From positions 1-49,408 of the forward strand of contig CALGEI010000187.1 in NCBI GenBank assembly GCA_937881575.1: 49,408 bases of DNA, given 5' to 3'. Position numbers and translations under genes: made by a program. This document shows, piece after piece, positions 1 through 49,408 of the stretch. Below the pieces are notes generated by a model that did no database searches, was not told the DNA's origin, and worked only from the letters and a program-made list of their open reading frames with translations. Position 1 is the stretch's first letter; every line of letters begins with the position of its first letter. The DNA is from an uncultured Flavobacteriales bacterium (lineage in GTDB: Bacteria; Bacteroidota; Bacteroidia; Flavobacteriales_D; Sanyastnellaceae).

Positions 1-44
1 GTCCTCGAAGCAAGAATTTAACTGTATCCTTCATACTGCTTCAA

Positions 45-1487
45 TTAAAATTGGAAATAAATGAATTGTTTGTCTTCAACCTGAAGACCATGCACGCCCA
101 ATAGAATCACCCCCCAAGCCAGTGCGACATAAACGACCCAACGAAAAGGTCGCGGCGCAACCGAAAGCCAATCTGCAGCCTTTCCCCATCGTTCAACGAT
201 GCCCTCGATCAAAATCAAAAAGAGTAGCAGCACCACCGTCAATTGGTGATGCTCATCAGACATGGGTTCCACTGCCGTTTCAACGGGAGCCCAAGTAAAT
301 ATTTGGTTCAAAACCAATCCTGCGTCCTCAAAAGATTGCGCCCTGAAAAATGCCAGGGACAAAGCCCAGCAACCAGTCACAAGCAAAGCAGACACCCAAC
401 GTCCAACATTTTTTCCTTTCGCAAAAACCCGAACAAGCAATGGATCCAAACCAATGATAAAGATTCCATTCAAAGCCCCCCAAATCACAAAGTTCCAAGA
501 AGCTCCGTGCCACAAACCACTCAAGAGAAAGACCATCATAACATTCAGCGTCATGCGGCGCTTGCTGACCCGATTTCCACCCAAGGGTATGTAGAGATAG
601 TCCCGAAACCAAGAACTTAGGGAAATGTGCCATCGGTTCCAAAAGTTGCTAAAACTCGATGCGAAATAAGGCCTTTTGAAATTTGTACTTAGCTTGAACC
701 CGAGCATTCGACTGATGCCTATGGCAATGTCAGAATAAGCCGAAAAATCGAGGTACAATTGCCCCGTAAAACAGATCAATGCCCAAGCAGCAGCTGCACC
801 CCCAATCCCATCGGGCTGATCAAATGCAGCATCCACAACAAGGGCCAACCGGTCTGCAATCACGATTTTCTTAAACATGCCCCAAATCGCAAGCAAAAAT
901 CCGGAGCGCACCATTGCCACATCAAAGTGCAATTCATCACGATCGAACTGCGGCAACAAATCCTTCGCGCGCTCAATGGGTCCAGCGACCAACTGTGGAA
1001 AGAACGTCACAAATGCAAAAAATTGGACTGGATCACTCGTTGGCTCGAGTTTCTTCCTGTAAATATCCAATGAGTAAGACAGCGTTTGGAACGTGTAAAA
1101 ACTAATCCCAACGGGAAGTACAATTTCAAGATGTGCCGAAGCGACGCTGGCTCCCAAGGGAACCAAAACAGCATCCAACGAATCGATGAAGAAATTGTAG
1201 TACTTGAAGACCCCTAAAAGCCCTAGGTTCGCGACCAAGCTTGCAGCAAGAAGTGCCTTTCGCTTGGACTCCTTGTTGGATTGAAAAATGGCCCTCCCAA
1301 TGGCAAAGTCAACCACAGAACTGAAGATGATAAGACCCAGGAAGCGCCAATCCCACCAAGCATAAAAAAAATAACTTGATAGCAAGAGAAATACGTTCCG
1401 CACTCCTTTCTTTTTTGACATTCCGAACCAATAGAATGTAAAACAGACCGCAAAGAATACCAAGAAAATTATACTATTAAAAATCAT
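45..1487 (-). CDS. MBOAT family O-acyltransferase (AlgI-like)
   Basis: A 480-residue polytopic membrane protein of the membrane-bound O-acyltransferase family, which moves acyl groups (often acetyl) from a donor onto extracytoplasmic polysaccharide or lipid hydroxyls. Family signatures include the RWHISLSSWFRDYLYIPLGG stretch and, further on, the SGLWHGASWNF segment with the presumed catalytic His. Hydrophobic helices run through the whole length and the size is normal for AlgI-type proteins. The acceptor substrate cannot be read from the sequence. Its ATG overlaps the stop of a 77-residue ORF upstream (ATGA), which suggests a coupled and now damaged operon. Family assignment is firm; the substrate is unknown. 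Confidence 0.93.
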   Translation of the reverse strand: MIFNSIIFLVFFAVCFTFYWFGMSKKKGVRNVFLLLSSYFFYAWWDWRFLGLIIFSSVVDFAIGRAIFQSNKESKRKALLAASLVANLGLLGVFKYYNFFIDSLDAVLVPLGASVASAHLEIVLPVGISFYTFQTLSYSLDIYRKKLEPTSDPVQFFAFVTFFPQLVAGPIERAKDLLPQFDRDELHFDVAMVRSGFLLAIWGMFKKIVIADRLALVVDAAFDQPDGIGGAAAAWALICFTGQLYLDFSAYSDIAIGISRMLGFKLSTNFKRPYFASSFSNFWNRWHISLSSWFRDYLYIPLGGNRVSKRRMTLNVMMVFLLSGLWHGASWNFVIWGALNGIFIIGLDPLLVRVFAKGKNVGRWVSALLVTGCWALSLAFFRAQSFEDAGLVLNQIFTWAPVETAVEPMSDEHHQLTVVLLLFLILIEGIVERWGKAADWLSVAPRPFRWVVYVALAWGVILLGVHGLQVEDKQFIYFQF

Positions 1488-1717
1488 CTCGCAGATTTAC
1501 GCAAAAGCTGAGCGCGAAGTTTCAATCCATTGGATTTATTTTTATGCGACTTGCCCGCAAGACACCACCTCGTCCAAGCCAATTTGACAAATAAGCGGCG
1601 CAGTTCGATAGGCGCGTATATGCGAGAGGCATCAAAATCATCACTGAAAGGGTCTTCTGAAGCAATGATTGGGCGCGACTGCACAGCATGCGTCAGATTT
1701 TTGATACCAAAAGTCAC
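1484..1717 (-). CDS. hypothetical 77-residue ORF, possible gene remnant
   Basis: I do not recognise this ORF. It is hydrophilic and rich in Arg and Lys near its end. The only support is position: its TGA overlaps the ATG of the acyltransferase (ATGA), a common sign of translational coupling. It begins next to the phage-like scar at 1750-2031, so it may be the surviving 3' end of a longer gene whose front was lost there. It could also be a chance ORF. Confidence 0.3.
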   Translation of the reverse strand: MTFGIKNLTHAVQSRPIIASEDPFSDDFDASRIYAPIELRRLFVKLAWTRWCLAGKSHKNKSNGLKLRAQLLRKSAR

Positions 1718-1749
1718 TGTATTTGTGCCATCTGAATGCCTGACATCCC

Positions 1750-2016
1750 TTACTGACCATGATTTAGAACACTGCAGTGGATCAACTGAAACGATCCACT
1801 TTCATTTGTTTCGTTTTCGATGTCCTTGTATGGTGAAAAATCCGTGGGATCAAACGGGGTTGGACGTCGCTTCGGGTCACGGTTGGCATTGGCGAACAAC
1901 GCCATGAAACTGGACGTGTGGTTCCACATGCGGCGGCCGTCATCAATTCGTCCTTTACTGAATGCGAAGAGTTCGAAAAATGTGAACGACCAAAACTCAT
2001 GTGGTCGTAGGTTCAA
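1750..2016 (-). pseudogene. phage-like small tail-region protein, 5' end lost at a tRNA fragment
   Basis: The translated ORF (88 residues from a TTG) reads PHEFWSFTFFELFAFSKG, then a WNHTSSFMALFANANRDP segment, then PTPFDPTDFSPY. This layout (PxEFW start, central W.HTS..., A N.NRDPK, closing PxDFxPY) resembles small proteins encoded between tail tube and tape measure in phages of Bacteroidota. That comparison is from memory of the family pattern. No proper start or ribosome site is visible: the ORF's first codons fall inside the tRNA 3' fragment at 1994-2031, so the original 5' end was probably replaced there. No other phage tail genes are adjacent. Confidence 0.4.
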
Positions 2017-2031
2017 GTCCTACTGGGCGCA
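1994..2031 (+). pseudogene. tRNA 3' fragment (T-arm and acceptor strand)
   Basis: Positions 2007-2023 form a perfect T-arm (GTAGG, loop TTCAAGT, CCTAC), followed by a 7-base acceptor strand TGGGCGC and discriminator A at 2031. Upstream, ACTCAT and GTGGTC look like the 3' side of an anticodon stem and a variable loop. The matching 5' acceptor strand (GCGCCCA) and a D-arm are absent upstream, so this is a 3' fragment. Such fragments are typically left by integration of a phage or island into a tRNA gene. It matches neither of the two tRNA-Arg genes in the window. Confidence 0.6.
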
Positions 2032-2114
2032 CTTTCTCTTTTTCTTTTGCTCGCTTTCGCTGCCTTTTGCGAAGTAACTGAAGCATGGCGGGGATTTCGA
2101 TAGCAAGAGGAAAT

Positions 2115-2189
2115 GGCCCCGTAGTTCAATGGATAGAATAAGCGTTTCCTAAACGTTTGATCCGAGTTCGATTCTCGGCGGGGCTACCA
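2115..2189 (+). tRNA. tRNA-Arg (anticodon CCT)
   Basis: A complete cloverleaf. The acceptor GGCCCCG pairs with CGGGGCT with one G-U. The anticodon stem AGCGT/ACGTT encloses the loop TTCCTAA, giving anticodon CCT (decodes AGG). The T-arm is CCGAG-TTCGATT-CTCGG. The discriminator A is at 2186 and the CCA end is encoded at 2187-2189. The gene ends one base before the stop codon of the convergent synthetase gene. Confidence 0.95.
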
Positions 2190-4661
2190 CTAGAGGGCGT
2201 GAAATCCAAACGCTTGGCGTTCAAATTTAGCCCAGGCTTCCCTGAAGTCTTGGTTCTGTACTCTGAGAACTTCTTTGTGGTTGTTGCCGCACTCCATGAC
2301 TTCAAATCCTTTGAGGTGCATATTGGTCTTGGATTTTAATGTGGCCTTTGCTGCAATTCGTATGCCTGATAATGAATGAATGGGGCCATTGAATTTTTTG
2401 TATTGCCCCTGCATCCATGCAAAACGTCTTCGGTTTTCAATGAAGCGTTGATCGTCGATTTGGCTGGACCTCCCGTTGTAGAACGCTATATCGTGGGAAG
2501 CCACTTTCTTGCGTCCTAACAACTTGAATTGAAGACGGCGCTTTAGTCCTACATAGCGATCCCTCCAAGTGGGTTCAAGATCCGCAGGAGGATCAAGAAG
2601 AACAATTGGCAATACCTCTTGTCCTGCGGCGATTAGTATATCGGCCATGGTAAATGCCAAGGTATAACCGATACAAAGTGCTCCCAGTGCGTATGGCCCA
2701 TTGGGCTGAAGTTTTCGGAGCTCTTCTACATAACATTCCGCCCAATCTTGGAGTCCTCCAAAAGTCATCATCCTCTCGAGGGAGACTCCATGAGCCCAGA
2801 AGACATGAATGCCGATACGTTCATCCACAACTTCTGTAAAACGAGGGGAAATGAAGGCTTCACCAAGTTTGCCATGGATAAGAAACAATTGGTTGTTTGT
2901 GTTGGTTTTGCGAATGGTTACTAAGGGAGAGGGCCCTTCAAAGTTTAAATGTCCTGCATTCGCTTCTTTCATAAGGTGCGCAATACCACCAATGGTAGGG
3001 GGTTTGGCCAATTCCATAAGTGGAATGGTATTTCCGGTGGCTCGTTCGAACCGTCCGTGTAAACTAGCCCAAGCGAGAGAATCACCACCTGCACTGAAAA
3101 AATCAGTATCATGAGTGAGTGTCATTTGCAATCGAGGAATTTCCTGTTCAAACCACTCCGCAACGAGACGCTCGAAGTTTCCGTCAATACGGGATCCATT
3201 GCAGGTCCGGTTTGCAGCGGGTAAAGGTTTGGTTTCAAGTTTTTTCCGATCGATTTTTCCGGCTAATGTGCGGGGCAATTCCGTCATTTCTACCCAAGCT
3301 GTGGGCACCGCATATGAAGGAAGCGCTTCTAGAACATGCGCCCGAAGCGCATCAATATTGAAATTTCGGGAATGGATTGAAGGCACAATCCATGCAGCGA
3401 TTTTGTCATTTAAATCTTCTCGCAAGACGATAGCGACCTCTTCTACTTCAAGGTGGATGCGCACATGTTGTTCTACTTCGTCGAGATCCACCCCGTATCC
3501 GCTGATTTTAACGCGCCGGGCCGATCGACCGGCCAAGTGCAATTGACCCAATTCGTCGAGAAAGGCCAAGTCCGTTCCTGTGTAAGCGATTCCCTTCTCA
3601 GTGGACTCGAAAGAAGCGGCCTGTTCTGAAGTCGGATTGAAATACCCCGGGGAGACACTCGCCCCCGTGATGCGCAAACGACCAATTGTACCCACGGAGA
3701 CGGGTTCACCGTTCTCATCCAAAATATCCAAGTGGAGTTTTGATGAATCCCAGCCAGCCTTCAGGTCGTCTGCATTATTTAGGACTTTAAGAGCAATAAC
3801 GCTAGCCTCCGTCGCGGCAAGGTGATTGATCAAAAGGGCCCCTTTGGGTTTTACCCGAAGCCAAGCTTCGACATCGTCAAGTCTCACAGGCTCGCCGCCT
3901 AGATCAACGGCTTTCACAGAATGCAAGAGTTCAGCCGCCTTCGGGAGAGCTATCCAGCGTCTGAAAACGGAGGGCACGGTATGCAGGACTTCTATTTGCG
4001 AATGCTGGAGCCACTGTGTTGCTGCGTGGACGCCCAATTTATTCAAGTCAAATGCAACCAAGGTTCCGCCGTGCAGCAGGGTCCCGAGAATGTCCATCAT
4101 GGAAGCGCTGAACGCCGGAGAATAAAGCCATGAAACTTTCGTCCCTTTTTGAATGCCCAATTGACGCGCGAATTGGGTGGCGAAGTCGTTCATGCCATGG
4201 GAGGTTTGTTGAACGGATTTGGGAACCCCTGTACTTCCTGAGGTTTGAAAGATGGTACACACTTCCACGTGGTTTTCCGGAGGAACGACTGAGGTGGGAA
4301 CCCAATCAGGACGAATGGTTTTCAAATTCGGATGTGCAATTTTTGACAGGGGGAGATCGCTAATCAAAGCATGGGGCTTCAGATTCAGAATCAACCGATC
4401 CATCGTTGCCTCGGGCATGCGGTCGATGGGTATGGCAGTAGCACCGGCATGCCAGCAACCGAATAGAGCCGCCACAAAATGAGGTCCATTGGGCAGTTGA
4501 ATGGCTACGCGGCCTTGAGAGAATGCAGAAAGTTGCATGCTGACGGCATAAATATGCGTCATCAATTCGCCATAGGTCCAGACCATGCCATCGGGGCATA
4601 TAATGGCCGCTTTCTTAGGGTCCTCCTCTGCTATCCGCCCGAGTTCATTGACTAAATTCAT
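2190..4661 (-). CDS. stand-alone A-PCP-TE nonribosomal peptide synthetase-like enzyme
   Basis: An 823-residue tridomain enzyme with no condensation domain. The adenylation domain covers about residues 1-490: TSGSTGVPKS phosphate loop, NHLAATE at the A5 position, GTDLAF and GRSARRVKISGYG hinge region, and LPRTLAGKIDR with the A10 Lys. The carrier domain has FFSAGGDSLAW with Ser528 as the phosphopantetheine site. The thioesterase covers about residues 580-823, with LGALCIG (Cys663 where most have Ser) and a His in CGNNHKE. At the A4 motif, FSAS replaces FDAS, so the Asp that binds an alpha-amino group is Ser185. The substrate may therefore be a keto, hydroxy or aryl acid rather than an amino acid. 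ATG 4661 is preferred over the TTG at 4667. It is last in a four-gene operon, 2 bases after the previous stop. Confidence 0.9.
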   Translation of the reverse strand: MNLVNELGRIAEEDPKKAAIICPDGMVWTYGELMTHIYAVSMQLSAFSQGRVAIQLPNGPHFVAALFGCWHAGATAIPIDRMPEATMDRLILNLKPHALISDLPLSKIAHPNLKTIRPDWVPTSVVPPENHVEVCTIFQTSGSTGVPKSVQQTSHGMNDFATQFARQLGIQKGTKVSWLYSPAFSASMMDILGTLLHGGTLVAFDLNKLGVHAATQWLQHSQIEVLHTVPSVFRRWIALPKAAELLHSVKAVDLGGEPVRLDDVEAWLRVKPKGALLINHLAATEASVIALKVLNNADDLKAGWDSSKLHLDILDENGEPVSVGTIGRLRITGASVSPGYFNPTSEQAASFESTEKGIAYTGTDLAFLDELGQLHLAGRSARRVKISGYGVDLDEVEQHVRIHLEVEEVAIVLREDLNDKIAAWIVPSIHSRNFNIDALRAHVLEALPSYAVPTAWVEMTELPRTLAGKIDRKKLETKPLPAANRTCNGSRIDGNFERLVAEWFEQEIPRLQMTLTHDTDFFSAGGDSLAWASLHGRFERATGNTIPLMELAKPPTIGGIAHLMKEANAGHLNFEGPSPLVTIRKTNTNNQLFLIHGKLGEAFISPRFTEVVDERIGIHVFWAHGVSLERMMTFGGLQDWAECYVEELRKLQPNGPYALGALCIGYTLAFTMADILIAAGQEVLPIVLLDPPADLEPTWRDRYVGLKRRLQFKLLGRKKVASHDIAFYNGRSSQIDDQRFIENRRRFAWMQGQYKKFNGPIHSLSGIRIAAKATLKSKTNMHLKGFEVMECGNNHKEVLRVQNQDFREAWAKFERQAFGFHAL

Positions 4662-4663
4662 CT

Positions 4664-5800
4664 TCAATCTTTTGAACCTGTAATCATGATAACGCCGGAT
4701 TTGCCCTTGAGCTCTTCGCGAAGCTGATAAGCCGCCGAGTGAGTGGCAGCGGCGGCGAAGCAGGCGCGGATTTTTTGATCGGCTAAGGTTGCTTTGGACG
4801 CACGAAGTTCATCGGCAGAAACGGAGACAAATCGCCCGCCTGTGGTCTTCACAACCTTTCTGACGTAAGGATATGAAACGGTTGGGTTTCCGCGAAGAAT
4901 GGCAGCGGCTAACCCCTCGGGGTTCCGTTCGATATCATTTTCTGAAATAGCAGGGCGATTATCGCGGTCTGCCTTAACCATGGGAGCGCATGTTTCTTGT
5001 TGAACAACAATCATTGCAGGAATACGATCAATCCAACCGAGTTGCAATGCTTGTCGGAATGCAGAATGTGCCGCAATCACCCCCATACCGCTTGAGATGG
5101 CTTGAATGAAATAATCGGGAGAAGAACCATTTTGAGCCACAAATTGCTCAATGGCTTCGAGGTAAGCGGTTTTCAAACCTTCCCTTCGATAGGGGTTGTA
5201 AAACCCACCATCGGTTGACAGATTATGACGCTTTGCGTAAGCCTTAGCGGTATTTCCTGTTTCCATGAAATCACTGTCTGTAACATGAAGATCAACGTAT
5301 GGATTTAAAAACCGTATTCGACCCTGGTGGGTTTTGGGGACAAATACGTGCACCCAGAGATGGCCGGGGTGGAGCTGAGCCTCGTAACAATAACTGTTCG
5401 AAGAGTTTCCTGTGCTTGCGACCACTATTTCATTGATCCCCCCGGCCCAAAAAGCGGGAGCAGCAATGCTGGCTTGTCGGAATTTGGTGTTACCGGTCGG
5501 TAAATCCCCATCATTCTTGGCGAAGACCCCCGGCAAATCCACAAGTTTTTGCAATGTCGAATGCGCATCAGGGTAGATATAATTACCGAGAGGGAGAAGA
5601 TCTTTGTATCGATTCATTCCCGTTCCTGTAAATTCAGCGTTGCTGATGTTGGGGTAGGACAGCTCAATGGCACCCGAGCAAGACGGGCATTGAAACGTCA
5701 TGGCTTGCGGTGTTTCCTGACTACAATTGAGACATTTAAATACGCCATGCAATCCGAACTGTATGTCTTTTAAAAACTTACCTGTAGGTGTGACGGCCAT
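4664..5800 (-). CDS. threonine-synthase-like PLP-dependent enzyme with N-terminal zinc ribbon
   Basis: A fold-type II PLP enzyme of 378 residues. Cys23, Cys26, Cys38 and Cys41 form an N-terminal zinc ribbon, as in some threonine synthases and cysteate-synthase-like proteins. PTGNTKFRQ carries the Schiff-base Lys106; STGNSSNS follows as the Asn loop over the ring; SSGMGV resembles the phosphate-binding loop; the C-terminal MITGSKD matches the family ending TG.G.KD. It normally would perform beta- or gamma-replacement on a phosphorylated or activated amino acid. No homoserine kinase or aspartate-pathway gene is adjacent, so a specialised role feeding the A-PCP-TE enzyme is more likely than threonine supply. 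It lies 3 bases after the oxidoreductase stop. Cysteate or another beta-substituted alanine is a possible product, but this is speculation. Confidence 0.85.
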   Translation of the reverse strand: MAVTPTGKFLKDIQFGLHGVFKCLNCSQETPQAMTFQCPSCSGAIELSYPNISNAEFTGTGMNRYKDLLPLGNYIYPDAHSTLQKLVDLPGVFAKNDGDLPTGNTKFRQASIAAPAFWAGGINEIVVASTGNSSNSYCYEAQLHPGHLWVHVFVPKTHQGRIRFLNPYVDLHVTDSDFMETGNTAKAYAKRHNLSTDGGFYNPYRREGLKTAYLEAIEQFVAQNGSSPDYFIQAISSGMGVIAAHSAFRQALQLGWIDRIPAMIVVQQETCAPMVKADRDNRPAISENDIERNPEGLAAAILRGNPTVSYPYVRKVVKTTGGRFVSVSADELRASKATLADQKIRACFAAAATHSAAYQLREELKGKSGVIMITGSKD

Positions 5801-5803
5801 GGT

Positions 5804-6892
5804 TTAAATTTTTGATGAGTTTATTTTTTCAACTAAAATTTCAGCTGCTCTTGGAGCCATTTTGATGCCATATCCACCCAGCGCAGAGAGGGTGAAATAG
5901 GTGGTTTTTAATGTGTTTTGAGAAATCTCCGGGCGGTTATTCCGTGTGAAGCTTCTTATGCCAACAAAAGGCGTGAGATTGGCCAGTTCCAGACCCGGAA
6001 ACCAGGATTGGAATGATTCAAGTCCAGCTTCAAGAGCGCTTAAATCCGGGAGTGCATCTTCTATTCTTCCTTCCACTGCATCGCTTGGAGATAGAAACCA
6101 ACGATTCTGGAAGGGCCTTGCAAAAAATCGATCTTCGACTTCGTGAACCATCGGAACATTTGTGGATTGTTCGGAAAAGCCATGTTCGAAGTCTAGCCAG
6201 GCTGCAGTTCGACCGAGATTCTTAAGCCCTATTGGGGGAATATGCCCAATGTTGGCAATGCGGTCGGCCCAAGCGCCTGCGGCGTTTACAATGATGTCAA
6301 ACACTTCCGAATCATGGTTTTGAACTTCGAAGAGATGCCACTTGTCCTGAATCGATTCTATCCGGCCGATTTCGAGTCCAGTTATCAAACTTCCTTTTGG
6401 GTGCCTTTGGATAAACTGTTCTAGGTCCCCAACCATGCGAGGGACATCAATATCAAAATGATCGGAATCGAAAAGAAATTGGTCGCCAGGAAGTAATCTA
6501 AGAGGCAAAGGCGAAAGTGCCTTTAGGGCTTCTTCGGGATGAAGTGTTACTAGTTTAAGACCGTCTGACTTTGTTTTTTCTTGCAGTCTTGAAATCGCGG
6601 CCGACTGTCCTTTTCTGGCTAGAAAAATTTTACCTCTTTGACGTAAATATCCTTTTGTGCCAGAAGGCATCCAGAACGGTCGTTCGAGCGTGCCTCGACT
6701 TTCTGCCGCCAACCTACACACTTCCTCTGGGCCGTAATGCAAGCTGAAACTTCCAGCATTCCGCCCTGTCGCATGCAGGCCAACCGTTGCCTCTTTCTCA
6801 AATACCGTGACATGATAGCCTGAGTTCAATAAATGAGCCCCCCCCATCAACCCCGCTATTCCGCCTCCTATGATTCCTATGTAACCAGACAT
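5804..6892 (-). CDS. FAD-dependent D-amino-acid dehydrogenase/oxidase family protein (DauA-like)
   Basis: A 362-residue DAO-family flavoprotein. The N-terminal GIIGGGIAGL dinucleotide fold is followed by ATGRNAGSFSLHYGPE, which resembles the flavin-contacting stretch of D-arginine dehydrogenase (ATGRSA..). NAAGAWAD is the second FAD motif, and the C-terminal RSFTRNNRPEI plus GGYGIKMAP match the usual closing motifs. Members oxidise an amino-acid C-N bond to an imine that hydrolyses to a keto acid. In this operon it could supply a 2-keto or imino acid to the synthetase, which lacks the amino-binding Asp. The start codon directly follows the methyltransferase TGA (TGAATG), so the two genes are coupled. 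Confidence 0.85.
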   Translation of the reverse strand: MSGYIGIIGGGIAGLMGGAHLLNSGYHVTVFEKEATVGLHATGRNAGSFSLHYGPEEVCRLAAESRGTLERPFWMPSGTKGYLRQRGKIFLARKGQSAAISRLQEKTKSDGLKLVTLHPEEALKALSPLPLRLLPGDQFLFDSDHFDIDVPRMVGDLEQFIQRHPKGSLITGLEIGRIESIQDKWHLFEVQNHDSEVFDIIVNAAGAWADRIANIGHIPPIGLKNLGRTAAWLDFEHGFSEQSTNVPMVHEVEDRFFARPFQNRWFLSPSDAVEGRIEDALPDLSALEAGLESFQSWFPGLELANLTPFVGIRSFTRNNRPEISQNTLKTTYFTLSALGGYGIKMAPRAAEILVEKINSSKI

Positions 6893-7597
6893 TCAGAGAA
6901 GGGGTGTCTTTTGAAGATAAAATGCCAAACCGGGCATTTCAGAAGTCATGTGGGGTCCTTTTAGGTCCGCTTCATCAAAATGAGAAAGTGAAAACAATCC
7001 AGCGCAGGCGGCCTCAATCATTTCAATTCTCCATTGAGTCTCGGCTGATCGATCCGACTTGTTGTCTCGAAATGCTTTGACAACGAGCATCCATTTACCT
7101 CCTGGGCGCAACACCTTGTGCATCTTCTCAGCGACCAGTCGTCGTTCCTTGACTTTTTTGAAATTATGGAAGCAACCCACATCTAGGACCACATCGAAAT
7201 CCGCATGTAGCGTCGCTTCGATTGGCTCGGAGGAAAGAACGTCAAGAACTCCGAATGTGAGCAGTTTTTGCAGAGAGGGATGAAGTTTGGATCGGGATTC
7301 ATGAGCGATTTCAATCGCTTTCCCCGAAATGTCAACGCCATGAACAATACATTGGCCCACCTCTGCCATTCGAATTGCTAGCATTCCTTCCCCGCACCCA
7401 AGATCTAAAACGCGGGATTGCGAAGGAATCCAACCGGTTTTCATTGCGCGGTCGCATGCGTCCAAGGATTTTCTTCCACGCCACGGAGGAATCCGCTTCC
7501 GATTGGTAAAACTTTCATCCCACTTCGCCTGAACGGTTGTTCTAGAAGGAGGAAATATTTTTGACAAGATGGACCTGAGGGGTTGCATGCATGTCAA
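6893..7597 (-). CDS. class I SAM-dependent methyltransferase
   Basis: A 234-residue protein with the Rossmann SAM-binding motif VLDLGCGEGMLAIRMAE (motif I), GVDISGKAIEIA (acidic ribose-binding position), and FDVVLDVGCFHNF followed by LRPGGKWMLV (motifs IV and V). It belongs to the small-molecule methyltransferase type (methyltransf_25/TPMT-like). It is the first gene of the four-gene operon and presumably methylates an intermediate or product of the cluster at N, O or S. An internal ATG at 7588 (MQPLRSIL) is an alternative start. No clear TAnnTTTG promoter element was found in the 140 bases upstream, which end in the island attachment repeat. Confidence 0.85.
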   Translation of the reverse strand: MTCMQPLRSILSKIFPPSRTTVQAKWDESFTNRKRIPPWRGRKSLDACDRAMKTGWIPSQSRVLDLGCGEGMLAIRMAEVGQCIVHGVDISGKAIEIAHESRSKLHPSLQKLLTFGVLDVLSSEPIEATLHADFDVVLDVGCFHNFKKVKERRLVAEKMHKVLRPGGKWMLVVKAFRDNKSDRSAETQWRIEMIEAACAGLFSLSHFDEADLKGPHMTSEMPGLAFYLQKTPLL

Positions 7598-7737
7598 TAC
7601 GTTTTGAATCCGTATTTGTTTCAGTTTTCGAATTCGTATCCCCTTGGAGAGGTTTTCGGGATAGAAAAATGATAGATGGTTCTGTCCGAGGCTACATGCG
7701 CGGGGTATGTCACCACGCTCAGATCAATGAGGTTTGC
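7598..7737. other. intergenic region upstream of the biosynthetic operon
   Basis: About 140 bases between the methyltransferase start and the 58-bp attachment repeat. No ORF with credible content. It must hold the promoter of the operon if that is transcribed independently, but I could not find a convincing TTTG-N19-TAnnTTTG pair on the minus strand. Confidence 0.5.
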
Positions 7738-7795
7738 GCATAAAAAAAGCCCGTATCGTTATGATACAGGCTTTTCAAAAAGTGACCGTGTAGGG
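7738..7795. repeat. left copy of 58-bp island attachment repeat (tRNA-Arg 3' end plus terminator)
   Basis: Identical base for base to 25009-25066. It contains the rho-independent hairpin (7742-7775) that follows tRNA-Arg(ACG) and the last 13 bases of that tRNA (7783-7795: discriminator, acceptor strand and one side of the T-stem). Homology ends abruptly at 7796, so no tRNA body is present here. A partial tRNA 3' end in direct orientation at the far side of a gene block is the normal footprint of tyrosine-recombinase integration into a tRNA gene. Confidence 0.8.
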
Positions 7796-7800
7796 GTCAT

Positions 7801-7831
7801 ATGGTGACCATGCAGGGGTTCAGCAAACCCC
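7801..7831. repeat. two small inverted repeats beside the left attachment repeat
   Basis: ATGGT-G-ACCAT at 7801-7811 and GGGGTT-CAGCA-AACCCC at 7815-7831 lie a few bases inside the island from the 58-bp repeat. Short dyads in this position can be recombinase or excisionase sites. They are absent beside the right copy. Function is inferred only from position. Confidence 0.3.
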
Positions 7832-7878
7832 CGTCAATACTCAGGAAATGCTGATGTTTCAGATTTTGCATTTTGAGT

Positions 7879-7902
7879 GTGGGGCGTTTTGTGGGGCGTT
7901 TT
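7879..7902 (+). repeat. 12-bp tandem duplication upstream of the holin gene
   Basis: GTGGGGCGTTTT occurs twice without spacer, ending 3 bases before the ATG at 7906. It could be a direct-repeat binding site left from the phage, or a slippage product. It leaves no obvious ribosome-binding site for the 7906 start, so translation may begin at a later codon. Confidence 0.4.
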
Positions 7903-7905
7903 TGA

Positions 7906-8430
7906 ATGTTGACGCTGTCAACCCGTTGGCGCAAACTGTTTGTGAACTTCGGGTCGTTGGAAAAGCAAAAGGAACCTCGCCGCAAACTCCGTGACACGAA
8001 AGTCGGACAATGGCTCAAATCGTCCACGCCTCATTTACTTGATGCCGTAGGTAATGCCCTCCCCGATTCGGGTGTTTTGGGAATCGTCAAAAACCTTGTT
8101 GACCTCGATAACAATGTCACCCATGAACAACGCATGGAGTTGCACAACCTCATCGTTTCCGAGCGGATAGCAATGGAGGCCGAATTGACCAAGCGTTGGG
8201 AATCGGACAACAATGCCGATTCATGGTTGGCCAAGCACACCCGACCGATGATTGTGTTGTCGCTTGTCATTGCCCTGTTTGTGTTCATCGTGCTTGATTC
8301 AATGGCCATTCCGTTCCAGGTCCGCGATGCTTGGGTCACCCTTTATGAAATCCTTATTGTCACCGCTGTTGGCGGTTACTTCACATTGCGTTCGGTTTAC
8401 GATAAGCGCAACAAACCGCCCACATTATGA
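7906..8430 (+). CDS. phage holin, 3-TM type (GTA_holin_3TM-like)
   Basis: A protein of up to 174 residues. After a charged N-terminus comes TKVGQWLKSSTPHLLDAVG and LPDSGVLGIVKNLVD, then a helical linker, then NNADSWLAKHTRPMIVLSLV with two or more membrane segments and FQVRDAWVTLYEILIVTAVGGYF near the end. The DSWL-K-RP layout before the membrane helices and the closing aromatic/Gly segment match the phage/GTA 3-TM holin family, which permeabilises the inner membrane in lysis. The first 25 or so residues may not be native. The stop overlaps the next phage ORF by 4 bases, as in an intact phage operon. No endolysin is nearby. It is the clearest phage gene in the island. Confidence 0.75.
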   Translation: MLTLSTRWRKLFVNFGSLEKQKEPRRKLRDTKVGQWLKSSTPHLLDAVGNALPDSGVLGIVKNLVDLDNNVTHEQRMELHNLIVSERIAMEAELTKRWESDNNADSWLAKHTRPMIVLSLVIALFVFIVLDSMAIPFQVRDAWVTLYEILIVTAVGGYFTLRSVYDKRNKPPTL

Positions 8431-8741
8431 CCCCACGTCCCTTGTCCCCTTCATGGGCATATGTCCATGACTTATTGACGAAGTACCCAAACACTCCGTC
8501 CCTGACTTTGGCCAAGAAAATAATGTCCGAGAATGGCTCCATGTTTACCACGGTCGAGGCGGCACGTTCGGCGATCCGATATTTCAGGGGTGCAACAGGA
8601 ACCAAGGCGCGGAAAAATGCCGACCCTAAGTTGGCACGACCATTTGATGAATCTATGTTCAACCCATTCGGGTTGCCTGAATCGGATGAAGTAGAATTCC
8701 TGCCGTTTGCGTTGCCCTCACTGAGTACCACTGAATCGTAA
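8427..8741 (+). pseudogene. truncated phage protein (N-terminal part, phosphoesterase domain probably lost)
   Basis: A 104-residue ORF starting in the ATGA overlap with the holin stop. It has a helical start, TLAKKIMSENGSMFTTVEAARSAI then RYFRGATG, and ends in LPESDEVEFLPFALP. From memory, this pattern (helical DNA-binding-like start, RYYRG..G, then E.PF.LP) is the N-terminal part of larger phage proteins that continue into a metallophosphoesterase domain. Here the frame stops right after that point, and the adjoining sequence encodes a signal peptide on the other strand. I therefore read it as a gene cut by recombination near 8740. Confidence 0.55.
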
Positions 8742-8830
8742 ATGACTTCCTGCGCTTGGGCCGCAGGCGCTGCAGCGAGGCACAAGAAAGCGAGGATTGA
8801 ACACGAAAGAATAGCGTAATGAATGAGCAT
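8742..8830 (-). pseudogene. signal peptide and first residues of a truncated secreted protein
   Basis: From the ATG at 8830 the minus strand reads MLIHYAILSCSILAFLCLAA followed by APAAQAQ and EVIYDS. This is a textbook signal peptide with an AQA cleavage site. The frame stays open to 8381, but from about 8740 onward it is antisense to the phage ORF and has low-complexity composition, so the native protein is probably lost after the first 28-30 residues. It is downstream of the third giant gene on the same strand. The mature protein's identity cannot be known. Confidence 0.45.
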
Positions 8831-8942
8831 GGCTGTGAAACTTTCAGCCAATCTCACGCGCATTTTTCAGACGTCCGGCATACGGATTGTCAAAAGTTTA
8901 TCACACGAGAGCGAGTGACCAATTCTTGGAAGTAAGTAGCAC

Positions 8943-8968
8943 GGATGCGAGCATTATTGCCCGCATCC
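8943..8968 (-). terminator. hairpin after the third giant gene
   Basis: GGATGCG at 8943-8949 pairs with CGCATCC at 8962-8968 about 10 bases past the stop of the giant operon. The stem is 7 bp with a 12-base loop and no T-run follows, so it is a weak intrinsic terminator candidate or an mRNA-stabilising hairpin. Confidence 0.35.
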
Positions 8969-8976
8969 TTGCCACC

Positions 8977-11900
8977 TCAGTTCGCCTTACGCAAGTGCCA
9001 CTTGCCCATGCGCTTGTTATCCATTTCGCCCGAATCGCTTGATTCATCAAACACGCTCCACTCTTCGTCTGGAATGCGGTGCTTGATGTTCGCAGGTGCA
9101 TAACGGACCTTGGTAACCTCACGTCCCTCGAAGTCGCGCATGGCCTGTACCGCGATCGCATTGTGTCGATCAAATGCAATCTCAAGCATCTGTACCATGA
9201 TCCTGCGCGAATCCTCATTCTTGAAAATTCGCTCCAGCTTATCCGTTGCCTCAGAAGTGTAGCCCAACAGCCGCTGGCGATCGACTTCGTCGAGGAATGA
9301 ATTGATCGAGTGCTCAATTTGCTTTTGGGTCAACGGCTTGATGTCAACGTCATCAATTCCAGGTCGGTATAACGTCAGTTCACCAGTTTCTTCATCTGCA
9401 ACAATGGGTCTCTTGATTTTACCCTCTGCGACGAGTTCATCTGCACTCACCTCTTCAGCATCGTGAGCGTACCAGAATGAGAGCAAGTTCTTCGCATCAT
9501 CCATTTCCTTCTTGGCCGCCTGAGTTCTTTTGCCCAATGTTGCCACTACCTCAGGTTCTCCATTGTTCAATCCCACAGAACAATTCACCACATTCTTGAA
9601 AGGACTGTTGCCGCCTTCCCACGCTGTGCCAATAACATTTTCAATGATTGCAGGCGTGAGATCGCGCGAAGAAACGGTACGCGCGTTGCCGTCTCCAAGC
9701 CCACTTGCAACGAGGTAATCACCGGATCGAACCGGTCCCAAAACGCGCACAGGAACCTGCCCCATAAAGGCCGCTTTTGCATAACCCGATGTGCTGCCTT
9801 GTGGAACATTTCCGATCACAATCGGGTTCGATGAAATAACGACCAAGCGCTCGGCACCATCCGTTTGATAGGAAAGCTCGCCTTCAAAAACGCCCGCGAC
9901 TTGTCCAGATTCGAACGCATCCTTTGGGTTGCGTTTGGGCAGCCATTCGGCGTAATCACCAGCACCTGAGGCGTAAGTCACGCCCACGCGGTCGTGTGCC
10001 GTTGTCGCGCTTCCGTACTGATAGCTGCTGTAATCTGGAACTGTCGTTCCTGAGGAGCCGTCGTTGTTGAGGCCATCTGCCGCTGTGCCGTCCATATTCA
10101 ACGCCCGCATGGAACCCAAAACAGCCTTGTTGATCCAATTGCTTTGGTCCCTGCTGCTTAACGTAATGCCCGCATAGGACTCAAGCCATTGCTCGTAGGC
10201 AAAGACAACATTTGCCGCATCAATAGCGCCCTCCAATGCATCCTTGAATGCATCATCCGCGTGTGGAGCGCAAACGCCGATGAAAGGAATGGGAATGGGA
10301 AAGAACACAGCCCAAATCAACGTGATACCGAAACAACCGGTTACGGATGTCGCTTCCGCGATGACCTCTATTACGTTTTGTGACACTTCCAACACGGCTA
10401 GCCAATAAGCGCGCTCTGCAGCTGTATACGCCTGTTCAGCGTTGAGCATGTCGTACCTAAAGGCCAACTGGTCCAACATATAGTCACCATTGTTCGTCAA
10501 TTCGTGGGTGCTGTTCGAGAATTTTCCAGAGTTCAAAACCTGAACGCGTTCGCCTTGAATCCTCCCAACCTCTGTGCCTTCACTGTTGCGGAATGAGACG
10601 TACCTATTCGCATTTCCCGGCAATTCGTTGTCAATTTGAATCGACATTACGCGCTGGGTGACTGCGCTGCTTGTGTTTTCAAACGAACCAGCAAACTCGT
10701 GATTCGAAGAGGCAATGAGCTGGCCATCCACGTTTAACGACGCTGTGTTGGACAACCCTCCTGTCGTGGTAAACGCCTCATTCAAGGTCGTATTGAGGCC
10801 CACCTTAATGCCCGCAACGTTGGCGTTGCTTTTTAATTCGCCGACGGATTTGACCGGACCGTTGACCACTGCATTGCCTTGAAAGGTCATGGTCCCGCCA
10901 CCGGTTTCGAGGTTGCCATTCAATTGGCTGGGGCCCGTGATGTCCAAAGCTTTGGCATTGAGCATCTGAGCCACTGCCAAGGTATCGTCCAAGTAAACGG
11001 ATGTCGACCGCAAAGGAACCTTAGAAATCATGTTACCACTAGCCGCAAGAACGGAGAATGTGGTATCTGTGCCGAAAGCGGAATCGACGCTTGTTATGGC
11101 GTGAAAATCACTGCCCATGGACAGCTCGTTGCGCAACGTAGTCCGTCCGAAGAGGTTCAAGAATTGGCCCGCAGACGTGTTGCCACCCACTGAGTCCAAA
11201 TCACCACTCAACGTAAGCGCTGATGCCTCTACACCTCCATCCGAGAAGGTTACCCCCTCGATGGTGAGGTCCCCCTTCACCAACACGTTGCCCGTGGCGA
11301 TGAACGAGCCTTCCACAAATGCGTCTCCCGTATTCTCGATGGTCGAATCGCCGATGAGCACCAATCCATTGTCCGAGCCATTTGTGGTCGCTTTGAAAAG
11401 TGAGTTCACCCGCAGATTTCCTTTGACAGTGGCCGAGGCGTTGACATCCAATAAATCAGCAACGCGCCACTCGTTCAACGTGGATTTTTCAGCAACATCC
11501 AGGTTGTTGAACCGGGAGGATCCTGTTGCTACCAAATCCCCTTTGATGTCCATGCCACCGTGCGAATAGACTTTCCCGTTGCTCGGCTGCAACTTGAAGA
11601 GCGTTGAGTCATTGGGCATGCCCGTTTCATCCATTCCTTGCTTCACGGCGAGCTGCGCGCGCAGCTCGAGGGAATCTTTGAAATTTGTACGACCGACCAC
11701 ATTGAGGTTGTTCAACTGACCTTCGCCTCCAACGACCATTTGATTGTCCAAGTCAAGGGAGGAGGTCTGAATGCCGCCATCGCTCAATTGGCTTCCGGCA
11801 ATGGTCAAGTCACCCAACGCAGCAAAGTCATCGGTCAAAAGCAACGAGTGCGCAGTTATGTTCCCAGCGATGCGTGCAACTTCTTTGTTGACCCACACCC

Positions 11901-14301
11901 CGCTGTCCACGATGCTTTCCTCAATGGTTAGATTCAATGACGTGCCTCGAAGGGAACCCGACTCCAGGTTTTCATGCATCATTGACTTCAGTTCGGTCAA
12001 CTGGTCTATGGACGATTGGACGTTGAATGGGTTGATGCTGGAAACGCCAAATCCAGTGGTCACATCGTAATACCGGTTAACGCGCGGCTCAAAGGTCAAC
12101 AACACCTCTTCATCGCATACCCCGTCGCCGTCCGAATCGTTGATGCACGTGCCGTCGCAATTCCGCGCGAACGGCCTGCCCGGTCCGCCGCACACGTTGC
12201 AGTTGTCGTAGACATTTCCATCGCAATCGCAATACCCCAGTCGGCTTGCTTCGCACCCACATCCCTCCAAGCCGCCGGGACCATTGCAGACTCCGCATTC
12301 ATCGATGATGCCCGTGCCTTCGGTGCACGGATCGTTGGGAATGCCGTCTCCATCCAAGTCGTCATCGCAAACGCCGTCGCCGTCCATATCTGTGCTACAC
12401 CCTCCGCCGCATATGCCCACAACATCTACGACGTTTCCATTGCAATCGCAAACACCCGCAGGAATTCCATTGCCATTGCAGACCCCACACTCGTCTTCAA
12501 TACCCAAGCAATCATCCACGTCGTCGCAGATCAAATCGCCGTCGGCATCTGCAGCACACGTGCCGTCACAGACGTAAATGGCATCGTAGGTTTTGGTGCC
12601 TGCACAATCGCAATAGCCCACAGGGATGCCCGTTCCATTACACGCCCCGCATTCATCGATGATTCCCGTACCCGTTGTGCAGGTGTCGATGTCATCGCAA
12701 ATGCCGTCTTTGTCAATGTCCGTGCTGCAATCGCCGCCGCACACACCGGCTGCATCGATGATTCCGTTGCCGGTTGTACAGGGATCGTTGCCGTCGTCAT
12801 CGCAAACACCATCGCCATCTGCATCCACTGCACAGTTGCCGCCGCAATTGCCCATTGCGTCTTCCACGTCCCCGTCGCAGTTGCACGCACCAGCGGGAAT
12901 GCCAGTGCCGCCGCACACACCGCATTCATCAACGGTGTTGTTGGGGGTGTTCGGGCAGGGGTCGATGTCATCGCAAACGCCATCGTCATCGGCGTCGCTG
13001 AAGCAGGTTCCGCCGCACACGTCGAGGCTGTCTTTCATGGTGCACGCGTCGAGGCCGAGCAGTGTCGCCGAGGCGTCGTAATTGCAAGCGGTCGCAATGG
13101 TGCAACCGATGACCTCCTCTTCATCGCATACGTTGTTTCCGGTTGCACCTGAAATGGAATCCGTGACGTTGATTGCCGTCCAATACGCGGCATTTGGCAA
13201 TGTGTCGTTTTCGCACGTTCCATCGCAATTTCGGCCCAAGACCTTCCACGTCGTGCAATTGCACCGGCCATCGCTCAATCCCAGAGATGGATCTATGGCA
13301 TCGAGGTAGAACGCAGAACCACCGCAAACGGAACAATCGTCAAGTTGTTGGCACCATTCAGCAGCAAGTCCCCATGTGGCATCGGAATTGAAATTGCACG
13401 CTGTGCCATCGGTGCACCCTTCTATGTCATTTTCGTCGCAAACGCCATTGCCTGTCGAATCCGCAAAACCGAACTGCAACCAATACGTACTGTTGGGGAT
13501 AATGTCGTTGATTTCGCCGCAGTAATCGCAAGCATTTTTGAATATGCAAGCCACAGCTGCTGGGTCGAGGTAGTTGCATGCTGAATAATCTGTGCAAGCA
13601 TCCAACGGATCCGTGGGGACTGTGCCAATCAAACAACCGGGCTCGCCGTACTCATCGCACACGCCGTCGTTGTCCTTATCGGTCAGGCAATGCCCGCCGC
13701 ACAGCCTTAAGGCATCTAATTCATTGCATGTATTGCCTACGCACGGATCGTCGATTTCACCATCGTCATTCGTATCGTGGTCGCACAGTCCGTCGTTGTC
13801 ACCATCGAGGGTGCAAAATTGTGCATCGCTGGGCAAAAGGCACCGTCCCACTTCGTCGTATACCTTGTAATTCACAGCTTCACAACTGCAGCGCCCACCC
13901 CTGATTTTCACTTCGTCGCCTTCGCACTCTTCGCAACGGGAGACGTTGGGGAATTTGCACGATCCATCGTCGATGGTAGCCGAACTCTCGTAATTGCACG
14001 CCAAAGGATGAATGCATCCATGCAGAGCTTTGTTGCAATCACATGTCCCAGGGCACAGCGAAGAATAAGCCGTGGTAATGGCATTGTTCAAAGGACATAG
14101 ATCCCCTAGAGTTGACACGTACAAGCTATCCGCGGAAATCTCCTCGGGGCAACATTGCAAATTTGTGGCAGCGTTGTCTTCACCCAATCCGTCGCCATCC
14201 AAATCTAGGTAATAAGTCTGTGTCGCAGTGCAACTCGTGCATTGGCCGTAACCCAACACAACCGCAGTCGAAAGAATGAAGGTTAATACTAACTTTTTCA
14301 T
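8977..14301 (-). CDS. giant secreted Cys-rich repeat protein with tailspike-like C-terminal domain (copy 3)
   Basis: About 1,774 residues from ATG 14301 (MKKLVLTFILSTAVVLGYGQ signal peptide; an ATG at 14307 overlaps the previous stop). The order is: TYYLDLDGDGLG-type opening; roughly 700 residues of Cys/Asp repeats ([25 protein letters not shown]); a beta-solenoid-like middle with repeating G-D-L-T-I-x-G units; a hydrophobic segment with a PIPIPF core and flanking Cys; a G2-like domain (TYASGAGDYAEWLPKRNP, then VVISSNPIVIGN and AFMGQVPVRVLG); and a charged helical tail. The Asp loops suggest calcium binding. No T9SS sorting domain is visible at the C-terminus. It is third in a three-gene operon. 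Probably a cell-surface or released fibre; the function is unknown. Confidence 0.85.
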   Translation of the reverse strand: MKKLVLTFILSTAVVLGYGQCTSCTATQTYYLDLDGDGLGEDNAATNLQCCPEEISADSLYVSTLGDLCPLNNAITTAYSSLCPGTCDCNKALHGCIHPLACNYESSATIDDGSCKFPNVSRCEECEGDEVKIRGGRCSCEAVNYKVYDEVGRCLLPSDAQFCTLDGDNDGLCDHDTNDDGEIDDPCVGNTCNELDALRLCGGHCLTDKDNDGVCDEYGEPGCLIGTVPTDPLDACTDYSACNYLDPAAVACIFKNACDYCGEINDIIPNSTYWLQFGFADSTGNGVCDENDIEGCTDGTACNFNSDATWGLAAEWCQQLDDCSVCGGSAFYLDAIDPSLGLSDGRCNCTTWKVLGRNCDGTCENDTLPNAAYWTAINVTDSISGATGNNVCDEEEVIGCTIATACNYDASATLLGLDACTMKDSLDVCGGTCFSDADDDGVCDDIDPCPNTPNNTVDECGVCGGTGIPAGACNCDGDVEDAMGNCGGNCAVDADGDGVCDDDGNDPCTTGNGIIDAAGVCGGDCSTDIDKDGICDDIDTCTTGTGIIDECGACNGTGIPVGYCDCAGTKTYDAIYVCDGTCAADADGDLICDDVDDCLGIEDECGVCNGNGIPAGVCDCNGNVVDVVGICGGGCSTDMDGDGVCDDDLDGDGIPNDPCTEGTGIIDECGVCNGPGGLEGCGCEASRLGYCDCDGNVYDNCNVCGGPGRPFARNCDGTCINDSDGDGVCDEEVLLTFEPRVNRYYDVTTGFGVSSINPFNVQSSIDQLTELKSMMHENLESGSLRGTSLNLTIEESIVDSGVWVNKEVARIAGNITAHSLLLTDDFAALGDLTIAGSQLSDGGIQTSSLDLDNQMVVGGEGQLNNLNVVGRTNFKDSLELRAQLAVKQGMDETGMPNDSTLFKLQPSNGKVYSHGGMDIKGDLVATGSSRFNNLDVAEKSTLNEWRVADLLDVNASATVKGNLRVNSLFKATTNGSDNGLVLIGDSTIENTGDAFVEGSFIATGNVLVKGDLTIEGVTFSDGGVEASALTLSGDLDSVGGNTSAGQFLNLFGRTTLRNELSMGSDFHAITSVDSAFGTDTTFSVLAASGNMISKVPLRSTSVYLDDTLAVAQMLNAKALDITGPSQLNGNLETGGGTMTFQGNAVVNGPVKSVGELKSNANVAGIKVGLNTTLNEAFTTTGGLSNTASLNVDGQLIASSNHEFAGSFENTSSAVTQRVMSIQIDNELPGNANRYVSFRNSEGTEVGRIQGERVQVLNSGKFSNSTHELTNNGDYMLDQLAFRYDMLNAEQAYTAAERAYWLAVLEVSQNVIEVIAEATSVTGCFGITLIWAVFFPIPIPFIGVCAPHADDAFKDALEGAIDAANVVFAYEQWLESYAGITLSSRDQSNWINKAVLGSMRALNMDGTAADGLNNDGSSGTTVPDYSSYQYGSATTAHDRVGVTYASGAGDYAEWLPKRNPKDAFESGQVAGVFEGELSYQTDGAERLVVISSNPIVIGNVPQGSTSGYAKAAFMGQVPVRVLGPVRSGDYLVASGLGDGNARTVSSRDLTPAIIENVIGTAWEGGNSPFKNVVNCSVGLNNGEPEVVATLGKRTQAAKKEMDDAKNLLSFWYAHDAEEVSADELVAEGKIKRPIVADEETGELTLYRPGIDDVDIKPLTQKQIEHSINSFLDEVDRQRLLGYTSEATDKLERIFKNEDSRRIMVQMLEIAFDRHNAIAVQAMRDFEGREVTKVRYAPANIKHRIPDEEWSVFDESSDSGEMDNKRMGKWHLRKAN
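12100..14240 (-). repeat. Cys/Asp-rich repeat array of giant protein copy 3
   Basis: Tandem degenerate units encode D-D/N-D-G-(V/I/L)-C-D loops alternating with DECGVC-type turns and CDCDG motifs, plus GC(T/I)..TACNYD units near the front. The DxDxDG spacing is that of thrombospondin type 3-like calcium loops. The repeats keep long ORFs open on the opposite strand, which are not genes. Confidence 0.8.
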
Positions 14302-14303
14302 GA

Positions 14304-17300
14304 TCATTTTCCTTGTTGTGTTGAAACATTGGTCGTCAGAGGCTCGAGCGGGCCGGTATCAAATCCCCAGTTGTGCCATTCACGCAGCGTTTTGCGATTG
14401 TGCGCATTTATTTTGGATTGCAAACCGTCGAGAAATGCTTTTTTGAGTTCGGGATGGGTTTCCATGTCGGTCATGAACTGGCGAAGATGGTCATCCTCAT
14501 CCCCAGAATTCATTTGTTCCATTGCTTCATCAAAAGCCAGCTCCATGCCCACGTTGTTCAAATTGAAGAAAGCAACCGACGTATTCTCTGGAACCTCATA
14601 CCCAATGGGCTTACCTGATTCCACCGTTGATTCCTCCCCTGCACTCCCGATGGGGACGCCCAGGATGCCTGCATTCTGAAGGGCCAACAAAGAGGGCTTT
14701 TCATCTTTGGCCAGCGACTCTGTAATTTCTTTCATTCCCTTCGAAACGCGCTCCATCTTGGCGATTTCCGACTCAATTTTGGCGAGGTTGCGCGCAATTC
14801 CTCGGTCCAAACCGACCGAGATGTTTACCAGATTAACTGAATGGCTATTGCCATCTTCCCACGCACGGCCAACCACTCGTGGCAACATCTCCGCATCCAA
14901 TTCCGCTTCTGACACGGCAACTCCAAAACCTTCATCGTGGCCACTTGTCACGATGTAATCGCCCGATTCGACTTGGCCAAGCACCTGCGCTTGAACCTGC
15001 CCCATGAAGGCGCATTTCTCGTATCTGGATTCATCATCTGGTGAATTTCCGAGCACGATTGGAAGCGTCGAAATCACGAAGAGGTGATCGGCATCAGATG
15101 TCTTCAGCGATATCTCGCCTCGCTTGACACCCACGATTTGACCTGGCATGAAATCATAACCCGGATTTCGCTTCGGCAGCCATTCTGCGTAATCACCCGC
15201 ACCCGAGGCGTAAGTAATGCCCCTTCTGCGACCGCCGGTGTTGACCATGTCCGCATCCCTCGCTGCATCATAAGCTTTCTTTGATTTCACTGCTGCATCC
15301 AATCCAAAGGCCGCATCCGCAACCGCCAACTCCGCTTGGTAAAATCCAACACCTGCTGACACAATTCCCGCAGCAGCTGCGATCAACATCGAAGGGATGG
15401 GCACGGTGGTACAGAATCCCGAACCGGCACAGACCGTAGTCGACCCCTCCTCAGCGGCATCACTGATGGCGTCGCTCAAATCCTTGCCAGCAAGGTACAG
15501 GCCGATGAGCGAACTGGCTTGATCAATTCCCGCCATTACCAGAGCGGTTTCCAATTCTCGCACGGCATTTTCATGCGATTTGTTGTTGTTCAATTCGCCG
15601 ATATTCTCGGCCTCAATGCGACCAATTACCACGCCTTGAGCGTTCTTGAACTCCATGAAGTTGGTGGCATTTTTAGGGTCGACCCGACCGGATTTCAACT
15701 TGATGCCGTCCCCTCCGTCTGTATTGATGAATTCCGCCGCAAACCCGTCGTTTAGGTTGACATCAACGTCTAGCACAGGTGTGGATTTCACCCCAGTGCT
15801 CACCACCTCCAACGCACCGTTGATGGTGGGTGCGCCGCCTGTGACAAACAAGCTATCGGTAATCAACCCGCCGCCCAAGTTCACTTCGCCTATCGTGCGA
15901 ATGCTTTTGTCGATGCGCAATTGGCTGTTGAATACGGCTGGACCGGAGAACGTTGCGCGTCCGTGAATGTCCACCGCCGAATTGAACGTGGCGTAGGACC
16001 GAACGTTGAGTCGATTACCGACGTAGACGCGGTTGGCCGTTGTGGTGGTATCCGTTTTGATTCGCGGAGCGGCGATGGAACCGTTCCAGGTTCGCATGTC
16101 CCCGCTCTGGCGCCAAACTTTGAAAATCAACGAGTCGCTGGAGGCGCTCAGGGTGGTGTGCCCGGTGCGCAGTTGGCGCATGTTCAAATTTCGGTAGAGA
16201 TCGACAGTACCATGCCAAGATGCCGTATTGCCCGCGGAGAGCTCACCTTTGAGGTTGGCATTGCCGTCCACATAGAGGTACCCAGCGCGGATATTGCTCG
16301 TCTCCAATCCGCCTTTGGCGAACGTCGAGCCTTTGATGCGGATATCGCCCATCACGTGAACGGAATCCTGAACGGTGAAGTCACCTGCTATATCCAAATC
16401 CGTTCCTATGAAGGTGTTTCCGTTGGAGCTGTTGACGGTCATGATGGTGTCTACCACGTTGGAATTGCCCACAAAGAGGCTTCCGAGCAAGTGCATGTCG
16501 TTGTCGACCACGATTTGGCTGTCCACGGCGGCATTGGTCAAGGTCCAGACGTTATCCACCTTTACGTGATCCAAGTTCGTGCTTCCCGCCACCTCGAATT
16601 TTTTATCCGTAGCCAATCGCAGGGCATTCACATCCCCTGTGACCGAATTCACTTCGATGGTTGCCGTTGCGCCTGCACCTTGACCGTCGTAGGCCACCAG
16701 GTCATCGGCAACGTCAACACCGTTTTTCAGCGCAGAGGGCCCATCGATCTTCAATTCGTCCGCAACGTTCATATCCCCACTTACATCGGCGTCGCCAAGC
16801 AATTCCATGCTCGTGGTGATAACGGTTCCTTCCGAGAACGTCACCCCTTGAATGGTCGCGCTTCCCGCAATCGCAGCCTTGCTGGCGATGGTCATGTCGC
16901 CCCCAACGACCAGCAGTTTTTCAAAGCGAGCCCGCTCACCCACAAACAGTGAGCCCCTGCTCACAATGGAATTTTCGATGGTCATATTGCGGGTGTGACC
17001 CGAAAGTGAACCGTCGTCGAGGTTTTCCGACATGCGGTCGTGTATCACGCTCATCGTGTCGAGGACTTCCATCAATCGCAGGTGATCCAAGTATTGGCTC
17101 AGCGAAACCTTGCCGTTGGCGATGGATTGAGACGGCAAAAGCACACGCGGGATTTCGAGAAGCACGTCGTAATCGCATTCACCGTCTTGGTCCAAATCAA
17201 TGCACGTGCCGTCGCAATTCCAGCCAAATGCCGACCCCACACCACCGCAATCTCCACATTCGTCTTCCACGTTGCCTTCGCAATCGCAATCGCCTGCAGG

Positions 17301-19505
17301 TTTTGGCAAGCAGCCACATTCGTAGTTCGCACCGTTTCCGTTGCAGACGCCACATTCATCCATTACACCAATGCAAGCATCCACACGAGCAATGGTAGTG
17401 TCTGCATCGCACAATCCGTCGTCGTCGGCATCCCCTCCCGGGCAATCTCCATCAAAATCACAAATCAAGTCGTGGTCAGCATCTTGAAAACACGTACCAC
17501 CGCATATGAACAGTGAATCCAGCGTGCTCCCCTCACAATCGCAATGGCCCAACGAGTTGGTGCAGCCCGGCGAACCGGCATCGCAAGGTGTGCCGTCGGG
17601 CATTGTGAACCAATTCCCTTGCGTTGAATCAGCTGCGCAATCGCCACAATCATCGATGATCCCTAAACAGGTATCATCTGGGTTTCCGTCGCCGTCTAGG
17701 TCGTCATCGCAAATTCCGTCGTTGTCCGCATCTGTCGTGCAGCTTCCACCACAAACGTCCACCGCATCCAATGTGTCACCAGCGCAGTTGCAACTCCCGG
17801 CTGGTAAAACCAAGGCAGCGGGATCGTTCAGGCAGACATTGCACTCGTTTCGGTTGTTGTCCGGATCATTGAGGCAGGGGTCTTCGGGTATGCCATCGCC
17901 GTTGGTGTCGTGATCACACAAGTAATCGCCATCGCCATCGGACCAGCAATTACCGCCGCAAACGCCGAGGCTGTCACGCTGGCTCGAGCAAATATCTGGA
18001 TCGTCCGGGAACCCATCGCCATCCAGGTCGTCATCGCACAGGTCATCGCCATCCGCATCATTTTGGCACAGTCCACCGCAAATCTTCAAAACATCGTAGG
18101 TGTAACCGTCGCAATCGCATTGGTTGAGCGCCACATCAAGGTAGCAATCTTCAGTGCCCGGTTCGCAGGGTGTTATACCATTGGCGAGGGTAAACCAATT
18201 TCCGGCAGCCGAATCTGCCACGCAGGTACCGCAAGCATCGTACAACCCAACACAATCATCCACGTCATCGCACGTATCATCGTTATCCACATCGTAAAAG
18301 CACGTTCCGCCGCATACATCTAAGCTGTCCTTGTAGATGCAAACTGAGTCGTCTGCGACGTTCACTTCACTGTTGTAATTACACGCTGATGCATCAGAAC
18401 ACCCAACGATTTCTGCGTTGTCACAGATGTCGTTGTTGTTGGCATCCGATGGACACGTGCCCCCACAAACACCCAGTGCGTCCTCCACGTTCCCTTCGCA
18501 ATCGCAAGCTCCTGTAACAATTCCACTGCCTCCGCACTCTCCGCAAATCGGATCCAATGTCAAGCAAAGTTGGGTTTGATCTCCGAAGTTCGCTTCTGGG
18601 TCGTAGTTGCACTTCGATTCGTCTCTGCACCCTTCGACACGCAGGTAGTCACACAGCATATAGTTTGTAGTGTCATTGGGCAACTGATAGGTCAAATTGT
18701 CTGTGTTGTAACAATTCCCTGAACAATCGTACCGCGTGATGTCGATGTCGTTGGCAAGGCACATGTTGCAGTTGTTCAACACTTCGCCATCGCAATTGCA
18801 TGCCGCACCTGCAACTCCGCCCAAGGTACAGTTCATGTCGCCTGGGACACAAGGAGTTGTGGTGCCAACGATGTAGTACCATGAACCCGAGGTCGAATTG
18901 GGTTGGCAAGAATTGCACTGGTCAACGATGTTCACCCCGCCAAACCCGATGCATTTATCGTCATCGTGGCCGTCCCCATCGGAATCATTGTCGCAAATAC
19001 CATCGAAGTCGGAGTCACCTGTGCATGCACCACCACACGTGTTCAAGGCGTCCAAATACAACGGTCCATATGGCGCTTTCTCGTCGCAATCGCAAGGTAT
19101 TTGCCCTGTCCCATCTGCAGCAATTCCGCCCGTGATCGGGTCGCATGTTTGGCAGCTGAGTGGGAACACGCAGGTTCCATTCTCGAGGATGGCTGAGGCA
19201 TCGTAGTTGCACGCCCCATCCACTGTACATCCGTGCGAAAGGCTCAAAGAGTCTTGTGAGCTCGTCGCGAACACCCTGTTTCCATAAAACGGGAACAAAT
19301 CCCCCGCTAGAGAGGCATACATGTCGGGCTTTGCGCAGCATGAGAGGTTCGTTTCGGGATTGTCCACCCCGTAGCCATCGCCATCGATATCGAGGTAATA
19401 CGATGTCGGCGTTGCGCAAGAAGAAGTTTCACAAAACGTGGAAGACTGCGCGGATCCCTTAATGGCCAACGCAATCATGAAAAGGAAAAGTAAATTCTGT
19501 TTCAT
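14304..19505 (-). CDS. giant secreted Cys-rich repeat protein with tailspike-like C-terminal domain (copy 2)
   Basis: 1,733 residues from ATG 19505 (MKQNLLFLFMIALAIKGSAQ signal peptide), one base after the upstream TAA; the longer frame from 19556 would put residues before the signal peptide and overlap the previous gene. The architecture is as in copy 3: YYLDIDGDGYG opening, Cys/Asp repeats, a solenoid-like middle, a hydrophobic Cys segment (CAGSGFCTTVPIPS), the G2-like domain (ITYASGAGDYAEWLPKRNP, VISTLPIVLGN, AFMGQVQAQVLG), and a tail with a coiled-coil-like KIESEIAKMERVSKGMKEI stretch. G2/IMC-type domains act in phage appendages as intramolecular chaperones that trimerise and self-cleave. 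Whether this one does is unknown. It belongs to a three-gene operon. Confidence 0.85.
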   Translation of the reverse strand: MKQNLLFLFMIALAIKGSAQSSTFCETSSCATPTSYYLDIDGDGYGVDNPETNLSCCAKPDMYASLAGDLFPFYGNRVFATSSQDSLSLSHGCTVDGACNYDASAILENGTCVFPLSCQTCDPITGGIAADGTGQIPCDCDEKAPYGPLYLDALNTCGGACTGDSDFDGICDNDSDGDGHDDDKCIGFGGVNIVDQCNSCQPNSTSGSWYYIVGTTTPCVPGDMNCTLGGVAGAACNCDGEVLNNCNMCLANDIDITRYDCSGNCYNTDNLTYQLPNDTTNYMLCDYLRVEGCRDESKCNYDPEANFGDQTQLCLTLDPICGECGGSGIVTGACDCEGNVEDALGVCGGTCPSDANNNDICDNAEIVGCSDASACNYNSEVNVADDSVCIYKDSLDVCGGTCFYDVDNDDTCDDVDDCVGLYDACGTCVADSAAGNWFTLANGITPCEPGTEDCYLDVALNQCDCDGYTYDVLKICGGLCQNDADGDDLCDDDLDGDGFPDDPDICSSQRDSLGVCGGNCWSDGDGDYLCDHDTNGDGIPEDPCLNDPDNNRNECNVCLNDPAALVLPAGSCNCAGDTLDAVDVCGGSCTTDADNDGICDDDLDGDGNPDDTCLGIIDDCGDCAADSTQGNWFTMPDGTPCDAGSPGCTNSLGHCDCEGSTLDSLFICGGTCFQDADHDLICDFDGDCPGGDADDDGLCDADTTIARVDACIGVMDECGVCNGNGANYECGCLPKPAGDCDCEGNVEDECGDCGGVGSAFGWNCDGTCIDLDQDGECDYDVLLEIPRVLLPSQSIANGKVSLSQYLDHLRLMEVLDTMSVIHDRMSENLDDGSLSGHTRNMTIENSIVSRGSLFVGERARFEKLLVVGGDMTIASKAAIAGSATIQGVTFSEGTVITTSMELLGDADVSGDMNVADELKIDGPSALKNGVDVADDLVAYDGQGAGATATIEVNSVTGDVNALRLATDKKFEVAGSTNLDHVKVDNVWTLTNAAVDSQIVVDNDMHLLGSLFVGNSNVVDTIMTVNSSNGNTFIGTDLDIAGDFTVQDSVHVMGDIRIKGSTFAKGGLETSNIRAGYLYVDGNANLKGELSAGNTASWHGTVDLYRNLNMRQLRTGHTTLSASSDSLIFKVWRQSGDMRTWNGSIAAPRIKTDTTTTANRVYVGNRLNVRSYATFNSAVDIHGRATFSGPAVFNSQLRIDKSIRTIGEVNLGGGLITDSLFVTGGAPTINGALEVVSTGVKSTPVLDVDVNLNDGFAAEFINTDGGDGIKLKSGRVDPKNATNFMEFKNAQGVVIGRIEAENIGELNNNKSHENAVRELETALVMAGIDQASSLIGLYLAGKDLSDAISDAAEEGSTTVCAGSGFCTTVPIPSMLIAAAAGIVSAGVGFYQAELAVADAAFGLDAAVKSKKAYDAARDADMVNTGGRRRGITYASGAGDYAEWLPKRNPGYDFMPGQIVGVKRGEISLKTSDADHLFVISTLPIVLGNSPDDESRYEKCAFMGQVQAQVLGQVESGDYIVTSGHDEGFGVAVSEAELDAEMLPRVVGRAWEDGNSHSVNLVNISVGLDRGIARNLAKIESEIAKMERVSKGMKEITESLAKDEKPSLLALQNAGILGVPIGSAGEESTVESGKPIGYEVPENTSVAFFNLNNVGMELAFDEAMEQMNSGDEDDHLRQFMTDMETHPELKKAFLDGLQSKINAHNRKTLREWHNWGFDTGPLEPLTTNVSTQQGK
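17160..19425 (-). repeat. Cys/Asp-rich repeat array of giant protein copy 2
   Basis: The same repeat grammar as in the other two giants: DSDFDGICDNDSDGDG-like calcium loops, DECGVCNG and NACNYD units, often with a longer inserted D.C...W(F/Y)(T/Y)LA.G..PC.PG segment. Unit order differs from copies 1 and 3, which suggests shuffling between paralogues. Confidence 0.8.
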
Positions 19506-19506
19506 C

Positions 19507-22500
19507 TTAGTTGCGCTTAGGGGTTGATTCATTCTGGTTTTTGGCTCGCTTGGCATCGCGGTATTCCATTGGATTCTGCTCCTTCAATTCTGTCGTGACG
19601 GGTTGCAGGACGTTGAGGCCGTTGCACCTATCCAAGTCTTCGATGAACTTATCGTTGTATTCGTTGATGTCATTCTTGATTTCGGACATCATCACCTTCT
19701 TCAATTCGGGATTCCGTTCAATCTGCTTCAACACGTTGCTTCGACCATTGGTAATGCGACCGAATTCCTTCACCGCTATGTCAAAGGCGTATTCCATGGC
19801 CTCATCGGTGATTTCATGAATAATGATGTCATCCGAAGTCACGTAGTTGAACATTTCCTTATCTCCCAATTCTGCTTCCTCCATGTATTGGATTTCCGAT
19901 GTGGGCCGAATCAAAGGCGGAATCAGTCCTTGCATTTGTGCCTCATACAGCGACATCTTCTCACCCCGCATTTGAGATTTGAGGACGGTGTGGAGTTCAT
20001 CTAAGTCGCGCTCCAAATCAGTAAGACGGTCATCGAGGTCCTGTGATACCGATGCGACGCCATCACTGATGCCCACGGCAGCAACAACTTGGCACAAAGT
20101 GTCCCCGGAATTGGCCTCCCACGCGAATCCTAACAGTTGTGCGATATCCTGCGCATTGGCCTCGTGCTTGGGCTTTGCAATGCCCACACCGTCAAAATTG
20201 CCACTCGGCAAGATGAAGTCTCCCTTCCTGACTGGTCCCTTCACCCAAACCGGAACTTGTCCCAAAAAAGCAGCCTTCTCGTATTGGTCCAAATTCGATT
20301 CAGGTTGATTGCCCAGAACAATGGGCTGAGTCGAGATGACAAACAGGTTGTCTGCGTTGGAGGTATTGAAAGAAATTTTCCCTTGGTGGATTCCAACAAT
20401 CTGCCCTGCGAGCATCTCTTGCTGAGGGTTCAGTTTGGGCAAGTATTCGGCATAGTCTCCAGATCCAGAGGCAAAAGCCACCCCTACCATCTGTCCTCCC
20501 GCCGCAACTTTGGTTGCCGTTCCTGTTGAATTCGAATTGAAAATGCGTTGAATTTCCCGCGATCTGGCCAACGATTTTTTAGAGTTGTTCCAATCGGTTT
20601 TGGCCTCTTCCTTTACGAATTCGGTCAAAATCAGGTTTGTCGCTGCTGAAATGATAAACGAAGGAATGGGCAGGGTAACACACCATCCAAAACCAGCGCA
20701 AAAAGTCACCGAAGCCAAGGCTGCCACTTGGCTCGCAATGGCCATCGCCCGGTCAACTTCCGCAGCGATGTAACTGGCATGGGCAAACACCTCGGTGGCC
20801 TCGGAGCTGTACAATTCAGCATCAATGGCTTTTTTATCGGCTACCCATCCCAGGTTGTTGGTGTGTTCCCCGGGCGTCTCTCCTTCGATGCGCCCGATGA
20901 CCACGTCGTTGCTTGTGACGAAACGCACGTACTCATTGTCGTTGTTCGGGACTTGAGCATCGATTCGAACCTTGACACCGTGGCCGGCCGCATTCGCATT
21001 GTGGATGGAGGCTACGCCTTCGCTTGAAGTGGAATTCGACGAAACGCGCAACGCGCCCAATCGATCGTCCGTTGCGTTGAAATTTGTTGAAGCTGGGCTC
21101 GACGGAAGTCCTCCTGTCACCCGCAATCCATTCACATCTAGGTAATTCGATGAGCTGACTTTGCCCAAGTTGACAGGTCCGTCACCGATGAAGTTTTCCA
21201 AAACGACCAAGGAGTCCTGCAACGTGGTCGTTGCGCCTGACAGCATCATGGTGTCGGCAGAGGTGAACAGGGATCGTCCCGTAATGGTTCCGGCATTCAC
21301 GGTACTAGCCGAATCCACGGTAAGTCCGCCGGAGCTAATAGTCAATTTGTAATCGACGGTCATTCTGGGCGTCTGGGCTTGCTGGCCACGGATTTCACCA
21401 TCGGTTTTGACGATGACATTCGGTACGATGGTCAATTTGGCTTTTTTGCCCGCTGTTTCCTTGTCGTAGACGTAAAAATTCGATCCGACCTGCAGGTCGC
21501 GCAGCAAGCGGGTCTGGCCGGCAACGCGTGTATTCGTGTAGACGAAAATGTCGTTGTCCACGACCATGTCGCCCGTCATGTTGACGTTGGTGGTGTACAT
21601 GCCGCCATCTGCAAAGGTGGTGCCCGTCACCCGCAAACTGCTCTTGAGCAGCGAATTGCCGCGGATGATGACGTTTCCGTCCACCAGCAGGTTGCCTTTA
21701 ATCCGCGTCAATCCTGTTCCTCCGAAGACGGTGAACATCGAATCGTTCACGAGGAAATTTCCGCCGATGTCAACCGAGGAGTTGGCCTCGAGGGAACCGC
21801 TCATGCGGGCTACGCGCGTGCGGGATTGTCGGTTGACATTCAGGGTACTCTTCAACAAACCTATTTGCCCCACTTCTATTTCGCTCTGCACATCGACATC
21901 CCCGTCCATTCGGACTTTACCGGTAACTCCGCTGACAGAAAAATTCACCCTGGAATCGGTGTTGTCGAAAGAACCGCTGTATAAACCGTTGTGCACTTTG
22001 AAGTCACCAACCACCTCGCTCAAGTTTCGGATGGTCGTGGTCTTTGCCACATTGACATTTCCGCCTACGTTGGTTGATCCACGCACCGTAAAATTACCGC
22101 TATTCTGAACATTTGTGGAATTCAAGCCTCCGTTGTTAAACGTCACACCTGCCACTTGAAAATTATCCCCGATGGCAACGTCTCCTTCGACCAACATCGG
22201 CCCATCGCCCCGCACTTGCTTTCGGAATTCCGCATCGCCCTCCACACTGAGTTCGCCATTGTTTTGGACGCTGTCTTGGATGGTGATGCGATTGGAAGTT
22301 CCGCTGAGCGACCCGTCATCCAAATTGATGGCCATCGCCTCGTGTAAATCGATGAGCGTTTGAAAAGCATCATCCACGTTGTATTCGGAGATGGACACGT
22401 ACAATTCACCGCTTGAAACTTGCGCTTCCAAGGGGGATTCTACCTTCCACACCAACGGATCATAAGCGTCGCAAATCCCGTCACCGTCGGCGTCGTCCCG

Positions 22501-24756
22501 GCAGTTGCCATCGCAGTCTCGTCCAGGGAGTGGGCCCGGACCTCCGCAAATACCACACGCATCCAGAACATTCCCATTGCAGTCGCATTCACCGTTAATG
22601 ATGGGATCACAGCCACATCCGGGCAACGGCCCTGTTCCACCACAAACACCGCATTCGTCTTCTGCCAACCCAACACCAATGCAGTTGTCGAGAACGTTGT
22701 TGTAGATATCCAAGTCACAGATCAAATCCCCGTCGGCATCCACCAAGCAAGGTCCTCCGCACACCTCTAGCGCGTCCAGCGTATCGCCAAAGCAATTGCA
22801 GTGACCTGCCGGTATTCCGCCGCCATCGCATACCCCGCATTCATCAATCGTACCCGTACAATCGTCGCCTCCGCCGTCGTCGCAAATCCCATCGAGATCG
22901 AGATCGGTCAAGCAGGCGCCACCGCATACGCCAATGGCATCCAATGTGTCACCGGCGCAATTGCATGTCGGAGTCACCAACGGATTTGATCGATTCAAGC
23001 AATCCGAAGAAGTCCCTTGAATGCAGGGGCTGCCATCGGCTAAAGTGAAATAGTTCGATCCGTCGCATTGGTCGCAATCATCTCGAAGCCCACTGCCTGT
23101 GAGGCAGTCGTCTTCCGTGTCACAAACGCCGTCGCCATCTGAATCCGTGGTGCAGTTCCCGTCGCACACGCCAATGGCATCCAGCACTCCTAAACAAATA
23201 TCAAGGTCGTTAACAATGGTGTCGCCGTCTTGGATGTAGTAATCGCAGACCAAGTCGCCGTCGGCATCCTCAGGGCAATTTCCACCGCATACCGAGAGGG
23301 CGTCGAGTTTGTCTCCGAAGCAATTGCAATCGCCATCTGTGATCCCGTCGCCATTGCATACACCGCACTCGTCGTGCGATCCTACGCAGTCATCTTCTGT
23401 ATCGCATTTGCCGTCCTTGTCGGCATCTGTCGCGCACACCCCGCCACAAATCTGCAGCGCGTCTTTGTAAATGCAGTTCGCATAAATCGTGGCGTTTTCA
23501 TCAAAATTGCAAGCCGTTGCATCCGTGCAGCCGTAAACCTCCAATTCGTCGCAGACGTTGTTTCCACTCGGTGTGGTCCCCAGTGAATCCGTCAACCCCA
23601 AGGATGTCCAATAAGCGTCGTTTGGCAAGATGTCGTTCAGGCATTGTCCATCGCAGTCTTTGGCATACGCCGGGAACGTATTGCAATCGCAACGACCGTC
23701 CACCAAACCATCAGCAGGGTTGCCGTTGTTGTGCGCAGCTCCACCCCCACATACGCCGCAGACGTCCAACGTATCGCACCACAAAGAAGTCAACCCCCAT
23801 GTCGCATTGGTGTTGTAGGTGCAAGCAGTGCTGTCCGTGCATCCCTCGATGTCCTCTGAATCCAAAATGCCGTTGCCGATCGAATCGGCTACGCTTAAAA
23901 CAGCGAGGTAATAGGCCACGTTTGGAATGGTGTCTGTTGCATTGGCAAGGTCTCCACACGGCAAATCAACATCCGCTAACGGAATGCACTCCATGCAGGC
24001 GTTCAACTTCATCGTTTGCTGGCAATTGCAAAATCCGTCCAGACTCCCGCCAATCGTCGTGCTATCTGAACCCAGTGTCTTCAATTCGTCCGACACCACA
24101 TGCTTCACCCAAGAGCCTGAAAGGGAATCTGTTTGGCATTCTCCGCAATGGTCAACGATATTTAATTCATTGCCCAAACACGGGTCCTTGTTGGGGTCAT
24201 CGCAAATGCCATCCTCGTCAGCGTCTTGTGCACAATCACCCCCGCAATGATTCAGAGCATCTTCATATAATGGCACCGTCGGGTCGTCCTGATCGCACGA
24301 GCACGGCGCTTTCCCGGTGGTGGCATCCAAGGCAATGTTTCCAGTGGTCAAATCACATGTCTGGCAAGAGAGCGGAAACAGGCACGTGCCGTTCTCTATG
24401 GTCGCTTCAACGTCGTAGTTGCAAGCCGCTGCCATGGTGCATCCGTAAACTTGGTTGGCCGAGTTGTCTGTGTGCCGCAACATGTCAAATGGGTACAAAT
24501 CATCCCGTTCTGTTGTGTAGCCACTGGGAATACCAACAAGAACAGCATCCGAACAATGGTACAAGTTCCAAAGGCTGTCGTTTACCCCAAGCCCATCATG
24601 ATCGACATCTAAGTAGTATGTTGCACAGTCTACTGAGCATGCTGATTCGCAACCGGATTGGCCGTTATACCACTGTGACAAACCGGATGTTTGGATGAGG
24701 ACCATCGAAACAAATCCGAGTATCCACCTGTGGATTTGGGGGAGGTGATTTTTCAT
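19507..24756 (-). CDS. giant secreted Cys-rich repeat protein with tailspike-like C-terminal domain (copy 1)
   Basis: 1,749 residues from ATG 24756 (signal peptide with [18 protein letters not shown]); the frame from 24825 adds a non-signal leader and is less likely. It is the first gene of the operon. The order is: [13 protein letters not shown] opening; Cys/Asp repeats ([28 protein letters not shown]-like); a solenoid-like middle (repeated G-N-F-x-V, G-D-V-x-I units); a hydrophobic segment with [14 protein letters not shown]; the G2-like domain ([42 protein letters not shown]); and a coiled-coil-like [13 protein letters not shown] tail. The three paralogues share every block in the same order but differ strongly in residues, so the duplication is old. 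Surface fibre or adhesin is the best guess. Confidence 0.85.
22465..24640 (-). repeat. Cys/Asp-rich repeat array of giant protein copy 1
   Basis: Repeats of DADGDGICD-type loops, ECGVC turns and GCT..TAC.(Y/F)(D/N).NAT units. Together with the arrays in copies 2 and 3 this gives about 6.5 kb of repetitive coding sequence, which is prone to recombination and to misassembly. Confidence 0.8.
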
Positions 24757-24877
24757 AATTGCCTGTTTCTCGACCAATATAGAAAAAAAAAATTTACAAT
24801 CGCTTAATCTATTTATTATACCCATTATTCAATTTTTATTATCGACCAAAAACACAAATTAAGTAAAGAGTGCTATA

Positions 24878-24885
24878 CAAACCTA
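24878..24885 (-). promoter_or_regulatory. possible -7 element (TAGGTTTG) of the giant-protein operon
   Basis: The minus strand carries TAGGTTTG, an exact match to the Bacteroidota -7 consensus TAnnTTTG, about 120 bases before the first giant start. No good TTTG sits 19-21 bases upstream. The 24757-25008 stretch is otherwise non-coding, AT-rich near the gene, and contains an A-run on the plus strand around 24783-24792. Confidence 0.35.
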
Positions 24886-25008
24886 TACCGATTGATGAAA
24901 TCGAGTGAAGTGTACGTGATACCCTATAATGGGTTGCATCATCCGTGTTGATCAGCGATTGCCATACCGGTCATCCCCTGCCAATTCATTGTAAACACTG
25001 AAGTTTCT

Positions 25009-25066
25009 GCATAAAAAAAGCCCGTATCGTTATGATACAGGCTTTTCAAAAAGTGACCGTGTAGGG
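25009..25066. repeat. right copy of 58-bp island attachment repeat
   Basis: Identical to 7738-7795. Here it is in its native place: it covers the last 13 bases of the intact tRNA-Arg(ACG) and the terminator hairpin that follows. Sequence diverges from the left copy at 25067, inside the tRNA T-arm. Confidence 0.8.
25013..25046 (-). terminator. intrinsic terminator of tRNA-Arg(ACG)
   Basis: On the minus strand AAAAGCCTGTATC-ATAAC-GATACGGGCTTTT forms a 13-bp stem (one G-U) with a 5-base loop and a T-run, 7 bases after the tRNA. The hairpin is A/T-ended on both sides, so it can also work in the opposite direction. A second copy at 7742-7775 may block read-through from the island into the biosynthetic operon. 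Confidence 0.85.
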
Positions 25067-25127
25067 ATTCGAACCCCAAACCTCCTCATCCGTAGTGAGG
25101 TGCTCTATCCAGTTGAGCTACACAGCC
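25054..25127 (-). tRNA. tRNA-Arg (anticodon ACG)
   Basis: A complete 74-base cloverleaf on the minus strand. The acceptor GGCTGTG pairs with CACGGTC, the anticodon stem CCTCA/TGAGG encloses CTACGGA giving anticodon ACG (decodes CGN through inosine), and the T-loop is TTCGAAT. The discriminator is A with no encoded CCA, unlike the tRNA-Arg(CCT) in this window. It is the insertion site of the island: its last 13 bases are duplicated at 7783-7795. Confidence 0.95.
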
Positions 25128-25160
25128 ATTTCCCGTGGACCATTCCGTCCAAACGGGGGG

Positions 25161-25191
25161 CAAAGATACCAACTCTTAGTTCTCTACCAAA
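25161..25191 (-). promoter_or_regulatory. Bacteroidota-type promoter of tRNA-Arg(ACG)
   Basis: On the minus strand TTTG (25191-25188), exactly 19 bases, then TATCTTTG (25168-25161) matches the major Bacteroidota promoter TTTG-N19-TAnnTTTG perfectly, 33 bases before the tRNA 5' end. Confidence 0.8.
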
Positions 25192-25221
25192 TCCTTTTTC
25201 ACCTCTTTCAAAAAGGGGGCC

Positions 25222-26355
25222 TCATTTGCCTTTTTTCGCGCTCTTTTTGGCGGGTTGTGGGCGCATTTTTGCAACCGAAGCAGGCAGTCCATCGGAGTGC
25301 AACATCACCCCAACCGTATAGTGTCGGAAATATTCCATGGACACAAATTGGCGGCCTCCAAAGGCATTGCCATCGCCCCATGAATTTTTAATGATGAAAT
25401 ACGAGCGGCCTTGTGCATCCTTGGCGCGGCCAACGATGTGCATCAGGTGATCGTCGGTAGTGGATTGGGAATCAAAATCCCGTTGGCGCGCTGCTTGATC
25501 CACAGTGGGCTCCGCGGGCATGGCATCGAGCGTCTTCCACTCTTCCGAAGTCTTGGCCGTTTCCGGCATGATGGCCCAGCCATTGCGGAACGAAAACCCC
25601 TTGTTGCTCACGTCCGCATCCCAAGCGACGGTATAGCCTTGATCCAAGGCGTTGTTGACCGTGGCCTCCAACTCATCGAGTGGCACATTGAGAAAAGCTC
25701 CGTGTGCATGATTGTCCGGGACTTCCAAGATGAACTCCTGTCCAAACGGGTGGTGCGTGAAGGAGGTCAAGGAAACGTACTCTGACGGGTGAATTCCCAG
25801 CTGATCGCGCCATTGGATGGGCGTGACCGTTTTGTCGTTGACTTCAAATTCCTGAGGCAACGGCCCCAAGTACGCATCCAATGTCGCTTCGATGGCGTCA
25901 AAAGACGCAGGCGAAATGGAACCCGACTGCTTGAGAATCGTTTGCACCATGCCCTCCAGCATCGCGTCCAACTCACCGTGATTGTAGGCACCGGGCTCCT
26001 GCCCTCCTTGGTAAGCGCTTTGTGGCACCAAGCCGTAAACGGCTGCTGCGTGGATTACGTCATGACACAGCCCTCCAGGACCGAATTGATGCTTTCCCTG
26101 ATACCGCACGAAGCGCTCAGCCTTTTCAGGGTAGATCACCCGCACCGCTGCCATTTCACTGAGGTCCTGCAATTCTCCCGAAATTCGAAACACTTCAGAT
26201 TCCAAAAAGCTGGTCGTACTGAAACTCCAGCACGTGCCGGTTTGTCCTTGGCTCAGCACCTCTGTGGCGGTCAGGTCGATTTCAATTTCAGGAGCTTGTC
26301 CGAGGGCCACTCCGAATCCGAAGGGAGCCAGTAAGAGAAGGGAAAGAATGCGCAT
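25222..26355 (-). CDS. secreted papain-like (C1) cysteine peptidase, bleomycin-hydrolase/aminopeptidase C type
   Basis: 377 residues from ATG 26355 with signal peptide MRILSLLLLAPFGFGVALGQ; the longer frame from 26424 would put residues before the signal. LSQGQTGTCWSFS holds catalytic Cys42 and the oxyanion Gln. The C-terminal LMHIVG has the His, and FIIKNSWGDG has the Asn. This gives the Gln-Cys-His-Asn set of the C1 family in the arrangement of PepC/bleomycin hydrolase. The signal peptide indicates export to periplasm or surface, unlike cytoplasmic PepC. Its start faces the start of the next, divergent gene about 50 bases away. Confidence 0.9.
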   Translation of the reverse strand: MRILSLLLLAPFGFGVALGQAPEIEIDLTATEVLSQGQTGTCWSFSTTSFLESEVFRISGELQDLSEMAAVRVIYPEKAERFVRYQGKHQFGPGGLCHDVIHAAAVYGLVPQSAYQGGQEPGAYNHGELDAMLEGMVQTILKQSGSISPASFDAIEATLDAYLGPLPQEFEVNDKTVTPIQWRDQLGIHPSEYVSLTSFTHHPFGQEFILEVPDNHAHGAFLNVPLDELEATVNNALDQGYTVAWDADVSNKGFSFRNGWAIMPETAKTSEEWKTLDAMPAEPTVDQAARQRDFDSQSTTDDHLMHIVGRAKDAQGRSYFIIKNSWGDGNAFGGRQFVSMEYFRHYTVGVMLHSDGLPASVAKMRPQPAKKSAKKGK

Positions 26356-26405
26356 CGTGAATGTTGGTTTACCTTGCAAAGTACGAAAAGGCCCCAGGAA
26401 TCCGC

Positions 26406-26978
26406 ATGCTGTCACCTTCTCCAATTCCGGAAGCGTTCACCTTGCATTTGAAAAAAGGCGTGGGTGTCAACACCATCAAATTACTGGCCGCAGAGGCGCT
26501 ATTGAAGCCCGATTGGGTGGATGTTCTTTTTCACATCTTAACCGGAAGAACCCCTTGGGACCGGGATGGAATCCGGAAAGCCGCTTGGACACTGCATCAC
26601 GTGTATTTATTGGATGAACGTTCCTTGCTTTCGCATCGGGATGCCTTCACAGATCTACTGGACGCCACCTCCGATCTTTCCGTATTGCGGGAAATATTCA
26701 AAATTCTGGGAAGTCCTTTGTGGTCGGATGTCGAAACCACTGCGCAACGTCAAGAGCTGCTCCAACTCGGCATGGATTTGATGTACGACGACTCGCTTCC
26801 GCTCGGCATCCATTACGTGGCCATTCAACTCACTTCATTCAGAATGGCCCAAAAAGAAGATTGCGTCGCGGTGCAAGAAGCCATGGCGCATCTCAAAGCT
26901 ACCGTGGGACTAGAAAGTGCGCCCTTGCGCAATTGCATCGATCGCGCTGCGATGCGATTTCAGAAGAATTGGAATTAA
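26406..26978 (+). CDS. hypothetical helical protein
   Basis: 190 residues from ATG 26406, preceded by AGGAA at a normal distance; an in-frame ATG at 26361 would overlap the likely divergent promoter region. The protein looks all-helical (LLAAEALLKPDWVDVLFHIL, WTLHHVYLLDE, LREIFKILG), in the manner of HEAT/ARM-like repeats, with no catalytic motif, signal peptide or membrane segment. I do not recognise a family. It ends 12 bases before a convergent outer-membrane protein gene. Confidence 0.75.
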   Translation: MLSPSPIPEAFTLHLKKGVGVNTIKLLAAEALLKPDWVDVLFHILTGRTPWDRDGIRKAAWTLHHVYLLDERSLLSHRDAFTDLLDATSDLSVLREIFKILGSPLWSDVETTAQRQELLQLGMDLMYDDSLPLGIHYVAIQLTSFRMAQKEDCVAVQEAMAHLKATVGLESAPLRNCIDRAAMRFQKNWN

Positions 26979-26990
26979 AACGGCTCGCGC

Positions 26991-27947
26991 TTAGAATTTG
27001 GCTCGGACAAAATCGCCGACTTGAGGTGGAATGACCCACGTGAGATACAAAGCTCCATGCATCAGGTTCGCCTCATAAGTTCCCATTTTAACCTGGTCTC
27101 GACTGCCACGCACCGTGAGCATCAAGTTGCCCCCCTCCGCAAAAAACAACTCAACACCCAGCGCTGCAAACGCCCCATATCCTGTGGCCGTCAAGCTCGA
27201 AGTTGGCCCGGTAAATTGATTGCCCACCTGCGCCGTGAGCAACTGATAATTCTGATTCATCACCCGGACAAAATTGCTTTCCATTTGGGTCGCTAACAGA
27301 TTGCCTCCCAGCTCAAAAACCCAACTTATCTCATCTGTAATGTATGCCGCTGAACGGTATCCCAACGAGAGTTGAAAACGGTTTTCTTTGCTGAAAATTC
27401 CGTAGGTCGTTCTTCGTTCTGACCCTTGTCCGGTATCCACATCGGACGAGACGATGTTCCACCCGCCCTCGGATTTCAAACCGTTGATGGCATCGATGTG
27501 GAGCACCAAAGCACTCTCAGGATTGAAGAACAATAGGGTTTGCAATCCCATCAACGTGCCCGGTGTATACCGCATCCCGTCAGGCCCAGGATACTCGATG
27601 TATTTGAACTCACCCGCCTCCAACCCCACGGAACTCATCACCTGACTCCAGACTTGGCTGTTGGGGCTATCAATGCCCAACCGCTGTTCAATGGTCATGA
27701 GGTTGGCGGTGTTGTCCCTCAACTCATAGAATTCTCCTGCAAGACCATTGTAGAAGGCATTGGCGGCTCTGTGATTGCCTTGATACACTCCGAAGTTCAA
27801 CGCAAATTCAATGCCTTTGCGCGCCGGAACATAGGTCTCATTGAGATCATCCCAATCGTCCCAGTCTTGCGCTTGCCCACTCGTTGGCACACCTGCCCAT
27901 GCCACTAAGACCAGGAGCAGGGTTGTTTTTATGTTGTTCCAATGCAT
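26991..27947 (-). CDS. hypothetical secreted/outer-membrane beta-barrel-like protein
   Basis: 318 residues from ATG 27947 with a signal peptide ending at TSGQAQ; the frame from 28031 is an unlikely extension. The mature part opens with DWDDWDDLNE and then alternates short aromatic and polar strands (IEFALNFGVYQG, FQLSLGYRSAAYI, WVFELGGNLLA, GAFAALGVELFFAEGG, LMLTVRGSRD), typical of an outer-membrane barrel. The family was not recognised. It lies 35 bases downstream of the cyclophilin gene on the same strand, so the two may be co-transcribed. Confidence 0.75.
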   Translation of the reverse strand: MHWNNIKTTLLLVLVAWAGVPTSGQAQDWDDWDDLNETYVPARKGIEFALNFGVYQGNHRAANAFYNGLAGEFYELRDNTANLMTIEQRLGIDSPNSQVWSQVMSSVGLEAGEFKYIEYPGPDGMRYTPGTLMGLQTLLFFNPESALVLHIDAINGLKSEGGWNIVSSDVDTGQGSERRTTYGIFSKENRFQLSLGYRSAAYITDEISWVFELGGNLLATQMESNFVRVMNQNYQLLTAQVGNQFTGPTSSLTATGYGAFAALGVELFFAEGGNLMLTVRGSRDQVKMGTYEANLMHGALYLTWVIPPQVGDFVRAKF

Positions 27948-27982
27948 CAACACGAATTTACGACAGGAAGCACCAACGGGGC

Positions 27983-28771
27983 TCATCGTGGTTCCAATGC
28001 CATGCGCACCTCCACCCGCTGAAGAGGCCAATCGCTGTTATCGGTGGGCAAGGCCGCCAGCGCATCCAAGACTTCCCAACCCGATACCATCCGCCCAAAC
28101 ACGGTGTGTTCCCCATCCAAATGCGGGGCGCCTCCCTCCTTTTTGTAGCGCGCCTTCTGAGCCGCTGAGTAACTCCGACCTTTTTCCTTTTCGAGCTGGG
28201 TGAGTTCCACGGAAGACACCTTGCGCCCGACCACCAGATAGAAGTCGTAGGATGACGAACGTTTTTCTGGATTGCCCTGATAAGTGCGCCCCATGGCCAG
28301 CGCTCCGCGATAATGCAAGCGTTCTTGGCTGAATTCAGCGGGCAACGTGTGTTTGCCAATGAGCCATCGGAGCTCTTGGGCCCATGCTTCTTCGGAGTTT
28401 CCACCTTGCACCACGAATTCAGGGACGATGCGCACCATTTCGGTTGGTGCATAATAACCGCGGTGCACCTTGTATCGAAAATTGGCTGCGTGCAAGGGCA
28501 CATCGTCAAACAATTCCACCACGATGTCACCCCAATCCGTGGTCATCCGAACGTAAGGATCCCGATGGTTCTCATGCCAATCGGTTAAAAAGGATTCGCA
28601 GTTCTCATTGGTCAGACTCGCATAATAATCGGGCTGATCCTGCTCTAGAATTTCGATGGTCGGAATCGAGGACACCTTTTCCGTGACGGCCTCCTTTTTT
28701 TCCGCTTCTGCGCATCCCAAGAACACCAGGACGACCACCATCACGCTTCCCCAACTTGAATTCCACTGCAT
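27983..28771 (-). CDS. peptidyl-prolyl cis-trans isomerase, cyclophilin type, lipoprotein
   Basis: 262 residues. The N-terminus has a hydrophobic stretch ending in the lipobox VFLGC, so it is probably a lipid-anchored periplasmic protein (start at 28771, or at the inner ATG 28741). The cyclophilin core is recognisable as TTDWGDIVVELFDD, HAANFRYKVHRGYY, MVRIVPEFVVQGG, and a closing HTVFGRMVSGWEVLDALA. It catalyses proline isomerisation in folding exported proteins. A charged insertion (LTQLEKEKGRSYSAAQKARY) sits between core strands, as in other Bacteroidota cyclophilin lipoproteins. Confidence 0.92.
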   Translation of the reverse strand: MQWNSSWGSVMVVVLVFLGCAEAEKKEAVTEKVSSIPTIEILEQDQPDYYASLTNENCESFLTDWHENHRDPYVRMTTDWGDIVVELFDDVPLHAANFRYKVHRGYYAPTEMVRIVPEFVVQGGNSEEAWAQELRWLIGKHTLPAEFSQERLHYRGALAMGRTYQGNPEKRSSSYDFYLVVGRKVSSVELTQLEKEKGRSYSAAQKARYKKEGGAPHLDGEHTVFGRMVSGWEVLDALAALPTDNSDWPLQRVEVRMALEPR

Positions 28772-28856
28772 GGCGCTAAACTACAACTCCTCTTTTTTGT
28801 TACCTGAGTGTTCCCGGATGCGGAGGTCCAGGAATTAATGCGGAAATTGAACGCCC

Positions 28857-30215
28857 ATGCGCTTTGCTCTTGTCGACATCGAAACCACCGGATCCCACGC
28901 CAAAGGCCATGGCATCACCGAGATTGCCATCATCATCAGCGATGGCAAGCAAGAATTGGAACGTTGGGAAACTCTTGTCGACCCGGGGGCGCCGATCCCA
29001 TTGCACATTACCCGGCTAACTGGAATTGACGACGACATGGTCGCCAAAGCTCCGCCTTTTCATCAAATTGCCGATGAGCTGCGAGAATGGTTGGACGATG
29101 CTGTTTTCGTTGCGCACAACGTCGGTTTTGATTACTCCTTCATCCGAGGGCACTTTGAGTTTTTGGGGCAAACCTGGAAGAGCCCCAAGCTGTGCACAGT
29201 GCGCATGGCGCGCAAGCTTCTCCCGGGACACGGCAGTTACAGCCTCGGCAATCTCTGCCGCGATCTGGAAATTGGCAATGACGCGCGGCACCGTGCCATG
29301 GGGGATTGCACCGCAACCCTGGAGTTGTTTCATCGCATGATGGCCTTGCCTGAAGCACCGAAAACCGTCGACCGCATGCTCGATCGCAACCAGCGGGAAT
29401 CTTGGTTGCCCCAACATGTCAAAACAGAAGACTTTGAGAAGCTCCCCACTGGTCCGGGCGTTTATCGGTTTTTGGACAAAGCCGGCGTGCCTTTGTACAT
29501 CGGCATGTCACACAAAGTGAAGCATCGCGTGCGCACTCATTTTGGCGGCAGCATGTCCAGTGCACGACGCCAAGCATTTTTAAGGGACACTTACAGATTT
29601 GAGGCCGAATCAACGGGCTCCACGCTGATTGCGCGCTTGTTGGAGGACGAGCTGATCCGAGCGCATTGGCCCATCCACAACCGGGCCCAGAAGTCTGTCC
29701 CGATGCGCACAGCCATCGTGCCGTACACGGACCGACTGGGATACGAGCGGCTTTCGATGCGCCAACAGCGTCATACCCGGGACGCCGTTCGGTGTTTTTT
29801 CAAGTTGGAAGACGCCAAGGCATGGCTGCATGCTTGCGCTCGTGAACATCAATTGGATCCTGAATTGCTTGGACTCGGAACGGATGGCATTCCGCATCAA
29901 CGCACTCAAACCGTTGAATTCCACAACCAAGCCATCGCGAGCATTTTGACATCTCTCGCCAGCACCGAGCGCTTTGCGATAGTCGAGCGTGGACGTCACC
30001 CGGATGAGTTAGCCCTCGTTTTGATTGAAAATGGAAGCTTAACGGGCTGGGGATTCACCGAACAACCCGTCCATCATTTTGAAGCGATAGAAGACCTCGT
30101 CGATGCCAAAAAAGGATCTGCCACCACCGATGCGATCATTGAACACGCTATGAAAGAACACACCGCTGGCGATGCAACATTCAAAATTGTCACCCCCAGT
30201 CCGGTTCCTTCGTGA
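28857..30215 (+). CDS. DnaQ-type 3'-5' exonuclease fused to GIY-YIG endonuclease domain
   Basis: 452 residues. The N-terminal DEDD exonuclease has FALVDIETTG (motif I, Asp and Glu), VAHNVGFDYSFI (motif II) and RHRAMGDCTATLELF (motif III). A UvrC-like GIY-YIG domain starts near residue 197 (TGPGVYRFLDKAGVPLYIG) and continues with KHRVRTHF. The C-terminal ~180 residues have no clear family. Such epsilon/UvrC-N fusions are common in Bacteroidota and are presumed to act in DNA repair, in the manner of the Cho nuclease. Divergent from the cyclophilin gene and followed by a bidirectional terminator. Confidence 0.92.
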   Translation: MRFALVDIETTGSHAKGHGITEIAIIISDGKQELERWETLVDPGAPIPLHITRLTGIDDDMVAKAPPFHQIADELREWLDDAVFVAHNVGFDYSFIRGHFEFLGQTWKSPKLCTVRMARKLLPGHGSYSLGNLCRDLEIGNDARHRAMGDCTATLELFHRMMALPEAPKTVDRMLDRNQRESWLPQHVKTEDFEKLPTGPGVYRFLDKAGVPLYIGMSHKVKHRVRTHFGGSMSSARRQAFLRDTYRFEAESTGSTLIARLLEDELIRAHWPIHNRAQKSVPMRTAIVPYTDRLGYERLSMRQQRHTRDAVRCFFKLEDAKAWLHACAREHQLDPELLGLGTDGIPHQRTQTVEFHNQAIASILTSLASTERFAIVERGRHPDELALVLIENGSLTGWGFTEQPVHHFEAIEDLVDAKKGSATTDAIIEHAMKEHTAGDATFKIVTPSPVPS

Positions 30216-30250
30216 TGCAATGACGCTGCTGACCAAAAGTTAGCGCACAA

Positions 30251-30279
30251 AAAAAGCCGCCCTGTTCAGGCAGCTTTTT
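30251..30279. terminator. bidirectional intrinsic terminator
   Basis: AAAAAGC-C-GCC...GGC-A-GCTTTTT forms an A/T-flanked stem with T-runs on both strands. It lies between the nuclease gene (plus) and the small ORF that ends at 30296 (minus), so it serves both convergent transcripts. Confidence 0.8.
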
Positions 30280-30295
30280 GTTGACTTATCGGTCT

Positions 30296-30466
30296 TTAGT
30301 TGAGTGGGGTGCAAATCGATCCTAAACGATCAGTCGAAATCATGCGGGTTCCGGCTGAAAACGCCAGGATGTTCCGCACCGCACTCGGGCGAGGCATTAA
30401 GCTGCCTGATATCACGTCATCACTACACCAATTCGAAGTCAAGTCATTGAGGGTAACATGTGCCAT
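30296..30466 (-). CDS. small conserved-type protein (56 residues) downstream of the ECF sigma gene
   Basis: From ATG 30466 the minus strand encodes 56 residues: a variable front, then RPSAVRNILAFSAG, then a polar stretch ending in PLN. Many Bacteroidota carry small proteins just after a sigma factor or before a terminator with the same pattern (Arg/Lys-Pro-x-x-x-x-x-x-I-L-x-(F/Y)-(A/S), ending in short polar residues). This recognition is from memory. It is 79 bases downstream of the sigma factor on the same strand and ends 16 bases before a terminator. Role unknown; no signal peptide. Confidence 0.6.
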   Translation of the reverse strand: MAHVTLNDLTSNWCSDDVISGSLMPRPSAVRNILAFSAGTRMISTDRLGSICTPLN

Positions 30467-30545
30467 GGGCTCTTGTTTTAGCGTTGATTCCCTCCCTTAA
30501 CGCGCTTCTATAGGGTGTATTGTGTCACCGTGAAATTTCTCGGCA

Positions 30546-31130
30546 TCAGCGAGCCGTTAACTGGACACCATTGTCATCCACCAACTTCCTCAAGTTGATG
30601 AGCGCATACCGCATTCGACCCAATGCCGTATTGATGGAAACGCCCGTCTCGTCTGCAATTTCTTGGAAACTCAAATCCCGCTCAATGCGCATGGCAATCA
30701 CCCGCTGCTGGTCTTCAGGCAAAAACTGCACCAAGTGCCGCACATCCTGATAGATTTGGTCTTGGACCATGGCATCCTCAGCATGCAGATCGTCACTGTG
30801 GAGCGTGTCAAACACATCAAATTCGTCTGTGGCTCGGACCATGCGCATTTTCTTATTCCGGCGGAAATGATCAATGGACAGGTTGTGCGCGATGCGCATC
30901 ACCCAAGGAAGAAACTTACCTTCCTCATTGTATTTCCCGCTGCGCAGGGTGTTGACAACCTTGATGAAGGTGTCTTGAAACAGATCATTGGCCAGATCGC
31001 TGTCTCGCACAATGAAAAAGATTTTAGAATAGATCTGTTGTTGATGTCTGTTCAACAAGGACTCAAATGCCCCTTCGTCTCCGGAGAGGTACAAATCGAT
31101 CAATTGACGGTCCGTCAGTGATGCACGCAT
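30546..31130 (-). CDS. RNA polymerase sigma factor, ECF (sigma-70 family)
   Basis: 194 residues. Region 2 is FESLLNRHQQQIY, then DLANDLFQDTFIKVV and FLPWVMRIAHNLSIDHFRR (-10 recognition and melting). A linker of about 40 residues follows, then region 4 with LPEDQQRVIAMRIERDLSFQEIADETGVSINTALGRMRYAL, the helix-turn-helix that reads the -35 site. No anti-sigma gene is adjacent, as is common for Bacteroidota ECF factors. The small 56-residue gene downstream is probably co-transcribed. Confidence 0.93.
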   Translation of the reverse strand: MRASLTDRQLIDLYLSGDEGAFESLLNRHQQQIYSKIFFIVRDSDLANDLFQDTFIKVVNTLRSGKYNEEGKFLPWVMRIAHNLSIDHFRRNKKMRMVRATDEFDVFDTLHSDDLHAEDAMVQDQIYQDVRHLVQFLPEDQQRVIAMRIERDLSFQEIADETGVSINTALGRMRYALINLRKLVDDNGVQLTAR

Positions 31131-31158
31131 GATTCACGCAATTAAGGATAATACAAAA

Positions 31159-31174
31159 CCCGGTCAATTCCGGG
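31159..31174 (-). promoter_or_regulatory. short inverted repeat in the sigma factor leader
   Basis: CCCGG-TCAATT-CCGGG forms a 5-bp G/C stem about 30 bases upstream of the sigma start. It could be an operator or a leader hairpin. Support is weak because it is short. Confidence 0.25.
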
Positions 31175-31268
31175 GCCTTACTTTGAAGCGTAAAATGTGT
31201 CGATCGCGTGATTTTTGATTCGTGTATTGTGAATATACAACAAAATTTCAATCAAGCGAAACCACAGG

Positions 31269-31276
31269 TACCTTTG
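31269..31276 (+). promoter_or_regulatory. probable -7 element (TACCTTTG) of uvrA
   Basis: TACCTTTG matches TAnnTTTG, and TTTC (one mismatch to TTTG) lies exactly 19 bases upstream at 31246-31249. The uvrA ATG is 18 bases after the element, giving a very short leader. Confidence 0.5.
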
Positions 31277-31294
31277 ATGTGTTAACAAACGCGA

Positions 31295-34123
31295 ATGGAC
31301 ATTCAGATCACCGGTGCCAAAGTGCACAACCTACAGAACATTTCAGTCACCATCCCCAAGCGGAAATGGACGGTGATTACCGGGTTGTCGGGATCGGGAA
31401 AGAGCTCGCTAGCGTTTGACACACTCTACGCGGAAGGCCAGAGACGCTATGTCGAAAGCCTGAGCAGCTATGCGCGGCAGTTCATGGGACGACTGGACAA
31501 ACCTGACGTGGACTCCATTGAAGGCATTTCTCCAGCGATTGCCATTGAGCAGCGCACGTCGACGGGAGGACCTCGATCCACGGTGGCGACGCGTACCGAG
31601 ATCCACGACCACTTGCGGCTCTTGTATGCACGAATCGGACGAACCATCTCTCCCATCTCCGGTGAGGAGGTTCGGAAGGACCGCCCTGAAGATGTGCTCG
31701 ACTTTTTAGTCTCTCAACCTACGGGCGAGCGCTTCATGGTCGTGTCACCGCTCCATCTCAAAGCCGGCCGCACCTGGGAGCAACAACTGGAGATTCTCAC
31801 GCAACAGGGATTTAGTCGGATCATTGGCCCGTCGGGAAAGCCCGAGCTCATTGGAGACCTCCTGGCCTCGGATCAGAAAGCAGGTCCTTTGAAGAATCCG
31901 AACGATTCTTGGATGTTGCTCATTGACCGATTGGTCGTTGAGCCGGACCAGGACGAATTCCAGGCGCGGGTCATGGACTCCGTGGAGACGGCATTTTTTG
32001 AGGGGGATGGGGAATGCTTCATTCTAATGGTCCAAGAGGACGCGCTGAATCGACACGCCTTCAACGACCGCTTTGAACGCGACGGCATGGTGTTCATTGA
32101 ACCGTCGCCCGATCTGTTCACCTTCAACAGTCCTGTCGGCGCCTGCCAAAAATGCGAGGGCTTCGGGCATGTCATTGGCATCGATCCGGAGCGTGTAATC
32201 CCCGATCCCCGATTGTCCATTTTTGAGGACGCCGTGGCCTGCTGGAGAGGTGAACGTCTTGGACGTTGGAAAGAGAAACTATGTCTTTATGCCTATAAGG
32301 TCGACCTCCCCATTCACACGCCTTGGAATGAACTGACGGACTCCCAGCGTGAATCCGTATGGAATGGAGGCCCTGGCTTCAAAGGATTGCATGATTTTTT
32401 TGCATACCTCGAAGAGAAAAGCTACAAGATTCAATTCCGTGTAATGCTCAGCCGATATCGTGGAAGAACGCCTTGCGGCGATTGCCATGGCACGCGATTG
32501 GGCAAGGCCTCTCAACATGTGCACATCGCGGGACTCAATCTGACCCATGTCTTGCGGATGACAGCCGAAAAGGCCTTGCAGCACATCCAGCATTTGGAGC
32601 TAACGGAGAACGACGCGTCCATCGCCAAGCGCTTGCTTCAAGAAATCGAACAACGTCTCTCCTACCTCTGCGACGTCGGATTGGGTTACCTGACTTTGGA
32701 TCGCGCGAGCAAAACCCTCAGTGGCGGTGAGGCCCAGCGGATCGCTCTGAGCGCCTGCCTCGGCAGCAGCTTGGTCGGCAGCACGTACATCTTGGACGAG
32801 CCCAGTATCGGCCTCCATCCGGAAGACACCGCTCGATTGATTTCCATCTTGGAAAAACTGCGTGATTTGGGCAACACCGTCGTTGTCGTTGAGCACGATG
32901 AAGACATCATGAAAGCGGCCGATCACCTCATCGACATGGGACCTGAAGCCGGAACGCACGGAGGTCGCGTTGTTTTTGCTGGAAATCATCAGGAATTGCG
33001 CGCACTCAGCGTCGAACATCCTTCTTGGACAGCGGCCTACCTCAGCGGTCGGCAACGCGTTAGCATTCCCCTGCGTCCCCTTTACAAAAAGGAGCGCATC
33101 GGATTGCGTGAAGCCCACTTGCACAACGTCAAAGGAGTGGATGTCGATTTCCCTTTGCGAGCGCTCACCGCTGTGACGGGCGTCAGTGGTTCGGGCAAGA
33201 GCACATTGATCAACGGTGTTTTGGTGCCACTTGTACGCCAGCACTTGGAAGGTTTGGGCGGATTGAAAAGTGCACACGGCTCCCTGGAAGGAAGCGTGGA
33301 GACCATCGGGGCACTGGAGTACATCGACCAGAATCCCATTGGCAAATCATCGCGAAGCAATCCCGTAACTTATGTCAAGGCTTTCGATGAAATCAGAAGT
33401 CTGTTTTCTGATTCCGTTCCCGCGAAAGCACGCGGCTACAAACCGGCTCACTTCAGTTTCAATGTCACTGGAGGTCGTTGCGATACCTGTGAAGGTGAAG
33501 GAGAGGTCACCATCGGCATGCAATTCATGGCGGATCTCCGGCTGCAATGTGACGCCTGCAAGGGCAAACGCTTCAAGGATGAAGTTCTCGAAGTGCAGTG
33601 GAACGGCAAAAACATCGCAGATGTGCTCGCTATGACGGTCGATGATGCCATGGAATTCTTCCAACCCGATCCCGACGCCAAGAAAATTCCTGCAGCACAA
33701 AAGCGACTCATCACCAAACTCGCCCCTTTGTGTGAAGTTGGGCTCGGCTACGTGACGTTAGGTCAGAGCAGCAATACATTGAGCGGCGGTGAAGCCCAAC
33801 GCATCAAGCTGGCCTCCTTTCTATCCCGAGGCGACCGTCAGGTCCACACCCTGTTTGTCTTTGATGAACCGACGACGGGTTTGCACGCACACGACGTCCA
33901 AAAATTACTCACCACATTCCACGCCTTATTGGCTCAGGGTCACACCCTCATCGTGATTGAACATCACTTGGACGTCATGGCCCATGCCGACCATTTGATT
34001 GACATGGGGCCTGGCGGAGGCGATGCTGGAGGTACGTGTGTATTCCAAGGCACGCCGGAAGCATTGATGGATTGCAAGGAATCCAAAACAGCCAAGCATT
34101 TACGTCCCAAATTGAATCCATGA
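31295..34123 (+). CDS. uvrA: excinuclease ABC subunit A (UvrA family ATPase)
   Basis: 942 residues, the usual UvrA length. It binds damaged DNA and loads UvrB in nucleotide excision repair. It has two ABC ATPase halves: Walker [10 protein letters not shown] near residue 32 and GVSGSGKST near residue 630, each with an LSGGEAQRI signature and a Walker B ending in DEP. The zinc modules CQKCEGFG...CGDCHGTRL and [10 protein letters not shown]...CDACKGKRF are complete. Bacteroidota often carry two UvrA types, and the sequence around [20 protein letters not shown] may belong to the second one, so a UvrA-like paralogue role cannot be excluded. Its TGA overlaps the msrB start (ATGA). Confidence 0.93.
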
Positions 34124-34611
34124 AGCACTCCTTTCTTTCTACACCCTTGTTCATCATGGCGCTCAGCCTCGTCGGCTGTTCTTTGGCGCAAGAGGAGCGT
34201 CCGCAAGAGGAACCGCAAGGCACCGGCATTGACTGGAGTTCGGAGCTCACTCCGGAGCAATACCGCGTTTTGCGACAGTGCGGTACCGAACCTCCCTTTA
34301 CGGGAGCGTTTTGGGACCATCATGAGCACGGGGTTTACCAATGTGCCGGATGCCGTGCGGCCTTATTTAGTAGCGATACGAAGTATGATAGTGGAAGCGG
34401 ATGGCCCAGCTTTTTTGACGCGCTGGACTCCTCGAACATTGTGACACGCGTTGATCGCGAACACGGCATGATTCGGACGGAATTGTTGTGCCAATCCTGT
34501 GGTGGCCATTTGGGGCACCTTTTCAACGATGGACCTGCACCGCATGGACTGCGCTACTGCATCAACAGTGTCTCACTCCAATTTGAGCAAGACTCACTCC
34601 CTTCGCACTAA
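34120..34611 (+). CDS. msrB: methionine-R-sulfoxide reductase MsrB, lipoprotein
   Basis: 163 residues from ATG 34120, which overlaps the uvrA stop by 4 bases. The N-terminal hydrophobic stretch ends in SLVGCS, a lipobox, so the enzyme is probably anchored in the cell envelope. The domain shows [18 protein letters not shown] and [14 protein letters not shown] with the two CxxC zinc pairs, SGSGWPSF, and LRYCINS with the catalytic Cys. It reduces methionine-R-sulfoxide in oxidised exported proteins. The front is longer than cytosolic MsrB owing to the signal and an acidic linker. Confidence 0.93.
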
Positions 34612-34634
34612 GACAGCAGATCGTTTCGAGGATA

Positions 34635-35243
34635 TTATTCCCCGCAAGTGAAGGTCACTCCCTCCGCTTGGATTAATTCAGCACCTTCAACCGTGCCATC
34701 TAAGTTAGGCGTCCCTTTCGTTCGACCATGAAGGTTGACCATGCCTGTGATTTGGCCTGACGATGTCAATTGAGCAAGTAAAATCCGCTTGTCCGCGGGA
34801 GCCAGAGCTTGACGTTTATCAGGCGTTACAAACCAAGCACCGTTGTCCGTCTCCAATGCATTTCCTTGTTCAAACGCCGAAAACTCCATCAAGAAACCGG
34901 TCAACGAATTCATATAGTTGTCTTCAAGACCAATGGTGACCCAAGAGTCAAAACCCAACGTGGCATCGTTCTCAACATCAAAACGCTGCACCTGAGAAGC
35001 CAACTCGCCTCCTTTCGGATGCTGATAAAATGGCTTCGTAGAACGGATGAAAAGAGGCTTGCCTGCTTCTCCAAAAACAGCGTCGATGACATCGCCTTCA
35101 TTCTCCATGACGGCATAGATCCGATACGTACTTCCCGAAACAGCTCCGTTGTTTTCAACAGGTTCAACTTCAAGGTGAGAAAACTGGGCACTCACCAGCA
35201 TGGGAGCGGCCAACAGAACAAAGACAAAGGCATTCAAACGCAT
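34635..35243 (-). CDS. secreted protein homologous to the N-terminal domain of the SprB-like protein
   Basis: About 202 residues from ATG 35243 (signal peptide MRLNAFVFVLLAAPMLVSAQ; ATG 35249 is also possible). The mature part reads TYRIYAVMENEGDVIDAVFGE, KPFYQHP, FDSWVTIGLED and a late ILLAQLTSSGQITG. The same series (YDVYAVFQNATDELSAIYSD, EPFYLDA, YDTYWTLGY, IQIAKVTTCGPFS) occurs near the front of the large protein two genes upstream, so this is a single-domain relative. The function of the domain is unknown. It is last in a three-gene T9SS-type operon. Confidence 0.75.
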   Translation of the reverse strand: MRLNAFVFVLLAAPMLVSAQFSHLEVEPVENNGAVSGSTYRIYAVMENEGDVIDAVFGEAGKPLFIRSTKPFYQHPKGGELASQVQRFDVENDATLGFDSWVTIGLEDNYMNSLTGFLMEFSAFEQGNALETDNGAWFVTPDKRQALAPADKRILLAQLTSSGQITGMVNLHGRTKGTPNLDGTVEGAELIQAEGVTFTCGE

Positions 35244-35271
35244 GATCATATATTTTAAAAGTCCAGTCACG

Positions 35272-36249
35272 TTATTTCACCAGACGATTTCTCCCTAAAA
35301 TACGACGATTTCCCATGGATTTAGAGCTAAACCCACTTGAACGAGGAACAAAGTACGTTAAAGTCATCTCATGAGAATGCGGACTGAAGTACTGAGCGCC
35401 CGTATTGGTCACATCGTAAGCGTAGGACAAACCAAACGGACCGTACTCCCCTCCTAACCCTAAAACCAAGGCATCATTGGTCCGATACCCCAAAGAAACC
35501 CATGCCATTTGGGCATACCATCCGCGGATATACACGTCCATTTGCGCTGGCGTTCGTTCCGTCAAACGCACAATCCCTGAGGGCTCCAATAGAAATTCGT
35601 CACTGACTTGGTACCGGTACGTTCCCATGAATCGAAAATGACGCACCCCGATGTTTTCCTGGCCGCTCGAAAAAGGACTTGCCTCCAATCCCGTGGAGGA
35701 TTGCAACAAATGAGGAATTGCAAAACCAAAAGAATACGCTTCGCTGAACACCATCAAACCAAAATGCGCATCCATCGAGGTCGATTGCTCCATTCCCCAT
35801 TGCAACGCCGGGTCTCCAACATCCCAAACGTCTAAGGAGGCATTGTCGAATGACCATTGATTGGCCATCAAGCTCAAACCAAAGGACACCGCATCGTAGT
35901 TATTCAAATCAATGGTATACGATCCGGTCAATTCAAAGCCCGTTTGTTTGATGGCTCCCCCGGTATTGTCTGAGTAGACGATTCCACCGACTCCAATGTT
36001 ATTGGGGAGCGACGTATGCCCGCTCAGCGTCATGGTTTTGGGTGCCCCTTCAAATCCAGCCCACTGGTTTCGATAGGTCATCGAAACAGGTGTTTCGGGC
36101 AACGTCCCTGCAATGGCTGGATTGCTGAGATACGGATTCGTCATGAATTGGGACCTTCGAAACAGTTGTTGTCCCTGAACATTCACTGAAGCTCCAAGCA
36201 TACAAACACCTAAAGCAAAAACGATGAGCGATTTTAAATATATCTGCAT
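35272..36249 (-). CDS. PorP/SprF family type IX secretion system membrane protein
   Basis: 325 residues with a signal peptide ending NVQGQ. NPYLSNPAIAGT and MTYRNQWAGFEGAPKTMTLSGH are the hallmark front of the PorP/SprF family, followed by barrel-like strands (GVGGIVYSDNTG, FELTGSYTIDL, VSFGLSLMANQW, LVLGLGGEYGPFGLSYAYD). Family members are outer-membrane proteins paired with a large surface protein that carries a type B sorting domain, which they help attach or export. The gene begins 5 bases after the stop of exactly such a protein, so the pair is functional by context. Confidence 0.93.
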   Translation of the reverse strand: MQIYLKSLIVFALGVCMLGASVNVQGQQLFRRSQFMTNPYLSNPAIAGTLPETPVSMTYRNQWAGFEGAPKTMTLSGHTSLPNNIGVGGIVYSDNTGGAIKQTGFELTGSYTIDLNNYDAVSFGLSLMANQWSFDNASLDVWDVGDPALQWGMEQSTSMDAHFGLMVFSEAYSFGFAIPHLLQSSTGLEASPFSSGQENIGVRHFRFMGTYRYQVSDEFLLEPSGIVRLTERTPAQMDVYIRGWYAQMAWVSLGYRTNDALVLGLGGEYGPFGLSYAYDVTNTGAQYFSPHSHEMTLTYFVPRSSGFSSKSMGNRRILGRNRLVK

Positions 36250-36254
36250 AATCC

Positions 36255-39200
36255 TTAATACTTCAAAGTGACTGTGCCCGTAATCGGGTCTTGATCACCG
36301 TTAAAATCGATGACGTAATAATAATCCCCCATGGGCAAAGGCGCATTGTTGAAACGACCATCCCACCGCTTGGCATAACCGAGGGAATTGAACAACTCTT
36401 GCCCCCAACGATTGAAGACCGAAACCTTCGAACTGGGGAAAAACTCAAGCCCTCCAACAATCCACTCATCGTTGTAGCCATCTCCATTGGGTGTAATGGC
36501 ATCCGCAATGAAAAAGCAACCAATGGTAGGCTCCACCGTCACTGCTGACGATAGCGTGCAACCCAAACTGTCGGTAATCACGACCGCATAGGTGTCTTCG
36601 AACAGGCCAGTAGCCGTTGCTGTTTCTTGAGCCAAAATGTCGCTCCACAAATAGTGGATCGGCAAGTGACCTCCGTCTACAGAAGCCGTAACCGTTCCGT
36701 CCTGTTCATTCCAGCACGTAACGGGGCTGCTGAGCATTGTCAATATCATGTCCGTGTCTTCTTCTGCTCCAACTACGAATAGCGAATCTTCAATGCAACC
36801 TGTGGCATCTACAGCGGTCACGTGGTATACCCCTTCGTACAGATTGAACAAATCAATTCCCTGTTCTTCAATTTCCCATGTGAGGTCTCCAGTACCACCG
36901 ACAGGGAAGATATTCACTGCTCCATCACTCATGCCAGTGCATGTTACATCCGTAATGTCAATCAAGACTTCGATGGGATCTGGTTCCAAAATTTCAAACA
37001 AGGTGGAATCCAAGCAGCCATTCTCATCAATGACCGTAGCAGCGTAGTTTCCAGCACACAACGCATTGAAGTTGAATGTTTCACTCGCGTTGAGCGTGAG
37101 CATGATTTCTCCTGTTCCTCCAGCAAAATCAACCACGGCAGACCCATCGCAATCACCACCACACACCACATTCTCACTCAGCAACAACTCGACAACCAAT
37201 GAATCAGGCTCAAATACAGACTGAATGCCTGACACCAAACATCCATTTTCATCTTCCACTGTCACTTCCAAGTCTCCTTCACCTAAACTTTCAACGGTAT
37301 AAGGCAAGGCACCCGATTCTGGCAACTGCAACGACAACAATCCCGTACCACCAACAGCATCAACCAACACCGTCCCATCGCCGTAGGCCGTGCAAGAAAT
37401 TGGAGTGGAGGACAGAATCAATTGAATCGGCTCCGGCTCAATAAGAGTCTGCGGATCTGAGTTCACCACACATCCTTCTTCATCCATCACACTCAGTGTA
37501 TACGTTCCGACCGCTAGATCAAAACAGGCTTCGAAACCAAACCCATCCGCAGGCGGGTCCACTTGGTATGTAAGAGCTCCTGTACCTCCCGTCGCATCGA
37601 CAATGCAAATCTCGCCATCCGCCTCTCCTGCGCATGACACATCAACTAGGACCACATCAAATTGAATGGAGTCCGGCGAGAGGATTGTGAAGTCATCTTG
37701 GATCACACAACCGTTGTCATCTATCGCATTGGCGATAAAGTCACCAGGGCAAAGGGCCGACCCGTTCAGCAAATCTCCTAAATCGTTGGTCACAGAATAA
37801 TCAAAGTTACCCGTTCCTCCTGTCGCAACGATGTTCACTGCACCATTGCAAGCTTCGGCGCAAAGCAAATCCGTCGTGGTAAAATCGATGGTGACAGGCG
37901 ATGGTTCCTCCAAATTCACTTGGGCTGTTTCAGTGCAACCGTTCGCATCTGTCAACGTCACATTGTACTGACCTGGCAACACGTTGTCCAGATCAATCAC
38001 AACATTTCCTTCTCCCGAAATCGTATCTGGCAAGGCTGGGAAGGAGGTCAAGGTCAAAGTTCCTGAACCACCGGACATGTTTCCTTCAATTTGTCCATCT
38101 CCATAATCGAAGCATGAAATGTCCGTTGCATTGAGGGTCAACTCAAATGGGTCAATGCAGCTGATTGAAATGGTCGTATCCACCGAGCATCCGTAGAAAT
38201 CTGTTATTTCGAAGTTCCACTCACCATCCCCGCCTATACATGGAAGACCAACCCATTGGTCGGCAACAGGCAACTGGATATTGCCTGGAGCGGTAGCTGA
38301 GTAACCTCCAAATTCCAAGGGGTCTGTCCCTCCTTGGAAGGTGACCTGAATGATGCTGTTTTGATCACCCGGACATTGGTTGTCCTGAAGCAATTCCCAG
38401 TTGGCATTCAGTTGAGCCGGCTCAATAAACGAAAACACTTCTGTGCTGTCTCGGCAGGTGTTTCCATCGATGATCGAAATGAAATATGAACCATCCGTTA
38501 GATCGGTGAAATCGGGATTGTCTTCCTGGGATGAGATCAATGAGCCATCGAGCGCGTCATACAACTCGTACATGATTGGCGTCGCACTCGCTCCGCCTGC
38601 ATTGACACTCACGGCCGCTGTTTCTCCAAAGCAATTGAGGGGCGTGGTGATCGTCAATTCGGAATCTGAAGAAGCGAATTCTTCGCATGGATTGGGCATG
38701 CTCAGGGGGCCATCCCCATCGCCATCCATGCACCACAAATCAATGGACCCTTGGTCGCCCTCTACAAACACTTGGAAACAAGCGTGGAGAGAAAAAGGAC
38801 CGCAGGTTGTCACTTTGGCAATTTGAATTCTCAAATCAGGACCAGCAGCAACCGGTGAAATCGTAAAAATGGACCCTCCTGACTCTTGTTCTGAACACAT
38901 CGTAGTGCTCGAATAGCCCGTGTTGGTATTGATAATTTGCTCTCCCGCCGAATACCCCAACGTCCAATACGTATCGTATTCAATTTCAGGGAAAAACGAC
39001 AACAAACCGGGGTTTTGAGAAGCCCCTAAAAGCACGTCTCCCAATTCTGGATTGAAGCAACCACAGGGAGCGTCCAGATAAAAAGGTTCGGTCCCCAAGG
39101 CCACCACATCCGAGTAAATCGCACTCAACTCGTCCGTTGCATTTTGGAACACGGCATAAACGTCATAAGCGACATAGCCGTCCAGCAAACCTTCCTCGTC

Positions 39201-39389
39201 AAATCCATCCCCAGAAGGCGCATAAAAGGCTGTATCTACTTCGATTTCTATTCCTACAATTTGGGCATCTGCCACAACTGGCCCCAAAAACAGCATAAAA
39301 AATAAAATGATCGGAGCACAAACCTTCCTTTCAATCGCCAGAATGGGAGAAGTCGGATGGGCCTGGGTACACAGATTTATTGCTTTCAT
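36255..39389 (-). CDS. large SprB-repeat protein with gliding-motility-type C-terminal sorting domain
   Basis: About 1,044 residues from ATG 39389; the signal is the hydrophobic run ending in VVADAQ. After a 200-residue front domain (shared with the small protein at 34635) come about nine SprB-type repeats, each with a C-x-G-x-x-(D/N)-G core and GGTG turn (for example SCAGEADGEICIVDATGGTG). The C-terminus (ITPNGDGYNDEWIVGG, KVSVFNRWGQELF, WDGRFNNAPLPMGDYYYVIDF) is the CHU_C/T9SS type B sorting domain. It is exported by T9SS to the surface, where such proteins act in adhesion or gliding. Operon partner of the PorP/SprF protein. Confidence 0.92.
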   Translation of the reverse strand: MKAINLCTQAHPTSPILAIERKVCAPIILFFMLFLGPVVADAQIVGIEIEVDTAFYAPSGDGFDEEGLLDGYVAYDVYAVFQNATDELSAIYSDVVALGTEPFYLDAPCGCFNPELGDVLLGASQNPGLLSFFPEIEYDTYWTLGYSAGEQIINTNTGYSSTTMCSEQESGGSIFTISPVAAGPDLRIQIAKVTTCGPFSLHACFQVFVEGDQGSIDLWCMDGDGDGPLSMPNPCEEFASSDSELTITTPLNCFGETAAVSVNAGGASATPIMYELYDALDGSLISSQEDNPDFTDLTDGSYFISIIDGNTCRDSTEVFSFIEPAQLNANWELLQDNQCPGDQNSIIQVTFQGGTDPLEFGGYSATAPGNIQLPVADQWVGLPCIGGDGEWNFEITDFYGCSVDTTISISCIDPFELTLNATDISCFDYGDGQIEGNMSGGSGTLTLTSFPALPDTISGEGNVVIDLDNVLPGQYNVTLTDANGCTETAQVNLEEPSPVTIDFTTTDLLCAEACNGAVNIVATGGTGNFDYSVTNDLGDLLNGSALCPGDFIANAIDDNGCVIQDDFTILSPDSIQFDVVLVDVSCAGEADGEICIVDATGGTGALTYQVDPPADGFGFEACFDLAVGTYTLSVMDEEGCVVNSDPQTLIEPEPIQLILSSTPISCTAYGDGTVLVDAVGGTGLLSLQLPESGALPYTVESLGEGDLEVTVEDENGCLVSGIQSVFEPDSLVVELLLSENVVCGGDCDGSAVVDFAGGTGEIMLTLNASETFNFNALCAGNYAATVIDENGCLDSTLFEILEPDPIEVLIDITDVTCTGMSDGAVNIFPVGGTGDLTWEIEEQGIDLFNLYEGVYHVTAVDATGCIEDSLFVVGAEEDTDMILTMLSSPVTCWNEQDGTVTASVDGGHLPIHYLWSDILAQETATATGLFEDTYAVVITDSLGCTLSSAVTVEPTIGCFFIADAITPNGDGYNDEWIVGGLEFFPSSKVSVFNRWGQELFNSLGYAKRWDGRFNNAPLPMGDYYYVIDFNGDQDPITGTVTLKY

Positions 39390-39526
39390 GAAATAGAATT
39401 CAATGGCTTGGATACAAAACAAGTTGTAGAGTGCAAACGTTGCATCGATGAAGCTTGAGCGCGCAAATTAGCGGATTTCCTTCAGATAGCTACCTTCATT
39501 CCCCGGAAACACCTTACAATGACCGC

Positions 39527-40306
39527 ATGACAACCAATACAATCGGTCCCGAAGCGCCGGTCCCCCATGAATTCCCGCGCATTTTGCGAAGCGACGAACA
39601 ATTGGCTTGGATGTGGAAGCCCAATCACCTTTTGGTTCATCGCACCGACATGGCGCGGTATGATCTACACAATTTGAAAGACTGGATTGTGGAATCCACC
39701 GGCTGGTCATACGCTCAGCCCATCAACCGATTGGACCGGCCTACGAGTGGACTGGTACTCGTGGCGAGGGATGTAGAAGCGTTGAAGTTGGTTTCAGAAC
39801 AGTTTGCCCACCACACCGTGAGCAAGACCTATTTAGCTGTCGTCCGAGGCTGGATGGATGATGAAGGCATCATTGAAAAGCCGTTGCCGACCAGTCACAA
39901 CACGACGCCGAAAGAAGCCAGTACCACCTTCAGAACCTTGGCACGTGCTGAGCTCCCTTTTGCCATTACGCGTTATGAGACCAGTCGTTTTAGCTTGGTC
40001 GAGTGCCATCCGAATACGGGGCGATTCCATCAAATCCGCCTGCACCTCAAGCATCTGAAGCACCCCATTATTGGGGATACAGCCCACGGAGACAAACCTC
40101 ACAATCGGTGGTTTGCCCAGAATCTATCCCAACCCTTTCTATTGCTTCACTCCGGTGAACTCACGGTGCAACATCCGCTGACAGGCGAATCAACCACCGT
40201 TCAAGCGCCATTGCCCCACCACTGGAAGGACACCTTGGATCAACTCGGTTGGTCCGATTGGTTCTCGCGATTTGGCTCTGAGGATTCGGCCCAATCGGGC
40301 TCTTGA
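39527..40306 (+). CDS. RluA-family pseudouridine synthase, TruC-like
   Basis: 259 residues from ATG 39527. HLLVHRTDMA, then PINRLDRPTSGLVLVAR with the catalytic Asp, KTYLAVVRGW, and ECHPNTGRFHQIRLHLKHLKHPIIGD are the RluA-family motifs; the short size and lack of an S4 domain fit TruC (tRNA U65). It converts uridine to pseudouridine in tRNA or rRNA. Its last 67 bases overlap the end of the convergent rluF-like gene. The exact RNA target is inferred, not shown. Confidence 0.88.
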   Translation: MTTNTIGPEAPVPHEFPRILRSDEQLAWMWKPNHLLVHRTDMARYDLHNLKDWIVESTGWSYAQPINRLDRPTSGLVLVARDVEALKLVSEQFAHHTVSKTYLAVVRGWMDDEGIIEKPLPTSHNTTPKEASTTFRTLARAELPFAITRYETSRFSLVECHPNTGRFHQIRLHLKHLKHPIIGDTAHGDKPHNRWFAQNLSQPFLLLHSGELTVQHPLTGESTTVQAPLPHHWKDTLDQLGWSDWFSRFGSEDSAQSGS

Positions 40307-41037
40307 CCTTCACCCGCCAGCGCGATTCTCGCATGGATTTCCTGCAATTCCGCTTCTGATATGTAGCGCCACTCGCCCATGGGCATGTCCAATTCTACAT
40401 TCATGATCCGCGAGCGCTGCAACCGGATCACCCGATGTCCTAAAGCCTCGCACATGCGTCGAATTTGGCGATTCAAACCCTGAGTCAATACGATGCGAAA
40501 GGTCGTGGGACTCGTGCGTTCAACTGCGCAGGGCAGCGTCACCGAATCCAGAATCTTTACGCCCGAAGCCATCTTTGCCAGGAATTCATCCTCAAACGGA
40601 CGATTGACCATCACGTGGTATTCTTTTTCATGCTGGTGGCGGGCCCGTAAAATTTTGTTGACGATGTCACCGTCATTGGTGAGGAAGATCAATCCTTCGC
40701 TCATCTTGTCCAATCGCCCAATGGGAAAAATCCGCGAGGGGTAATCGATGAAGTCAATGATGTTGTCCTTTTCGCGAACCTGGTCTGTGGTGCAAACAAT
40801 GCCCACCGGCTTGTGCAACGCGATGTAAATCAACTTCGCTCCTTCCAATTGTCCTACTTCCTTGCCTTTCACCGCGACCACATCGCCAGGCTCCAGCCGG
40901 GTGCCCATTTCAGGGACGACCCCATTGATTGTCACCTGCCCCAATTCGATCAGCTTATCGGCGGCTCGTCGCGAGCAAAAACCAATTTCACTGAGGTACT
41001 TATTGATGCGTTTGCCGCTTGGCTGAGATTCCTCCAT
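40240..41037 (-). CDS. rluF: 23S rRNA pseudouridine synthase, RluF-like
   Basis: 265 residues from ATG 41037. The N-terminal S4 RNA-binding domain (KRINKYLSEIGFCSRRAADKLI) is followed by the RsuA/RluF catalytic core: FPIGRLDKMSEGLIFLTNDGD with the Asp, then ILRARHQHEKEYHVMV and GLNRQIRRMCEALGH. The HEKEY stretch is typical of RluF (U2604). The open frame extends to 41913 but that part is antisense to icmF. A TACCTTTG element lies 5 bases before the ATG, so the mRNA may be leaderless unless the ATG at 41067 is used. The 3' end overlaps the TruC-like gene by 67 bases. Confidence 0.9.
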   Translation of the reverse strand: MEESQPSGKRINKYLSEIGFCSRRAADKLIELGQVTINGVVPEMGTRLEPGDVVAVKGKEVGQLEGAKLIYIALHKPVGIVCTTDQVREKDNIIDFIDYPSRIFPIGRLDKMSEGLIFLTNDGDIVNKILRARHQHEKEYHVMVNRPFEDEFLAKMASGVKILDSVTLPCAVERTSPTTFRIVLTQGLNRQIRRMCEALGHRVIRLQRSRIMNVELDMPMGEWRYISEAELQEIHARIALAGEGQEPDWAESSEPNRENQSDQPS

Positions 41038-41041
41038 GGTG

Positions 41042-41049
41042 CAAAGGTA
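41042..41049 (-). promoter_or_regulatory. possible -7 element (TACCTTTG) of the rluF-like gene
   Basis: The minus strand reads TACCTTTGCACC directly before the ATG at 41037. It is an exact TAnnTTTG match, but no TTTG lies 19-21 bases upstream. If real, the transcript would start at or very near the start codon. Confidence 0.35.
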
Positions 41050-41078
41050 TGCAGCCAAAGCATCCATCCTTGACTTCC

Positions 41079-41086
41079 TACCTTTG
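41079..41086 (+). promoter_or_regulatory. possible -7 element (TACCTTTG) of icmF
   Basis: TACCTTTGCA on the plus strand, 41 bases before the ATG at 41128, is an exact match to TAnnTTTG. The expected upstream TTTG is missing. It forms a divergent pair with the element at 41042-41049. Confidence 0.4.
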
Positions 41087-41127
41087 CATTCAGATTCACA
41101 GCGAATCTCGCGTTCACCATCAATGCA

Positions 41128-44100
41128 ATGGTTCAATCTTCTATGGAACAAGCCCCTCCTTATCACCCCCAGCACAAGGTCCGAATCGTCACCGCAGCGA
41201 GCCTCTTTGACGGGCACGATGCCGCCATCAACATCATGCGGCGCATCATGCAACGGTCGGGTTGTGAAGTCATTCACTTGGGGCATGACCGCAGTGTCGA
41301 TGAAGTGGTCAATTGTGCGATTCAAGAGGATGCCCAAGGCATTGCCATGACCTCCTACCAAGGAGGGCACATGGAGTACTTCAAGTACATGAAGGACTTG
41401 CTGGAGGAAAAAGGAGCCGGCCACATCCGCATTTTTGGCGGCGGCGGAGGCACCATCCTGCCCGAAGAGATTGCGGAATTGCATGCCTACGGCATTGAGC
41501 GCATTTACCATCCTGATGATGGCCGTGCGATGGGACTGCAGGGCATGATCAACGATCTGGTTCAACGAGCCGACTTTGAAACGGTGCATTCCGTTGCGGA
41601 TGTTGCCGAAGAATTGAAGCAACTGCATCACGCCGGTCACCGGGGCATTGCGCGTTGCATTACCGCCGCGGAAAATGACCCCGATGGATTTTCCGCCGCG
41701 TTCAAAGCCGCCCAACCCGATGTGGCTGAAGTGCCTGTTTTGGGCATTACGGGAACTGGTGGATCGGGCAAATCGTCGATGGTCGATGAATTGGTGCGTC
41801 GTTTTTTGATGGACTTTCCGGATAAGCGCATTGGCCTGATCAGTGTGGACCCTTCCAAGCGCAAGACCGGTGGTGCCTTGTTGGGCGATCGCATTCGCAT
41901 GAACGCCATCCACAACGAGCGGGTCTACATGCGCTCATTGGCGACCCGACAATCCAATTTGGCGCTGTCCAAGCACGTGTCCGAAGCGGTGGAAGTGCTC
42001 AAGGCGAGCCAGTTCGACCTCATCGTTTTGGAGACGAGCGGCATTGGTCAGAGCGACACCGAGATCATGGACCACAGCGACGTGGCCTTGTACCTCATGA
42101 CACCTGAATTTGGCGCTGCGACGCAGCTGGAGAAAATTGACATGCTGGATTTTGCCGATGTCATCGCCATCAATAAATTCGACAAACGCGGCGCATTGGA
42201 TGCCATTCGCGATGTGCGGAAACAATTCAAGCGCAACCACGATCTATGGGAAGCGACCGACGAAGACTTGCCGGTCATTGGCACCATTGCCTCGCAATTC
42301 AATGATCCCGGAACCAATCGGTTGTACAAGCTCTTAATGGATCACTTGGCCAAGCGCACCGGCAACAACTTGAAATCCACTTGGGACGTGAGCCAAGACG
42401 AAAGCGAAAAGCTCTTTGTCATTCCTCCAGGACGCGTGCGTTACTTGAGTGAGATTGCCGAATCCAACCGCGCTTACAATACGTGGTGTGAAGAGCAAGC
42501 CGAAGTGGCGGGCAACCTTCAAGCGTTGCGCGAAGCCACCCTCCTCCTCGACCCCGCTGATCAGCAGGCGTTGATCCAAAAAGCCGAGGAAGTGCAGATG
42601 GAGCTCGACCCGAAGTTGATGGCGTGGCTGGACCAGTGGCCTGCACTGCGCGCGCGGTATCGCGATGCGGTCTACAGCTTTGATGTCCGCGGCAAGCAAA
42701 TCAACATCGAAACCACCTCCAAGAGCCTGTCTCAACTAGACATTCCCAAGGTGAGTGTCCCCCGCATTAGCGGCTGGAAGGATTTGCTTCGATGGGCTTT
42801 GCAGGAGAATCTACCCGGTTCATTCCCTTACACCGCCGGCATCTATCCGTTCAAGCGACAAGGCGAAGATCCCGCCCGCATGTTTGCCGGTGAAGGCGGA
42901 CCTGAGCGCACCAACAAGCGATTCCATTATGTCTCTGTCGGGATGCCTGCCAAACGCCTTTCAACCGCCTTTGACAGCGTCACCCTTTACGGGCGTGACC
43001 CCGATGTTCGACCGGACATCTACGGCAAGGTGGGCAACAGCGGCGTGAGCGTCTGTTCGCTCGATGACGCCAAGAAATTGTACAGCGGATTTGACCTGTG
43101 CGATCCTGCGACCAGCGTGTCCATGACCATCAACGGTCCGGCCCCGATGATCTTGGGCTTCTTCTTGAACGCCGCCATCGATCAAACGTGCGAAAAATTC
43201 ATCCGTACGGAAGGACTTGAAAAAGACGTTGAAGCCCTCCTCAAAAAGAAGTGGGACGACCAGGGATTGCAACGGCCCACCTACCATGGGGAATTGCCCG
43301 ATGGCCACAACGGCTTGGGTCTGTTATTGCTGGGATGTACAGGAGATGAGATCCTTCCTGCCGACACCTATGCGCGGCTCACCAGCGAGGCCCTCACGCA
43401 GGTGCGCGGAACCGTGCAAGCCGACATTCTCAAGGAAGATCAAGCCCAAAACACGTGCATCTTCTCCACTGAATTTGCTTTGCGCTTGATGGGCGATGTC
43501 CAGCAAAGCTTTATAGACCGCAAGGTCAAGAACTTCTATTCAGTTTCCATCAGCGGTTACCACATCGCCGAGGCAGGAGCCAATCCCATTACCCAATTGG
43601 CCTTCACCTTGGCCAATGGATTCACGTATGTGGAATACTATCTGAGTCGGGGCATGGATTTGAATGCCTTCGGTCCCAACCTCAGCTTCTTCTTTTCCAA
43701 CGGCATCGACCCGGAATACGCTGTCATTGGACGGGTGGCGCGCCGCATTTGGGCCAAAGCCATGCGCGAGAAATACAAGGCATCGTCGCGAGCGCAGATG
43801 CTCAAGTACCACATCCAAACGTCCGGACGCTCTCTGCACGCGCAGGAAATCGATTTCAATGACATCCGCACGACGTTGCAAGCCTTGTATGCGATCTATG
43901 ACAATTGCAACTCGTTGCACACCAACGCATATGATGAGGCGATTACGACTCCGACGGAACACAGTGTCCGCCGTGCGATGGCCATTCAGCTGATCATCAA
44001 CAAAGAACTGGGGCTCACCAAGAATGAAAACCCGCTGCAGGGCTCGTTTATCATTGAGGAGTTGACCGATTTGGTGGAAGAGGCGGTGCTGCTTGAATTT

Positions 44101-44505
44101 GATCGCATTACGGAACGCGGCGGCGTGTTGGGTGCGATGGAAACCATGTACCAGCGGTCGCGCATCCAAGAGGAAAGCTTGCACTACGAAATGCTCAAGC
44201 ATACCGGCGAATTCCCCATTATTGGTGTGAATACCTTCCTGTCGAAGACTGGCTCTCCAACGCTGACTCCGGGCGAAGTTATTCGCGCTGAGGTGGAAGA
44301 AAAACAGGCGCAACTCGATCATGTTTCGGCATTGCACGCTTGCTATGATAGCGAATCAGCGGCCTCCATTGTCGAGCTGAAGCGTACGGCCGTGGCGGGT
44401 GAAAACCTCTTCGAGGCCTTGTTGGAATCGACCAAGCACTGCTCGTTGGGGCAATTGACCGATGCTTTGTTTGAAGTGGGCGGCGCGTATCGACGTAACA
44501 TGTAA
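41128..44505 (+). CDS. icmF: fused acyl-CoA mutase with B12 domain and G-protein chaperone (IcmF-type)
   Basis: 1,125 residues in the IcmF order. The N-terminal B12-binding domain ([17 protein letters not shown] with the cobalt-ligand His, then [11 protein letters not shown]) is followed by a MeaB-like GTPase from about residue 205 ([60 protein letters not shown]). The C-terminal mutase barrel includes [26 protein letters not shown] and [20 protein letters not shown]. IcmF enzymes interconvert isobutyryl-CoA and butyryl-CoA, or related short branched acyl-CoAs, and the fused GTPase guards cofactor loading. The length fits the family. Its stop overlaps the next gene's ATG by one base (TAATG). 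Confidence 0.94.
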
Positions 44506-45383
44506 TGACGCAAACCAAGGCGACCGAAGGCATCGCTTGGATGATCTCCGCCACGGTGTTGTACACCGCAGCCAATCTGTGCGTGAAATCATTGGCGCAT
44601 TTACCGACAGAAGAATTGGTGTTCTTGCGTTCCGTGACCTCGTTGATCCTCGCCGGAACCTGGTTGCTTTGGAAAGGCAAATCCTTACTAGGTGTGAACA
44701 GAAAATGGCTGCTCATCCGAGGCATTTTCGGGACCATTGGCTTGGCGACCTTCTTTCATACCATCCGCTTCATTCCGCTCGCGAGCGCGACTGTGATCCA
44801 GTATTTGAGTCCCATTTTCACGGTGTTGTTGGCGGCGCGCTTTGATGGCCAGCGCGGCATGCGGCCCGTGCAATGGGTATTCTTTGGATTGGCATTTCTT
44901 GGGGTGTTGATGGTCAAAGGGTTTGACCCGCGCATCAGCTGGATCTACCTCGGCCTCGGCATCACCAGTGCCATTTGTGCTGCCGTCGCTTACCTCGCCA
45001 CCATGAAATGCCGCGATACCGACCATCCGGTGGGAGTCGTTATTTGGTTTCATTTGGTGGCTGTTCCCGTGACGGGAACGTGGACGGCGTTTACTTGGGT
45101 ACCGCCCGTAGGGCATGAATGGCTGTTGGCGCTAGCAGTTGGGGTATTGAGCATCCTCGCCCAAGTCGCCATGACGCATGCCTTGCATCGCGGTGAAGCC
45201 AATGTGGTCATGCCGTTTAAATACCTTGGAGCGATTCTCGCCTTTGTATTTGGGTTGCTGCTCTTTGATGAACGCCTCAATGCGTATGCCCTTGCCGGCA
45301 TGATCTTGGTCATCGCCTCTTTGATCACCAACACGTTGTACAAGCGCTACCGCTCAAAGAAAATGGGTGCTCTGATTTCGTAG
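44505..45383 (+). CDS. EamA/DMT family transporter
   Basis: 292 residues with about ten membrane helices in two EamA halves (first from residue 7, second from about 145; ISWIYLGLGITSAICAAVAY and MPFKYLGAILAFVFGLLLFDERLN). The family exports or imports amino acids, nucleosides or other small metabolites across the inner membrane. Start overlap with the icmF stop (TAATG) indicates an operon, so its substrate may relate to branched-chain acyl or amino-acid metabolism; that link is inference. It ends 4 bases before a convergent gene. Confidence 0.9.
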   Translation: MTQTKATEGIAWMISATVLYTAANLCVKSLAHLPTEELVFLRSVTSLILAGTWLLWKGKSLLGVNRKWLLIRGIFGTIGLATFFHTIRFIPLASATVIQYLSPIFTVLLAARFDGQRGMRPVQWVFFGLAFLGVLMVKGFDPRISWIYLGLGITSAICAAVAYLATMKCRDTDHPVGVVIWFHLVAVPVTGTWTAFTWVPPVGHEWLLALAVGVLSILAQVAMTHALHRGEANVVMPFKYLGAILAFVFGLLLFDERLNAYALAGMILVIASLITNTLYKRYRSKKMGALIS

Positions 45384-45387
45384 GCTG

Positions 45388-45819
45388 TTAAGCACGATTC
45401 ACGCGGAGCTGCAATGCCCGTGCAGCCAACCAGGCTAACGGGACATAGCCCAACACATCGGTCACGACCATCCAAGTGGGCATGGGAATCATCATCGCGT
45501 TGGCAATGCCGCCGATGAGAAAGAAAGCTCCCATGGTGGTTCCCGGCCAAAGCTTCTTGGTGGGGGCGATGAATTGTGCCGTAAGAGCGCTCATCACGGT
45601 TCCTCCCCAATGCGAAAGCAATACCGAGATCTTGGGCGCCAAACCCAATCCCGCTATGAACGACTCCAACTCAACGGGGTCTTCAGGCATCTTGCTCATG
45701 GCCGCCTCAGGAAATACAAATCCAGAGAGGTGATGCAATCCCATCATGCTGTACATACCGACCAAAGTCGCCGCTACAAAGGCGACCACCCAAAGGAGAA
45801 TTTTAAGGAACGTGTTCAT
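45388..45819 (-). CDS. small membrane protein of unknown function
   Basis: 143 residues from ATG 45819, with about four membrane helices (ILLWVVAFVAATLVGMYSMM, VLLSHWGGTVMSALTAQF, AFFLIGGIANAMMIPMP, VLGYVPLAWLAARAL) and an acidic loop after the first. I do not recognise the family firmly. It is the last gene of a same-strand run, 13 bases after the aminotransferase. The frame upstream to 45867 overlaps that gene and is not needed. Confidence 0.7.
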   Translation of the reverse strand: MNTFLKILLWVVAFVAATLVGMYSMMGLHHLSGFVFPEAAMSKMPEDPVELESFIAGLGLAPKISVLLSHWGGTVMSALTAQFIAPTKKLWPGTTMGAFFLIGGIANAMMIPMPTWMVVTDVLGYVPLAWLAARALQLRVNRA

Positions 45820-45832
45820 GAGCGGATTTAAA

Positions 45833-46750
45833 TTACAGACTGCAATAAGCCAAAGGATGGCCTTCATCCCACACCATCTGCTGGTATGCTTCTTGCAATT
45901 TCAAGGTGATCGGTCCCATGGCGTCGGAAGGTCCAATGAGGCGCCCATCCACTTCGCGCATGTGCGATAGCCCACCCATCGTCCCTGTCGTAAAGGCTTC
46001 GTCGGCCGTATACAGCTCTGTCAAGGACAGGTCCGCTTCGACTGCAGGGATTCCGATGCGGGCGGCAACGTCCAGTACCATAGACCGCGTCAAGCCGGGC
46101 AGGCAGGCCACGGGAAATGGCGTCATCAACACGCCCGAACGGACCACAAAAATATTGGTCGCATTGGTCTCTGCAATGAAGCCTCTCACATCCAACATGA
46201 CGGCATCATCGACGCCCGCCACATTGGCTTCAATTTTCGCCAGTATGTTGTTGAGCAGGTTGTTGTGGTGGATCTTGGAATCCAAGGTCGCAGGTGAATT
46301 GCGCCGTGTGGAGGCTGTGACCAGCCGCGTGCCCTCATCACCGTAAACCATCCCTTTGTATTCCGGCAAAATAATCAAGGTCGATCCATGGACATTGAGT
46401 CGCGGATCCATTCCTGAGGTGCTCTTGAGTCCGCGCGACAAGGTCATTCTCGCGTGCACTCCATCGCACATGCCATTGGCCTCAAACGTGCGCAAAATGG
46501 CATCCACCACCTCCTCCTCATCCGGAATGTCTACAAAGGCCAAAGCATGGGCCGAATCGCGCAGGCGACGGATGTGTTCCTTGAGTTGCAGCACGCGACC
46601 ATTTCGGACACGCAGTCCTTCCCACACCGCATCTCCTCCCTGAACGACACTGTCTAGCACGCTCACCTTGGCATCTGCTCTAGGGACCAACCCATCCACC
46701 CACACTTGGGTGTTTTCGTTGCGCGAGTCGGGTTGATTGAATTTTGGCAT
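45833..46750 (-). CDS. class IV aminotransferase (branched-chain amino acid / D-amino acid type)
   Basis: 305 residues. VSVLDSVVQGGDAVWEGLRV is the front of the class IV PLP fold; DSKIHHNNLLNNILAKIEA contains the PLP Lys; GFIAETNATNIFVV and TPFPVACLPGLTRSMVLD are the cofactor and substrate loops; FTTGTMGGLSHM closes the active site. It interconverts branched-chain amino acids and their 2-keto acids, or acts on a related substrate such as D-alanine. It starts 2 bases after the sulfotransferase-like gene, a pairing I have seen repeatedly in bacteria, which suggests a shared pathway. Confidence 0.88.
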   Translation of the reverse strand: MPKFNQPDSRNENTQVWVDGLVPRADAKVSVLDSVVQGGDAVWEGLRVRNGRVLQLKEHIRRLRDSAHALAFVDIPDEEEVVDAILRTFEANGMCDGVHARMTLSRGLKSTSGMDPRLNVHGSTLIILPEYKGMVYGDEGTRLVTASTRRNSPATLDSKIHHNNLLNNILAKIEANVAGVDDAVMLDVRGFIAETNATNIFVVRSGVLMTPFPVACLPGLTRSMVLDVAARIGIPAVEADLSLTELYTADEAFTTGTMGGLSHMREVDGRLIGPSDAMGPITLKLQEAYQQMVWDEGHPLAYCSL

Positions 46751-46752
46751 GG

Positions 46753-47472
46753 TCAGTGGGAATGGGATTGCAATCTCTCAAAAATGGGTTGTACTTCCGC
46801 TAAAAGTTGCCGAAGATCTTGGCTCCATCCCGAAATTTCAGGCAATGGCTGTTCGATTCTTGGCGCCTCCCATCCTGCTGAGGCATGCACACGTTGGTAC
46901 CAATATTGCGCCCAGACGCCGTCTTCTGACCGCGGTCCCGGTTCCCAATGCAACATGTTCGCATCCCATGGCAAGTCCAAAAACCTACACAATCGCTTGA
47001 GCTGGGTTTTTGGATCTTTGATCAAGGCGTCCGAATCCACGACAAGCACGGGAATCCCATTTGTTTTGCAGGTGTTCAGCAGGCGCCATTGGTGGTCGTA
47101 GCACACATCCAATCGGGTAGGACTTTGGATGTGCTGTTGGTACGAGGCCAACACCCGAACGGGATCGCGCGTGAGGAGCACTTGCTTGTGCTGTGTGAAA
47201 TCCGCTATCTCATCCCAGCCTTCCATGTGGTTGGCCATGTGTTTCAGAAACAAATGGGGCGTTTGAGGGCGCTCGAATTGGGCTAAAATCGAGGGGCGAT
47301 CGAGGGGCATCGTTGCCAACACTGCTTCGCGAGAAGGTCGCGCTGCACCGGTATGCTCCAAGAAATGGCCAAACAACGGTTCGTCCATCACGCTCATGTC
47401 GCGGCGTTGCGCGAAGCTGTACATCAGAGCTGTACTGCAATTGCGCGGACCGGACCACAGCGAGATGATCAC
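46753..47472 (-). CDS. sulfotransferase-family protein
   Basis: 239 residues from GTG 47472. The GTG gives the natural family start VIISLWSGPRNCSTALMYSF, whose SGPRNCST is the PAPS 5'-phosphate loop; upstream ATGs would overlap the previous gene and add unrelated residues. HKQVLLTRDPVRVLASY is the 3'-phosphate site, and VVDSDALIKDPKTQLKRLCRFL matches the later conserved helix. The family is named for PAPS-dependent sulfotransfer, but bacterial members next to class IV aminotransferases have no settled substrate. It lies 13 bases after the CotH-type gene stop and 2 bases before the aminotransferase. Confidence 0.85.
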   Translation of the reverse strand: MIISLWSGPRNCSTALMYSFAQRRDMSVMDEPLFGHFLEHTGAARPSREAVLATMPLDRPSILAQFERPQTPHLFLKHMANHMEGWDEIADFTQHKQVLLTRDPVRVLASYQQHIQSPTRLDVCYDHQWRLLNTCKTNGIPVLVVDSDALIKDPKTQLKRLCRFLDLPWDANMLHWEPGPRSEDGVWAQYWYQRVHASAGWEAPRIEQPLPEISGWSQDLRQLLAEVQPIFERLQSHSH

Positions 47473-47485
47473 GTGGCTGCGGTGG

Positions 47486-49408
47486 TTATCGGACGACTGA
47501 GACGGATCCTGTAAACAACTCCGGTGCCAAGGCATGCACCGATTGTACCGACAATTGATACAGGTACTGTCCGTCCCGTACAAAGTGATCGCCACCTTGA
47601 TGCTGGCCCAACCAGGGTTCGTTCGGATTGGTCGACTCAAACACCTTTTCTCCCCAGCGATTGGCAATCACCAAATGATACGAGCTGGCGATGAACGCAT
47701 CACCAACGGGCAAGAAGGCATCATTCAATCCATCGTTGTTCGGGCTAAATGCATTGGGAACGTACATCGCGAATTCGACCGGGCGGAAGTAGGCCGTGAT
47801 CTCCTCGTAGGCTTCGACGGGGAATGTCACCGTCGATGATTGCTCGTTGGGGTTGGGATCAGTCAACAAACCGTCCCAATGGTCAAACTCCCAAAATTCA
47901 ATGGGCGTTGCTTTGGCATCAATCGGACCGTTGGACTCAATGCCTCCAGACCAGTAGCCTTGGGTCACGATCTGCCCATTTTCTACATTTACCACACCGG
48001 AACCGGCGGGCTCAACACGCACCACCAAATCCACGTGCTCGATGGCATCGAAATGCGCGACGATGGTGTTGGATTCTGTCACGATGATGTTGCCCGTAGG
48101 AGACGTCATCGAAGGACTCACTTCTGAGCCGGTGGTGGTCCATCCTGTAAAGACATGCCATTCATCGATGCCCACAGCTTGAACCGAATGCCCTCCAAAG
48201 TCAACCAACTCGGTTGCAGGGTAGGTCTCTAAAGACAGTCCGTCGAGCAAGATGTTTCCAGCCCCCGGGGGGTCCACATCGAAGACGATTTGCTGGGGTT
48301 CCGCAGAAGCAGCGAAATACGCCACGAGCGTGGCATTGCCCGTTAAGGTAAAATCCAATGATGGGTTGGTCGAATTGGCCAGAACGATGTCGCCATCGAG
48401 CACTTGCCAAAACAAAAACAACTCCCCCATGGATTCCAGCGCCTGCAACTCCATCGGAACACCTGAGAAATACGTCCCCTCCAACGGAGAGTCCTCCGGG
48501 CCAATTTCAATCGAATTGATTTGAATCTCTCCTTGCCCCTCGATCATGATGGTCAAAGAAACACTTACCACATCATAGCAATCCTCAATGCCATCAATCA
48601 ATGTCGCCTCGCAGCGCTCATCAATGAAATCGTGAATTTCCTGAACGTTGCCGACCCACTCATCATAATCCCCGCCCCAACGATCCATTTGACGGTCCAT
48701 TTCCGGATCGATGACGTTGATCATGCTGTCGAGTACCGCGTGCATGTTGTCACAACTGAAGTGCGTATTGCTCAAATCCGCCCAACGATTGATGTACGTT
48801 GCCCAGAAATCCTCATTGTCCAAAAGCGCATTAAAAATCGGAATGTGCCCTTGTCCACCAGGGTTATTTAAACTCTCAGGATTGCACGGGTCAGCATCCG
48901 GTCCTTGCGATGGAATGCCGGTGTAGTTGGCGCCGTGACCAAACGTGTTGTCCATGTCCCAGAGGGCATACCGCCAGCGCTTCGCATCGCCATCGGGATG
49001 GCGACCACGCCACCAAGCCGTATTCCAATTGAGCCAGTCTGCACACACGACAAACGAATTCAGCAACACATAATCGATGAGGCTCATGGTATTGAATACG
49101 CTTTCAACGTACTCGTAGTTGGCCGCATCTGACATGTCTTGGCCCGTGATAAAGCCCACCAGAGGGCCCCAATCCGCATCACTTCCGTACTCTACCCATG
49201 TCCCTCCCCACGTCTTGATGAAGTCAACAAAATGTCGGGGTTGGTCGTAGTACTCGTCTGTGAAGTCAATGTCATCCACCTTTTCACGGTACTCGTAAAC
49301 GCCCCAGTATTCTCCGTTGAGGTAGACGATGCAATTTTCGTTGGTCCGCTCATCGACCTTCAAACCCGCCAAATGGCTCAGCGTCTGGACGTAAGCATCC
49401 CGGATGTG
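47486..49408 (-). CDS. CotH-kinase-like protein with T9SS type B sorting domain (partial, start outside window)
   Basis: At least 640 residues; the reading frame is open to the window edge (HIRDAYVQTLSHL precedes the first internal start). The visible CotH domain includes YLNGEYWGVYEYREKVDDID and YALWDMDNTFGHG, the kinase-like active-site region seen in spore-coat CotH and many secreted Bacteroidota proteins. Two or three 'bacterial repeat' beta domains follow (VVRVEPAGSGVVNV, FWEFDHWDG). The C-terminus (VPNAFSPNNDGLNDAFLP, ANRWGEKVFES, VRDGQYLYQLSV) is a gliding-type CHU_C domain for T9SS export. Probably a surface protein; the phosphorylation target, if any, is unknown. Confidence 0.88.
   Translation of the reverse strand, partial: HIRDAYVQTLSHLAGLKVDERTNENCIVYLNGEYWGVYEYREKVDDIDFTDEYYDQPRHFVDFIKTWGGTWVEYGSDADWGPLVGFITGQDMSDAANYEYVESVFNTMSLIDYVLLNSFVVCADWLNWNTAWWRGRHPDGDAKRWRYALWDMDNTFGHGANYTGIPSQGPDADPCNPESLNNPGGQGHIPIFNALLDNEDFWATYINRWADLSNTHFSCDNMHAVLDSMINVIDPEMDRQMDRWGGDYDEWVGNVQEIHDFIDERCEATLIDGIEDCYDVVSVSLTIMIEGQGEIQINSIEIGPEDSPLEGTYFSGVPMELQALESMGELFLFWQVLDGDIVLANSTNPSLDFTLTGNATLVAYFAASAEPQQIVFDVDPPGAGNILLDGLSLETYPATELVDFGGHSVQAVGIDEWHVFTGWTTTGSEVSPSMTSPTGNIIVTESNTIVAHFDAIEHVDLVVRVEPAGSGVVNVENGQIVTQGYWSGGIESNGPIDAKATPIEFWEFDHWDGLLTDPNPNEQSSTVTFPVEAYEEITAYFRPVEFAMYVPNAFSPNNDGLNDAFLPVGDAFIASSYHLVIANRWGEKVFESTNPNEPWLGQHQGGDHFVRDGQYLYQLSVQSVHALAPELFTGSVSVVR

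Follow-up and report, generated by a model that had tools for sequence, protein, structure and literature searches.

A rare, probably horizontally moved NRPS-like mini-cluster in two related uncultured Flavobacteriales species

The window (the whole stretch of DNA that was analysed, 49,408 nucleotides) carries four intact and complete open reading frames with zero internal stops on the minus strand between positions 2190 and 7597. Together, the four genes make up a cluster of 5.4 kb. The genes and the features that flank them are as follows:

2002-2031, plus strand: 3' half of a CAT-anticodon tRNA, recognised by comparison with 13 relatives
2115-2189, plus strand: tRNA-Arg(CCT), predicted by ARAGORN, with its 3' end abutting the last stop codon of the operon
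2190-4661, minus strand: stand-alone A-PCP-TE synthetase, 823 aa (Pfam, alignment to GrsA/1amu)
4664-5800, minus strand: fold-type II PLP enzyme with a zinc ribbon, threonine-synthase/cysteate-synthase-like, 378 aa (Pfam PALP, alignments)
5804-6892, minus strand: DauA-like FAD-dependent amino-acid oxidoreductase, 362 aa (Pfam DAO, alignment to DauA)
6893-7597, minus strand: class I SAM methyltransferase, 234 aa counted from TTG 7597 (Pfam Methyltransf_31)
7906-8430, plus strand: small phage-holin-like protein (PHROG 3427 holin, E 2.1e-12), which flanks the operon and lies outside the pathway

An earlier note on this DNA had described four packed genes with spacings of 0, 3 and 2 nt, and according to the ORF check and the junction reads these values are exact. 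The methyltransferase gene runs directly into the DAO gene (TGA-ATG), the DAO and PLP genes are separated by three nucleotides (TAA-ACC-ATG), and the PLP and synthetase genes by two (TGA-AG-ATG). The start codon of the synthetase is ATG 4661; the alternative TTG 4667 would overlap the PLP gene. For the methyltransferase, ATG 7588 is a likelier start than TTG 7597. The family assignments of the note (methyltransferase, DauA-like flavoenzyme, zinc-ribbon PLP enzyme and A-PCP-TE synthetase) agree with the Pfam and structure matches, and all four enzymes are members of known superfamilies.

The operon lies at a tRNA site. Across the genus, the gene content on the operon side of tRNA-Arg(CCT) varies from species to species (13 relatives compared). 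In 12 of these 13, an intact CAT-anticodon tRNA is found beside tRNA-Arg(CCT); here it is truncated, with unrelated DNA upstream, and a search of the fragment region against its own genome found no second copy. The truncated tRNA may be an attachment remnant, left by an island that integrated there and the other end of which is unassembled, or it may be due to an assembly join. The GC3 of the operon genes is 0.41-0.49, compared to mostly 0.50-0.68 for the other genes of the window. A search of the window for an attachment repeat of tRNA-Arg was negative, and none of the flanking ORFs tested was recognised as an integrase. The low GC3, the variable flank of tRNA-Arg and the holin-like neighbour are signs of a genomic island. 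Judged by these sequence features, the operon is probably part of such an island and has probably been moved horizontally.

The holin-like gene overlaps by 4 bp with a following small, unassigned ORF (window 7906-8741), and the pair is likely a prophage remnant. A 77% identical holin-like copy in genome G060 has an internal TGA. Further along, window 8977-24825 encodes three consecutive giant proteins of about 1,750-1,776 aa with Cys/Asp-rich thrombospondin type 3-like repeats, the first of which has no Pfam match.

A second locus with the same four families is present on the 5,480-base contig DBBR01000058.1 of Flavobacteriales bacterium UBA979, a different species of the same genus. The DAO, PLP and A-PCP-TE genes occur there in the same order, and the methyltransferase gene adjoins the DAO gene but is divergent, so that the single operon is not a conserved feature. 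Since the second locus is a 5.5-kb contig, it does not fix the cluster borders in UBA979. Between the host and UBA979, the identities are 55% for the PLP enzyme, 42% for the DAO protein, 42% for the synthetase and 37% for the methyltransferase, whereas a housekeeping protein from the same genome pair, a member of the methylmalonyl-CoA mutase family, reaches 81%. For the operon genes, pN is 0.32-0.44 versus a saturated pS of about 0.8, which indicates that the four-gene set is under purifying selection. The divergence of the set is well beyond that of the hosts, and fits separate acquisition or fast evolution. The low identities and the low pN show a set that has remained joined under purifying selection while diverging further than its hosts, and the recurrence of all four families in another species, at a pN far lower than pS, is more than chance. 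The tRNA flank, the holin-like neighbour and the low GC3 could also be explained by genes that travel on a mobile island as passengers and share no pathway. However, each of the four genes is intact and shows purifying selection, and they recur jointly at great divergence, which makes mere passengers very doubtful.

The four-gene set is rare and patchy, and is so far found only in the two related uncultured Flavobacteriales species. At E <= 1e-10, the PLP gene is present in two of the 22 genomes of the genus, and in none of the 92 remaining genomes of the family. Partly overlapping draws of 399 genomes from the order and 395 from the class contained no further genome with the gene, and a draw of 394 from the phylum, which partly overlaps the former two, contained only generic threonine-synthase relatives (about 1e-27). 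A contig scan of 84,980 species, restrictive in that it used two narrow PLP-enzyme peptide patterns, matched UBA979 alone. Nothing comparable to the four-gene set was found in the other Bacteroidota genomes searched. Other Bacteroidota carry stand-alone A-T-TE proteins of about 840-910 aa in unrelated contexts, and DAO, PLP and methyltransferase genes were absent from the seven neighbourhoods that were opened. One further A-T-TE protein is conserved in four genomes of one Bacteroidota genus (L097, L098, L100 and L101); its codes are similar (DI[V/L]A-GM...), and its gene always lies between those for proteins of about 395 aa and about 1,871 aa.

The matches listed in a tblastn search of plasmids were limited to generic threonine synthases and NRPS modules (both <=29%) and to DAO enzymes (<=31%), and two of the match neighbourhoods (in Phaeobacter and Streptomyces) were without the four-gene set. 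Scans of IMG/VR gave no relevant match, a defence library search gave generic matches only, and in the papers covered by text searches we found no described cluster with this four-gene combination. The earlier note had proposed a biosynthetic cluster, and had named as evidence against it either homologues scattered without synteny or a closer single-copy primary-metabolism orthologue for each gene. Neither outcome occurred. The proposal is upheld by the conservation in a second species, by a separate housekeeping threonine synthase and by the patchy, rare distribution, and it is highly probable that the four genes represent a genuine specialised-metabolite cluster.

The PLP enzyme matches Pfam PALP with 105 bits (cut-off 35). 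It has a zinc ribbon (C23-x2-C26...C38-x2-C41) that is kept in both species, and K106 (in GNTKFR) is the candidate Schiff-base lysine. The enzyme retains the threonine-synthase stretch NPYRREGLKT (NPxRxEGxKT) and also contains a cysteate-synthase-like stretch, DYFIQAISSGMGVIAA, the counterpart of which is DYYFQAVGSGTGAIAA in 9k3c. It scores under every NCBIfam cut-off, and far below the curated ones. An identity as threonine synthase was rejected (98.4 bits versus a cut-off of 358, and the genome has a further thrC next to thrB), as was an identity as cysteate synthase (TIGR03844, 87.7 bits versus a cut-off of 324.9). The housekeeping threonine synthase gene directly adjoins the homoserine kinase gene (thrC/thrB) on contig C37 of the same genome, which also encodes three more proteins of the PALP family; by sequence, two of these resemble cysteine synthases. 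Going by its family, the natural guess for the reaction of the operon's PLP enzyme would be a replacement at the beta or gamma carbon of a phosphorylated amino acid.

The flavoenzyme matches Pfam DAO with 124.4 bits (cut-off 27.9), and its nearest solved structure is DauA (E 1.3e-20; E 9e-28 by profile). As expected for a DAO-family oxidoreductase, it has the FAD Rossmann motif GGGIAG and two carboxylate arginines, R228 and R313. The active site of DauA comprises H48, Y53, E87, R222, E246, Y249 and R305, with the carboxylate held by R222 and R305 and the guanidinium by E87 and E246 (PMC11193025). In the phmmer/hmmsearch alignment, the equivalent residues of the flavoenzyme are S48, Y53, K88, R228, D254, F257 and R313. 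Y53 is replaced by Phe in UBA979, and the exchange of E87 for K88 is found in both species. An identity as D-arginine dehydrogenase was rejected, with H48, E87 and Y249 replaced and only R222 and R305 kept among five tested residues. As the arginines for the carboxylate are kept and the pocket for the arginine side chain is replaced, an alpha-amino (or imino) acid is the likely substrate, and arginine an unlikely one.

K88 hints, weakly, at an acidic side chain on the substrate. A route to a sulfonate or another acidic side chain would have a cysteate-synthase-like PLP enzyme followed by a flavoenzyme that generates an acidic keto acid such as sulfopyruvate. This would agree with the cysteate-synthase-like stretch and the TIGR03844 score of the PLP enzyme, and with the lysine that takes the place of the guanidinium-binding Glu87 of DauA in both species. 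However, the TIGR03844 cut-off is missed, the threonine-synthase motif is retained, and the DauA gate residue E246 remains acidic (D254), so that we regard this route as improbable.

In the synthetase, Pfam detects AMP-binding (152.8 bits, cut-off 29.9), PP-binding (30.8, cut-off 20.8) and Thioesterase domains (31.4, cut-off 26.4), with AMP-binding_C slightly below its cut-off (23.1 versus 24.5). With three domains in one chain, the carrier serine Ser528 in the PCP motif GGDSL and a TE triad, the protein has the hallmarks of an NRPS-like A-PCP-TE synthetase. The host genome has a PPTase-family gene on a 260-aa frame, so that priming of the carrier domain in the host is plausible. For the PLP enzyme and the synthetase, AlphaFold models built from two-row alignments were unusable (mean pLDDT of 36 and 32, respectively).

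Alignment to GrsA (with a reference sequence identical to 1amu over 299 residues) gives the A-domain code S-A-M-[H/T]-D-G-H-V-I-K in both species, with a fourth position that depends on gap placement. The code agrees across the two species despite only 42% overall synthetase identity. Asp235 (GrsA numbering) normally binds the alpha-amino group of the substrate. The corresponding residue is Ser185 in the synthetase, with Ser in both species, and not the Asp expected for alpha-amino acids; in seven other Bacteroidota A-T-TE proteins, the column holds Asp six times and Gly once. As Asp235 is lacking, an ordinary alpha-amino acid is probably not the substrate of the A domain. Keto-acid A domains have Val at code position 1 (PMC10316625). 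This Val is absent in both species, which have Ser instead, and the synthetase thus does not conform to the aromatic alpha-keto-acid synthetases of the RalA/atromentin type. The code fits a substrate other than a standard alpha-amino acid, and does not by itself prove a keto acid. It had been suggested previously that the flavoenzyme provides a keto or imino acid for the synthetase. The conserved R222/R305 pair and the absence of Asp235 support this circumstantially, but the keto-acid Val signature is missing.

Alternatively, the synthetase may activate an unusual amino (or beta/gamma-amino, or hydroxy) acid, and the flavoenzyme may act later, on the tethered or released product. The absence of Asp235 also fits acids that carry the amino group elsewhere than at the alpha carbon. 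An amino group could be held by the Asp at code position 299, and DltA-type D-Ala ligases are among the closest models to the A domain. However, DauA-type enzymes act on free amino acids, and the two conserved carboxylate arginines of the flavoenzyme suggest a substrate with a free carboxylate rather than a thioester. This step order is possible, but rather unlikely, and we favour oxidation ahead of activation.

The similarity to DltA would also suit an envelope modification, with the synthetase charging a small acid and the MBOAT protein encoded at positions 45-1487 transferring it to a cell-surface acceptor. The A domain scores with DltA, the MBOAT protein scores with DltB (146 bits, cut-off 375), and both genes are on the minus strand. 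Nevertheless, such a role appears most unlikely. The PCP carries a fused TE domain, the MBOAT gene is set apart from the operon by about 700 bases and two tRNA features, with the truncated tRNA at 2002 as a break, and the genome holds a separate A, A-ACP and MBOAT operon on contig C118. In the latter, Dlt-like operon, the gene for the MBOAT acyltransferase accompanies genes for two A-domain proteins, one of 825 aa (A domain at the C-terminus) and one of 610 aa (A-ACP).

The alignment columns place the catalytic triad of the TE domain at Cys663-Asp690-His795, with Asp690 at the EntF/AB3403 position and the nucleophile in a Leu-Cys-Ile motif. The nearest solved TE is the uncharacterised AB3403. 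In ObiF and SulM, the Cys nucleophile is combined with an Asp that has moved to a later strand (position II), and the SulM motif is Gln-Cys-Asn (PMC6668435, PMC11298585). The position of Asp690 and the Leu-Cys-Ile motif do not match a beta-lactone- or beta-lactam-forming Cys TE of the ObiF/SulM type.

The small-molecule methyltransferase matches Pfam Methyltransf_31 with 57 bits (cut-off 27) and has the motifs PPWRGR, VLDLGCGEG and DVGCFHNF. The best NCBIfam model is CpaM (56.9 bits versus a cut-off of 180). PF05724 TPMT scores 30.1 bits, with many other classes scoring alike, and the thiol methyltransferase 9h0d is among the nearest solved structures, with weak likeness. METHYLTRANSFERASE is a small class I enzyme, weakly thiol-methyltransferase-like.

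There is good support for the existence of the cluster; its chemistry and step order are inferred, and for the order we see about even chances. In the proposed pathway, the PLP enzyme would start from an O-phospho amino acid and, by replacement at its beta or gamma position, make a non-standard amino acid, and the DauA-like flavoenzyme would oxidise this alpha-amino acid to the imino or keto acid. The A domain, without the amino-binding Asp, would then adenylate the imino or keto acid and load it onto the PCP, and the Cys-Asp-His TE would release the acid by self-condensation, cyclisation or hydrolysis. Finally, the methyltransferase would cap a heteroatom. Several points count against this pathway. 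The usual products of fold-type II PLP enzymes are L-amino acids, but DauA is specific for the D-form, and a racemase gene is absent. The four-gene set also contains no exporter, regulator or resistance gene, it is present in only two genomes, and the keto-acid Val marker is missing. The complete reading, a horizontally moved small cluster for a low-molecular-weight metabolite made by this pathway, could equally well turn out right or wrong. A more specific version is unlikely, though conceivable: the threonine-synthase-like enzyme would supply an acidic or sulfur-bearing amino acid, and after its oxidation an A-T-TE synthetase with the new code SAM[H/T]DGHVIK and a Cys TE would dimerise or cyclise it, as a minimal four-enzyme line to a new scaffold.

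Our analysis confirms an orphan, rare NRPS-like mini-cluster that has probably been moved horizontally. A code without Asp235, a Cys TE and a PLP enzyme outside the curated subfamilies could give new chemistry, and the small size makes the whole cluster transferable to a laboratory host. The data suggest that miniature biosynthetic islands are passed between small-genome uncultured Flavobacteriales at a tRNA site. Orphan clusters as such are common, and this one alone settles no long-standing question.

Each part of the cluster has known counterparts. The flavoenzyme shares its overall sequence and R222 and R305 with DauA, but E87, H48 and Y249 are replaced. The PLP enzyme shares the fold-type II PLP domain and zinc ribbon with threonine and cysteate synthases, as well as NPxRxEGxKT with the former and QAxxSGxGxIAA with the latter, but differs by scores far under the curated cut-offs, and the housekeeping thrC is located elsewhere. 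The Cys nucleophile of the TE is common to the NRPS Cys-TE modules of AB3403, ObiF and SulM. Its Asp is at the EntF/AB3403 position, in contrast to the later strand in ObiF and SulM, and its motif is Leu-Cys-Ile instead of the Gln-Cys-Asn of SulM. With the A-T-TE keto-acid synthetases (bacterial RalA and EchA, fungal atromentin and polyporic acid synthetases), the synthetase has in common the stand-alone three-domain layout and a code position 1 without Asp. The proposed logic, here inferred, is also similar, in that an amino acid is first deaminated to a keto acid. However, code position 1 is Ser here and Val in the keto-acid enzymes (PMC10316625). Moreover, the keto-acid synthetase systems deaminate aromatic amino acids, and only the present cluster has an additional PLP enzyme.
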